This document shows, one piece after another, positions 1 to 64,000 of a stretch of 64,000 nucleotides of DNA; position 1 is the first letter of the stretch; each line of letters begins with the position of its first letter. The stretch is from the NCBI RefSeq assembly GCF_016808095.1, contig NC_068971.1, positions 3,038,001 to 3,102,000 of the forward strand, read 5' to 3'. The DNA comes from Vigna angularis. Its lineage: Eukaryota > Streptophyta > Magnoliopsida > Fabales > Fabaceae. Both the position numbers and the translations under genes were made by a program. The notes under the pieces are model-generated. The model worked only from the letters and a program-made list of their open reading frames with translations, made no database searches and was not told the DNA's origin.

Positions 1-2706
1 AAATTGGCTTTGGGGCGGTCAAACATTTGGTATGAAGTTGAGTAGAAGAAGAGACGAAGAAAGAAGGGGCCTTGTGTGGTGACGGGGAAGGAGTAGGTGA
101 ATTGGGAGTGAGAGAGACGGGCTTTTGCACCAAAATAGGCAAATTTGTCATCTTTATTACCAAAATGGGCAAATTTTGACTCAAAATGAAGTCGTGGGGG
201 CCAAAACGACTTCAATTGAAGAAGTCGTGCCCCCTGCACGACTTCACCCTGTTCATTTGACCAGGGTTGAAGTCGTGCACCCCAAAAACGACTTTAGGGT
301 ATGGTAATCGATTACCACACATGTTGTAATCGATTACCATACCGTTTTTAATAAAAAAAATAAAAAATTTTGAAATCGTAGGGGGGTTCACGACTTTAAT
401 AATAGAAGTCGTGCACCCCCAACACAACTTTACTTTCTTATTATTTTTAACTTTTATTAATTAAAATCATTTACAATTTCTAAAAAATATTTTAAAATGT
501 ATTTAAAATAATTAAAATTATATCTAATTAATAATAAATAAATTTCAATATTATTAAATAAATAAATTTCATACTTTTAATTATTTTTGTAATTAAATTA
601 AACTTTTTATAAAAGAATTTCAATTAAATAATTTATAACTATAATTATCTAATTAAAAATTCAAAAAAATTATATTTTATTATAATTTATTGTTTTTAAT
701 TTTTATTATTATAGTATATTTTTTTACAAAATTATAATTAATTAATAATAATTTCTTTCATTATAAAATATTTAAATTAATAAAATTTTTAAATATAAAC
801 TAATTAAATTAATAAAAAGATTAAATAACTAAAATCTAAAATCGTGGAGGGGGTTAACGACTTCTTTTACTGAAGTCGTGCTCCCCCCCCCCCCCCCCAC
901 ACACTTTCACTTTATTACTTTTTTTAATTTAAAATGATTTATAATTTTTAAATTATATATTTAAACGTATTTAAAATATTAAAAATTATATATAATTAAT
1001 ATTTAAAGTTTCTAAATATTATTAAATAAATAAACTTATTTTGGTTATTAAATTAATCACATTTTTTAAAATTATTTTAATTAAATAATTTATAACTATT
1101 ATTATTATAATTACATAAATTAAAATGCATAAATAATTTATAATGAAAAAAATTATTATTAATTAATTATAATTTGTAAAAAAATATACTATAATAATTA
1201 AAATTAAAAAAATAAATTATAATGAAGTATAAAATTTTTTGAATTTTTAATTAGATAATTATAATAATTATAGTTATAAATTATTTAATTAAAATTCTTT
1301 TATAAAAAATTTAATTTAATTACAAAAATGATTAAAAGTATAAAATTTATTTATTTAATAATATTAAAAAACTTTAATTATTAATATTTTTAAATGTATT
1401 TAAAATAATTAAAATCATCTTTAATTAATTATATATAATTTAGAATATTTTTAAATGTATTTAAAATAATTAAAATCATCTTTAATTAATTATATATAAT
1501 TTAAAAGTATAAAGTTTATTTATTTAACAATATTTAGAAACTTTAAATATTAATTATATATAATTTTTAATATTTTAAATACATTTAAATATATAATTTA
1601 AAAATTATAAATCATTCTAAATTAAAAAAAGTAATAAAGTGAAAGTGTGTGGGGGGAGCACGACTTCAGTACAAGAAGTCGTTAACCCCCTCCACGATTT
1701 TAGATTTTAGTTATTTAATCTTTTTATTAATTTAATTAGTTTATATTTAAAAATTTTATTAATTTAAATAGTTTATAATGAAAGAAATTATTATTAATTA
1801 ATTATAATTTTGTAAAAAAATATACTATAATAATAAAAATTAAAAACAATAAATTATAATAAAATATAATTTTTTTTGAATTTTTAATTAGATAATTATA
1901 GTTATAAATTATTTAATTGAAATTCTTTTATAAAAAGTTTAATTTAATTACAAAAATAATTAAAAGTATGAAATTTATTTATTTAATAATATTGAAATTT
2001 ATTTATTATTAATTAGATATAATTTTAATTATTTTAAATACATTTTAAAATATTTTTTAGAAATTGTAAATGATTTTAATTAATAAAAGTTAAAAATAAT
2101 AAAAAAGTAAAGTTGTGTTGGGGGTGCACGACTTCTATTATTGAAGTCGTGAACCCCCTACGATTTCAAAATTTTTTATTTTTTTAATTAAAGCCGGTAT
2201 GGTAATCGATTACAACATGTGTGGTAATCGATTACCATACCCTAAAGTCGTTTTTGGGGTGCACGACTTCAACCCTGGTCAAATGAACAGGGTGAAGTCG
2301 TGCAGGGGAGGCACGACTTCTTCAATTAAAGTTGTTTTGGCCTCCCACGACTTCCCCATTTTCGTAATTTTGGTTGACTTTGCCGATTTCGGTAATATTA
2401 AAGGCAAATTTGCCTATTTTGGTGCAAAAGCCGAGAGAGACGAGCATAAGTGTAAGGGCCCTGTATTGTTGATTGTGTGTCTGCTTGAACAGCAACTGAG
2501 TCCTTGCTGTCGGAGAGGAATTTCGTATTGCTATCTCCAGTCCAGTTCCGACCATCGAGAGTGAAGTTTAAAGCGGAGCCACAGCTTACGGTGAAAAGGT
2601 CAACGGGACGGTAAATAACGTCTGCTATGGAAAAGTAAGGGTGGCACAAGGAGAGGAGGAAGAAGAGGATGTTTCGCAAAGCAATTGGTCTGTAAGTAGC
2701 GCCCAT
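1..2706 (-). pseudogene. CrRLK1L (FERONIA-like) receptor kinase, N-terminal part, split by a transposon; continues beyond the window
   Basis: Family role: CrRLK1L proteins are plasma-membrane receptor kinases with an extracellular malectin-like domain. I chose the ATG at 2706-2704, because it gives a hydrophobic signal peptide followed by ADVIYRP, matching the other copies here. Positions 2706-2433 encode 91 codons, down to GPYTYARLS. A 2313-bp element then interrupts the frame, and positions 119-1 resume the same domain (FTYSF, then LRLFFYSTSYQ). Counting one copy of the 10-bp target duplication, the two halves join in frame with no stop, so the insertion is the only lesion visible. The transmembrane and kinase parts lie left of the window. 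It could be a recently disrupted gene or, if the element is spliced or excised, still partly functional. Intactness beyond position 1 is unknown. Confidence 0.85.
120..2432. mobile_element. 2.3-kb foldback transposon (MULE-like, non-autonomous) inside the receptor gene
   Basis: The ends are GGCTTTTGCACCAAAATAGG and its exact inverse at 2413-2432, flanked by a perfect 10-bp direct repeat GAGAGAGACG (110-119 and 2433-2442). Nearly the whole element is one giant inverted repeat: 120 to about 1276 matches 2432 back to about 1276. Examples are the GAAGTCGTG blocks at 200-280 versus 2250-2345, and the GTGGAGGGGGTTAACGAC block at 844-861 versus its inverse near 1677. A C-run lies at 885-898. A 60-bp direct repeat sits at about 1384-1500. 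No transposase is encoded. A target duplication of 9-10 bp with long terminal inverted repeats fits Mutator-like elements; the superfamily is inferred. Confidence 0.85.
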
Positions 2707-3019
2707 TGATAAACTGTAAGCAAAGCTGGACACACTAGTAATACACATATTATTGATAAACTTTTATTAATCAGATTTCTGTATATGTTTTACGAAAACA
2801 TGGGAGGCTTTAATGCACTGGGTGCCACCGCTCTCTGTATTTATTATTATCATTCATGGAAATTTCAGCCTTGGCAAAAATATCTTCGATTGATTTTTTT
2901 TGTTTAGAATCCAATATCTTAAAAGAAACATATTTATGTACAAAGAAAAAAGTTTACCAGTATTTAATGTTGATATAGACAGAATAAAAATAATAAATTT
3001 ATAAATTATACGATAAGAT

Positions 3020-3073
<54 letters not shown>

Positions 3074-3303
3074 GTTTGATAATTTACGTAACATTTTCTC
3101 AATTTTATTTGATAAAAAAATTCTTATGCATGACAAAAGACATATTTTAAACAAAAGAATATTTGAATAATATTTTCTTTTTTCTATTTTTTTATTTTAA
3201 ATTAAAAATAAAAGTTATTAAAATACTCTTCTATTTAAAGTATTTTTTTATGAATAAAAATATTTTATATCTAACTAAAATTTAATATCAGGTTACAAAA
3301 GTT

Positions 3304-3391
<88 letters not shown>

Positions 3392-3958
3392 AAAATTGAA
3401 AAAGGAAACATGTAACACTTTTTGTTTTAAAAAATTAACATCACTAGTCATTTTAATTATTTTTATTTTCGTATTAACATTCAAAAATATTTTGAATTAT
3501 CTTATGAGTTTTAAAAATTATTGTTCTGTAAATACTTTTATAGTTTCACTTTATAAGAAATTATTTCGTATTAGTTAAAAAGAATCGATAAGTATGTATG
3601 TATAATGTATATGAATGAATATACACAATTTTTTTTTAAAAAAATATTTTTCATAAATTTATTAAAGAGATCGAATGTAAAAAAAATGTTACTCTTTTAT
3701 CTTTTATATATAAAGAGAATTATGTTTTAATTGAATTTAATGTATAAAATTATGAATCATTTCAATTGTAATTAAGAGAACAAACTATCCCAATAATAAT
3801 TTACTCCGCTATTAATTTTTTAATGGATAATAATATAAACAGAATAAAATGATATTTTAATACACATAAATTTTTTACATTCATTTATATCTTTTCTTAT
3901 TTTTTATTTTTTTTAAAATATATAAATTTTTTAATGTTGATATAGATAAAAATAATAA

Positions 3959-4008
<50 letters not shown>

Positions 4009-5148
4009 TACTCCTCATCATAAAAATAGTTATGATACACATATGCTCTCGGTTATACACCTATATCTAACATCAAATAAAATAGCATTATTATTTAAAT
4101 ATTTAAAATAATTTAGAATAAACTAAATAGAAAAACAAAAATATTAATTTTTATTAAGTATTAGAAAGGTGTAAGAAAATTGAAACACGAAAACCACTTT
4201 TTGTCTTAAACAGTTAACATCAAAGATGATATGGTTACTAGTCATTTTAAGTATTTTTATTTTTGTATTAACATTCAAAAATATTTTGAATAATCTTAGG
4301 AGTTTTAAAAATATTGTTCTGTAAATACTTTTATAGTTTCACTTTATAAGAAATCATTTTGTATTACTTAAAAAGAATCGATATGTATGTATGTATACGA
4401 ATGAATATATACAAATTTTAAAAATATTTATATAAATTTATCAAAAGATCGGATTACGCTTTTATATATAAAGAGAATTATGCTCTGATTGAATTTATAA
4501 TAAGTAAATATCTCTGATGTATAAAATTATAAATCATTTTGATTGTGATTAAGAGTGTTCAGTAAGAATTTTATTTTTGCGTTGAATATATACACAAGAT
4601 ATTTTATTTAAAATACAAAAATATAGACTTAACTCAAAATATAAATAAAGAATAAAAATAAATTAACTAAAAATAAAAAATAAAAGTAAAATATTCATTT
4701 AAAATATATAATAATCTAATATATCGAAAAAACTATCCCAACGATAATTTACAGAACACCTCTGTTGTTAGCTTTTTTCAATTGATAATTGTTTAAAAGA
4801 ATTAGGAATATTTTTTGTGTGCAGCATGAATTGAATTGAATTAGGAATGATGGTGCAGTGTATTAAGAAAAAATGGATGAATAGCTTGATCTCTGAATTA
4901 TTAAGATTCGCGCTATTGAAAACTGAACTGAACTGCTGATCCCGATTCCAATAAAAAGACTCTCCTAAGAATGTTCTTATGCCCCACTGCACATGGGAAA
5001 GAAGAATTAATGAGGGAGAAAGTTATTAGGTTTATTATTTGCAACAGCCACCATAATGAAGTGCAGCTGTAATAGTGGGACTACCATGTGTATATATATT
5101 AAGGGGTAGATATTGGATGTCCATTACAGTGTAGAAGTGAGGAGAAGC
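2707..5148. other. Intergenic region between the split receptor and RALF-like gene 1; AT microsatellites
   Basis: No coding sequence is supported here. It holds three (TA)n microsatellites at about 3025-3068, 3308-3389 and 3962-4005. The stretches at 3390-3600 and 4150-4400 are diverged direct copies of each other (AAAATTGAAA..., then TAACATTCAAAAATATTTTGAA), about 0.8 kb apart. A TATA-like TATATATATTAA at 5090-5101 lies about 50 bp before the RALF-like start and is a candidate promoter element. Confidence 0.6.
3308..3389. repeat. (TA)n microsatellite
   Basis: About 80 bp of uninterrupted TA dinucleotide. The YIYIYI reading frames over it are artefacts of the repeat. Similar tracts lie at 3025-3068, 3962-4005 and 6437-6510. 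Confidence 0.95.
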
Positions 5149-5505
5149 ATGAAGAAGCGATCAGCAACCGGTTTCTTGATATGGGTTGTGGTGATTACGC
5201 TGCATGCACATCTTAGCATTGCAGCTGTGTCCAACTCCAATGAGACCATGTCTCTGTGTGATGGCTCCCTACAAGACTGCCCCATTCTCCATCCATTGGA
5301 CTCACAATTTCCCACCATCACCGCCAGAATGCTTGCTGAGGGCAATCCTGTGACCGGTAATACTAATAATAAATATAAGCAAGCCATCATTTGTAAGAAC
5401 TATCCTCAAGGTTATCGTTACTGTCCGCCCTTACATCCAAAACTGGGCAACAAGATTCATGAAAATTGTCAGTCGGACTACAAAAGGAATTGCCCTCCTT
5501 CATGA
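5149..5505 (+). CDS. RALF-like secreted cysteine-rich peptide precursor 1
   Basis: Encodes 118 aa. The start is the ATG at 5149: the longer frame begins with a TTG, and only from this ATG does the signal peptide (KKR, then FLIWVVVITLHAHLSIA, residues 2-25) align with the second copy at 58284. After the signal comes CDGSLQDC (37-44), like the CxGSxxEC propeptide motif of RALF precursors. Next are LDSQF and ARML (59-62), placed where RALFs carry the RRxL cleavage site. The C-terminal part has C82-x9-C92, the usual first RALF cysteine spacing, then C107-x7-C115 with DYKRNC, resembling the PYxRGC end of RALFs. RALF peptides are apoplastic ligands of CrRLK1L receptors, which this cluster encodes. 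The YISY receptor-binding motif is absent, so receptor choice may differ. No intron. Assignment rests on motifs, not on a database search. Confidence 0.75.
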   Translation: MKKRSATGFLIWVVVITLHAHLSIAAVSNSNETMSLCDGSLQDCPILHPLDSQFPTITARMLAEGNPVTGNTNNKYKQAIICKNYPQGYRYCPPLHPKLGNKIHENCQSDYKRNCPPS

Positions 5506-6433
5506 AGATCTAAGATTCTGATTTTGTTGGTAATGCAATTTATGTACTCTTCATGCTTTGGTTTCTTCCTTCCACTCTTCTAAAAATGTCTGATCAGTTT
5601 TCCTTTTTCTTTTTATTGCAAGAATAAGTCCATGGGACAAATTTCAGAGAAGATAGAGATTGTGAACATATCTATTGTTTTTTCTGCAATCAATTTCTTG
5701 AACTCCTTGTTTGTGTTTTTTGAACTCGTTGTTTATGTGTGCATATGTCTACATCTATATATATAATTTAACTTTCAAAAATTTGACTCATTTTACTTTT
5801 ATTTTCTTTTTATGTGTTGTTCTGGATTTTAAAAATCATAGAAAAATCTGTATGTATTTGAAATTTGACAATTGAAAACAAATAAGTAGGAGCTAAACCA
5901 AACACTGTTCACATCTTATTTGTGGACAAAAGAAAACTTATTCAAAAGTTTATTTGAAATTTTTATATAATATTGCTTCCGGAATTTTTATTGAAAATCG
6001 TTAAATCGAACATAATTTCAGTATTTTTTTTATTTTCTAGAAACAGGATATAATAATCCAAACAAAACATAATGTTTAAAATTTAAAACCTTTAAATGAA
6101 ATTTAACTTCAAAAATGAAAATAGACTATGTTTTCTCAAATAAAAAATTAAATTTATTGAAAAAAAGTTATAATTATAAAATAAATATTTGGAGATAGGA
6201 AGAAAAAAAGAAAAATATTTTTTTAATAATTTTATTTTTGATAATTTTTTTACAACTTCTTGATCCATTTCAAATATACGGACCATTAAATAATGACACA
6301 TAATTTATGATAAAAAAGTTGTTAAAAAAGTTATTAACTATTATATGTTAACAAAAAAAATTATTAAAAAAATATTTTCCTTCCATTATATGATAAAAGC
6401 CTCAAAATTCTATAAAGAAAATGAGCTGCCATG

Positions 6434-6513
<80 letters not shown>

Positions 6514-8149
6514 CCAATTTTAAATACATTTTAAAACTACCAGCTTTATGTTTTTAATAATTGTATTTTTTAAATAAATTTTATTGTTATTTATTCAAAT
6601 ACTTGCATAGTAAATGTATTCTCATATATAATTTCGATAAAACTATTATTAAACATGTATCCTTAAAAAAATTATCAAGACCATTGACAACATTATAATG
6701 TATACTAGTTAATCTGGGTACAGGTATAATCATATAATTATTTTTTCCTCGGAATGGCAATTTAAACACACAAAAATTTAAATATTTAGAATTTGGACTT
6801 TCATCCTTAAAATAGTATTTTAATATTTAATCTCATACAAAAAGTGATATAATTAATTTTACAAATCTTATTCCGAATATAAAACGGAAAATACTTTTAT
6901 ACTTTGAAAGAGTTTTGTTTATCTGTTATAAATTTTAGTCTTATTATAAAGAATAAGACTCGCTTTTTCTTATTTTGTCTAAGTTAATTTTTTATATGTT
7001 TTCTCATTTAAAGGATATTAAATTATAATTAAGGAGAATGGATTTTTTTGTTTTCTAATAAAGAGAAAATATTGGATATTACTCCATATCAAACCCTATA
7101 AAACTAAGTCTACATGAAGATGATTAAGTTAGTCCTCTGTCCATATTTTCCGGGACAATGAGAGGCTAATCGTGAAGCAACATTAGTTGTGAATAATAAT
7201 AATAGTAAGATTTATTCCAAGCCTTAAAAACACGTTCCAGTTTTGAGAGTACATGTTGATTGCATAGGTATAACTTATAATAATTAATTTTATAAATAAA
7301 AAATATTTAGTTGTTATAATGAGAAATTTAAATACTATTTTATAAATTAATAAAAATTATATATATTTAAAAATAATAAATAAAAAATAGAATTGATTTA
7401 TGAATTAGAATTTAAATTAAAATCTAATATTAGTTATGAAAATTTTAATTGTTAAAGAATTAATGTCTAAAGTGATCTCTGATTTTAAATTAGAGATAAT
7501 TTAAATGATACTTTCTTTTATAAATTAATTATAATTTTTTATTTATAATAAAAGTTATTTTAGATATCAATATTTTTTAGTTTATAAATTTGTATTTACT
7601 CATTTTTATCGCTAAAATTAATTGTTATTTAATGATTTTTTTAATTGTTACAATATTAAAATTTCAATTAAATCATATTCCATATGAACTATTATTATTA
7701 TAACGAAATAAATAAATAAAAATAATAATAACTATGTAAATAGATTAATTTAATATTATGCCTATGTTTCATATATATCCTAATTGATCATGTTTTAAAA
7801 AAAATTATTTTTTAAAAAAGTACCATTGTTATAATGATCATACTATTTTTAAGATTATATCAAATTATATACTTTTTACATTTTAAATCTATTCTTTTTA
7901 CGCCTCTTTTTTCATAATTTTTTTATTATGTGTTTTTTTTGTTATGGATTCAATGGAAAATTATCATAATGTAATAGATTCGTTGATAAAAATTTTAAGA
8001 ATAATATCAATTGTAATTTCTAACATATAACAAATTTACATCAACAATAAATATAAGTATTAGATACGAACTTAACATGTTATCAAAAATTATAATTATT
8101 ATTTTTAATTAGATCGTATTTAGTTTTATAACCATAATTTAAATGGAAA
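5506..8149. other. Intergenic region after RALF-like gene 1; MITE, microsatellite and receptor 3' flank
   Basis: No gene seen. It contains a small palindromic element at about 6209-6381, a (TA)n tract at 6437-6510 and, from about 6680, the 3' flank of the decayed receptor copy, which is duplicated at 17150-18620. Confidence 0.55.
6209..6381. mobile_element. Small AT-rich MITE
   Basis: Inverted ends: GAAAAATATTTTTTTAATAA on the left and its near-exact inverse TTATTAAAAAAATATTTTCC on the right. No coding capacity. It resembles the TTTTTTAACAA elements near 8150, 21441 and 56900. The target duplication is not clear. Confidence 0.5.
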
Positions 8150-8150
8150 A
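6680..8150. repeat. Receptor 3'-flank duplication, copy 1
   Basis: Collinear with 17150-18620, starting at ACATTAT..GT and CTAGTTAATCTG..TACAGGT and running to TTAGTTTTATAACCAT next to the kinase stop codons. It shows that the receptors at 9659 and 18703 arose by tandem duplication of a unit that includes about 1.5 kb of 3' flank. A 200-bp scrap of the same flank lies at 44290-44510. Confidence 0.75.
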
Positions 8151-9587
8151 TGTTTTTTTAACAATTTTTTTTTATAACTTTTTTACGAGTGATTCTCCCT
8201 GCACCTCACACACTTCGTCCTGCACCTCCAAAATATAATTTAATTCCAAGTATAGCCTTTGCACAGTCAAAATTGATTTTTAAAAAGTTTGACTAAAACT
8301 TTAACTCTTCTGTGCCGCATTTCAAACTCAAACCCTACACCCCCTTTCCAAATCATCCCTCCCTCTTTTTCTCTCCGTCTTCCTCCGCCATTCTTCTCTC
8401 CTCCGTATCCTCTACCACCACTGTATTTTGTCTCCGCCCTCCCTCTTGTGCAAGCGTTCATCCTTCGTACCAAGACTCTGCGTTCGTCCCTTTTGCGTTC
8501 GTCCTTGCCACACTTTGCGTTCGTCCTATCGTGGCCTCACAGATCTTTGGCGTCCAGGTTAGTACCATTGCATCTACTTTGTTTTGTTTGTTGTCATATG
8601 CACGTGCCTGTGTGCCTGCGTGTTCGCTTCGTGCGCCGGTTCGGTTCGTTCGTTCGCCGGAGAGCTTAAACACCGTTGGAGTTGCGGTCAGAGACGTCCG
8701 CAGTTGGAAGTGCGGAAAGGTGCAAATAGAACCGCATTTCGATATGCGGAAAACAACCGATTTGCGGAAAGCGCAAACCGCAGTTCGATCTGCGGAAAGC
8801 GCAAACCGCATTTCGATCTGCGGAAAGGACAGAGTACCACCGCATTTCGATCTGCGGCGGCAGACTAACCGCACATGGAAGTGCGTTAGTTGTTTGCCGG
8901 ATTTCAAAGTGCAGTTTATGAATTTTTTTATTAGGTTTTTAAATTTTTTTATTAGGTTACTATAATAAATTTAATTTTTTATATTAGTTGTTAAATAAAA
9001 TGTTTTGTTTTAATATATTTTGAATTATTTTCTTTTTTTTTGTTAAATTTTCTTTGAATTTGTTATTTTTCAACATATTATTGTTTTCGTACTATATTAT
9101 TTATTATATATTTAATTTTATTTAAGTTTTTTAATTTTTTATGAAATTGTTTATTGAATTAAATAATAATTATTATCTGTAATGTTAAATATTATTTTGG
9201 ATTTATTTGTAATAATTTAATTATTATATATGTAATTTTTTTGGAATTTTATATTCTTAGATTACTTTTTATTTGTTTGAATATTTTTGATTTCTTAATT
9301 AATTACCTTTTTTATATGGTTGGTGGTTAACAAAAATAAATTCATTAATTAAGTTTTGACTTTTTGTTAAATAAAGTGCGGAATGTAAGAAAGGCACTTC
9401 AAAGTGGGGAAACATATAAAACGCACTTAGAAGTGCGACCACTAGAAAACGCACTTCCAAGTGCGGTTAGGAAGATAAAGAAGTAAAATTGAGGGTGCAG
9501 GTAATGAGGTGTAAGAAGAATCACTCCTTTTTTACTTTTTTACTGAGCGTTAAAATAATTTGGTAAGATTGTTAAAATATTGGGTCC
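8150..9587. mobile_element. MITE-like insertion in the duplicated 3' flank, host of the MULE at 8187
   Basis: The paralogous flank at 18620-18640 lacks this whole stretch, so 8150-9587 is inserted DNA. Outside the MULE the ends read GGAAAATGTTTTTTTAACAA on the left and GTTAAAATATTGGGTCCC on the right, an imperfect inverted repeat resembling the element at 56899-57220. The outer boundaries are approximate. Confidence 0.5.
8187..9526. mobile_element. MULE-type non-autonomous element with gene-like cargo
   Basis: The ends are GAGTGATTCT and AGAATCACTC, with a perfect 9-bp target duplication CTTTTTTAC (8178-8186 and 9527-9535), as expected for Mutator-like elements. The left half (8280-8570) is C/T-rich, resembles a plant 5' leader exon and ends at a possible donor CCAG|GTTAGT near 8560. 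Positions 8695-8885 carry repeated TGCGGAAA and CCGCATTTCGATCTGCGG units. Positions 9376-9470 carry CGCACTT/AAGTGCG palindromes. The 217-aa frame over it looks like no protein family I know, so I do not call it a gene. Confidence 0.75.
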
Positions 9588-10689
9588 CGGAAAATATGTT
9601 CTTGATTACATCATATCGTGTATCGAAACTGGGAGTGAATTTGAATAGTGTTCGAAGCTCATCGTCCCTTTGGATCCTTAATGTTATTATCTCCGTCGCT
9701 TGCTGTGGTGCTCTTACTATAATCTGTATCATGTTGGCTACACACATCACTGTCCGACACCTCCTCACCAATACCGCTATACTGAAGTTGCAGAACAAAC
9801 TGGAGCATCCCAACCACGTCTTTCATGGAGGGCCTTTCAGTCCCATCCTCATGCAAGCAGCTCAGCAATCTTACCAAATTTATGAAAACACTGAGCTGCT
9901 GTCTGGCCCTTCAACGAGGGATCCACAATTTCACATAGACATCCCTTCTCATAGCAATGCTTCGCCCATTTAACAACTGATACCCGTTGCTTCTCCTCCC
10001 AGTGAACCAAAGGTTGTCTCCCACACAATAACTCCAAGAGCACTACCCCAAACGAGTACTCCGGGTCTAAGTATCCTATGCTGCCTTTCACCTGAGTGTT
10101 CACATGGGACATCGAAAGACCTGTGGGTCCAATTCTGGATAAACCTAAGTCTGAAACCTTGGCCACCCATTTTTCATCCAACAAGATATCGGTGCTCTTC
10201 ACGTCACGGTGAATGATCGACTGCTTCACACCTGTATGCAGATAATGCAATCCTCTTGCAACACCTATGCATATTTTGACCCTTTGCTCCCAAGGAAGGG
10301 AGGGGTTATCGGAGTCGTAGAGATGGACACGGAGGGTTCCACGACCCATGAAATCGTAAACGAGTATCATCTCGTTGCTCTCGTAGCAGTAACCGATGAG
10401 GGAAACAAGATGGAGATGACGTAGTTGAGAAAGCATTTCGATCTCGTTCACGAACTCGTTAATACCTTGCGGAGAACCTCGTTTGAGCCTTTTCACTGCG
10501 ACGCGTGTTGAACCGTCGTAGATGTAGCCTTTGTACACGTTGCCGAAGCCTCCCACGCCAACGACTAAGAGTTCATCGAAGTTGTTGGTTGCTGCTATGA
10601 TTTCCGCGATTGAGAAGTGGCGGCAGAGGTGGGTGGGTAGCCACGATAAGTCACTGCCAAGAGAAGTTCCGAATTTTTCATTGGGACAC

Positions 10690-10954
10690 TGTTGGGTATC
10701 AGTCATACGACACAAGCACACACAACAAAGAATAAAGATGAGAAAATTTAGACTAGGCAAATAACTGGAAATTTTATACTAAGAGGAGAAATTACAACAC
10801 TCTTAAGAATTCTTCAATTGCTTAAAAGCAAGAGAACTAGAGAAGGAAGAGAAGAGAATGGGATGAGGAAAGGGAAACCTTAACCTCTCTTTTATAACCA
10901 AAGGAGGAAGTCCCTTACAATGTTTTACTAGATGTGGGACTTCTCTCCTTCACA
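10690..10954 (-). repeat. 3' LTR of the copia element
   Basis: 265 bp, bounded by TG...CA. The minus strand carries a TATA-like TATAAAAGAGAGG near 10896. It matches 15243-15507 throughout on reading. Confidence 0.95.
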
Positions 10955-11020
10955 ATCTCCCACTTGAAGATTTTGATTAAACTAATCAAATCTTCACACC
11001 ACATTTACCATCCATGTTGC

Positions 11021-14000
11021 TTATGTTTCCAATAGACCGTAACAGGATCGAGTCTTCCTAAACTTGTCAGTATTGACCGGCTTTGTCATGACATCTGCTA
11101 GGTTTTCATCTGTGTGAATCTTTTGCATATCAACACTTCCTTCTTCCACTACTTCTCTCACAAAGTGATACCTTATTCCTATGTGCTTTGTTCTGGAATG
11201 AAAGGCTGGATTCTTTGCAATGTGCAAAGCACTTTGACTATCACAATACACAACAATTTGTTGTTGCTTGTGCCCAAGTTCCTCCATTATCCTTTTAATC
11301 CAAATAGCTTCCTTACATGCTTGAGTGGCTGCCATGTATTCAGCTTCTGTAGTAGACAAAGCTACAACATCTTGTAACTTGGATAACCAACTTATAGCCC
11401 CTCCAGCAATTGTAAACACATAGCCAGTAGTAGATTTCCTTTTATCCAGATCACCTGCAAAATCTGAATCAACATAGCCTCTGACAATTGATTCTGATCC
11501 TTTGTAACATAATGCAACATTTGAGGTTCCTTTGATGTATCTAAGGATCCTCTTAACAGTATTCCAGTGCTCTCCACTAGAATTTCCCATGAATCTACTA
11601 ACCACTCCCACTGCTTGAGCAATGTCCGGTCTTGTACAAATCATGGCATACATGAGGCTTCCTACTGCTGATGCATACGGTACACGAGACATTTCCATCC
11701 TCTCTGCTTCACTGCTAGGTCTCATACTTGAGGATAACTTACAGTTGATAGGAAGTGGGGTAGAAATTGGCTTGCAATCTTGCATGTTGAAGCGTCGCAA
11801 GATCTTCAATAAATAGTTCTTCTGTGAAAGCCAAATCTTCCTATTTTTTCTGTCTCGGTGAATTTGCATCCCTAAAATCTTGTTTGCTGGTCCCAAGTCC
11901 TTCATATCAAATTCCCTAGCCAACTGTGCCTTCAGTTCTTGGATTAGAGCTTTGTTGGGGCCTACCACCAACATGTCATCCACATACAACAATAAAATGA
12001 TAAAATCATTTTCTGTAAACCTATTGTAATAAGTACAATGGTCTGAACTTAGTCTGTTGTATCCGAGGCTAATGATGAAGGAATCAAATCTCCTATACCA
12101 ACACCTTGGCGCCTGCTTTAGACCGTATAGAGATTTGTTCAACTTGCAAACCAAGTTTTCTTGTTTTTCAAAGCCTTCTGGTTGGAGCATATATATTTCC
12201 TCTTCAAGTTCTCCATGAAGGAAAGCAGTCTTTACATCCAATTGCTCTAGATGTAAATCAAATGCAGCACACATTGCAAGGACAATTCTGATCGTTGTTA
12301 GTCTAACAACTGGGGAGAAAATCTCGTTAAAATCAATGCCTTCTTTCTGAGCATATCCTTTAACAACTAATCTAGCACGATATCTTTCCACTTGATCATT
12401 GCCATCTTTCTTGATCTTATACACCCATTTGCAACCAATGGCTTTTCGACCCTTTGGAAGTTCCACAAGATTCCATGTCTTGTTTCTATGAAGAGCTTCA
12501 ATTTCTTCTTGCATTGCAGCCATCCACAGAGAAGCATCTGAACTAGTCACGGCCTCTTGAAAAATTGAAGGTTCTCCTTCTTCACTTAGGAGACAATACG
12601 CATCATGACTTGTCATCACATATTGTGAATGCCAAGATGGTTTGACTCTTTCTCTTGTTGTACGTCGGAGTTCTCCATCACCAACTTCATTTGGCTCATG
12701 TTCTTCTTGCTCCTCTTTTGAATCAGAAGAACTTTCCGAAGGCTTCTTCTCTATCTGTACTGTAACTTTGTCCTTCTTCTCACTGTCATTTGTCTGCTTA
12801 CTTTGTAGTTCATTTTCTACAAAGACTACATCTCTGCTAACAATAACTTTGTGGGCAGTAGGATCCCACAAACGATACCCCTTTACATTGTCAGCATAAC
12901 CCAAGAATATGCATTTCCTGGATTTTGGATCCAACTTTGTCCTTTCTTGGGTGTTGTACATCACGTACACGGGACAACCAAATATACGTAAGGATGAATA
13001 ATTAGCTGCTTTGCCATTCCACATCTCCATTGGAGTTTTCAGCTTAATTGCAGTTGATGGTGACCTGTTTATCAAGTAACAAGCAGTTTTAACTGCTTCT
13101 GCCCAAAAGGATTTAGCTACACCCGCAGTTTGCAACATAGCTCGTGTTCTTTCTAGAAGAGTTCTGTTCATCCGCTCTGCTACACCATTTTGTTGCGGTG
13201 TGTGTGGTACTGAAAATTGTCTGACAATACCTTCTTTCTTGCAGAAATCTTGAAAATCTCCATCTACATATTCTCCTCCGTTATCTGTTCTCAAGCACTT
13301 AATTCTTTTTCCAGTTTCAAGTTCTACTTGTGCTTTGAACTCCTTGAACTGTGCAAACACATCGGACTTCTTCTTGATAGGATACACCCATAATCTCCTA
13401 GAGTAATCATCAATAAATGATACAAAGTATTTTTCTCCTCCGAGGGATAGTTCTGGTGATTCCCACACATCAGAATGGATCAAGTCCAGTATATGTTTAC
13501 TTTTGGTAGTTGTTCTAGCAAACTTCAGCCTATGTTGCTTGCTTGTTACACAATGCTCGCAGAAAGGTGAATCAACCTTCTTGAGCCCGGGTATGAGATT
13601 ACGTTCCGCAAGAATTTGCAGTCCTCGTTCTGACATATGCCCAAGTCTACGATGCCACATTAGTATTGCTTCTTCTTCGCTTGTCGATGCAACAGTTGCA
13701 TTAGCTTCTTGCACAGTATCTCCCATAAGCACATATAAGTTTGCTGTGATCTTCTCAGCTTTCATGACCACCAAATTTCCCCTCACGGCTTTCAAAATCC
13801 TTTCTTCAATATGGATCTTACATCCGAGGTCATCTAGTTGTCCTATAGACAATAGATTCTTCTTCAAGTCTTTCACATGTCTTACTCCTTGAATTGTGCG
13901 AACAGTACCATCATACATCTTTATTTTGATTGTACCAATTCCAGCAATCTCCAATGCATGGTCATTTCCCATGAAAACAGATCCACCTGAGATAGGCTCA

Positions 14001-14920
14001 TAAGTGTGAAACCAGTCTCGATGTGGAGTCATGTGCCACGTTGCTCCTGAATCCATTATCCATCTATCATGAAATTTCTTTTCACCATTAGAACTGATTG
14101 CTGCTTCGCTCACCAGGATTTCTCCATCTTCTTCGACATTTGCAACACAACCTTGTGAGGTTGAAGCTTCATTTTTCCTCTTCCAGCACTCTTTCTTTGT
14201 GTGCCCTTTCTTGCCACAATAGTAGCATTTGTATTTGAAACTCTTCTTACTTTGTGAGCTTGACCTTTCATTACTTTTACTCCCACTGGAGCCACGTTCC
14301 ATTGACCTTCCTCTTGTCATCATCAATGCTTCTGCTTGTTTAGTGGTTTCCGCTCTATCTACTTTGTTTTTCCGCCTGGATTCTTCTTCAAGAATAGTTC
14401 CGGCAACATCCTCAAAGTATAGGCGCCCTTCAATATTATTGTTAGTAACGTTGATGATGAGTTGGTCATACGAGTCTGGTAAGCTTTGAAGTAGAAGTTC
14501 TGCACGCTCATTTTCAACTATGTTGAAATTTGCGGCTGATAGTTGGGCGAACAAGGTGTTGAGGTGGTTGATATGATCCGTCACCGAAGTAGACTCACTC
14601 ATTCGAAGTGTGTAAAGTTTTCTTTTCAAAAATATCCTTGTGTGAAGAGACTTGACCTCATATAATTTTATGAGGACATCCCAAATCTCCTTTGCTGTAT
14701 TTTTCTCCGCCACGCTAGATAATACTGAGTCTGCCATTGCTAGGTGCAAATTTGCGATAGTGTTGTTGTCAATTTCTTTCCACTTCTGATCCGTCATTTC
14801 TGCGGGTTTTTCTTCAATTGCATCTATGCAATTGTCTTTTCTCAGAATTGCCTTCATCTTCAATTTCCATAACGAGAAATTGTTCCCGTTAAACTTCTCT
14901 ATCTCATATTTTGTCGTCAT
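11021..14920 (-). CDS. Copia gag-pol polyprotein
   Basis: A 1299-aa frame from the ATG at 14920 (MTTKYEIEKFN); the nine codons before it begin with GTG and are probably leader. Order from the N-terminus: gag, with a CCHC zinc knuckle CYYCGKKGHTKKEC (about 232-245); aspartic protease WIMDSGATWHMT (about 287-298); integrase HHCC (HRRLGH to CEHC, about 423-457) and catalytic core (CLRTDNGGEY, then NGVAERMNRTLLE); reverse transcriptase with YVDDMLVVG; RNase H ending with STTEAEYMAATQACKEAIW. The order PR-INT-RT-RH defines Ty1/copia. No stop or frameshift is present, so the element may be autonomous. The partial element at 62827 encodes a close relative. Confidence 0.97.
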   Translation of the reverse strand: MTTKYEIEKFNGNNFSLWKLKMKAILRKDNCIDAIEEKPAEMTDQKWKEIDNNTIANLHLAMADSVLSSVAEKNTAKEIWDVLIKLYEVKSLHTRIFLKRKLYTLRMSESTSVTDHINHLNTLFAQLSAANFNIVENERAELLLQSLPDSYDQLIINVTNNNIEGRLYFEDVAGTILEEESRRKNKVDRAETTKQAEALMMTRGRSMERGSSGSKSNERSSSQSKKSFKYKCYYCGKKGHTKKECWKRKNEASTSQGCVANVEEDGEILVSEAAISSNGEKKFHDRWIMDSGATWHMTPHRDWFHTYEPISGGSVFMGNDHALEIAGIGTIKIKMYDGTVRTIQGVRHVKDLKKNLLSIGQLDDLGCKIHIEERILKAVRGNLVVMKAEKITANLYVLMGDTVQEANATVASTSEEEAILMWHRRLGHMSERGLQILAERNLIPGLKKVDSPFCEHCVTSKQHRLKFARTTTKSKHILDLIHSDVWESPELSLGGEKYFVSFIDDYSRRLWVYPIKKKSDVFAQFKEFKAQVELETGKRIKCLRTDNGGEYVDGDFQDFCKKEGIVRQFSVPHTPQQNGVAERMNRTLLERTRAMLQTAGVAKSFWAEAVKTACYLINRSPSTAIKLKTPMEMWNGKAANYSSLRIFGCPVYVMYNTQERTKLDPKSRKCIFLGYADNVKGYRLWDPTAHKVIVSRDVVFVENELQSKQTNDSEKKDKVTVQIEKKPSESSSDSKEEQEEHEPNEVGDGELRRTTRERVKPSWHSQYVMTSHDAYCLLSEEGEPSIFQEAVTSSDASLWMAAMQEEIEALHRNKTWNLVELPKGRKAIGCKWVYKIKKDGNDQVERYRARLVVKGYAQKEGIDFNEIFSPVVRLTTIRIVLAMCAAFDLHLEQLDVKTAFLHGELEEEIYMLQPEGFEKQENLVCKLNKSLYGLKQAPRCWYRRFDSFIISLGYNRLSSDHCTYYNRFTENDFIILLLYVDDMLVVGPNKALIQELKAQLAREFDMKDLGPANKILGMQIHRDRKNRKIWLSQKNYLLKILRRFNMQDCKPISTPLPINCKLSSSMRPSSEAERMEMSRVPYASAVGSLMYAMICTRPDIAQAVGVVSRFMGNSSGEHWNTVKRILRYIKGTSNVALCYKGSESIVRGYVDSDFAGDLDKRKSTTGYVFTIAGGAISWLSKLQDVVALSTTEAEYMAATQACKEAIWIKRIMEELGHKQQQIVVYCDSQSALHIAKNPAFHSRTKHIGIRYHFVREVVEEGSVDMQKIHTDENLADVMTKPVNTDKFRKTRSCYGLLET

Positions 14921-15229
14921 TTTTTTTTTCAGAACCGGCTTATGCACTTCTCACTATGAATAGTATTGTCTACTGGAACTACACAGGTAGACCGTAAAGT
15001 AAAGCCTAAGAAGTTCCCAGGAAAGAGAGGTAGGTCACAACGGACACTCTTAAGTACCAAGTCTTTCCTTAGCCAGAACTTTCCCAGACAACACTTTCAC
15101 ACTACCAGACATTTCCAGTAATAACTCTTTTCTGATGCGGAAGATCGGATTAAACCGCAACCACAGAGCATACTCAGAATTTTTACCAACACTATTCTAA
15201 TGACAATAGCAGCGGAATACAACCCTATA

Positions 15230-15241
15230 GCTCTGATACCA
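15230..15241 (-). promoter_or_regulatory. Copia primer-binding site
   Basis: The minus strand reads TGGTATCAGAGC one base inside the 5' LTR. It is complementary to the 3' end of plant initiator methionine tRNA, the usual copia primer. Confidence 0.9.
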
Positions 15242-15242
15242 C

Positions 15243-15507
15243 TGTTGGGTATCAGTCATACGACACAAGCACACACAACAAAGAATAAAGATGAGAAAAT
15301 TTAGACTAGGCAAATAACTGGAAATTTTATACTAAGAGGAGAAATTACAACACTCTTAAGAATTCTTCAATTGCTTAAAAGCAAGAGAACTAGAGAAGGA
15401 AGAGAAGAGAATGGGATGAGGAAAGGGAAACCTTAACCTCTCTTTTATAACCAAAGGAGGAAGTCCCTTACAATGTTTTACTAGATGTGGGACTTCTCTC
15501 CTTCACA
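15243..15507 (-). repeat. 5' LTR of the copia element
   Basis: 265 bp, the same as 10690-10954. The minus strand gives TGTGAAGGAG...CCCAACA, followed by the primer-binding site. It contains the element's promoter region. Confidence 0.95.
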
Positions 15508-15660
15508 GACACTTGTTGACAGAGACGTTTTTCCTGCGTTTGATGAGGAAGAAACCGATGATAAAGGAGAGAAAAACGACGACGGCGGCAGGGGTTCTCG
15601 TAGTGCTTTTGTTTTTATTTTTTGATATTTTAATGGTTGGAATGGATGCGGCTGGAGTTA

Positions 15661-16633
15661 CAGAAATTAAACCAAATATTACTAAATCCAAAACTAATAA
15701 AATAAGATTTGAATGAATTTCTAAAATTTAAGTTTATTCCAACAAACTTCATGATAAACTTAAATTTTTCCTTTTCTCATAAACTTAAAGTCTTCTTTCC
15801 TTAGTTTTGGCTTTCCATGTGTATTATTCCACTCCATCCGTTTGCTTCTTTCAATCATATTTGACTTTTTTTTTCCTTATAGCCTTTCTATCTTTTAGAT
15901 TGGTTGACCTCTTTTCCTAGACCTCTTCTCCTTATTCTCAACCTCTACTCCCAGGATCATTTACGCCTTGAGTGTTTCGAACTTCTCCCCTTCAGGTGAA
16001 ACTTTTCCTGAAGCACTTGAACTAGTGGCTAAAATCTCCGCTGACGGTACGTCTCTAGAACCTTATCAAAGTCTTCAACCACGAGCTTTGATAGGTCCTT
16101 CGACTCCTCGACAACGCACTGATGATTTCAAACTCTTCTCCACAACTCTGGCAGGCAGCAACTCTCCATTTATGCCGAGTTGATATGCCACTTTCTCCTT
16201 CAAATTTTCAAATTATCCTTCTAACGGAAGCATTCCCAACCAACTCCAACTACGAGTAGCCCTTTCCAATCACCGAAACCTGGCTCTGATATCATTGTTG
16301 GAAAAAACGTAACCCACACAAATAATAACACTCTTCAATTCACTTGGGGTTACTTTTCATTGAACCTTGACAACCTTTAAATAGGTGCAAATAGGGCCTT
16401 GGACCAACAAATAATAAAAACTAACAATAGAATATCAACTAACTTAAAATAAAATCTACTTAATCTATCTTTATCTTATATCAATAAAATAAAATAATAC
16501 TCTCCTAAATAAAAAGAAAATCAAAACTACCTATATCTATTTTATCTTTATAGAAATCAAACCAAATATTGTTAAATCCAAAACTAATAAAATAAGATTT
16601 TAATTAATTCCTAAATTTAAGTTTATCCCAACA
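15661..16633 (-). mobile_element. Shrunken, truncated copia-type LTR element
   Basis: A 338-bp LTR spans 16296-16633 (TGTTGGAAAA...ATCCCAACA). Its last 85 bp recur at 15661-15744 (AAACCAAATATT, AAATCCAAAACTAATAAAAT, ending TTCCAACA). Next to the right LTR the plus strand reads CTCTGATATCAT, a slightly changed tRNA-Met primer site on the minus strand. Only about 550 bp remain between the LTRs, with no recognisable gag or pol, so it is a deletion derivative or a miniature (TRIM-like) element. Its left LTR is cut exactly where receptor homology begins, so its arrival or a later deletion removed the receptor ectodomain. Confidence 0.65.
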
Positions 16634-18702
16634 GAGCAGCCCAACCAACCGTATTTAGGAGGAGCGGTGGTAGCAGTGGATGACTTCGAAAAGCTAAACC
16701 AGAGAGCCAAGATCAAACACAGTCAGTGTGTGAGCGTGTTGGAGCACCTCGACCTCGCTCAACCTATAAATGCCTTGACGCCTCCACCTCAACGCCTCCC
16801 TTGAAGCTCAACCAAGCAGTAGAAGATGAACACGAAGCCAGGAGAAGATTGTGGTGCATGGAAGGATTTGGGAGAACTTTTGATGAAGGAGGAAAGCGAG
16901 GTTAGGATTTAGAAACTTTTAGAGAATTAGATTAGATGGATATGAAGAAGGCCGCAATAGAAGATATATTGATCGAGAGAAGATATATTGATCGTTTAAG
17001 TATTCTAAAAATAAAAAAATATATTTTAGGGACGGTTTTTGTTACAATCAGTCGGAAAGTTAAAAAATAAAAAAAAAAAAGATATAGGCGGTTTTTAACA
17101 TAATTCTCCGAGAATTAGCCGAGGTTTTCGAAATTCCCAAAAAATAACTCTTTATTGACAACATTATGGTGTTACTAGTTAATCTGTGTACAGGTATAAT
17201 GATATAATTATGGTTTCCTTGAAATCGCCATTTAAACGCACACAAATATAAATATTTAGAATTTGGGTTTCATCCTTAAAATAGTATTTAAATATTTATA
17301 ATAATCTCATAAAAGAAAATATAACTAATTTAACAAATCTTATTCCTAATTTTATCTTTATTAAACGGAAAATACCTTTATACTCTGAAGAGTTTTGTTT
17401 ATCTGTTAATTTTTTATATATTTTCCCATTAAAAGGATATTTAATTATAATTAAGGAGAATTTTTTTTTTAAAATAAAGAGAAAATGTTGGATATTATTC
17501 CATATCAAACCCTCTAAGACTAAGTCTACTCTAAATGAAGATGATTAAGGCAGTTCATATTCTCAGTGACAATGAGAGGCTAATCGTGTCAAGCAACATT
17601 AGTTGTGAATAATAATGGTGAAATTTATTCCAAGCCTTAAAGCCACGTTTCCAGGTTTGAGAGTTATCATTGACTAGGACCCATTCTCTGATTTGTGTAC
17701 ATGTTGATTGCATAGGTATCACTAATAGATAACTTACTTATTGTAATTAATTTTAAATATTTAAAACATTTAGTTGTTATAAGGAATAATTTAAATTCTA
17801 ATTTACATACTAAAAATTATTAATATTTAAAAATAACTAATAAAAAATTATAACTAATTTATAAATTAGAATTTAAATTAATATCTAATATTAGTTAAGA
17901 TAGTTTTAGTAGTTAGAATTAATATATTGGTTTCTAATTTTAAGTTAGAGACCAATTTAAATAATGATTTCGTGATAGTTAGAAATCAATTTAATTATAA
18001 TTTACAAATTAATTATAATTTTTTATTTACAATAGAATTATTTTAGATATTAATGATATTTAAATTAGTCATTATAATAACTAATTATCCTTTATTTATA
18101 AAATTAGTTATTATTTAATAATTTTTTATGGTGTTATTTTCAAATTAAATTATTATTGTGAATTATAATATTAAAATTTCAAGTAAATCATATTTTATAT
18201 GAACAATAATAATAATAAGTAAAAAATATAAATAAAAATAATAATAGTTATGTAAATAGCTTAATCTGGTATTATGGCTATTGTATATCCTAAATTCATC
18301 ATGTTTTAACAAAATTATTATTTTTTAAAAAGCTACAATTGTTATAACGATCATACTATTTTTAAGATTATAGGAAATTATATACTTTATACACATTTTT
18401 TTTCATTATGTGTTTTTCGGAATGGATGCAATGGCAAATTATCATAATGGTAATAGATTTGTTGATAAATTTTTTAAGAATAATATCAATTGTAATTTCT
18501 AACATATAACCAAATTACATCAACAATAAATATAAGTATAGTACGAACTTAACATGAAGTGTTATTAACAATTATAATTATTTTTTTTGTAACCAGATCG
18601 TATTTAGTCTTATAACCATCATTTAAATCCGAAAAATATGTTCCCTTGATTACATCACGTGGTATATTGAAACTGGGAGTGAATCTGAATAGTTGTTGAA
18701 GC
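16634..18702. other. Region between the LTR relic and the intact receptor gene
   Basis: From 16634 there is an open stretch of about 57 codons (EQPNQPYLGG, AVVAVDDFEKL, ending at a TGA near 16805), perhaps a fragment of an unidentified gene; I do not recognise it. Around 16950-17000 AGAAGATATATTGATCG is repeated twice. From 17150 to the stop codon at 18703 lies the receptor 3' flank, copy 2. Confidence 0.4.
17150..18620. repeat. Receptor 3'-flank duplication, copy 2
   Basis: Collinear with 6680-8150, without the 1.4-kb MITE/MULE insertion found in copy 1. It serves as the empty-site reference for that insertion. Confidence 0.75.
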
Positions 18703-21258
18703 TCATCGTCCCTTTGGATCCTTAATCTCTGAGAAAACATCGTCAGGGATTAACACAGAAGATTCCTTGCTCCCCCTGCTGCTATTATCTCCGTCGTTTG
18801 CTGTGGTGCTCTTACTATAATCTGCATCATGTTGACTACACAAACCACTGTCCGACACCTCCTCACCAACACCACTATAGTGAAGTTGCAGAACAAGCTG
18901 GAGCATCCCAACCACGTCTTTCATGGAGGGTCTTTCAGTACCATCCTCATGCAAGCAGCTCAGAGCAATCTCACCAAATTTGTGAAAACACTGAGCTGCT
19001 GTCTGGCCCTTCAATGAGGGATCCACAATATCACACAGACATCCCTTCTCATAGCAATGCTTCGCCCATTTAACAACTGATATCCGTTGCTTCTCCTCCC
19101 AGTGAACCAAAGGTTGTCTCCCACACAATACCTCCAAGAGCACTACCCCAAACGAGTACACGTCAGATTTCTCCGTCAAACGCTGCCTTTTGTAGTACTC
19201 AGGGTCTAAGTATCCTATGCTACCTTTTACCTGAGTGTTCACGTGGGACATCGAAATACCTGTAGGCCCAATTCTGGATAAACCAAAGTCTGAAACCTTG
19301 GCCACCCATTTTTCATCCAACAAGATATTTGTGCTCTTCACGTCACGGTGAATGATCACCTGCTTCACACATGTATGCAGATAATGCAATCCTCTTGCAA
19401 CACCTATGCATATTTCTACTCTTTGCTCCCACGGCAGGGACGGGTTATCGGAGTCGTAGAGATGGTCACGGAGGGTTCCACGACCCATGAAATCGTAAAC
19501 AAGTATCATCTCGTTGCTCTCGTAGCAGTAACCGATGAGGGAAACAAGATGGAGATGACGTAGTTGAGAAAGCATTTCGATCTCGTTCACGAACTCGTTA
19601 ATACCTTGCTGAGAACCTTGTTTGAGCCTTTTCACTGCGACGCATGTTGAACCGTCGTCGATGTAGCCTTTGTACACGTTGCCGAAGCCTCCCACGCCGA
19701 CGACTAAGAGCTCATCGAAGTTGTTGGTTGCTGCTCTGATTTCTGCGATTGTGAAGTGACGGCAGAGGTGGGTTGGTAGCGATGATGAGCCACTTCCCAG
19801 AGAAGTTCTGTCTTTTTTAATGTGACCCTTGCTGAAAGAGACGTTCTTCCTGCGCTTGATTAGGATGAAAACGATGATAAGGGAGAGCAAAACGACACCG
19901 GAAACTGCACCTGCAACGGCGGCAGGGGTTCTCGTAGTGCTGTTGTTTTTATTTTTTGATATTTGAACGGTCTGGAATGGAGGCGGGGCTGAGCTAGGTT
20001 CAGCGAGGTTACCTGTTGGGTCGCTGATTTTGAAGAGTTCAATTGCGTTTAGTTGTGCGTCCTTGATCATGCTTTTATCGTGAGGGTGTAATTTCACAGA
20101 AAGATTTGCCTTTTTCTGATTATCTCGAATGATGACTACGTAGTCTCTAACCACTGGTACACCCTTCTGTTTATCGCCCCAATTGAAAATGTCTACCATG
20201 TCTTCAACCAAATGATCCTGAATGAAGATGAGGAAGATCTGGTCACCAGACCCAATAACCATCGGGTTAAGCTGGCAAAAGTGTAACCGTAGCACGTAGG
20301 TGAAACCAGGATCAACAGGAAGCTGCCATGTGAGGTTGAACCCCATGTTCACAAGTTCGTTTTGTCCCATACTCGCTAATGAACGGTATACCTGGTCTGG
20401 TGCAGTGTAATTAGGAGTCTTACTAAAGTTCAGCTTGGCTGTATTGTCAATATCAAGAGATTCTACACCTGGATTAGTTATATATTCATTATGGACATCC
20501 CACGTTCTGAGCATACCCGTATCCTCTGCGGCGGGGATATTTCGGTCCCCCAGTCTTAGCCGGTACTTTGTTTCCAGAGCCAAAATGGTTTCAATTGGAT
20601 ATGTTCCTCCTCCAACAAGTTTCGGCAATCCATGGATGTCGACGTTAGGATCGGTGTAGTAGAGATAAGAGGGCATTGAAACAATCTCGATTCCATTGAT
20701 GAAAGCGTAGGAACCTGTGGAGCTTGGAATGAAGGTTATGTTGAGGTTTTGTCCTTCTCGGAGATTGATGCAATACTCTCTGAATAGGATGTTGGAGTGA
20801 GCAGGGTCATTAACAGAATCCGCATCGAGGGAAGCATTGAAACGTTGAAGGAGAGTGTATGGGCCTGCTTTGACCGAGAAAACGGCTTTGGAGCGATTAA
20901 AGTTGTTGTGGTATGAAGTTGAGAAGAAGAAGAGGCGAAGGAACATTGGGCCAGCGGTGAGATTGAAGATTGAGTAAGTGAAATTAGAGAAGGAGAGGCG
21001 AGCAGAGGCGTAAGGACCCAGTATGGTTGATTCTGTGAGAGCAGTAGCAAGAACTGAGCCCCGACTTATAGAGAGAAGCTTTGTGTTGGTGTCTCCAATC
21101 CAGTTCCGACCGTCGGGCGTGGAGAAGTTGGTGGAAGAGCCACAGTTGATGGTGAGAAGGTCAGGGGGATCAAAAATAACATCTGCTTTGGAAAGATGAA
21201 AGAAACTCAATAGGAGAAGGATGGTTCCCAAAGCTATTGGTTTGGTAGTTGTTTCCAT
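18703..21258 (-). CDS. CrRLK1L (FERONIA-like) malectin-domain receptor kinase, intact
   Basis: 851 aa without an intron, usual for the family. Signal peptide about 1-25, ending SKADVIF. Malectin-like ectodomain about 27-410, with GPYASARLSFSNFTY, AFINGIEIVSMP and PNYTAPDQVYRS. Transmembrane segment about 446-467, followed by KRRKN. Kinase about 510-780: GVGGFG loop 521-526, VAVKRL lysine 543, HRDVKSTN 638-645, DFG 657-659, DPEYYKRQRLTEKSDVYSFG 685-704. C-tail ends FSEIKDPKGR. All catalytic residues are present, so an active Ser/Thr kinase is expected at the plasma membrane. Relatives sense RALF peptides and cell-wall state; which one this copy binds cannot be read from sequence. It is the intact sister of the decayed copy upstream and diverges from the receptor at 53743. 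Confidence 0.96.
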   Translation of the reverse strand: METTTKPIALGTILLLLSFFHLSKADVIFDPPDLLTINCGSSTNFSTPDGRNWIGDTNTKLLSISRGSVLATALTESTILGPYASARLSFSNFTYSIFNLTAGPMFLRLFFFSTSYHNNFNRSKAVFSVKAGPYTLLQRFNASLDADSVNDPAHSNILFREYCINLREGQNLNITFIPSSTGSYAFINGIEIVSMPSYLYYTDPNVDIHGLPKLVGGGTYPIETILALETKYRLRLGDRNIPAAEDTGMLRTWDVHNEYITNPGVESLDIDNTAKLNFSKTPNYTAPDQVYRSLASMGQNELVNMGFNLTWQLPVDPGFTYVLRLHFCQLNPMVIGSGDQIFLIFIQDHLVEDMVDIFNWGDKQKGVPVVRDYVVIIRDNQKKANLSVKLHPHDKSMIKDAQLNAIELFKISDPTGNLAEPSSAPPPFQTVQISKNKNNSTTRTPAAVAGAVSGVVLLSLIIVFILIKRRKNVSFSKGHIKKDRTSLGSGSSSLPTHLCRHFTIAEIRAATNNFDELLVVGVGGFGNVYKGYIDDGSTCVAVKRLKQGSQQGINEFVNEIEMLSQLRHLHLVSLIGYCYESNEMILVYDFMGRGTLRDHLYDSDNPSLPWEQRVEICIGVARGLHYLHTCVKQVIIHRDVKSTNILLDEKWVAKVSDFGLSRIGPTGISMSHVNTQVKGSIGYLDPEYYKRQRLTEKSDVYSFGVVLLEVLCGRQPLVHWEEKQRISVVKWAKHCYEKGCLCDIVDPSLKGQTAAQCFHKFGEIALSCLHEDGTERPSMKDVVGMLQLVLQLHYSGVGEEVSDSGLCSQHDADYSKSTTANDGDNSSRGSKESSVLIPDDVFSEIKDPKGR

Positions 21259-22200
21259 GGATTACACGTAATTGAAGCAGCGCACAATACCAAAACATCA
21301 AAACAGAGAACTCAAACATCATAAATGAACCCAAGTCTTTGCGAGGAGACTAAGCTCGAAGACTTCAAGTCTTAGCACCCCAAGTAGTCTAACCTTTCCT
21401 TTTCATTTTTCTTTCTTCCCATTTTAATTTTTAAACAAAAATACTTTTTTAATAACTTTTTTTTACAATATCCGTTTCAAATATTTTTTTTAAAAATAAA
21501 TTCAAACACACTAACAAAATAATAATATGTAATATATAGTAAAAAGTTATTATAAAAAATTGTTAACATATGATAGTTCTTTAAAAAAAATAATATGAAT
21601 TCAATAATATAAAAATATATTATTAAAATACAATACAGTATGCATTTGACCCCAATCATTTTACTCCGCGTTATTAGTTTTTTATTATAAACTTCTTTCT
21701 TAAGAAAAGTAACCCTATTAAGTGGTCTCGTTTTTTTAATAATAATTAGCAATATGTTATTAAACGTATAGACTTACCTTAATTAATGTAACAATATACA
21801 CACAAAAAAGATAAAACAAAATTCACAAATATTTAAAAATAAAAAATGTATTTGACATTATATTTTTAATTCTAAAGTTCAAGATAACTTTCATTTTGGT
21901 TATCAAATTAATAAAAAAAAATACCCCATTTATAGTCTCTTAAATTTATCATTTATCATTTGAATACTTATTAAATATTATTTTAATCTCTATGGACCGG
22001 ATGACTATGCAATTCACCTCATACTCGACAAAGCCGAACAACCTAAGAAGGATAAAGCAATTAGTTAAAGCTGAATGTAGCACGACCAACCGGTCAACTA
22101 GGGACGTTCGACAACATGCAGAAAATATGTTACACTCGAAATTAAGGTAAATAATAATTAGAAGTGTTAGGCTGAGATTGGGCCGTGATTAAAGTTTCAT
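21259..22200. other. Upstream region of the intact receptor; MITE-like palindrome and start of the duplicated intergenic block
   Basis: No gene seen. At about 21441-21566 a palindromic AT-rich MITE-like stretch occurs (ATACTTTTTTAATAACTTTT facing AAAAGTTATTATAAAAAATT). From 21865 the sequence matches 44510 onward (TTCTAAAGTTCAAGATAA). The match breaks at about 21993, where GGACCGGATGAC starts inserted DNA that hosts the Pack-MULE and ends near 23770. That host resembles an LTR fragment (ACTTTAACATCGGAG near 23642), at low confidence. Confidence 0.45.
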
Positions 22201-23518
22201 TGAATTACTCTCTCCACCACCACACACTTCTCTCTATACCTCTCCAATTTTTTTTAATTCCAAAAATACCATTTTTAATTTTATCCTTTATTTTTTTTAA
22301 TTTTTTCTTAAAACCCTATTTTTTTACTCTCTTATTCACTCAGTCGCACACCACACCCCCCATAATCTTACTTTCTCTCTTCCTTTCTTATTCTCTTGTT
22401 CCTCTCTTACATAAATACTGGAAATTTCTAGTATTGTGCTTTCCTTAACTTCTGACTTATTGGTCTAGAGGTACCATGTGCCAGTTGAGAGCATCCTACA
22501 ATTTACTCGTTTTCTTGGAAGAAACCGGAGGAAATCCTTTTGAGATTTGTGTAAAGGTACATTTGTCCAGAATAATATGTGCCCAAGTGTTAGAATCCAA
22601 CCATCCACCTATGCAGAAGTTGGTAAATGTGGATCTCATTCGTGAAGAAGTTTCTGATAATAATATGATACCTGAACTTCAATTATATTGTCAAGAAGGA
22701 CATACAATATCCCCCATAACATTTGCTAGCTTTGGTACCCCCGAGGTAGTTGTCAAAACTTTTCTAGAGGAAACTGCCATGCTCCTAGTTCCATGTCAAT
22801 AGTCTCCAAGGTAAACTAACTCTATTTTGGATACCTTTTCACACTAGTCCTTGTCTAGTAACTCTGAAAAGTAAAATTGTTGCCAATTTTTGTGCAAGAA
22901 AGCAAATGCTCAACAAGATTCTGGCGTTGTGGACTTGGGTAAAAGCTATGATGCAAGACATTTTCCAAAATGTTTAACCCAATAATTTGTTTAAGTATTA
23001 CAGTTAAAAGTTATTATTATTATCGTTGGATAATCTCTAGCCTTAGAAAAGTATTGTTGCCATTATAGTTTGTATTACGATTAACGTTTTACATCTTGTT
23101 TAATTAGTTGCAGACTTGTAAAGCTTTTATGAAAAAAATATTGTGACTCATTGAAAGAAGAGAGGTGGGAAAAAACGGGGCTAATAACAATAGTAAGCAT
23201 GTTGCCTGATTTTGGTTTTACACCCTCTTGGCACTTTTAATATTTTGCAGGAATGTCAAGGGAAAAACAACTGCTCCATCAAAATCTTAGATATTGTATT
23301 CAGAGGTGACCCATGTCCGGGTGTTGAGAAAACGTTGTCTGTGGAAGCAAGATGCACATTGTTATTGGCCCTTAACGGGATTAACATTCCTTTACCCTTT
23401 AACGGTGTTGATATCCGTTGATGAATTTCGAGATCCTTTTAAGTGTTATTTTATAGGGACAAAAAAAGGAATGGAGAGGTGTAGAAATGAGTGTGTGGTG
23501 GTGGAGGGAGTAACACTC
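22201..23518 (+). mobile_element. Pack-MULE carrying beta-galactosidase exons
   Basis: Inverted ends: the left has TTACTCTCTCCACCACCACA then CACTTCTCTCTATACC near 22205-22246. The right, inverted, has TTACTCCCTCCACCACCACA then CACTCATTTCTACACC, ending near 23518. Flanks TTTCATTGA and TTTCACTAA match at 7 of 9 bases, as a degenerate 9-bp target duplication would. The interior holds the spliced 3' end of a host gene and no transposase. That combination is the definition of a Pack-MULE. The degenerate flanks and the frameshifts in the cargo indicate some age. Confidence 0.7.
22469..23421 (+). pseudogene. Beta-galactosidase C-terminal fragment (lectin-like domain), captured and frameshifted
   Basis: Two exon remnants keep canonical borders. 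Exon A is 22469-22810, with acceptor TCTAG at its left and donor AAG|GTAAAC at 22811. Exon B starts at 23251 after TTTTGCAG. Readable blocks match the end of plant family-35 beta-galactosidases: RYHVP, NLLVFLEETGGNP, ISPITFASFGTPE, CHAPSSMSIVSK, ECQGKNNCSI and FRGDPCPGVEKTLSVEARC, the galactose-binding lectin tail. RYHVP, LLVFLEE and CHAPSS lie in different frames, so at least two frameshifts separate them. The catalytic domain is absent. It cannot make a working enzyme, but it could yield antisense or chimeric transcripts. Confidence 0.85.
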
Positions 23519-24548
23519 TTTCACTAATCTCGGACCCACGTCCAAAAATTATAAATACAGGTCAAAGGTAAAAGGTAGGTGATCACATTTTACTGTACAT
23601 TTATTACTATTGCATTGAGCTACCGAACAGACAACTAATTGACTTTAACATCGGAGAACCTTTGACAAGTACACCTCTGAACGGTAGATTGAAGACGAAC
23701 ACTCGAGTTGAAGACCGAATGGTTCCACAAAGAAATCGTAAAGGTGTTTGAAGTAACTCGACCCTCCGAAATAGTAAAGTAAACAATGTTTTTAATTTAA
23801 TGGACGAAAGTATTTTTTTCATTTTAAATCATCAAAATCAGAATCTTCCTAAATTTTATAAATTAAACCTAATATATATTGAACTAGTTAATGAACCAAT
23901 CTGATTCAACATGTATAAGTCAAATTCAATTCATTCATTTACGAATTAAATTTTGAATTAAAGACCAACTCATTTAATTTTATTGATAAATCAGCTTAAA
24001 CGAAATCGAATATAAACTTATGAAAGAGTTGGAGTTAGTTTAATTCATTGCAGGTGGCAAGGAAAAATGGGAGGCCATGGAGGAGAAGATATTGAGAGAC
24101 ATAGGCAATGGAGGAAGGGGATTTTAGGGTTTGAGGGAAGATTGTGGGGAAAGAGGGTTTGAGTGTGTTTTTTGGGTGAGAGACTAGCGAATGAATGAAG
24201 AAGATGGAAGGGAATGAAGAAGAAGATGGAAGGGAATGAAGAAGAAGAAGGAAGAAGAAGATGAAATAATTGGATTGCACGTTCCAAAATAAATTTCGAA
24301 AAAATAATACGTATTTCTAAATTTGAAAATTGTACAATTCAAAATGTACTATTTTTTAAATGCATTTGGAATTCGAAAAATGGATGTTTAATTGTGCATA
24401 TTTTCGAATCCGAAAATAATTTAAGTTTTCATTATTTTTCATTACTATTAAAATGTTCATTTCATACCTGGGGTACAGGAAGCAAAATGTGATCAGATAA
24501 CGTGCATACTTTCTCCCCAAAATAGAAAAAAGAACAGGGGTAATTTTT
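23519..24548. other. Intergenic; duplicated block A, copy 1
   Basis: No gene. After the insert ends near 23770, the sequence matches 44640-44896 and then 49313-49770 (TGAACTAGTTAATGAACCAA, GGGAGGCCATGG, GAGAAGATATTGAGAGACAT), that is, the empty form of the site occupied by the GC-rich LTR element at 44897. The GAAGAAGATGGAAGGGAATG stretch near 24200-24260 is a short GA-rich tandem repeat. Confidence 0.6.
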
Positions 24549-25647
24549 GAGGGTTACTCCCTACACCACTCCAATCACCACATTTTTTTTAATTTCAAAA
24601 CTATCCTTTATATTTTAAAATATCTTACCTCCATCTCTTTTATTAAACGGATGTCTACATCCATTAAAAAAAAATTCTTCATCCGTTGAAAGAAAAATTC
24701 TTCAACGAATGTCGACATCTGTTGAAGAATGTGCGACATCCATTAATGGATGTGGCACATCCGTTAAGTTTTTTTTTTTTAATTTTTGGTATTTTAATTT
24801 ATTGTATTTTAAATTAATATATAAATATTATTTCATTTTTCTAAAATTATTAAATAATTATTTATAAATTAATTTAATTTTAATTTAATAAAATAATTAT
24901 TATTAATTTATTTTATGTATTATTATTTAAATAATAATTAAATTATTTTTAAAGCATTTATTAAAATGATTTATTAAAATGGTGTGGCACATCATATGGC
25001 GACATCCATAAAAGTCATTTTTTTTAGTTTTATGTTTTTTAATTTATTATATTTTAAATTAATATATAAATATTATTTAATGTTTTTAAAATTATTATTT
25101 AATTATATATAAAATAATTTTATATTATTTAATAAAATAATTATTATTAATTTAATAAAATAATAATTATTAATTTAATAAAATAATAATTATTAATTTA
25201 ATTTATGTATTATTGTTTAAATAATAATCAAAATATTTTTAAAAAATTTATTAAAACATATGTCCGTTATAATATTTTTCTAGTTTTTAGTTTTTTAATT
25301 TGTTATATTTTAAATTAATATATAAATATTATTTAATTTTTTTAAAATTATTACTTAATTATTTATAAATTTATTTTATTTTATTTAATAAAATAATTAT
25401 TATTAATTTAATTTATGTATTATTATTTAAATAATAAAAAAAAATTAAAAAAATTTATTAAAACGGATGTGACAACATCCGTTGAAGTTTTTTATTTAAA
25501 TAAAAACAATAAATTAAAATATAAAATATGTAAATAGATGTCAACATCCGTTCACGGATGTCAATATTAGTTGAAGATGAAAGGGATGTTGACATCCGTT
25601 TTAGAAAAGAACAAAATAGGTATGAGGTGGTGGAGGGAGCATAGGTC
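24549..25647. mobile_element. MULE-type MITE, copy A
   Basis: Starts GAGGGTTACTCCCTACACC and ends GGTGGAGGGAGCATAGGTC (imperfect inverse), with a perfect 9-bp target duplication GTAATTTTT (24540-24548 and 25648-25656). The interior is AT-rich and holds repeated ACGGATGT/ACATCCGT palindromes, for example around 24650-24780 and 25460-25600. No protein is encoded. Same family as 49789-50530. Confidence 0.8.
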
Positions 25648-25748
25648 GTAATTTTTTAACCTAAACCAGCCCATACTTAACCTAAGCCAGCCCATTTTTT
25701 TAATATTTAAACTATCATTGTGAACAAAGGTAATTTTATTTTTCTCTC

Positions 25749-28067
25749 TGTCAATACCCAATTTCGTCCGGGTAAATATAATTCATCACAAAAATAAATA
25801 AATAAAAAACATAAAAAAAACCAAAATGAAAAATACTATTTATTTTACTTTTTGCACCCCCAAATTTTCTTTTAAACACTTAATCCAATGGCCCAAAATA
25901 ATCTCTTACTTTTTTACTTCCTCATCACCTCTTTTCTCTTATTACACCCCACTCTCCACATCACCATCCACATCACCCTCCACATCTCATTCCACATCAT
26001 CTACCTTTTCCATTTACTTTTTCCACATCATTTCCATATTAATTTTATATATCAACTTTTCTAATTATTCCACTTACATTTTTTAATTATATCTTCTCCA
26101 TCAACATTTTTTATTATTCATTTTTCTCCACCTTATTTTTCCACCCACTTTTTATATTATTTCTTTCACTTATTTTCCACATTAACTTTTACTATTCACT
26201 ATATTTTATTTCACCTAATTTCTCCACCAACTTTTTATATTATTTCTTCCACTTAATTTCCACACCTAATTTCTCCACCAACTTTTTATATTATTTCTTT
26301 CACTTATTTTCCACATTAACTTTTACTATTTACTATATTTTATTTCACCTAATTTCTCCACCAACTTTTTATATTATTTCTTCCACTTAATTTCCACACC
26401 TAATTTCTCCACCAACTTTTTATATTATTTCTTTCACTTATTTTCCACATTAACTTTTACTATTCACTATATTTTATTTCACCTAATTTTTCCACAAACT
26501 TTTTATATTATTTCTTTCACTTATTTTCCACATTAACTTTTTCTATTCATCTTTTTTTTATTATATTTTATTTCATCTAAATTTTCCACCAACTTATTTT
26601 ATTATTTTTATTCATCAACTTTCTTCATCCTTTACTCTATAAATACCTACATTCTCTTCACTTCACACACAAAAAAAAAATTACATAATACTCATCTCTT
26701 CTCTCTCAAAACCTCTTCATTCCATCCCAAAACTCTACTTCATTTTTCTCTCACATTTTACTATTTCCTAATCCCTCTATACATAGTAAATCCCATACCA
26801 CATTTCTACTATAAATTCATCTTCTTCGCCATCAACCTATCTCTCCTTACAACTTATTACAAGCAAAGTTTTGCTTCATCTTTCAAATCTTCAACGAGGT
26901 ACACATTTTCTTTTCATTCTATTTATATGCATTTTGATCATTTTTTTTAATTTATCCAATTTTCTACCACAATTTTATCTTATGTTTTTTTTCTTTCACA
27001 ATTTTATGTCATAGACATTTTAACTCGTCTCTCTTCTTAATAAAAAGAAAACTAAAATATAAAAATTAAAGATAAAAAGAAAAATACAAAATAAAAAAAA
27101 TTAAAAATTACAAAAATATGTTTTAAAGGTTGAGGCACATGTGTGATCGCACGCATCGTCCTTGTGCTAAAAACCTTTTCTCTTTCTTCAAAATCCCAAA
27201 AATATGTTTTAAAGGTTTAGGCACATGTGTGATCGCACGCATCGTCCTTGTGCTAAAAACCTTTTCTCCTTCTTCAAAAAATTCCAAAAAAAATACGTTT
27301 CAAAGGTTTCGGCACATGTGTGATCGCACGCATCGTCCTTGTGCTAAAAACCTTTTCTCTTTCTTCAAAAATTACAAAAAAATATGTTTTAAAGGTTTAG
27401 GCACATGTGTGATCGCACGCATCGTCCTTGTGCCAAAAACCTTTTCATTCTCCTAAATAAAAAATACCAAAAAAAATATAAAATCTTCAAAAACTAAAAA
27501 ACATCTATTTTTCAAACTTCAAACAATATCGCCTAGCTAGAACTACGTGATCCTTGATTCTCCATCAAAAGTGGAGATACGTAGGAGCAAGGCCAGTCCT
27601 TGTCAGGTTCACTCTCCCAAAAATCCAAAATCATTTCCAAACAATTCTCAAACAAATTTTCAAGCAATCTCCAAAACGAACTACGGAACCCTGATTTCTC
27701 ATTCTGAATGAGAATACGTAGGAGCAAGGTCAATCCTTGTCGGACCCAAAAACCTAAAAAATATTGTTTGTTTCTTTCGAGTTTTATTTCAAGGGAAAGT
27801 TAAACATTTTGAAAACCACATTCATATTCGCATATTTAATTAAAGGTACTGCCTTAAGGCAGGCGTTGTAGGGTGCTAATACCTTCCCTACACGTAATCG
27901 ACTCCCGAACCAAGAATCTGGTTCTAATAGACCATGCCTTATCATTTTATGGTTTTTCCGTAGTTTTCCAGAATAAACTATGGTGGCGACTCCAAATCTC
28001 TTTTTTCAAAAACCCGTTTTCTTTTTACGGATCGTCGTCCCGTCGTGATTTTTTTTCGGTTGCGACA
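25749..28067 (+). repeat. 5' LTR of the 14.7-kb element
   Basis: 2319 bp. U3 contains tandem copies of TTATATTATTTCTTTCACTT and TCCACATTAACTTTTACTAT segments (26120-26560). A TATA box CTATAAATAC lies at 26637-26646, and four units of about 85 bp with GGCACATGTGTGATCGCACG lie at 27128-27450. Two AATACGTAGGAGCAAGG-like units follow (27540-27745). Confidence 0.95.
26637..26646 (+). promoter_or_regulatory. TATA box of the 5' LTR
   Basis: CTATAAATAC, about 890 bp into the LTR and followed by C/A-rich sequence typical of a plant transcription start. The 3' LTR copy is at 39042-39051. Confidence 0.65.
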
Positions 28068-30828
28068 GATGGCGACTCCACTGGGGAAAATGAAAGAGAG
28101 TCAGGCCATTTAATTAGATAAGCGAATTCGATGTGGTTTTCCTTTGTGTATTTATTCCCTTTGTCTTTATCTATGTTTAATATTTGGAATAATTGCATGT
28201 GAGTTTCTTTTACTTTTTATTTATGTTTGAAATAATTGTTTCTACTTATCTGTGTTTATTTTTGCAATTGTTGTTTTACAGTATAATCTCCCTTCACACA
28301 CTTTATGCATATCATGAGTGGGGCCCTATACCCGGGTCTGAGCGCAACTTAGAAATAGAGGAGTTGTGTAGCGGTGTCACTCTGGGATGTACTTCCCGTC
28401 TGGCTATCGTGAGAATTCCAGCTAGAGTCTGTTCTCTTCATTTGTGTCTCCACATCTAGTTGATTACTCTGACTGTTGTGGAGAGACAGTGGAAAGAGCC
28501 ATAGCTCTGGTGACCTTGATTTAAGAATTAGGAAACCATCCTGGTGAGTGCATGTATGTGGTCTTAGAACTTTAAGTACCATCCTTCGATTAAGACACGA
28601 AAGGGAGATCGTTTTGTCATTTCTTTTTCATCTTTTCTTTGTATACATCAAATAAATGTACCATAATAAAAAATGTAAAAAAATAAAAATAAAAAAAAAT
28701 TAAAAAATTAGAACAATAAAAATGTACATGTTCTGATTCATATGTATTTTGTTTTGCATTTATCTTGTTATCGAGTTCATGGAATAATTCTCAAGAAAAT
28801 AAAAATAAAATTGTCAAATAAAAAAAAATGCTTTTGAGGCAAAACAAAGATTTTTTGGTCCAATCGTTCAATTTAATTTTATCATTGATTTGAAATGTTC
28901 ATCCAGCTTTCATGATATGAAAATGTTCAAGATCATCGTTTGACCACTGATCCATCGCCCATTTTCGTTCGTAAGAGAGGAATCATCAGATAAGGGGCTT
29001 TATTCGTAAATGATCGCAAGCAATTCTCACCAAAGTAAATAAAAAATAAAAATAGGGGCAATATTTTGTAAATTTTTCTTGTAATTTAAGATGTTTAGAA
29101 ATAAAACAACCACGATTTATGTTTATGTGCGAACTTGTTTTGTAAAATTGTATCGTCTTTTGGTACTAATTTTATTAAAAAATGAAAAAAAATGTTCCAG
29201 TTTTGTTAAAATAATTTGTGAAAATTAGTCGCGTCTGAATTTTGTTTTTTTTTCATTAAACCATCTGGAAAATAAATGATGATAATTTGAAATGATTGAA
29301 AATATATTCCTTTGCTACTAGAAATTACTTTGAACAAGGAGATTATTATGATTTTTGCATCTAATTTATGTAATAAAAAGAAAAATTTGCAAAGAAAATG
29401 TTTTTGGAAAATATTTAGAAAATGAAGCATATTTAGATGAAATTTTGTCAACAAATTTTAAAGTAATTCAATCCATTTTTAGTTATTTCAAAAATTCAAT
29501 AAAGTTTGCACACATTATAGATTGGTTGTTTGTTCTCTAAATTTTTTAACTCATGAGAAAATGTTTAAATGTGTAATAAGTTGCCCTGATGAAAAATAAA
29601 AAAATGTGTTAATAGATTTGCTTGCGGGCCATTTTTGGATTGTTTTCTCAATGATCATCACTTTTCAAGAGTCCATCAAATTTATAGTTTGTTCACCGTG
29701 TCAGGGGCATTTTTCTCAGTTTGTACCCCATATTTCTTTGTCATCCGATGTACTTGTCATACTGGTTCCCTTTCTTCATGTTTTAGGTGCAGAAACGTTT
29801 TTTATCGTAAACCTTGTTTATCCTGTTGAAGCCCAAATCGTAATCCACTGCCAGTCTTAATCTCCCTGTCTTAACCTAAACCTTGTCATGTTAGGCCCAT
29901 CATCTGTGCCTAAGCCTAAACATTGTCCAAATCGTTTTTGTTATCGTGTCCGTGTTCTAATCCAGCCATGTCAAGCCTGATTTTTGTTTTTAAACCTCTG
30001 TCTGTCTAAGCCTATTTTGGCCCTCATTAACATGTGTTATTCATTTTCATGGTCGTTAAGTGTCAATCTGATTTTCCATTTACATCCATTCAAGTTGTGT
30101 TAAATTTGTGTAGGGGCATATTTCCGCGTCTGTCTTAATGTGAGTTCATATTGGTCAATTTTTAGTCTCTGGGCGCATAAGCTTTTCCAGATTAGGGGCA
30201 AATTCGTGTTCATGTCTGTTTATCAAAAAAAAAAATGTTGAAGCATTTTTAAAATCTTGAACAATTTTATACATGATTATTCAGATTTTTTTTCAAATTC
30301 AATGATAAATTAATTGTTTTCTTTCGGACCAAGTAAAAAAAAAAAAGGACAATTTTGAGAGGAGTTCCACGAACCCAGATTGCATAATATGTGTAAATTA
30401 ATTTGTGTATATTTTTGAACATGTACGTAAAACAAAAAATATACATTTAATTTTGCATTACTACAAATAAAGGCCTTCAGGTGGCCGAAACATAAAAACC
30501 AAATTACAAAAAATAAATAATTAAGAAAGAAAATTACAAAAAAAAAATAATGTTTGCAGATCTATGGAGTTCTTGTCTTCTGCCGGTATTCTCGAGTTTT
30601 GTAAGATGAAAGTCTGCACAAAACTTGTTAGATCTCAAACAACTAAAACAAAAAAAAAACACATAATAATAAAGGAAACATTAAACGGAATTCGTCCAAG
30701 TTCGACCACTGACCGTAAAAAACAAAGAAAGAAAATAGAAAAAACAAAGGCAAATAAAGGATGTTCAGAGTTCGATCAATGCTGATCGTTAATATTACAG
30801 ACCATGAAAAAATAAATAAATAAAAAAT
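28068..30828. other. 5' internal region of the 14.7-kb element, non-coding
   Basis: Begins with the primer-binding site at 28070-28087. Frames are short and broken, and I see no zinc knuckle, protease, RT or integrase motif. In an autonomous relative gag-pol would lie here; it has been replaced or lost. Confidence 0.6.
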
Positions 30829-32300
30829 TCAACGAAAAAATTCCCGAGCTGGTTGTGGTGGTCTAAGGGAGAGCTCCGTCGAAGGAGCTCTGGTTCGGAA
30901 GGTGAGAAGCATGGGTGGAGCGATTTGTCGTTCGTCTCTGTCGTCGTCGATGATGATCGGAACGGGGAACAGGTCCAGCAGCCTCGGCGCCCTCATAATC
31001 ACCCAATCGTACTCTTTCAAAAAAAAAAAAAAAAAAACTTTGTGTCAATAATAGAGACGGAAGAGTAAAATTCAAAAATAGAGGTGATCAGGTTTCTTAC
31101 CATACATGTATAGCGGCAGTTGTGAAAAGTGAGTGCCAGTGGGGTCTATCTCCGCTTGCCAGCGCCTGACCCGATTGCCATGGTTGTTGAACCAGCAGTG
31201 CACGTTATATTCGCTGGCATCTCCGAAAGCCCTTAGTCGAGACGTAATCTCGACGACTTGGGCTCTGCTGGGATGTGTGACCCCGTAATTATAGATGTTG
31301 GTCATCATCTTGATCTGATCGTCAGTAGGACGCCACCGCGGACTGGTGTATCTCTCTATTTCCATCTCACTCATCCTTCCTCTCAGTATTCTAAAAAAAT
31401 AAAAAATGAAAATAAAAGGAACAAAAACATAACAAAAGCATAACAAATTTTTTTAGTTTCTTTGTTCGGTGTTTTATTTATTTTCGTTTCCTTTTAAGTT
31501 TATTTTATCCGGTCAGTCTTTATTATTTCAGTGTCTGGTCTCGGATCTGTTTCACGGTCCTTGCAAAAAGGGTCCTAAATGGATCTATGTCCATATTGTC
31601 CATGTCTGGTTCATACAAATAAAATTCTCTTTTTAAGTTTTCTGTTTTTATGGGGTACGTGGCGTTGTTCTACCCGATTGTCTCTGCCATACCTTCAATC
31701 GAAGGGAGATTAACGTCTGGTTTCCAGCCTATATACCCCTTAGTTTAAGACAGTGTGTTCTTGTTTTAAGTTAAGAAAGAAAAATAGAAGGTGAAGAGGA
31801 AAGCGAATAAAAGCAAAAAATAAAGAAGCGAGCAGGAAATAAGGAAAAGAAAGCGAAAAGTAAAAAAAGTAAAGTGCATGAACGTAAAGAGCGAGAAGAA
31901 TAAAAGACAATGAAAAGTGCGAGTAAGGAGGTGAAGATGTAAAATTAAAGCATAACGAAAAGAGAAAGCGGAAAAGAAAAACAGAAAGGGAAGAGGGAAA
32001 GAAAGGCAGAGAAAGCTGAAAGGGGAGGAAGAAAGGAAAAAGCATGAAGGAAAGAAAGAAGGAAAAAGGACTTACCCGGAAGAAGAAGGGCTTGCTTACA
32101 GAAGCTCGCCGGAAGACTCAGACGCCTTCGAAGGCACGCAGGTACAGAGCCTCTTCGTAGATTCCAGACGCTCAAGGAAGAGAGAGAAGAGAGAAAGGGA
32201 GAGCAAGAGAGAGAGTGGTCAGACTGAAATGTCGGCCTACGCAAAGGAGCGCTCGATTTGTAGCCAAATTTTCCACTGTAGCCACAGTTTCGGTCGTTGC
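30829..32300 (-). CDS. WOX-like (WUSCHEL-type) homeobox gene in antisense inside the LTR retrotransposon
   Basis: Coding exons are 31374-31101 and 31013-30829, predicting 152 aa; a 5' leader exon, with its start unknown, probably ends at 32076. Residues 11-73 form a WUS-type homeodomain: RWRPTDDQIKMM helix 1, then SRAQVVEITSRLRAFG helix 2, then NVHCWFNNHGNRVRRW helix 3. Asn64 equals the invariant homeodomain Asn51; WFNN and GNR replace the usual WFQN and KAR. Joining at donor G|GTAAGAAA (31101/31100) and acceptor GAAAG|AGTACG (31014/31013), behind a T-rich tract, keeps the frame. It adds LLDLFPV (103-109), like the WUS box, an acidic DDDRDE run and STELSL (136-141), EAR-like. WOX proteins are nuclear transcription regulators. 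Without splicing, translation stops nine codons on. Expression cannot be judged from sequence. Confidence 0.7.
31014..31100 (-). other. Predicted 87-nt intron of the WOX-like gene
   Basis: Donor GTAAGAAACC at 31100-31091. The acceptor is at 31015-31014, behind about 17 consecutive T on the minus strand. Its length is normal for plants, and the splice joins two open frames in phase 1. Confidence 0.7.
31391..32075 (-). other. Predicted 5'-leader intron of the WOX-like gene
   Basis: The minus strand reads TTCCGG|GTAAGTCC at 32076/32075 and TTTTTTTAG|AATACTGAG at 31391/31390, just upstream of the ATG at 31374. The 685-nt interior is strongly pyrimidine-rich on this strand, the pattern seen in plant leader introns that raise expression. 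Confidence 0.55.
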
Positions 32301-32409
32301 CACCGTCTGATGCCACAGTCCCGGTCTTTCTGAAATCAAAAAAAAAAAAAAAAAATTGAAAATCTGAAAACGGATAAGGGTTTTGTTGGGTCAATCCGGC
32401 CCAATACAA

Positions 32410-34060
32410 GACTTCTTAGATGATCCGATTTCACCAAAAAATAATAAAACAAAATATAAAAAATGTGATAAATAGAAAAATTTCAAAAATAATAAATGGA
32501 GTGATGTAAAATTTGAAGTGTTCAAAATTGTTTTTCATTTGCATGATAAAGGACATTTTTCAGGTTCATTGGGCCTCATTGTCAGGTTAACCTTCTTTGA
32601 ACCCAATTCTTCTGAAGTATAAATTTGAGTGAAGAATTATTTTGGCATATTTGTAATTTCACATCACACCATTTTGTTTGATTTTATTCCTTCTTCTTCT
32701 ACAAATCTAAAAAAAAAATATTGAAAAAAAGGAACAGTGCTCGAGCCCATTAGGCCCAATGGCCTTCGTGGTTTTCTCTCGAGTCTACTTCTTTTGAAAA
32801 TATGTCAAAAATATTTTGTTTTCACATTTTTGCTGTTAAATGATGTATCATTCTGAGATTTGTCAAAAAAAAAATTCAAGTTAGATTTCAATTTTTTTAG
32901 TGTGATAGTAGGAATAGTTATCGTCGAGCCCATCTGGGCCCATTTTCAGTGTAATATTTTCCTTAGTTTTGTTTTCTCAAAAAAAAAAAAATAATAATAA
33001 AATAAAAAATATTTCCCTCATCATGTTTCATAATTTTCACATAATGTCAAACTTCTCTTTAAAACAAAAAAATAAAATTATTTTCAATTCCTTGTGTCGC
33101 ACTTACATTTGGGTCCGTCCGGCCCGTTAAGCTGAGACTGCCTCGCATTTGGTTTGATTTTTCTTCAGGTCCGAGCTTGACCTAGTTTTCTTTGTAGTCT
33201 TGTAAAATAAAAGTCAATCCAAAAATCTCAAAAAAAAAATATCAAAGTGCAAATTTTCAACAATGTCTTTAGAGTACAATCTTCCAAGATTGTAATGTGT
33301 GATTTTCTTTGAATTTGTAGTTAAAAAAAAAATCTGAGAATGAAAGATGAACAGTTTTTGAGCCCATTAGGCCCCTTTGTCATATGTGGTTTCTCTTGAA
33401 CCAGTGCATCTGAATTTCTGAAAAATAAAAAATACATGTTTATGTAGATTTTGTGTTTTCAATTCATAATTTCCCTTTCCATTTGTGTGAACAAGTATTT
33501 GTGCAAAAAAATAAAAATAGAGGAATTCACACCCTTGTCATGGTTGTAAAAAGAATAGTGTTGGGCCCATTGAGTCTAGTAGTGTTGCAAAATTTTCTTT
33601 AGTTCAATCTTGTGAAATCCTCTCAAAAAAAATGAAATTTTTTTTTCTTTTAGCTTGTTCCATATACTATAAAAATGTTTTCTTTGTCATCTTCTTGTGT
33701 CAAGTTCAACGGCTCAGGTCATCTGATACATTGGGTCAATGTGCCTGGTAAGTCCAACTTCCTTCTATGTTACTTCTCCTCAGGTCCGATCCGATCTGGA
33801 TTTTCCCGTGTCGGAAAGTAAAAAAAAAAGATCGGTTCGGAGCCCATTGAGTCCAATTGTCCTTCTCTGTCAAAAAAAAAATACAAAAAGATTTCTTTCC
33901 GTAAATTGCATAATTTTCCTTCAGTAATATATTTGTCAAATAAAAAAAAACAGCATAAGTGTGAAAGATACAAATTGTTAACAATGTGTTTTAGTACAGT
34001 CTTCCAAATTATCAGCATGATTTTCTTGGAATTTGTTGTCAAAAAAAAAAATAAGAATTA
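32410..34060. other. Internal region upstream of the WOX-like gene with scattered GCCCA/TGGGC motifs
   Basis: Non-coding. It repeats a loose theme of GAGCCCATTAGGCCC or TTGGGCCCATTGAG followed by TTTTCTCTTGA and A-runs (32565, 32745, 32925, 33360, 33565, 33840), about one every 200-250 bp. For the antisense gene this is the promoter side. Confidence 0.55.
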
Positions 34061-34062
34061 AA

Positions 34063-34690
34063 AAAGCCCAGTTCCTACATTGGCCCAGAAAAGCCCATTT
34101 CCTATACTGGCTTGCAAAGCCCAGTTTCTATGCTGGTTCGCAAGGCCCAGGTTCCACATTGGCCGAAAAATCTCAGATTTCACATTGGCCCAGAAAAGCC
34201 CATTTCCTATACTGGCTTGCAAAGCCCAGTTTCTATGCTGGTTCCCAAGGCCCAGTTTCCACATTGGCCGAAAAATCTCAGATTTCACATTGGCCCAGAA
34301 AAGCCCATTTCCCATACTGGCTTGCAAAGCCCAGCTTCCATGCTGACCCGCAAGGCCCAGTTTCCACAAAGGCCAAAAATCTCAATTTCTACAATAGCTC
34401 AAAGCCCATTTCCCATACTGGCTTGCAAAGCCCAGCTTCCATGCTGACCCGCAAGGCCCAGTTTCCATAAAGGCCAAAAATCTCAATTTCCACAATAGCT
34501 CTCAAAACCTATTTCCCATACTGGCCTGCAAAGCTCAGTTCCTATGCTGACCCGCAAGGCCCAGTTTCTGTTGGCTAAGAAATCCCAATTTCCCCAATGG
34601 CTCACAAAGCCTATTTTTCATATCGACCTGCGAATTCCAGTTTCCAGGCTGGTCCGCAAAGCCCAATTTTCAAAACAAAAAACAAAAAAA
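34063..34690. repeat. Tandem repeat, unit about 119 bp, rich in GGCCCA
   Basis: Five to six units of TGGCCCAGAAAAGCCCATTT, CTATACTGGCTTGCAAAGCC, then GGTTCGCAAGGCCCAGTTTC and CACATTGGCCGAAAAATCTC. The last copies are diverged and shortened. Frames over it in both strands are repeat artefacts. Confidence 0.9.
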
Positions 34691-37090
34691 CAAAAAACAA
34701 AAATTTTTTTGTTTTTCAACTAGTATCATCATTTTCATTTCATATTACTTTTCTTCATGCATAAAAAAAAATACGCAAAAGTTGAGTCAATTGTTTTCGA
34801 TGCAAATCGTCCATTTTATGAGATTTCAAATAAAATGTAATGGATGTCATAATCTCCTGTAGTCAAATGTTTAAATCACATATTCTTAAGAGATATCTGT
34901 GTGTGCATTGCTTGAAAACATCATCCTTCAGCCCTCGCTATACCTAGAGATTGGCCCCATCATGTTGTTGAGCCCAAATAATAAACACAAAGTTTTACAC
35001 TGGGGCAGATTTTCCATTACCTCCACTGGCTTTCATTTGGGAGATTCCTAAATCTGTTAGGACAAAACAAAAACAAGGAAAAAATGAATAAATAAAAAAA
35101 ATGAATGACTCTTGTTGAGATCATTTAGTCTTGTCTCCTAATTAATCTTTTGAAAATAAATCAATCAAAATTTGAAATGATGTGTGGCCATTTTTCTTCA
35201 TCCAAAAAACAAAAATATATCCTTTGATACCAAATTCGAGCCAAAAAGAAATTTCTTTTCAAATTTTACCCAAACAAGGGTTACCATCATAGTAGAAGTC
35301 AACTCAAATTGCAAAGGAGCACACTTAGTGATCAAATGAAGAGAATTCCTCAAAAGTGAAGCAAAAACGGAAAGAATCACAAAGTGATGACAAACAAAGA
35401 GTGAAATTTGCAAATTAGCAAAGAAAGTCAACAGTGTTGACGAATAACTGATACAAGGTGCAGATGGTAACTCTTGTTTCAAATAACCCACAAAAATTTA
35501 TTTGAGCCTTTATATCATTTCTTTCAACACCCTTTAGCCCCGCCACATTACAAGCCCAATAAAAGTCCACACAGATTGAATAATGGTTGCTTAATTTTTC
35601 ATGAAGCTTAATTTTCAGACAAGACATAAATGACTAACGATGCAGTTGTAAAAAAAATGATGAAAAATAAATGTCCTCGGATGAAGGGAACTCCCTATTG
35701 ATCAAAATTATATGAAGGAAAATCAAGCCAATTGGGGCAATCCTTTCAAGCCAATCCTTTCCATATCTATCACAAATTCATATCCCGTTCAAATTCTTTC
35801 CCCGATTCCCAAACTAAGGGGCAACATTGTAAGTGTTACATACGCCCATTCTTCAAAACTAAGGCAATTTTGTGAGTTTCATGTGTTTTTGGCCCATTCA
35901 AAATATGGGGCAACTTTGTGCATCCCTTGTTGGGCCTCCCATGATTTTGGTTCGCCCCGAACTTAAAAAATCCATCATCACCAAAATTGGGGCAATTTGT
36001 AAATCTCACATGATATTCTCACTCCCTGATTCATGACTTATTCCCTCACAATTCCCAGATACATTTGTCCATACCTATCTTTTTACCATGCTCCAAACTG
36101 GAGCAGCAACTGAGTATCTACAACCTCATATTGGCATTTATAACTGCTTTAAGGAGTAAGAGGCCCAAGTAGCCAACCCATTACTCTCCAAATGCTTTCA
36201 CACATTTGTCCCAACCCTTGATATCAGGCATGCATACACTGATGTTTCAAAAGAAAATGTTGAACGCACAAGTTTGAACATTTGACTTTAGAATTTGACA
36301 TCCAAAAAAAAATGATGAAAGTCTAAATCTTCATAGACCAGATGATTTCAAAGAAAAACAACTTGACTCAGTAAAAAGTGTCATAGTTTCATAATCTTCC
36401 ATCACGGATCAAGAGTCAACATCATGTACACATTTTCATGAATTTTCATCAAATCTTCTTCTTTCAAAAAGACAAAAAAAAATCAAATTGCATCAAAGTT
36501 TTCTCCTCCAATTTCAAAATTACATATTTTCATCAAATCTTCTTCCTTCAGAAAAGACAAAAAAAAAATCAAAAAAATCAAAATGCATCAAAGTTTTCTC
36601 CTCAAATTTCAAAATTTACACCAACCATATTTCTCTCATATATCAAGATTTCAAATCCTTGTACAAAACTGCAACACTTTGTTTATTGATTTCAAAACTT
36701 TCAAAAAAAAATCATCAAAGTCAACATCATGTACATATTTTCATCAACTTTGAATTTGTTTTCGTGAATATTCATCAAATCTTCTTCTTTCAAAAAGACA
36801 AAAAAAAATCAACATGCATCAGAGCTTTCTCCTGTAATTTCCAAATTTACATCAATCATGTTTCTCATTTCAAAAAAAAAAAAATATATATGGACACTCA
36901 TTTCTATCTCAAGAAATAAAAAATCAAAAAAAAATCAATCAAAATCAAAATCAAAAAAATCAAAATAAAAAAAAATTCAACATCTCAAAATTTCAACAAA
37001 ATCCAAATTTCAAATTCAAAACAATCAAAAAATTGTTACTTTCTGTCATTGGTGTCTCGGCCCTCTGCAAGGCAATGGTCGAGCCCAGCA
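34691..37090. other. 3' internal region of the 14.7-kb element, non-coding
   Basis: No gene. It includes three partial direct repeats of TTTTCATCAAATCTTCTTCT with TCAAAAAGACAAAAAAAA and CATCAAAGTTTTCTCCT (36430-36850). Confidence 0.6.
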
Positions 37091-37099
37091 ATCAAACTC

Positions 37100-37990
37100 A
37101 AATCATTCACTCATCCATAGGGTTGGTACACCCTTCGCGAGGTTTGTACACCTCATTCACTATCCATAGGGTTGGTACACCCTCCATGAGGTTTGTACAC
37201 CTCATTCACTTTCTATAGGGTTTGTACACCCTCCATGAGGTTTGTACACCTCATTCACTTCCATAGGGTTGGTACACCCTCCACGAGGTTTCTACACCTC
37301 ATCAACTTCATCCATAGGGTTGGTACACCCTCCACGAGGTTATTACACCTCATTCACTTCCATAGGGTTGGTACACCCTTCGCGAGGTTTGTACACCTCA
37401 TTTACTATCCATAGGGTTGGTACACCCTCCATGAGGTTTGTACACCTCATTCACTTTCTATAGGGTTTGTACACCCTCCATGAGGTTTGTACACCTCATT
37501 CACTTCCATAGGGTTGGTACACCCTCCACGAGGTTTTTACACCTCATCAACTTCATCCATAGGGTTGGTACACCCTCCACGAGGTTATTACACCTCATTC
37601 ACTTCCACAGGGTTGGTACACCCTCCACGAGGTTTCTACACCTCATCAACTTCATCCATAGGGTTGGTACACCCTCCACGAGGTTATTACACCTCATTCA
37701 CTTCCATAGGGTTGGTACACCCTCCACGAGGTTTCTACACCTCATCAACTTCATCCATAGGGTTGGTACACCCTCCACGAGGTTATTACACCTCATTCAC
37801 TTCCATAGGGTTGGTACACCCTCCACGAGGTTTCTACACCTCATCAACTTCATTGTCCATAGGGTTATTACACCCTCCACGAGGTTTGTACACCTCATTC
37901 ACTTATCCATAGGGTTATTACACCTTCCACGAGGTTGTTACACCTCATTTCACTTCATCCATAGGGTTGTTACACCCTCCGCAATGTCTA
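37100..37990. repeat. Minisatellite, about 18 units of 48-51 bp
   Basis: Unit: CATAGGGTTGGTACACCCTC, CACGAGGTTTCTACACCTCA, then a short spacer. Two unit types (spacers TTCACTTC and TCAACTTCATC) alternate in the middle, giving a higher-order period near 99 bp. Because units are multiples of three, two long frames stay open across it. Tat-lineage retrotransposons are known for tandem repeats just before the 3' LTR. Confidence 0.95.
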
Positions 37991-38153
37991 CGCACCTCAA
38001 TTCTCTCAATCTTGTTCATTTTGTTTAAATTTCCCTATTGTTTCTCGTTCATTTTGAAATACGGACGAAATTAATATTTCTATCTTTACTTATTGTTTAC
38101 TCTGATAATATGTTTTCATATTATCTAGTAAAATCTAAGTAAATAGGGGCAGC

Positions 38154-40472
38154 TGTCAATACCCAATTTCGTCCGGGTAAATATAATTCATCACAAAAAT
38201 AAATAAATAAAAAACATAAAAAAAACCAAAATGAAAAATACTATTTATTTTACTTTTTGCACCCCCAAATTTTCTTTTAAACACTTAATCCAATGGCCCA
38301 AAATAATCTCTTACTTTTTTACTTCCTCATCACCTCTTTTCTCTTATTACACCCCACTCTCCACATCACCATCCACATCACCCTCCACATCTCATTCCAC
38401 ATCATCTACCTTTTCCATTTACTTTTTCCACATCATTTCCATATTAATTTTATATATCAACTTTTCTAATTATTCCACTTACATTTTTTAATTATATCTT
38501 CTCCATCAACATTTTTTATTATTCATTTTTCTCCACCTTATTTTTCCACCCACTTTTTATATTATTTCTTTCACTTATTTTCCACATTAACTTTTACTAT
38601 TCACTATATTTTATTTCACCTAATTTCTCCACCAACTTTTTATATTATTTCTTCCACTTAATTTCCACACCTAATTTCTCCACCAACTTTTTATATTATT
38701 TCTTTCACTTATTTTCCACATTAACTTTTACTATTTACTATATTTTATTTCACCTAATTTCTCCACCAACTTTTTATATTATTTCTTCCACTTAATTTCC
38801 ACACCTAATTTCTCCACCAACTTTTTATATTATTTCTTTCACTTATTTTCCACATTAACTTTTACTATTCACTATATTTTATTTCACCTAATTTTTCCAC
38901 AAACTTTTTATATTATTTCTTTCACTTATTTTCCACATTAACTTTTTCTATTCATCTTTTTTTTATTATATTTTATTTCATCTAAATTTTCCACCAACTT
39001 ATTTTATTATTTTTATTCATCAACTTTCTTCATCCTTTACTCTATAAATACCTACATTCTCTTCACTTCACACACAAAAAAAAAATTACATAATACTCAT
39101 CTCTTCTCTCTCAAAACCTCTTCATTCCATCCCAAAACTCTACTTCATTTTTCTCTCACATTTTACTATTTCCTAATCCCTCTATACATAGTAAATCCCA
39201 TACCACATTTCTACTATAAATTCATCTTCTTCGCCATCAACCTATCTCTCCTTACAACTTATTACAAGCAAAGTTTTGCTTCATCTTTCAAATCTTCAAC
39301 GAGGTACACATTTTCTTTTCATTCTATTTATATGCATTTTGATCATTTTTTTTAATTTATCCAATTTTCTACCACAATTTTATCTTATGTTTTTTTTCTT
39401 TCACAATTTTATGTCATAGACATTTTAACTCGTCTCTCTTCTTAATAAAAAGAAAACTAAAATATAAAAATTAAAGATAAAAAGAAAAATACAAAATAAA
39501 AAAAATTAAAAATTACAAAAATATGTTTTAAAGGTTGAGGCACATGTGTGATCGCACGCATCGTCCTTGTGCTAAAAACCTTTTCTCTTTCTTCAAAATC
39601 CCAAAAATATGTTTTAAAGGTTTAGGCACATGTGTGATCGCACGCATCGTCCTTGTGCTAAAAACCTTTTCTCCTTCTTCAAAAAATTCCAAAAAAAATA
39701 CGTTTCAAAGGTTTAGGCACATGTGTGATCGCACGCATCGTCCTTGTGCTAAAAACCTTTTCTCTTTCTTCAAAAATTACAAAAAAATATGTTTTAAAGG
39801 TTTAGGCACATGTGTGATCGCACGCATCGTCCTTGTGCCAAAAACCTTTTCATTCTCCTAAATAAAAAATACCAAAAAAAATATAAAATCTTCAAAAACT
39901 AAAAAACATCTATTTTTCAAACTTCAAACAATATCGCCTAGCTAGAACTACGTGATCCTTGATTCTCCATCAAAAGTGGAGATACGTAGGAGCAAGGCCA
40001 GTCCTTGTCAGGTTCACTCTCCCAAAAATCCAAAATCATTTCCAAACAATTCTCAAACAAATTTTCAAGCAATCTCCAAAACGAACTACGGAACCCTGAT
40101 TTCTCATTCTGAATGAGAATACGTAGGAGCAAGGTCAATCCTTGTCGGACCCAAAAACCTAAAAAATATTGTTTGTTTCTTTCGAGTTTTATTTCAAGGG
40201 AAAGTTAAACATTTTGAAAACCACATTCATATTCGCATATTTAATTAAAGGTACTGCCTTAAGGCAGGCGTTGTAGGGTGCTAATACCTTCCCTACACGT
40301 AATCGACTCCCGAACCAAGAATTTGGTTCTAATAGACCATGCCTTATCATTTTATGGTTTTTCCGTAGTTTTCCAGAATAAACTATGGTGGCGACTCCAA
40401 ATCTCTTTTTTCAAAAACCCGTTTTCTTTTTACGGATCGTCGTCCCGTCGTGATTTTTTTTCGGTTGCGACA
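38154..40472 (+). repeat. 3' LTR of the 14.7-kb element
   Basis: Same length and layout as 25749-28067, with two substitutions seen. Ends GGTTGCGACA, followed by the CTCTC target duplication. Confidence 0.95.
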
Positions 40473-40571
40473 CTCTCCAACAATTATCTCTACCTACTCA
40501 GTTTTACTCACTTTTTCTAACTTAAATATAGCCGCTGCACATCCATTCCCATATACCACTATAGTTTTTAT

Positions 40572-41245
40572 TAATATTGTCAAAATGGATTGAAAGTCGT
40601 AAGTCAATACGATTTACCATGGATTTAAATCGAGCTAGGTTGAAAAAAATTTGAAATTTCAATGCGGGTTAATTTTGAATCCGGCTTACTAAGAACCTGA
40701 TTCACTCGAGTTGAATCTGCACTGAGCCAGGTAGGTTTACCAACCCACCTAATTTTTTTAATAAGTACTTTTTGTTGGGTTAGTTATTCTAAAATATTAA
40801 GTACTTTTTGTGAGGTTAGTCATTTTACAAATATTGAAATGGATACTCACGTGAAATCATTTTTGTATGAAATAATTAAACAACATGATAAGATCACAAA
40901 TCTATACTTAGTAACTCAATTTTTATGTAGAAACAAATTTGAATCGCTGTGAAGTATTAAAATTTTTGTTAAAGAGATTTTGTGATATTTTTATGTGAAT
41001 AAAATCTTAGGTGTGATTGATCATAAATATAATTTAAGATTTTTCTCCTTTATTTAAATTTGAATTAATTTTTTTTGTTATTTATTTTAATTGGAAAAAG
41101 AAAAACTTGTAATTAAGTGACCTACATTTAACCTACCAACCCTTGGTGGACCGGGTTGTGTTCAAATTTTTTTAACTCTAATAAGTGAACCGAGTTAGAT
41201 TGGCTAGAGTTTGGTGGGGTCGGGTAATCCGTTTTGACAATGTTA
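40572..41245. mobile_element. hAT-type MITE
   Basis: Starts TAATATTGTCAAAATGGATT; its right end is the inverse of TAACATTGTCAAAACGGATT. Flanks GTTTTTAT (40564-40571) and GTTTCTAT (41246-41253) are an 8-bp target duplication with one mismatch, as for hAT elements. The interior is rich in GGTT/AACC (AACCTGATTCACTCGAG, GACCGGGTTGTG). No transposase. Confidence 0.65.
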
Positions 41246-41449
41246 GTTTCTATGTTCCTCTCATTCCCAACCTTACTTTACATCTATTTTCGTATCCATT
41301 TCTTTGATTATATTTGTTTGTAAATGTTTAATACGTATAGAGATATTTGGTATAAGATTACGGGAAATAAGGTTTATCGATTTTTAAAATCCAGTTAAAC
41401 TATTACTCAATTTGGACTATTAATAGATTTTGAAATTCTATATATATTA

Positions 41450-43340
41450 ATTGTTTTAAAAAAATTAAATTAATTTTATTTTTTCCATTTTTGTTTATAG
41501 TTTAGAATTAGGATTTAAGGTTCATGGTTTAGGGATAATTAAGTTTTAGGATTTAGGATATATATATTTTATTGTAATTTTTTAAATTTCTATTTTAATT
41601 TTATTTAAAAGTTTATTTTCATTTATTTTTAATTGGTTATGGTTTTGTTATTTTATTTTATTTGCTTGTGTGTTTTTATTTCCTTTATTTATTCTCTTTA
41701 AATTAGTTATTTTTATTTGTCTTGATTTTAATTTTTTTATGAATTTATTGGTTATAGAAGTTGCAAGAACATGAGATGCATCTACATATCGGACTGAGAG
41801 ATCTTTACAAGGTGAAGCTAGAAGGAGACCTACGATATCTGCTAGTAGAATGGGTTGTTCGGGAGAAACAATAACATTACGTTACTCTGATCTTCATGAG
41901 CAGAGATGTTATTGAGGAGCATCATCATGTTGTTGAGCAACATGAGGATCTTGTTGAAGAAGAACATGAAGTAGGTGAATTTCTCGGAAGTTTACGTAAT
42001 ACATCATTATTGACAAGCTATGTTGATCATGTTGTATTCATGATGTGGCAAAGCCAGGTTACTAAAGTAGTTAAATTATTTTTTGAATTTTGATCCTTGA
42101 TCTATTGTTTGAACTTTATATGCAATTTTTCAAGGGGAGATCAAGTTGGTCTCTCATGAAAAAATAAATAAAACATGTCATTTAGCTGTTAAAAAATTTA
42201 TGATGAATTCTGATTAATCTCTATGAGAAATTTTTTATGATTAAGTCGATAAGAGCTTAATATTAGTGTTCTTTGAAAGATGACATAAAGAGACAATATT
42301 GCTCCCCAATACTTTCTTCAACCTGAGTGATTAGACTCGACCCTAATACAAATGACATGACTAATATCATAAAACATCTAACAAAAATAACTAAATAAAA
42401 AAAAGATAAAAACATATATGATTGATGTTATTTTTCCTAAATGCATAACTTGATTTGTCTAGATCTTTACAAAATATTTTTTATATAAAATGAAATTATT
42501 GACACGTTCATAAAATAAAAGTTATAAAATATAATAATGATGTAGGCGATCAATTAATAAACATTGATTCGTATTCACAGTCCATAACAGTGAGAGAATA
42601 CAATGCTAATGACATTATTTAATAAGACGGATACAAATTTAAATGTTTTAGGAAAAAAATTTACTTCAGTCATGAAAAAGAATGTGCCATTAATTCATCA
42701 ATTGATTTTATTTTTGTGATGGAAACAAAAATGCGTTGTTGTGAAGGTTACATAATTTTAGTAAGATGGAGACAAACTCAAATATTTTTGAGAGAAAATT
42801 TAATTTAGTCATAAAAAAAGAATTAATCACTAATTCACCAGTTGGTTTTACTTTTACGACCAAAACTAAATGCGTCGCTGAGTAAATGAATTTTTCGGTC
42901 TCAAATTCAGTCTCTAACAATCTTTCTTTATTTCACTTTTGAACTGTTACTGATTTAGTGACTGAAGTGTTGCGATGAATAATTTCGATCCCTAATTCAA
43001 GCAATAAATATATTTATATGACTAACTTTTCATTTCATCCTTATTTCTAATATTTCACTTACAAAAATCGGTAAATAATTCTGCCACTATTTGCTATCAT
43101 CGTATTTTGGTTTAGTGATGGTTTGTCTAGATGAATAAAATAATTTCTAAAATTTGTATTTGTTAGTAGGTAAATCAAAACTGAATCCAAGTTTTGTTAA
43201 ATCAAATTTATTTTTGGAATTATCCTTGTAATGGAGGGAGACTTAAAGTGGGAATGAAAGATAATGGAAGCCAAAAGTAACGTCATGAGTGGGAAATAGC
43301 TATTGTTTATTAGTGTACTCCAATCTTCCTTTTTGTAATT
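41450..43340. repeat. Segmental duplication block B, copy 1
   Basis: Collinear with 50890-52550, from TTTTTGTTTATAGTTTAG through the plant-mobile-domain fragment to GGGAGACTTAAAGTGGGAAT and AACGTCATGAGTGGGAAATA. The copies have diverged by substitutions and small indels. Confidence 0.85.
41757..42093 (+). pseudogene. Plant-mobile-domain-like transposase fragment, copy 1
   Basis: The stretch GEFLGSLRNTSLLTSYVDHV, then MMWQSQ, resembles the FPGGPxDTSLLTxYxxHVAxxxW signature at the start of plant mobile domains, found in transposons and MAIN-like host genes. Nothing further of the domain can be read. The copy at 51150-51420 is better conserved (EFLEGPHNTTLLTSYVNHIA) but has TGA in place of the tryptophan. 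A decayed transposon gene is the likeliest reading. Confidence 0.5.
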
Positions 43341-43389
43341 TCCCTGTGCATCCTAAAAACAACTAAACTATAATATACAATAGTTAATT

Positions 43390-43862
43390 ACTAGGTGTTG
43401 TAATAGATTATTACGTCTTTTTTAGTAAAAAATAAAAAAAAATCGAAATCATAGGATTGACGACTTTAATAAAGAAATCGTGCATCCCATGCAATTTTAC
43501 TTTTTTTACTTTTTAATTTTTTTATTAATTAAAATCATTTATAATTTCTAAAAAATATTTTTAAATGTATTTAAAATAATTAAAATTATATCTAATTAAT
43601 AATTAAATTTTTTAATATTATTAAATAAATAAATTTCACCATTTTAATTGCTCTTTTAATTAAATTAAATTTCTTATAAAATCGTTTCAATTTAATAATT
43701 TATAATTGTAATTATTGTAATTGTCCAACTAAAAATTCAAAAAGATTTATATTTCATTATAATTTATTTTTTTAAATTTTTGTTATTATAGTATATTTTT
43801 TTACAAATTATAATTAATTAATAACAATTTTTTTCATTATAAGCTATTTAATTAATAAGTAA
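43390..43862. mobile_element. Fragment of the foldback family seen at 120-2432
   Basis: Matches about 330-790 of the window: TGTTGTAAT.GATTA, GACGACTTTAATAA, GTCGTGCA-like, then TTAAAATCATTTATAATTTC and TAAATGTATTTAAAATAATT. Only part of one arm is present and the ends are lost. Confidence 0.75.
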
Positions 43863-44891
43863 CAAAACAAAAGAGCTTAAACAGGATAAATAAAACAAGG
43901 TGACCGCTATACTCAAACATCCAGTATCAATAAATTAACAATATCAATAAATAATTATGTTATTTTTAAATACAGAAACAAGTGTAAGTATAGAAAATTT
44001 GAAAGATTTGTAGAATTTTGCATGAGTAATTCAAAAGCGTGGTGGTGACTATTTTTTGAAGAACTGCAGAGACTTAGTCTACAGAGGCAAGGAGTCTATT
44101 TTTGATTTCTGATTCATGTCAATGTACTGTGTTGAAAATCTCAGGAAGGGAAGTATAATTTGTATTTCTGTTTTGGATGAAAAAATTATTTGATTAAATA
44201 ATTTTTTATAATAAATATTGATATATTATATTTTAATATAGTAAAGTAAATATGATAAAACTTTAATATAATAATTTTAAAAACATTAATTTAATTTTTA
44301 ACTCTATTTATAATAATCTTATGAAAAAAAATGATAAAATTAATTTAACAAATCTTATTCCTAATTTCATCCTTATAAAACGGAAAGTACTTGTATACTT
44401 GAAGAATTTTTTTATCTATTATAAATTTAAGTTTTTATTATAGAGAATAAGGCTCACTTCTTATTTTCTCATTTTCTCTGCAAGTTAAATTATTTTATAT
44501 TTTCTCATTAATTCTAAAGTTCAAGATAAATTTCATTTTGGCTATCAAATTAATAAAAAAATACCCTATTTATAGTCTCTTAAATTTATCGTTTGAATGC
44601 TTATTAAATATCATTTTAATGTCTCAAATGTAACATTATAAACTAAAAACAATTTTTTTTTAATTTAATAGACGGAAAGTATTTTTTTTCAATTTAAATT
44701 ATTAAAATCGGATTCTTCCTAAATTTTACAAATTAAACCTAATATATATTGAACTGGTTAATGAACCAATCTGATTCAACATGTATAAATCAAATTCAAT
44801 TAATTCATTTAAGAATTAAATTTTGAATTGAAAATCAACTCATTTAATTTTATTTAAACGAAATCGAATATAAACTTATGAAAGAGTTGGA
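43863..44891. other. Intergenic; scrap of receptor 3' flank and start of block A, copy 2
   Basis: No gene. Positions 44290-44510 match the receptor 3' flank at 6820-7010 and 17300-17440 (TTAACAAATCTTATTCCTAA, AAAACGGAAAGTACTT). From 44510 the sequence follows 21865-21993 and 23780 onward. Confidence 0.6.
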
Positions 44892-44896
44892 ATTAG

Positions 44897-45845
44897 TGTT
44901 TCGATTGTGTTCGGGTGGACCCTGTAAAAACACACGAGCTTACTGTTGATGATGGACGGGCGGATGACGAATTCTAGAGACGGGCGGATGAGTGATCACG
45001 AACGTCGGAAACGGGCGGACACTTTCAGCCGGATCCCACGAACCGAAGCATGCTTCACTGGCGGGCGGCACCAAGATGGACGATCGCTCTGTGCTCCAAA
45101 CCGGGAGGACGTCCTCCAATCCGGACGCTCGCTCTCTGCACCAAGCTGGACGGGCGTCCTCCCCTCCTGGCGGATGATCCTTTGCTTTCAGCTCCAAGCC
45201 GGGCGGGCGTCCTTCCTCTCCTTAGCGCTGCTCCACCCTCCCAGTGGGGAGGGGCCGGGTACCTGCTAAAGGCACTCCGACGCTCAAGTCAGAAATATGA
45301 CAAGGCGTTGAATAATACATGCATGTGTTGCGTTCTAAGCAATCTGTCTAGAAATCATACCTGAGACCTTTATTTATACTGATCGTAATGGGCTTTTACC
45401 TTTTGGGGGCCTTCAAACGGCCCAATAATACCTTAATCTTTATTAAGGACTTAATGTGTCATTAGCATTTAACCGTGTAATCAGCGAAGTACATCGGTTG
45501 GGAATGAGGGTCGGTCAGGGATGTTACCCTAGGCGGTCGTCCGGCTCTTGGGCGGACGTCCAGTCCTCGGGCGATCGTCCTACTTGGGCGAACGTCCAGC
45601 TCTTGGGCGGACGTTCCACATTGGGCGGTCGCCCCACATTGGGCGGACGCTTCACATTGGGCGGACGCTCCATATTGGGCGGACTTACCACATCTCAAAT
45701 GATTGGCCGCTCGTTCGGTCCTGGTTCCTGGGCGGACGTCCTTGGACGGTCGTCCGGTTTCTAAGGTCGGACGGTCCTAGACTATTTGGCGGACGTCCGG
45801 ATTACTGGGCGGGCCATCCTTATGCCGGGAGGACCTATCAGTACA
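44897..45845 (-). repeat. 3' LTR of the GC-rich element
   Basis: 949 bp. The part at 45530-45845 is packed with GGGCGGACGTCC-type palindromes. Frames in it are not genes. Confidence 0.93.
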
Positions 45846-46504
45846 TAAGCCCCCGAAGCCCGAGCATAATTTTATTGTGCGAAGGGGTTGTCCGTGCCTG
45901 GATGGGCGTCATTTTGGAAAACCGCTGGATCCATGCAAACTCGGACTAATGTTTGTTTGGGCGTTCGGTCTTTGGTGCTTGACACGGGTGGCCGCTCGTC
46001 ATTTTGACCGGACATGCCATCTTGGGTGGACGTCCACATGGCTGGACGTCCGTCATGACTGCCATCTTAGGGCGGACGTCCAAATGGCTGGACGCTCGGC
46101 CAGATTGCCATCTTTGGGCGGTCATTTCATTCTGGACGGACGTTCCATCTTGGACGTCCTTTTTTGGGTGATTGGACGCTCGTTCAATCTTTGGGCGGAC
46201 GTGCTACTTTAGATAGACGTCCGATTCTTGTGTTATGCGAGTCGTCCAGGGTGGGCGCTCGACTTTGGTATTCAACAGGGGTGAACGCTCGGCCTTGTGG
46301 CGCTCGAGCGGCCTTGGTCCTGATTGCCATTTTGGGGGGCGGCCTTGTTAACCGTTCGCTCGGTCTATGCTGGGAGGACTTATCAGTACATAAGCCCCCC
46401 AAGCCCGAGCGTAATTTGATTGTGCGAAGGGATTTTTCGGATGGTCCCCGAATTGTTGGGTCCATGTGGTGGTCGACTTGGCGTACCTTGGAGGACAAAT
46501 GGCC

Positions 46505-46850
46505 GGATTGTTGACTGACGTCCTCCTACTCCAGATTAGCGTTAAATGCCAGATTCGACTAAGTTACGGATGGCCGGCTGATCGCTGAATGCCAGATTTG
46601 GCTAAGTTACGGATGGCCGGCTGCTTCCTGAATGCCAGATTTGGCTAAGTTACGGATGGCCGGCTGATCGCTGAATGCCAGATTTGGCTAAGTTACGGAT
46701 GGCCGGCTGATCGCTGGATGCCAGATTTGGCTAAGTTACGGATGGCCGGCTGATCGTTGAATGCCAGATTTGGCTAAGTTACGGATGGCCGGCTGATTCC
46801 TGAATGCCAGATTCGGCTAAGTTATGGACGGCCGGCTCTTTGCTTTCTTG
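46505..46850. repeat. Tandem repeat, unit about 44 bp
   Basis: About seven copies of GCCAGATTTGGCTAAGTTAC followed by GGATGGCCGGCTGATCGCTG. Confidence 0.9.
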
Positions 46851-46854
46851 CCCG

Positions 46855-47195
46855 GCCAAGCTGAGAGTTGTTCTCGTTGGAACACTCTTTTTCACCAGCT
46901 TGGTCTTACTGGGGTGGACGGTCCTTTTGCCCAACCAAGCTGAGAGTCGTTCTCTTTGGAACGCTCTTTTTCACCAGCTTGGTCTTAATAGGGCGGACGG
47001 TCTTTCGCTCCGTCGTCCAACCAAGCTGAGAGTTGTTCTCGTTGGAACACTCTTTTTCACCAGCTTGGAGTTTAGTAGGGCGGACGGTCTTTCGCTCCGT
47101 CGCCCAACCAAGCTGAGAGTTGTTCTCGTTGGAACACTCTTTTTCACCAGCTTGGAGTTTGGTAGGGCGGACGGTCTTTCGCTTTGTCGCCATCG
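46855..47195. repeat. Tandem repeat, unit about 85 bp
   Basis: Four copies of CCAAGCTGAGAGTTGTTCTC, GTTGGAACACTCTTTTTCAC, CAGCTTGG and GGGCGGACGGTC. The 137-aa frame over it is a repeat artefact. Confidence 0.9.
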
Positions 47196-47269
47196 TTGCC
47201 GGTTACCTGTACCATGAAGGGAACATAGCGAATTTCAAGTTTAACGAAAGATGTGTCCGTACCTTGTAA

Positions 47270-48255
47270 GGCCGAGAATATGGTATGGCCAAATGGCCGA
47301 GAAAAGGTTGGGGCCGAATGGCCGAGACTGTACTGAGGCCGAACGCTCTTAATCAGGTGGAGGCCGAATGGCGAAATAGGCTGAGGCCGAAAATATGACG
47401 AGGCCGAACGGCCGAAATAGTTCTTAGACCGAGCGTCCTTAAATATGAGGAGGCCGAACGGCCGAGACTGCTGAGGCCGAACGTCCTAGATTATGCTGAG
47501 ACCGAGCGTCCTTAAATACGAAGTCCGAACGATCAACAATACGCTGAGGCCGAGCGGGCCTATAATATATTGAGGCCGAGAGTTAAGGCCTTATGGACGA
47601 GCGCCTGATGAGGCGTGATGGACGAGCGCTTCAGTGGATGGGCGCTCTTTGAAGCTGGACGGACGAGCGCTTGAGTCCAGATTTGGACGAACACTCTTTG
47701 AATCCGGGCGGATGAGCGCTTAGGTCCGGATTGGACGAACGCTTCAGTCCGGCTTGGTTGGTCACCTGCAGTATAAGGGAAACATGATCGTATTTCTAGC
47801 TTAAAGGGTGTGTTCGTACCTTGTGAGGTCGAAAATATGTGTCCGAATGGCCGAGAATAGGTTGAGGCCGAACGTCCGAGATTATGCTGAGGTCGAACGG
47901 TCGAGACAATGCTGAGACCGAGCGTCCTTGAATATGAGGAGGTCCAACGGTCGAGACTATGCTGAGGCCGAACGTTCTTAAATATGTGGAGGTCGAACGG
48001 CCGAGACTATGCTGAGGCCGAACGGTCGAGACAATGCTGAGACCGAGCGTCCTTGAATATGAGGAGGTCCAACGGCCGAGACTATGCTGAGGCCGAACGT
48101 TCTTAAATATGTGGAGGTCGAACGGCCGAGACTATGCTGAGGCCGAACGGTCGAGACAATGCTGAGACCGAGCGTCCTTGAATATGAGGAGGTCCAACAG
48201 CCGAGACTATGCTGAGGCCGAACGTTCTTAAATATGTGGAGGCCGAATGGCCGAG
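47270..48255. repeat. GAGGCCGAACG repeat field with about 132-bp higher-order copies
   Basis: Short units such as GAGGCCGAACGGCCGAGAC alternate with GAGACCGAGCGTCCTTGAAT. From 47930 to 48240 they form nearly identical higher-order copies. Confidence 0.85.
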
Positions 48256-48343
48256 GACATATGTCGTGCGGCTATGAAGTACTGGTGATGGGGTGGTCCG
48301 TGCTCATTTCTCGTGGTCACCTTTGGGTAACCGAAGTTACACT

Positions 48344-48363
48344 GCCCCACGGTGGGCGCCAAA
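48344..48363 (-). promoter_or_regulatory. Primer-binding site of the GC-rich element
   Basis: The minus strand reads TTTGGCGCCCACCGTGGGGC directly after the 5' LTR. TGGCGCCC-type primer sites are common in plant Ty3/gypsy elements. It fixes the element's orientation as minus. Confidence 0.75.
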
Positions 48364-49312
48364 TGTTTCGACTGTGTCCGGGCGGACCCTGTAAAAACAC
48401 ACGAGCTTACTGTTGATGATGGACGGGCGGATGACGAATTCTGGAGACGGGCGGATGAGTGATCACGAACGTCGGAAACGGGCGGACACTTTCAGCCGGA
48501 TCCCACGAACCGAAGCATGCTTCACTGGCGGGCGGCACCAAGATGGATGATCGCTCTGTGCTCCAAACCGGGAGGACGTCCTCCAATCCGGACGCTCGCT
48601 CTCTGCACCAAGCTGGACGGGCGTCCTCCCCTCCTGGCGGATGATCCTTTGCTTTCAGCTCCAAGCCGGGCGGGCGTCCTTCCTCTCCTTAGCGCTGCTC
48701 CACCCTCCCAGTGGGGAGGGGCCGGGTACCTGCTAAAGGCACTCCGACGCTCAAGTCAGAAATATGACAAGGCGTTGAATAATACATGCATGTGTTGCGT
48801 TCTAAGCAATCTGTCTAGAAATCATACCTGAGACCTTTATTTATACTGATCGTAATGGGCTTTTACCTTTTGGGGGCCTTCAAACGGCCCAATAATACCT
48901 TAATCTTTATTAAGGACTTAATGTGTCATTAGCATTTAACCGTGTAATCAGCGAAGTACATCGGTTGGGAATGAGGGTCGGTCAGGGATGTTACCCTAGG
49001 CGGTCGTCCGGCTCTTGGGCGGACGTCCAGTCCTCGGGCGATCGTCCTACTTGGGCGAACGTCCAGCTCTTGGGCGGACGTTCCACATTGGGTGGTCGCC
49101 CCACATCGGGCGGACGCTTCACACTGGGCGGACGCTCCATATTGGGCGGACTTACCACATCTCAGATGATTGGCCGCTCGTTCGGTCCTGGTTCCTGGGC
49201 GGACGTCCTTGGACGGTCGTCCGGTTTCTAAGGTCGGACAGTCCTAGACTATTTGGCGGACGTCCGGATTACTGGGCGGGCCATCCTTATGCCGGGAGAA
49301 CCTATCAGTACA
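48364..49312 (-). repeat. 5' LTR of the GC-rich element
   Basis: Same length as 44897-45845 with only transition differences seen, for example CTGGAG versus CTAGAG near 48440. Confidence 0.93.
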
Positions 49313-49788
49313 ATTAGTTTAATTCATAGTTCATTCTATGCAGGGGAAGATGGGAGGCCATGGTGGTTGTTAAGGATGTGCGGCAATGGAGGAGAAGATA
49401 TTGAGAGACATAAGCAATGGAGGAAGGGGATTTTAAGCTTTGAAGGCAGATTGTGGAGGAAGAAGGTTTGAGTATGTTTTTTGGGTGAGTGGCGATTGAA
49501 CGAAGAAGATGGAAGGGAATGAAGAAGAAGGAAGAAGAAGATGAAATAATGTACATTCTAAATTAATACGTATTTCTAAATTTGAAAATTGTACAATTCC
49601 AAAAGTACTACTTTTTAAATGCATTTTGAATTCAAAAAATTGATGTTTAATTGTGCATATTTTCGAATCTGAAGATAATTTAAGTTTTCATTATTTTTCG
49701 TTACGATTAAAATGTTCAATTCACACATGGGGTACATGAAGCAAAGGTAGCCATATAACGTGCAAACTTTCTCCATAAAAAAGAAAAA

Positions 49789-50530
49789 GAGGGTTACTCC
49801 CTACACCATCACACATTACTCCTTGCACCACCACATTTTTTTTAAATTTCAAAACTATCCTTTATATTTTAAAATATCCTACACCTCCTTCTTTTCTCTT
49901 GAACGGATGTCGACATCCGTTAAAGAAAAAATTCTTCAACGGATGTGCCACATCCGTTTAGTTTTTTTTTTTAAGTTTTTAAATTAATATATAAATATTA
50001 ATTAATTTTTTTTAATTATTGCTTAATTATTTATAAATTAATTTTATTTTATTTAATAAAATAATTATTATTAATTTAATTTATGTATTATTATTTTAAA
50101 TAATAATTAAAATACTTTTTAAAAATTTATTAAAAGGGAAACGGATGTGGTAACATCCGTGAAGTTTTTTTCTTTTTAAAGTTTTTAGTTTTTTATTTTA
50201 TTTTATTTTAAATTAATATATAAATATTATTTAATTAATTTAAAATTATTATTTAATTAATTATGAATTAATTTTATTTTATTTAATAAAATAATTATTA
50301 TTATTTTAATTTATATATTATTATTTAAATAATAATCAAAATAGTTTTAAAAATTTTATTAAAACGGTTGCCACATCCGTTGAAGAGTTTTTTTATAAAT
50401 AAAAACAATAAATTAGAATATAAAATATGTGAATGGACGGATGTCAATATCCGTTGAAGGTGAAATGGATGTTGACATCTGTTTTAGAAAAGAGCAAAAT
50501 TGGTATGGAGTAGTGCAGGGAGCAACTGCC
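49789..50530. mobile_element. MULE-type MITE, copy B
   Basis: Starts GAGGGTTACTCCCTACACCA and ends GTGCAGGGAGCAACTGCC. The perfect 9-bp target duplication is AAAGAAAAA (49780-49788 and 50531-50539). It has the same ACGGATGTCGACATCCGTT palindromes as copy A at 24549 and a shorter interior. Confidence 0.8.
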
Positions 50531-50889
50531 AAAGAAAAAAGAACAAATATCAGATCGGCCCATCCGACATAAGAAAAGCCACAAAAACCAGTCCATATAA
50601 TATATATAAAGAAACTCTAGATATTTGATATCTTTTACTTTGAAAAAGATCTCAATTCCAATTATAGTTTCATAAGATCTCAATTCCAATTATAGTTTCA
50701 TAAGATATTTTTTAGTTATTGAGAGAACCCAAACACTCTCTTTTTGAAAAAACTCTTAGAGATCTTTCTTATTTCTTTTGGAAGACACACTAACGTAACA
50801 ATTAACCTACGTGTTGATATGGGAAGACTAAATGATTCTTTCAAAGTATCATTTTTCAGAAAATCATTTTTAAAATATTTTTTAAATTT

Positions 50890-52550
50890 TATTTATTTTT
50901 TGCATTTTTGTTTATGGTTTAGGGATAATTAGGCTTTAGGGTTTATGATATATATTTTTATTGTAATTTTTTAATACTTTTTAATTTCTATTTTATTTTT
51001 ATTTAAAATTTTATTTTCATTTATTTTTAATTGGTTATGATTTTGTTATTTTATTTTATTTGTTTGTGTATGTTGTTATTCTATTTAAATTAGTTTTTTT
51101 TATGTATATTGATTTTAATTTTTTATGAATTTGTTGGTTATAGAAATGACAAGAACATGAAGTGCATCTACATACGGGTTTGAGAGTTCTTTACAAAGTA
51201 AAACCTACTACTATATATATGCTGATAGAGTGAGTGGTCGTAGCATTACTTCATATTGATCTTCATAAACAAGGTGTTGTTCAAGAAGAACATGAAATAG
51301 GTGAATTTCTTGAAGGTCCACATAATACAACGCTGTTGACAAGTTATGTCAATCATATTGCATTCGTGATGTGACAAAGACTAGTTAGTAAAGTAGTCGA
51401 ATTATTTTTTGAATTTTGCTACTTAATATTGCTACCCAATACTTTCTTTAGACTCTAGTGAGGAGACTCAACCCTAATACAAATGATATGAACATCATCA
51501 TTAAACATCTAACAAAAACAACTAAATAAAATAAGATTAAAACATACATGTTTGATGTTGTTTTTTCTAAATGCATACTCGATTTTTTCATACCTTTACA
51601 AAGTATTTATTATATGAATGATCCAAGAGTTATTGATATATTCAAAGAATAAAAGTCATGAAATACAATTATGATGTAAGCGATGAAACAACAAAAATTG
51701 ATTCATGTTCACAATCCATGACATTTTTCCATACTCCTATGACGATATCCCATGCCTAAATAAAATTGAATAACATTTTGCATTTGGCTTACACATTTTT
51801 TTGCATATTTTTTTGAATGTAGTATAAACATAAGAGATGATAACATTCAGAAAATGCAATGCTAATGACATTTAATAAGTCACGAATTCATCAGTTGATT
51901 TTATTTTTGTGACCGAAAGCGTGATTGTGGAGGTTACATAGTTTTAGTAAGATGGAGGCAAGCTGAAATGTTTCAAAGGAGAATTTAATTTAGCCACCAA
52001 AAAAGAATTAATCACTAATTCACCAATTGGTTTTATTTTTGCAACCAAAACCAAATGCGTTGTTGAGTAGATGGATTTTTCAGTTTCAAATTCAGTTACT
52101 AACGATCTTCCTTTATTTTACTTTTAAACAGTTATTGATCTAGCGATCGAAGTGTTGCAATACATAATGTCAATCACTAATTCAATTGGTAAATATTCTT
52201 GAATGACTAACTTTTCATTTTGTCACTATTTATAATTTGCCACTTACAAAAATCGGTGACTAATGCTGTCACTATTTATTATCACCATATTTCGGTCGCT
52301 AAAATAAATGATTAAGTAAATGAATTTCTAGTAGTGATAGTTTGTCTAAATAAATAAAATAAAATCTAAAATTTGTATTTGTTAGTAGTTAAATCAAAAC
52401 TGAATCCAAGTTTAGTTAAATCAAATTTATTTTTGGAATTATCCTTGTAGTGGAGGGAGACTTAAAGTGGGAATGAAAGATAATGGAAGCCAAAAGTAAC
52501 GTCATGAGTGGGAAATAGCTATTGCTTATTAGTGCACTCCAATCTTCCTC
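50890..52550. repeat. Segmental duplication block B, copy 2
   Basis: Counterpart of 41450-43340. It contains the better preserved plant-mobile-domain remnant (51280-51420) and a CACTA-type end at 52336. Confidence 0.85.
51100..52336. mobile_element. CACTA-like transposon relic
   Basis: The right end reads TTTCTAGTAGTG, the inverse of the CACTACTAGAAA terminus typical of plant CACTA elements. It is preceded by sub-terminal GACCGAAA/TTTCGGTCGC-type repeats (51910-52310). The left end is not found. Copy 1 near 43110 has lost this terminus by a small deletion. Confidence 0.5.
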
Positions 52551-53742
52551 TTTGTGCCCGTAAACAACGCACCATAATGTATTTATAGTCTATCTAACCA
52601 ATCAAGTGTGGCTGGCTGTGGAAATATTGGAATGTCTTTTGTTTACTTTCTACCCAAAAACTAATAGTTAATAATATGACTTGCTTATTGGCTTGTTCAT
52701 TGACCAAAGGCCTATAAAAAGACAATTATTTTATCTATTGTTTACTGTTATATTTTATTTAGACATTGTACATTTTTTTAATTTAGGCAAATTTAAACCA
52801 TTAATTAAAAATGTCAACATATAACTACTTAAATGTACAAAATGTGAAAAACTAAGTACTATGTTGATATTTTAAAATAAAGTACTTCAACACTTTATAT
52901 TTTTAGTGGATAAAATATAAATAGTTTTGTAAATACTCTTTGAACTAAGAAGTCTACCTTAATTTTAAATTTTAACTCAGCTAAACTTGTTTTTTAATGA
53001 AAAAAAAAAGGCAAATGGAAAGGATCATAAATTTATAATCTGAATTAAAAAGTATTTAAAAATAATAAATATTTAACATTTAAATAAACCAAGACAAATA
53101 AGTATTTCAGATTTTTAAATAAAATACTACATAGAAACATCATTAATATTTAAACTTGCAAAGCTTGTTAAATAAAAGCATAGCTATATACCTAGGGAAG
53201 GGAAGGGAACACATTTGCTTTAGGAAAAGGGACGAGAGAGGTGATTTTGACAAGTCGTCTGTGTAAGAAGAAACGAAAGAAAAAAAAAGAATAAAAGAGA
53301 AGAAAATCTTTTGAGAATGACAAACAAAATAAAAAATCTTATAAATATAATAATTGACTATGTTACTAAAAAATAAGTATTTTTATTCATTTAATTATAC
53401 ATAACTTATTATAATATAGACACAACTGATTATAAGCATGCTTTTTGTTTATTATTTTATTCTCTTTTAGTTACAACAATAAATTATTAAAAATAATTTA
53501 ATGTTATTAAATGTCAATAAATAAAATTATATATATTTTTCTAATCAATCCTTTCTAGCAAACCGACCCTGCATAGGATTTTAGATTTGACAGAGGGAAC
53601 ATATGCTTAGACTTGAAATGTCCCACTTTCTTAGAAAGACTACAGAGCTTTGAGAAAATTTCTCAGAAATCCTTATATATTCATTGGTAGATTTATGGTG
53701 TTCGAGTTGAGCTCCCTTTGTTACTTTGATGACAGATTATCG
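52551..53742. other. Upstream region of the plus-strand receptor gene
   Basis: AT-rich, no gene seen. A TATA-like CTTATATATTC lies at about 53671-53681, some 65 bp before the start codon. The upstream in-frame TTG at 53650 is unlikely to be used. Confidence 0.5.
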
Positions 53743-56313
53743 ATGGACACAAGTTGCACAAGAACAGCTTTAAGAACCATCTTCTTCCTCCTCCTGTGGT
53801 GCTGCCTCTCTTTCATTTCCATGGCAGACGTTATTTATCGTCCCACTGACCTCTTTAGCATCAGCTGTGGCTCATCCACCAACTTCTCCACTCCCGACAC
53901 TCGGAATTGGACTTCAGACAATCACTTTCTCTCTCCAACCAACCTCTCAGTCGCTGCTCCTTCACTCACACCATCTACCATAGCGGGTCCCTACACCCAT
54001 GCTCGTCTCTCTCACTCTCCATTCACTTACTCATTCCCTCTCACACCAGGCCCCAAGTTCATTCGTCTCTTCTTCTACTCTACTTCATACCAAAACTTCC
54101 CTCGCTCCCTAGCCTCTTTCTCAGTCCAAGCAGGCCCCTACACCCTCCTTCAACATTTCAATGCTTCACTCAACGCCGATGTTGATGATGATCCTAGCCA
54201 CCCTGACATCTTGTTCAAAGAGTATTGTATCAACCTCCAAGATGGTGACAAGCTCAACATAACCTTCCTTCCTAGCACCACAGATTCCTACGCTTTCATC
54301 AACGGGATCGAGATTGTTTCGATGCCCCCTTATCTCTACTACACCGATCCTGACGACTCCACAGAGCAGCCGCAATTTGTTGGCATCATGACCCCATATG
54401 TCGTTGAGAACAAGTTTGCTCTTGAGACCATGTACAGGTTAAAAGCTGGTGAACATACAATCTCCTCCTCTGAGGACACGGGAATGTTCAGGACTTGGGA
54501 TGCCGATGGCAAGTACCTAGACACTCAAAGTGAAGAATCTATTGAGTTTAAGAGTACAACTAATCTGAGCTTCACTAAGAAGATTCCTAACTACACGGCA
54601 CCAGACCAAGTATTCCGATCAGTAAGGAATATGGGAAGAGATGCCTCTATCAACATGAGGAACAACATCACTTGGCAACTTACAGTTGATTCCGGCTTCA
54701 CCTACTTGCTAAGGTTATACTTTTGTGAGCTTAACCCGAGAGTTCACGAGGCTGGTTTCCTGAGATTCTTCATCTTCATACATGATCAGTTGGCTACCGA
54801 TTGGGCAGACGTTTTCATGTGGACGAAACAGTGGGGTGTGCCCGTGGTTAAAGAGTATGTAGTTATCATCTCAGAGAATCCGAAAAAAGTTAACCTTTCG
54901 CTAAAAATGCATCCTCACCCTAAAAGCATTATCCAGGACGCACAAATAAATGCAATTGAAATCTTCAAAATCAGCAATTATAGAGGTAGTCTCGCTGGAC
55001 CAAATCAGGACCCTCCTCTACAAACCGCAGTGGTATCCCGTCAAGGGTCAAACAATAAAAACGGAGCCTCCAAGAAAACCCTCGCCGCCGTGACAGGGAC
55101 AGTTTTCGGTGTCCTTTTCCTCTCTTTTATTGTCGCTTTCTTCTTCGTTAAACGCAAGAAAAACATCTCCGTTGAAAGTAAGAAAGAGGAAAATTCTCGC
55201 CGGGATGGGTCATCACCACTACCAACCAACCTCTGTCGTCACTTCTCAATCTCAGAAATCATTGCCGCAACCAATAACTTCGACGAACTCTTCGTCGTTG
55301 GAGTGGGAGGCTTTGGCAACGTGTACAAAGGCTACATAGACGATTCAACACCTGTGGCAATCAAAAGGCTCAAACCGGGTTCTCAGCAAGGTCTGAACGA
55401 GTTCATGAACGAGATCGAAATGCTCTCTCAACTTCGACATCTCCATCTTGTTTCCCTCATCGGCTACTGCTACGAGAGCAACGAGATGATCCTCGTTTAC
55501 GATTTCATGGATCGTGGAGCCCTCCGTGATCATCTCTACGACACCGATAACCCTTTGCTTTCATGGAAGCAAAGACTTCAGATATGCATCGGGGCGGCAC
55601 GAGGACTGCATTATCTGCATACAGGTGCGAAACAGATGATCATTCACCGTGACGTGAAGAGCACAAACATCTTGTTGGATGAAAAATGGGTGGCGAAAGT
55701 TTCAGACTTCGGATTGTCTCGAATTGGGCCCACAGGTTCTTCAATGACCCATGTGAGCACTCAGGTGAAGGGCAGTGTTGGGTATTTAGATCCGGAGTAT
55801 TACAAACGACAGCGTTTGACGGAGAAGTCGGACTTGTACTCGTACGGAGTGGTGCTCTTAGAGGTATTGTGTGGGAGGCAGCCTTTGCTCCGAACGGTGG
55901 AGAAGCAACAGGTGTCCCTCGTGGACTGGGCGAAGCATCGGTATGAGAAGGGATCTCTGAGTGAGATTGTGGATCCAGCACTGAAGGGTCAGATAGCACC
56001 TCTCTGTTTGCGCAAATTTAGTGAGGTTGCGATGAGCTGTTTGCTTGAGAATGGGACTCAGCGACCTTCCATGAACGACGTCGTTGGGGTGTTAGAGTTT
56101 GTTCTGCAGCTTCAGCTTCAGGAGGACAGTGCTCATGGTGATGTAGTGTGGGAGAGTGGCAGGGACTATGAAGGCAGTACAACTGAGGAGATGTTTAGCA
56201 GTTCCCATAGTAATAGCAATGTATTGAACACTACAAGCTTCGGGAATAAGGAATCTGATAGGTTAATCAATGAGAATGTTTTTTCTGAGCTTAAGGATCC
56301 AAAGGGACGCTGA
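53743..56313 (+). CDS. CrRLK1L (FERONIA-like) malectin-domain receptor kinase, intact
   Basis: 856 aa from the ATG at 53743, which gives a clean signal peptide (TIFFLLLWCCLSFIS, ending MADVIYRP); upstream in-frame sequence has no second supported start. No intron. Malectin-like ectodomain about 28-410 (GPYTHARLSHSPFTYSF, AFINGIEIVSMP, NYTAPDQVFRS). Transmembrane about 446-469, then KRKKN. Kinase about 505-780: loop GVGGFG 520-525, lysine 541 in VAIKRL, HRDVKSTN 635-642, DFG 655-657, DPEYYKRQRLTEKSD 684-698. C-tail ends FSELKDPKGR. All catalytic residues are intact. It diverges from the receptor at 18703 in parts of the ectodomain and the tail, so it is an older paralog. RALF-like gene 2 follows on the same strand 2 kb downstream; co-function is inferred from position and family knowledge. 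Confidence 0.96.
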   Translation: MDTSCTRTALRTIFFLLLWCCLSFISMADVIYRPTDLFSISCGSSTNFSTPDTRNWTSDNHFLSPTNLSVAAPSLTPSTIAGPYTHARLSHSPFTYSFPLTPGPKFIRLFFYSTSYQNFPRSLASFSVQAGPYTLLQHFNASLNADVDDDPSHPDILFKEYCINLQDGDKLNITFLPSTTDSYAFINGIEIVSMPPYLYYTDPDDSTEQPQFVGIMTPYVVENKFALETMYRLKAGEHTISSSEDTGMFRTWDADGKYLDTQSEESIEFKSTTNLSFTKKIPNYTAPDQVFRSVRNMGRDASINMRNNITWQLTVDSGFTYLLRLYFCELNPRVHEAGFLRFFIFIHDQLATDWADVFMWTKQWGVPVVKEYVVIISENPKKVNLSLKMHPHPKSIIQDAQINAIEIFKISNYRGSLAGPNQDPPLQTAVVSRQGSNNKNGASKKTLAAVTGTVFGVLFLSFIVAFFFVKRKKNISVESKKEENSRRDGSSPLPTNLCRHFSISEIIAATNNFDELFVVGVGGFGNVYKGYIDDSTPVAIKRLKPGSQQGLNEFMNEIEMLSQLRHLHLVSLIGYCYESNEMILVYDFMDRGALRDHLYDTDNPLLSWKQRLQICIGAARGLHYLHTGAKQMIIHRDVKSTNILLDEKWVAKVSDFGLSRIGPTGSSMTHVSTQVKGSVGYLDPEYYKRQRLTEKSDLYSYGVVLLEVLCGRQPLLRTVEKQQVSLVDWAKHRYEKGSLSEIVDPALKGQIAPLCLRKFSEVAMSCLLENGTQRPSMNDVVGVLEFVLQLQLQEDSAHGDVVWESGRDYEGSTTEEMFSSSHSNSNVLNTTSFGNKESDRLINENVFSELKDPKGR

Positions 56314-58283
56314 TCGAGGTTAGTGTACTCAATCAATTTTCAAGTAGAGTTTGGTGACAAGAAAAATGGTTCCAATTGTTATAGCAAAGGGCATTAAAGT
56401 TTGAACTGTGTGGAACTAGCCATCCCACTAAGGTTCACAACTCTAGTTCTAGCAAAGGGGTTATTGTTTGTGAAGATTTGATTAAAAGAACGGAATTGGA
56501 AGAATTTACTTTGTATTTTATTCTTAATGTTATAAAAAGAGCATAATGTTGTTTAGGAAATTAAACCAAAATTCTTCCTTTGTTTTTCCTTTTTTTTGTT
56601 GTTGTTGTGGGTTATTAATGTTCTTGTACCCAGTAGAATTATGAAAGTTAGGTTCATTTGGTGATAAATACTTATGTAAATGAATTGAAAGTCTTTCATT
56701 TAAGAAAAATGTATACAGTTGCAGAAAGAAGATAAAATGGTCCTCACTCAATTTGTATCTCTTTATTGTAAGAACTTCAATATATATATACATACATAAA
56801 TAAATAAGTATGAATACTTTCTCACATGTTGTAGCTGGTCATTGTCTTAGGTATACATTAATCAACTTGGTGGAAATGTTTTTAGTGGTTTTTGTGTGGG
56901 AAAATGATTTTTTAACAATTTTTTTTATAACTTTTTTGTGTATACACAAGTCTAAGCAAGTTTTTTTTATTGAAAGAGATGTGTAGTAATTATTGTGAAT
57001 TTAAGAGACGTCGTTTGTGTTGTATTAAGAAGTTTATTTTATAGATCCTGATATTTTAACAACAAATTTTAACAATTTTGACAGTGAATCACATGTCATT
57101 GCTTTATTCGTCTGTTTGAATTTGTTTCCAGAAAAATATTTGAAACCAACCCATCATAAGCCACCACGTCAGTGTTGTCAAAAAATTGTTAAAAAAAGAG
57201 TTGTTAAAAAAGACATTTCCTTATTTTATATGAGCTTTAAACCTTCCTTCCTTTCTGTTTGTTTGATTAGTGACAACTTTTGTGTGGAATGAGTGATAGT
57301 CTATCCCTCACATCCTGTGTCAACCAGGATTACTTTTTGTGTATTGAAGATAAGGAAAATCTCTTTCTAACTTTTTTTTGTAGGTAGTATGACACTGATA
57401 TATTAACACCACAACAATTTATTTAACTTTTATTTTTTTTAATTAAAGAAATATTGTGATACTTTTTCTCCTCTCACAGCCTAATTGTCATATATTTTTA
57501 GAGTTATCTTTTGTCAAGTTGTATCGTGAATGCATTGAAATATTTTATATGTTTTTTATATATATCTTCATGCTTAAAATTTTTGAATATTTATTTGATA
57601 TTATTTATCATTGATTATTAAATATTTTTTTATAAATACAAATATTCTCTTATTTTATAACTATTTTATTTCTATAATATGTGTAAAATAAATGTAACAT
57701 GTCTTAAAGTACAAAAATAGATAAAGATGTAAGTATAGGATAACAAAGAAATAAATTCTTTATCAAATGTTGAATAATATATATAATTATATAGATCACC
57801 GAACATCAATTTTAGAGCTACGAAGTGTAAGAAAACAGTTGGACGATGATTAGTGATCGTACATGAATTTGAGAGAGGTATAATACGAAGTTTTAGAAAG
57901 AAATATATTACAGTGGTAGCAAGCAATGTACCCATAGAGAGAAAAAGACTGTGGATCGAGTTTCTTTTACCCACTGCAACCAATACAAGCACTATCTATT
58001 CCACTATGTTAAAGGAAGACTTATTATAAAAGAAAGTAGAAATAAATGGTCTATAAGTAGGTTAGTGTGACCTTGGAGGAGGAAACTAGACCGAACGTGT
58101 CATTATCACTCAGCTATATTGCAATTACATGTAGCCCCACAAACAACACATGTGCAAAAGGAAGATAATTAAGCATTTGAAAAGTCAACACCGACGCTGA
58201 TGCAGTGGTAGGATTTATAGATATAGTGGTGCTTCATGTTGAGATATATCTCTATATTTTGTTGTAGTTGCAGAGGAGCCGGA
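56314..58283. other. Region between the receptor and RALF-like gene 2; MITE
   Basis: No gene seen. It holds a MITE at 56899-57220 and AT-rich unique DNA. A TATA-like TTTATAGATATAG at 58214-58226 lies just upstream of RALF-like gene 2. Confidence 0.5.
56899..57220. mobile_element. MITE with TTTTTTAACAA ends
   Basis: The left end GGAAAATGATTTTTTAACAA and the inverted right end GGAAATGTCTTTTTTAACAA match closely, and each is followed by a second TAAC/AACA-T-run. About 320 bp, non-coding. The same end type frames the insertion at 8150-9587. Confidence 0.6.
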
Positions 58284-58625
58284 ATGAAAAGAGCACACAT
58301 TTCTGGTGTGATGTGGTTGCTGATCATTTTTGTCAACGCATGCCTCAGCATTTCAGATCCGGCGAAGACCAACGACACTACTTCTGTTTGCGATGGCTCC
58401 CTAGAGGAGTGCCTCAACCACCGCCACTTGGACTCAGAGTTCCCCACCATCGCTGCCTCTCACCTCGCCAGAATGCTTGGTGAAATCAACAGTAAGACCC
58501 TCTTTCTAACAACAAATCGTGAATCTTCCTGTCACATCCGCGTTAACCGTTATAAAGATTGTTTTCCTGATGAGAGCAAAATACCTAAACAAGAACGTTG
58601 TGATCCCTACAAAAGAAATTGTTGA
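58284..58625 (+). CDS. RALF-like secreted cysteine-rich peptide precursor 2
   Basis: 113 aa from the ATG at 58284. A further in-frame ATG at 58236 would add 16 residues, but alignment with gene 1 and the signal peptide (MKR, then VMWLLIIFVNACLSIS) favour 58284. Propeptide motif CDGSLEEC (36-43), LDSEF (49-53), then ARML (62-65) at the RRxL-type cleavage position. The mature part has C83-x9-C93 and C106-x6-C113, ending in DPYKRNC, close to the PYxRGC of RALFs. No YISY motif. Compared with gene 1 the propeptide is well kept while the mature region differs strongly (SSCHIRVNRYKDC versus IICKNYPQGYRYC), which suggests divergent specificity. Positioned 2 kb after an intact CrRLK1L gene on the same strand. 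Confidence 0.78.
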   Translation: MKRAHISGVMWLLIIFVNACLSISDPAKTNDTTSVCDGSLEECLNHRHLDSEFPTIAASHLARMLGEINSKTLFLTTNRESSCHIRVNRYKDCFPDESKIPKQERCDPYKRNC

Positions 58626-61600
58626 ATAGCTTCCATGATTGGGATGTCAACTTGTCTTGTGTTTCGCTGCCTCCTCCATTTCCGTCGTTGTTCTATGTAT
58701 CTAGAGTTACTGGGCATGTATCACTTTCATTACTGTAAGAATAACTGTCACAAATGTCTGTTTTTCTTATTTCAACTATCATTTAATGAAGTTTCTAGTT
58801 ATATATTGTCTTGCACGACAACGGACGATAGCGGCGGCTGATGTTGAAAGTTTGTCTTCATTCCTTGAACGATAGTATGATTTGTTTACATGTTATTAGT
58901 AAACCAGCAATTGAAAGTTCATATTCATTCCTCGGACACCATAATGAAAGTTCTAACTTTATGTAAACAGTGGTGCCTTATTTCATGGACTGTTACTTTT
59001 TATTATTTTTGTTCCTTTCCAAATTAAGAAATTAATGTACTTAGAAAATTATCCCGATACAAGAATCTTAAGATTTTTATTTATTCTTATTTTTGCAACA
59101 CGATAAATATGCATATATAAATTAATGAAAAATATATGTTGAAATAAAAAAGTAATCATATTATTTTAAATTTGAAAATATTATAGCTAGATTAAAATAT
59201 TTTTTTAATTTATAAAAAAAATGAAAAAAAAGGAAAAGTGTGTTTTATATAATTTGGCAGCACAACAAGATTACATAGTTTGTGAACTACAAGAAAATCA
59301 TTAAGAAAAATCAATTCTAGAGATTAAAAATAAATAATCATAGACTAATTTAAATACTAATTTATAAATTAAAAATTATTAGTATTTAAAATAATTATAT
59401 TATAAATACATAATTATAACTGTATTATAAATTAGAGTCTATCTCAAACATTAGATACCAATGTTTTAATATATAAATTAATCTTTAATTTTAAATAATT
59501 AATCATATAGAGACAAATTTACGTACTAATATTTTGATGGTTAAAATTTTGTTTCTAAACCAATTTAGAGTATAATTCATAAATCCATTATAATTTCAAT
59601 GGAGAAACATGAATGCATATTGGTTGGTAACTAACCCACATCTTTCAAAGTTCTCTCATTATTATTATGGGCCACGTTTCCACAATTTGAATTTGAAACG
59701 ATACCACCACTAACTATGCTATGAAAAGGAACATATAAAAATTTCCTTTAAACGTCCTATCAATCTCATAATAAAAAAGAATGCAAAATATGTGAACTCA
59801 ACCTGGTCATATATATACATCAATTAAAAACAATGACAACATGCAAAATCACACAATGAAAAGTATGAAATATGTAAGATGTAAAGGTTTGATAAATTTT
59901 TATATGATATAAGAAAATACATAAAAAATTTCAAATTTTTTATGAGTATAAGTATGTGAACAAAAAGTTTAAAATATAGAAAAATGCCTAAAAAATACTA
60001 AAAAAATAAAACAAAAACTGTCTAGTAAATGAACAGTATTTGGATATTTTGGCAGCTCCTGATATCCTTTTGGAATTGGTCATCACATTTCTATTTTCAT
60101 TTCGAACAACTTTCTTTAAAATGTGCCTTAATTCGAAATCTTTATAAAAAAAAATTAATATTTTGAATTTTCTCCACCATAATTTTGCATCTCAAAATTT
60201 ATGACTATGTTATCACATGTAAAGACTCTACTACCAAAATATACACAAAAATAAGTTATCATAAAAAAAATTGAGTCAAAAATCAATTTTTAACCATTTT
60301 TGATGAATTTTACAAAATCAGGTGAATAATAAAAACACAAAAATATAATGAAATGATTACTTTTCGAAGAGTATTTAAGTTGGTGAAAATAAAAATTACA
60401 TCAATAATAATATTCAACTGAGACATTCATGTATTTTTTGTAATTGAGATCAAAACAATAATCATATTTTAAATTTCAATTCTATAATGAATATATAAGA
60501 CACTTACTTTAATAATATAATTGGATCTACAAAAACTTTAATCAAATAAAAGAAAAGGGTCCATCACCATGAAACACCTACAAGCATAAATTCACACCAC
60601 AAAAACGATCTTCAAACGTTTACCAACATTCATGCAATAATTGTCAAAGAAAAAAAAGAGAAGAAAGAAAAAAATAACGTCGAAATCATGAGGAAGAAGA
60701 AGACTAGAAATTTTAATTTTAATAGTTTTATGATTTGGAGCTTGATATAAATCTTGACATGTATATCATACTCACATATAGTCTAATGTAAATATTCAAT
60801 TTCATGTCAAACTCTAAAAAATCTTATATAAATAAAAAATCTGATGTAAATAAGCTCTATTTATTTTAAAAAATATCACTATATATTTTTTTAGTCTCGA
60901 ATTGATTTTGTGATGTGAAAAATTTAGTTTTATACTAATGAACAATTTAATAATTAAGGAAGGAATTCAATAAAATGCTCTAAAACCTAAAACAAAAATT
61001 ATAAAAATATTCAGTTGTATTGCTTAAAATGAATCGAAGAAAATACAAATTTTAAAAGATAAAAAATTGTTTAAAATCCCCGATAATGATACAACAATTT
61101 AATTATAAAATACATCTCTCGTTACAGTGGAATTAACTTATATTGTTGTCACTAAAAACCTTAAAAGTCATTACATATTTATTTTTTACAATAAAATCTT
61201 CAAATTACTGAGAGCGAATTCATATACTTCTGTCAACCCTAGTGTGATCAACAATTCAGTTGGAAATATGATTTCTTTTATAAGCTGACTTCCTTTGCAG
61301 TACTATTTGGATAATTCATTTTTGGTAATTAAAAGTCAATTAAAAGACGCATTTACAAATTCAAATGACTAAAAGATTATTGTCAATAATTTTTGGAGTG
61401 TTTCATCCTACACTTCCAAACATTTAATTTGCACCTCAAATTTCTTCAAATTTCCTAAAATACCTTAATTTATTTATTAATTTTATGTTTGTTGACAATT
61501 TCTTTGCCATTGACTACACTTCATTTTCTCCCTATCATACACCCATGCACCTCATTTCTCATGTATTGAAATGGAATCCTACACCCCCATTATATCCTAT

Positions 61601-62239
61601 TTGAATTGATAATATCTTGTCTTTCTTAATATTTTTTAAATTTGTGTATGAATTTGTATAAATTTATAATGTAATTATATAATTTTTAATTATTATTAAA
61701 TTAATTTATATGAATTTATTAAAATTAATAAAAATATTTTAGAATAAAAAAATTAACATGTCGGATATGAAAATACGATTGTACCTAAATCGGATGTGAA
61801 TATCCTAAATCGGATGTGAATATCCGATGTTTTGGATCCCTTTCTTCCATAGTAAACAGAAAAATAGAACTGAAAGAAAAAACAAGAACCAATACATTCG
61901 GCTTCACCAACATCTCCACCATATTCCTTCATCCCAACTCAAGCGTAACACCATCATCCTCAAACCACTATACCGTCCACCATCATCCTCAACAACTCAA
62001 CACCAGTCTCCATTTTCATTCATCCTAATGCAATTTACAAAGAGGCATACGCAAAGATGGAGAACCAGACCCACCTCCATTCTTCTTCATAAGCCACCCT
62101 TCATCATAACTTGTGCGTCATCTTCATTCTCCAAACTCACACCGAGCTGCGAATCGCGACCCAAATAGAGAACCCACACATGGGTCAAGAGGAAGAACAG
62201 AACGATGTCGGCGACATGATCGCGGTTGTGGCTTGGCTT
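58626..62239. other. Intergenic region, largely featureless; possible MULE-like cargo near the right end
   Basis: Positions 58626-61380 are AT-rich, and I see no gene. From about 61390 (GGAGTGTTTCATCCTACACT) the style changes to that of the MULE-type elements in this window. CGGATGTGAATATCCGATG palindromes occur at 61755-61830, followed by 400 bp of richer, gene-like sequence (61840-62239) that ends where the copia LTR starts. Its frames (70-113 aa) match nothing I recognise. Confidence 0.4.
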
Positions 62240-62503
62240 TGTTAGAAGTTTGTCTTAGAAGTCCCACATCTGAAGTGGGCAAAGACTTCCCTCCCTCATT
62301 TGCATATAAATAGAGGTGTAAGGGAAGGTGTAAGATGCACCAAAAATTACTTGTATCCTCCTTGCTCTAAAGAGAGGGTGTTGTAATCTCTTCTATCTAG
62401 TAAATATTTTTCTTGACCTTGCCCTTGGTCTTGTGTTAGTTATAAATTTTCTCATCTTTAATTTTAGTTGTGTGTGCTTGTGTTGTATGACTGATACCCA
62501 ACA
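62240..62503 (+). repeat. 5' LTR of the right-hand copia element
   Basis: 264 bp, TG...CA, followed after one base by the tRNA-Met primer site. Confidence 0.9.
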
Positions 62504-62504
62504 G

Positions 62505-62516
62505 TGGTATCAGAGC
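62505..62516 (+). promoter_or_regulatory. Primer-binding site of the right-hand copia element
   Basis: TGGTATCAGAGC, complementary to initiator tRNA-Met. Confidence 0.9.
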
Positions 62517-62826
62517 TTTCGGTTTGTATTCCGCTGCTATTGTCATTAGAATAGTATTGGTAAAATTCTGAGTATGCTCTGTGGTTGCGGTTTAATCCGA
62601 TCTTCCGCATCAGAAAAGAGTTATTACTGGAAACGTTTGGTAGTGTGAAAGTTCGGTCTGAGAAAGTTCTGGCTAGGAAAGACTTGGTACTTAAGAGTGT
62701 CCATTTGTGACCCACCTCTCTTTCCTGGGAACTTCTTGGTGCTTTACTTCACAGTCTACCTGTACCGTACCAGTAGACAATACTATTCATAGTGAGAAGT
62801 GCATAAGCCGGTTCAAGAGTGAAACC

Positions 62827-64000
62827 ATGACAGCAAAATTTGAGATAGAAAAGTTCAACGAAAATAATTTTTCCTTGTGGAAACTGAAGATAAGGGCAAT
62901 TTTGAGAAAAGACAACTGTTTGGATGCAATTGAAGACAGACGTGCAGAAATTTCTGATGAAAAATGGAAAGAGATGGATGACAACGCGGTTGCCAATTTG
63001 CACCTAGCAATGGCAGATTCAGTTCTGTCTAGTATAGCAGAGAAGAAGACTGCAAAGGAGATTTGGGATACTCTCATTAAACTGTACGAGGTCAAGTCAC
63101 TTCACACTAGAATTTTCTTAAAAAGAAAACTCTATACTCTTCGAATGAGTGAGTTCACGCCAGTGACGGAACACATCAACAATCTGAATACATTATTTGC
63201 TCAGCTCACCGCGTCAGATTTCAACATAGTAGAAAATGAACGTGCAGAGCTACTACTTCAGAGTTTACCAGATTCATATGATCAACTCATCATCAACATT
63301 ACAAATAACAACATTGTTGGTCGTTTATCCTTTGATGATGTTGCTGGAGCTATTCTTGAAGAAGAATCCAGGCGAAAGAATAAGGAAGACAGGATAGAAA
63401 GTTCGAAGCAAGTAGAAGCTTTAACGATGATGAGAGGAAGATCAACGGAACGTGGCTCCAGTGGGAGTCAAAATCATGGTAGATCAAAGTCTCGAGGAAG
63501 AAAGAATTTTAAATGCTACAATTGTGGCATGAGGGGGCATCTGAAAAAAGATTGTTGGCACAAGAAGAGTGGAGGAAAGAACTTCGAAGCATCAAGCTCT
63601 CAAGGCTGTGTTGCAAAAACTTCTGAAGATGGAGAAATCCTGTATAGTGAAGCAGAAGTTAGTTCTAAAGGCAGAAGACAACTTTCTGATGCCTGGATAG
63701 TAGACTCAGGCGCGACATGGCATATGACTTCACACCGAGATTGGTTTCACACTTATGAACCTGTCTCAGGAGGATCTGTGTTCATGGGGAATGATCATGC
63801 CTTAGAAATTGGAGGGATTGGTACCGTCAAAATCAAAATGTATGATGGTACAATACGCACTCTTCAAGGAGTTCGACATGTGAAGGGATTGAAGAAGAAC
63901 CTCTTGTCTGTTGGACAATTGGATGACCTTGGGTGCAAAATTCACATTGAAGGCGGAATCCTAAAAATGGTGAAAGGTAACCTCATTGTGATGAAAGCAG
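62827..64000 (+). CDS. Copia gag-pol, N-terminal 391 codons, open to the window end
   Basis: The frame from the ATG at 62827 (MTAKFEIEKFN) runs without a stop to position 64000. Gag carries the same SLHTRIFLKRKLYTLRMSE and ERAELLLQSLPDSYDQLI blocks as the element at 11021. The zinc knuckle CYNCGMRGHLKKDC lies at about residues 226-239, then protease WIVDSGATWHMTSH at about 293-306 and the start of the pre-integrase region (LLSVGQLDDLGCKIHIE). No frameshift or stop so far, so the element may be intact. Integrase, RT and RNase H would lie beyond the window. Confidence 0.93.
   Translation, partial: MTAKFEIEKFNENNFSLWKLKIRAILRKDNCLDAIEDRRAEISDEKWKEMDDNAVANLHLAMADSVLSSIAEKKTAKEIWDTLIKLYEVKSLHTRIFLKRKLYTLRMSEFTPVTEHINNLNTLFAQLTASDFNIVENERAELLLQSLPDSYDQLIINITNNNIVGRLSFDDVAGAILEEESRRKNKEDRIESSKQVEALTMMRGRSTERGSSGSQNHGRSKSRGRKNFKCYNCGMRGHLKKDCWHKKSGGKNFEASSSQGCVAKTSEDGEILYSEAEVSSKGRRQLSDAWIVDSGATWHMTSHRDWFHTYEPVSGGSVFMGNDHALEIGGIGTVKIKMYDGTIRTLQGVRHVKGLKKNLLSVGQLDDLGCKIHIEGGILKMVKGNLIVMKA

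What the first reader, a model, noticed from the sequence alone, without database searches (positions are those of the whole stretch)
30829..32300. A compact WUSCHEL-type homeobox gene lives in antisense inside an LTR retrotransposon
Within a 14.7-kb LTR element that has lost gag-pol, the minus strand encodes a WUS-type homeodomain (RWRPTDDQIK, SRLRAFG, CWFNNH). The homeodomain frame is undamaged and intron signals surround it. Host gene fragments in LTR elements are usually sense-strand and broken. Here the gene looks complete and selectable. Antisense accessory genes near the 3' end are known from Tat-lineage elements such as Grande, but to my knowledge not a WOX-type regulator. An element that ships a stem-cell-type transcription regulator could influence the cells in which it moves (inference).
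Basis: partly seen in the sequence, partly recalled or inferred. Interest (0 to 1): 0.92.

Follow-up and report, generated by a model that had tools for sequence, protein, structure and literature searches.

The report
Retrotransposon carrying antisense WUSCHEL-type regulator gene
A large, recently active family of jumping elements in adzuki bean carries, on the opposite strand, a small intact gene for a plant stem-cell-type DNA-binding regulator, and natural selection has kept that gene working while the DNA around it decayed.

Summary
Confirmed and extended. The window holds a 14,724-bp LTR element (2,319-bp LTRs with 2 differences, TSD CTCTC). Its minus strand encodes a two-exon, 152-aa protein with a WUSCHEL-type homeodomain, a WUS-box-like LLDLFP and an EAR-like TELSLRPP. 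The host is Vigna angularis. This is no lone capture: its genome gave 656 first-look candidates, and all 150 scored were matches. In 50 copies read, exon 2 is 274 nt in 50, exon 3 stays in frame in 50, GT..AG is kept in 49, premature stops occur in 7. Silent divergence is close to intron divergence, but pN/pS is 0.18 (0.13-0.24); exon 3, absent from the query, gives 0.20. One copy sits antisense behind integrase in an Ogre-type element with near-identical LTRs, ORF1, gag-protease and RT-RH-aRH; others adjoin gag, or neither, as in the window. Fifteen element-type homeodomains group apart from 19 host WOX domains. Selection is shown; transcription, DNA binding and effect on element or host are inferred. 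Best reading: an element-borne accessory transcription regulator. My paper searches listed no WOX accessory gene in a retrotransposon.

The parts
25749..40472 (+). Whole LTR retrotransposon (no gag/pol match found), TSD CTCTC
   Evidence: LTR boundaries and TSD; tblastn with gag-pro, RT-RH, INT and a second gag gives no window hit
25749..28067 (+). 5' LTR
38154..40472 (+). 3' LTR, 2 differences from the 5' LTR in 2,319 bp
28068..28087 (+). Primer-binding-site-like GATGGCGACTCCACTGGGGA directly after the 5' LTR
   Evidence: the same site with one mismatch lies after the 5' LTR of the gag-pol element, L049 7235
30829..31374 (-). Antisense WOX-type gene: coding exon 31374-31101, intron 31100-31014, coding exon 31013-30829 with stop; 152 aa (called exon 2 and exon 3 here, since a 5' leader intron ending 31391 is possible)
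   Evidence: exon lengths and splice sites in 50 copies
31162..31338 (-). WUSCHEL-type homeodomain (residues 13-71; WFNNHGNR in the recognition helix)
   Evidence: structure model and Foldseek
30958..30981 (-). WUS-box-like LLDLFPVP (TLDLFP in divergent relatives)
   Evidence: alignment A3
30856..30879 (-). EAR-like TELSLRPP (VELSLRLP in divergent relatives)
   Evidence: alignment A3
31645..31747 (-). Highly conserved non-coding block upstream of the gene with TATATA at 31735-31730; promoter-like (inferred)
   Evidence: Mean identity to the window 0.92-1.00 per 20-nt bin in 29 copies; the 40 best of 472 genome candidates are 99-100% identical; found upstream of 9 of 12 divergent group C genes
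30716..32425 (-). Gene with flanks, shared with the gag-pol element L033 and the gag-bearing L034 at 76-78% DNA identity; on the gene's 5' side the match ends only because the fetched stretches end, and goes on in L050
34063..37980 (+). Region with tandem arrays (34063-34568, 37103-37980) between the gene and the 3' LTR
   Evidence: related repeats in L050

Best explanation
A WOX homeobox gene entered an Ogre-lineage (Ty3/gypsy, Tat clade) LTR retrotransposon in Vigna and became a lasting antisense accessory gene between pol and the 3' LTR. It is a complete small gene: conserved upstream block with a TATA-like site, two coding exons, homeodomain, WUS-box-like and EAR-like motifs. It has been copied into at least 150 and probably several hundred loci and kept by purifying selection while the element was active, in copies beside integrase, copies beside gag, and elements with neither, as in the window. 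Most likely mechanism (inferred): the minus-strand transcript is spliced and translated into a nuclear DNA-binding protein, probably a repressor, which adjusts transcription of the element and/or host genes in cells where the element is expressed, as antisense accessory proteins of some retroviruses do. Shown: structure, copy number, orientation, splice conservation, selection. Inferred: expression, DNA binding, target and benefit.
For: Homeodomain by sequence and predicted fold. 58 protein clusters with 257 member sequences, each named as Vigna angularis. 150 of 150 scored, of 656 first-look candidates, match, on contigs C1 to C11. 50 copies (window, 29 best-scoring, 20 lower-ranked): exon 2 274 nt in 50, exon 3 185 nt in 47 and different by whole codons in 3, GT..AG in 49, introns 77-135 nt; premature stop in 7, and one more stops 5 codons early. 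pN/pS 0.169 (0.113-0.257) for 30 and 0.181 (0.130-0.244) for 50; exon 3, not in the search query, 0.130 and 0.196; shifted frames 1.73 and 1.24. Among 30 copies dS is 0.22 (corrected; raw 0.19), raw intron distance 0.22, flanks 0.21 and 0.25. The 27 pairs with pS < 0.03 have ratio 0.58, wider pairs 0.16-0.18, as expected if constraint acts while elements multiply and stops after insertion. Gag or integrase sequence lies within 1.5 kb in 10 of 30 loci, in the opposite orientation to the gene in 10 of 10. L033, with the separate pieces L049 and L050, has LTR sequences 99.7% alike over 3,917 columns (3' LTR cut by the end of the fetch), ORF1 with DUF7745 (E 4.7e-130), gag-protease, RT-RH-aRH, integrase and the antisense gene.
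Against: No expression data could be consulted. Seven recalled WUS-type motifs are not enriched in the LTR over shuffles, so nothing supports direct binding to the LTR. The recognition helix has N at position 50 and G at 53 (recalled numbering) where WUS has Q and K, so the DNA target may differ or binding may be weak. The tail is predicted with low confidence (block means 44-59 from residue 71 on). A trans-acting protein should be dispensable in elements without gag or pol, yet they keep it; recombination among subfamilies (L015) could contribute. Copies were found by similarity to exon 2, which favours intact ones.
Confidence: 0.85

Rival explanations
1. The ORF is a passenger: a host WOX gene captured and copied along, without a function for the element.
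For: Gene capture by LTR elements is known; 7 of 50 copies have premature stops; the window insertion is very young.
Against: pS among copies is 0.19-0.30 with pN/pS 0.17-0.19 and no frameshift in either exon of 50 copies; 15 element-type homeodomains fall outside 19 host ones (98/98), so capture is not recent.
Confidence: 0.05
2. These are host WOX genes that expanded, and the elements merely landed around them or carried some along; selection is for the host.
For: The V. reflexo-pilosa genome paper lists WUSCHEL-related homeobox proteins among expanded gene families (PMC10357499, passage). Some database names read 'WUSCHEL-related homeobox'.
Against: The gene lies inside the window element between near-identical LTRs, is antisense to gag or integrase in 10 of 10 loci where these are near, and 9 of 29 copies tested match the window element on both sides of the gene (L003, L005, L007, L012, L013, L014, L015, L019, L024). 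Closest pairs show relaxed constraint.
Confidence: 0.06
3. The conserved thing is the antisense RNA or the DNA block, not the protein: antisense transcription makes double-stranded RNA that tunes the element.
For: A 103-bp non-coding block is at least as conserved as the coding sequence; a review proposes dsRNA roles for antisense accessory transcription (PMC7264820, passage); the element-sense strand of the block folds better than shuffles (z -3.2; gene strand only -1.2).
Against: Constraint follows codon position (0.036, 0.034, 0.129) and frame, which an RNA role does not predict. Covariation in the block is slight (one pair G-C to A-T).
Confidence: 0.12

Closest known systems
Ogre lineage of Tat-clade Ty3/gypsy elements
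   Same: ORF1 before gag, gag-protease and RT-RH-aRH-INT in separate frames, aRH between RH and INT, long LTRs, tandem repeats (clade features from passages of PMC6317226)
   Different: An antisense, spliced homeobox gene between pol and the 3' LTR; the passages I read name the plant mobile domain as the prominent eORF domain of Ogre
Antisense accessory ORFs of Grande, RIRE2, Retand (TRP28)
   Same: Antisense, between pol and the 3' LTR, suspected DNA-binding or nuclear role (passages of PMC11963269 and PMC7264820; section 11 part 1 of PMC11963269)
   Different: Different domain (homeodomain, no TRP28 hit), short gene in two coding exons, Ogre-type host element
WUS-clade WOX proteins (WUSCHEL, STENOFOLIA)
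   Same: WUS-type homeodomain; WUS-box-like and EAR-like motifs in that order (motif names recalled)
   Different: G instead of K at homeodomain position 53 in the 15 domains, N50 in the window group; a group of its own; at least 150 copies
Cellular genes or domains taken up by plant LTR elements (Bs1, passage of PMC7264820; m6A demethylase domain in orchid Ty3/gypsy elements, PMC9289625, search listing only; LOGL4-like and histone H3-like ORFs, recalled)
   Same: Cellular gene or domain in an element, in some cases kept
   Different: Here antisense, with introns and its own upstream block, a developmental transcription regulator

Membership tests
Ogre clade (Ty3/gypsy, Tat) | aRH domain between RNase H and integrase | tested here: met
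   RVT_3 after RT_RNaseH within L033:4178-6397, integrase in L033:6210-7508; tested in the gag-pol relative, since the window element has no pol
Ogre clade (Ty3/gypsy, Tat) | gag-protease and RT-RH-INT in two frames separated by a gap (274 bp on average in PMC6317226) | tested here: met
   Listed ORFs 312-3878 and 4178-6397 in L033; integrase is listed in a further overlapping frame, 6210-7508, and splicing of the gap was not tested
Ogre clade (Ty3/gypsy, Tat) | ORF1 before gag with plant mobile domain or relative | tested here: met
   DUF7745 E 4.7e-130 in L049:7736-9967; PMD only 18 bits, below its cut-off of 34.9
Ogre clade (Ty3/gypsy, Tat) | Placement in an RT/INT tree with reference Ogre elements | not tested
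   No reference set was fetched
Ogre clade (Ty3/gypsy, Tat) | PBS matching tRNA-Arg | not tested
   TGGCGACTCC taken as tRNA-Arg type from recall only
WUS-clade WOX | WUS-type homeodomain | tested here: met
WUS-clade WOX | WUS box TLxLFP | tested here: inconclusive
   Window LLDLFP (first T lacking); divergent group C has TLDLFP
WUS-clade WOX | EAR motif LxLxL | tested here: inconclusive
   Window ELSLRP; most of group C ELSLRL
WUS-clade WOX | Homeodomain nested among WUS-clade genes | tested here: not met
   15 element-type domains lie on one side of a branch against 19 host domains, 98/98; only 65 columns, midpoint root
Retand-type antisense accessory ORF | TRP28 (PF04195) domain | tested here: not met
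   Only PF00046 found at E up to 1

The most novel reading that the evidence does not exclude
An Ogre-lineage retrotransposon has permanently recruited a stem-cell-type developmental regulator, the plant counterpart of a retrovirus that carries a cellular growth regulator, and uses it to steer cell state or its own transcription in the meristem. The benefit is so tied to the copy that elements stripped of every other gene still keep it.
Probability: 0.3. Interest if true: 0.95.

Novelty: new variant of a known kind. Interest (0 to 1): 0.82.

Why it matters
The roles of antisense accessory genes of plant LTR elements are described as unknown in the review passages I read (PMC7264820). Here one belongs to a protein family with solved DNA complexes for its relatives, so the question becomes directly testable. 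It shows selection on a developmental-type regulator carried by elements, including elements in which no gag or pol was found. It warns that WOX counts and 'expansions' in Vigna genomes may be inflated by element genes. A published survey used a threshold of 250 codons for extra ORFs (PMC6317226, passage), which would miss a 152-aa gene split over two exons, so similar genes may have been overlooked.

Tried and rejected
Binding to the element's own LTR: seven recalled WUS-type motifs are not enriched in the 5' LTR against 300 shuffles. Known RNA family around the conserved block: none at E 0.1. Group C gene inside one LTR pair at L047/L048: rejected, because the right-hand repeat has its own CATAC flanks and reads as a solo LTR. 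A shared LTR-like stretch followed by TGGTATCAGAGC does recur beside the group C gene in two copies, L047 and L083; not resolved further. Reaching WOX proteins outside Vigna by protein search: searches returned proteins named from V. angularis, V. umbellata and V. radiata only; the word-based search does not show absence elsewhere. The 12-copy 'window-type' set (ratio 0.223) included L002 and L004, whose gene-3' flank does not match the window element; the window with eight copies matching on both sides gives 0.234 (0.109-0.438), and adding L006, L021 and L015 gives 0.168.

Full report
WHAT IS THERE. The finding is real at the stated place. The LTRs are 25749-28067 and 38154-40472, 2,319 bp each with two differences, flanked by CTCTC. 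At recalled plant substitution rates (0.7-1.3e-8 per site per year) the insertion is some 30,000-60,000 years old. The minus strand gives a 152-aa product from two coding exons (31374-31101 and 31013-30829). It matches the homeodomain model above its cut-off and, among solved structures, WUSCHEL and STENOFOLIA best. An AlphaFold2 model is confident for most of the homeodomain (block means 81-94 for residues 11-60) and poor for the tail; its best Foldseek matches are the STENOFOLIA and WUS homeodomains on DNA. The tail has LLDLFPVP and TELSLRPP. In more distant relatives these read TLDLFPIP and VELSLRLP, that is, a WUS box and an EAR-like motif (motif names recalled).

NOT A LONE CAPTURE. A protein search returned 58 clusters, 257 member sequences by the listed counts, each named as Vigna angularis. 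In the window's own 448-Mb assembly all 150 scored candidates matched, of 656 found at first look; the tool calls such counts lower bounds. More distant relatives, about 30-55% identical, occur in V. angularis, V. radiata and V. umbellata and in many copies in this genome.

THE GENE IS KEPT BY SELECTION. I read the window, the 29 next-best-scoring copies and 20 lower-ranked ones picked down the list. Exon 2 is 274 nt in 50 of 50; exon 3 is 185 nt in 47 and differs by whole codons in 3; the intron varies from 77 to 135 nt, with GT..AG kept in 49. Premature stops occur in 5 of 30 and 2 of 20; one more copy stops five codons early. Among the 30, dS is 0.22 (corrected; raw 0.19), close to raw intron (0.22) and flank (0.21, 0.25) distances, while codon positions 1, 2 and 3 differ at 0.036, 0.034 and 0.129. 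pN/pS is 0.169 (codon bootstrap 0.113-0.257) for 30 and 0.181 (0.130-0.244) for 50; exon 3, which was not in the search query, gives 0.130 and 0.196. The lower-ranked 20 alone give 0.194, and 0.259 for exon 3. The same columns read in shifted frames give 1.73 and 1.24. The 27 pairs with pS below 0.03 have a ratio of 0.58, wider pairs 0.16-0.18: constraint while the lineage multiplies, drift after insertion. Limits: pairwise counts are not independent, and copies were found by similarity to exon 2.

IT BELONGS TO AN OGRE-TYPE FAMILY. Locus L033 has gag-protease (with a G-patch domain), RT, RNase H, a second RNase H and integrase on one strand, and the homeobox gene behind them on the other. The separate neighbouring pieces L049 and L050 show LTR sequences 99.7% alike over 3,917 columns, and L049 an ORF1 with DUF7745. 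By the criteria in the passages I read of a plant LTR-element survey (PMC6317226) these are Ogre features; no RT tree was built. In the 30 top loci, with about 1.5 kb of flank, integrase adjoins the gene in four (L016, L020, L027, L029) and gag in six (L008, L009, L010, L017, L018, L023), always in the opposite orientation; in the other 20 neither was seen. That pol is missing was checked over 10 kb only in L034, the longer stretch of L008. The window element shares its 3' half and LTR parts with L050 and reads as a gag-pol-less derivative. The window and eight copies matching it on both sides of the gene still give pN/pS 0.234 (0.109-0.438). L015 also has window-type flanks but a gene that groups elsewhere, so genes are exchanged between subfamilies.

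A CONSERVED UPSTREAM BLOCK. Window 31645-31747 is the best conserved non-coding stretch near the gene; the 40 best of 472 genome candidates are 99-100% identical. It was found upstream of 9 of 12 divergent group C genes, where the TATA-like site reads TATATAAG on the gene strand in 6 of 9. I read it as the gene's core promoter (inference). The element-sense strand also folds better than shuffles (z -3.2; gene strand -1.2), with little covariation, so an RNA role is open.

ORIGIN. In a homeodomain tree, 15 element-type domains lie on one side of a branch from 19 host WOX domains, support 98/98. With 65 columns and a midpoint root the depth is uncertain. By score the nearest host domain is a WOX2-like one for the window and for groups C, D and E, but an intermediate-clade one for group B. 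With the WUS-box-like and EAR-like tails, the likeliest history is one capture of a WUS-clade gene followed by change at homeodomain position 53 (K to G in the 15 domains of the tree).

MECHANISM. Shown: a complete, selected gene with conserved splice sites, in antisense. Inferred: expression from its own promoter, nuclear DNA binding with altered specificity, probably repression. No support was found for WUS-type sites in the LTR. Retention in elements without gag or pol argues for a benefit close to the copy itself, or for frequent exchange with intact relatives.

WHAT IS KNOWN. Antisense ORFs between pol and the 3' LTR are known in Grande, RIRE2 and Retand, in Retand mostly with TRP28, without known function (PMC11963269: passages and section 11 part 1; PMC7264820: passages). 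Word searches of these two texts find no 'homeo', 'WUS' or 'WOX', and of PMC6317226 no 'homeo' or 'WUS'. Paper searches showed no title or abstract start that describes a WOX gene in a retrotransposon; one search listed 15 of 42 papers, most listed papers were not opened, and the library is open-access only. A V. reflexo-pilosa genome paper reports WUSCHEL-related homeobox proteins among expanded families (PMC10357499, passage), which element copies could explain (inference).

Noticed in passing
window 31645-31747: 103-bp non-coding block far more conserved than neutral sites, with a TATA-like site on the gene strand and a stable fold on the other strand.
   Followed up: partly
L033:312-3878: G-patch domain (E 3.2e-8) behind the protease in the gag-protease frame of an Ogre-type element.
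   Followed up: no
L047 about 4560-7400 and L083 about 4036-6780: Group C WOX-like genes lie beside an LTR-like stretch followed by TGGTATCAGAGC, an initiator-Met-type primer site (recalled), unlike the window's site; perhaps a second element family carries such a gene.
   Followed up: partly
L015: Window-type flanks with a gene from another subfamily: exchange between elements.
   Followed up: no
window 11021-14947: Uninterrupted 1308-aa polyprotein of Ty1/copia look (by eye) on the minus strand, between 268-bp identical repeats at 10687 and 15240.
   Followed up: no
window 18703-21258 and 53650-56313: Two long receptor-kinase ORFs of malectin type (851 and 887 aa, identified by eye), with a related shorter ORF at 9849-10760.
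   Followed up: no
window 231-2308: Long inverted repeat, outer arms 98% complementary, typical of a hairpin-forming transposon.
   Followed up: no
PMC10357499: WUSCHEL-related homeobox family reported as expanded in V. reflexo-pilosa; may be element copies.
   Followed up: partly
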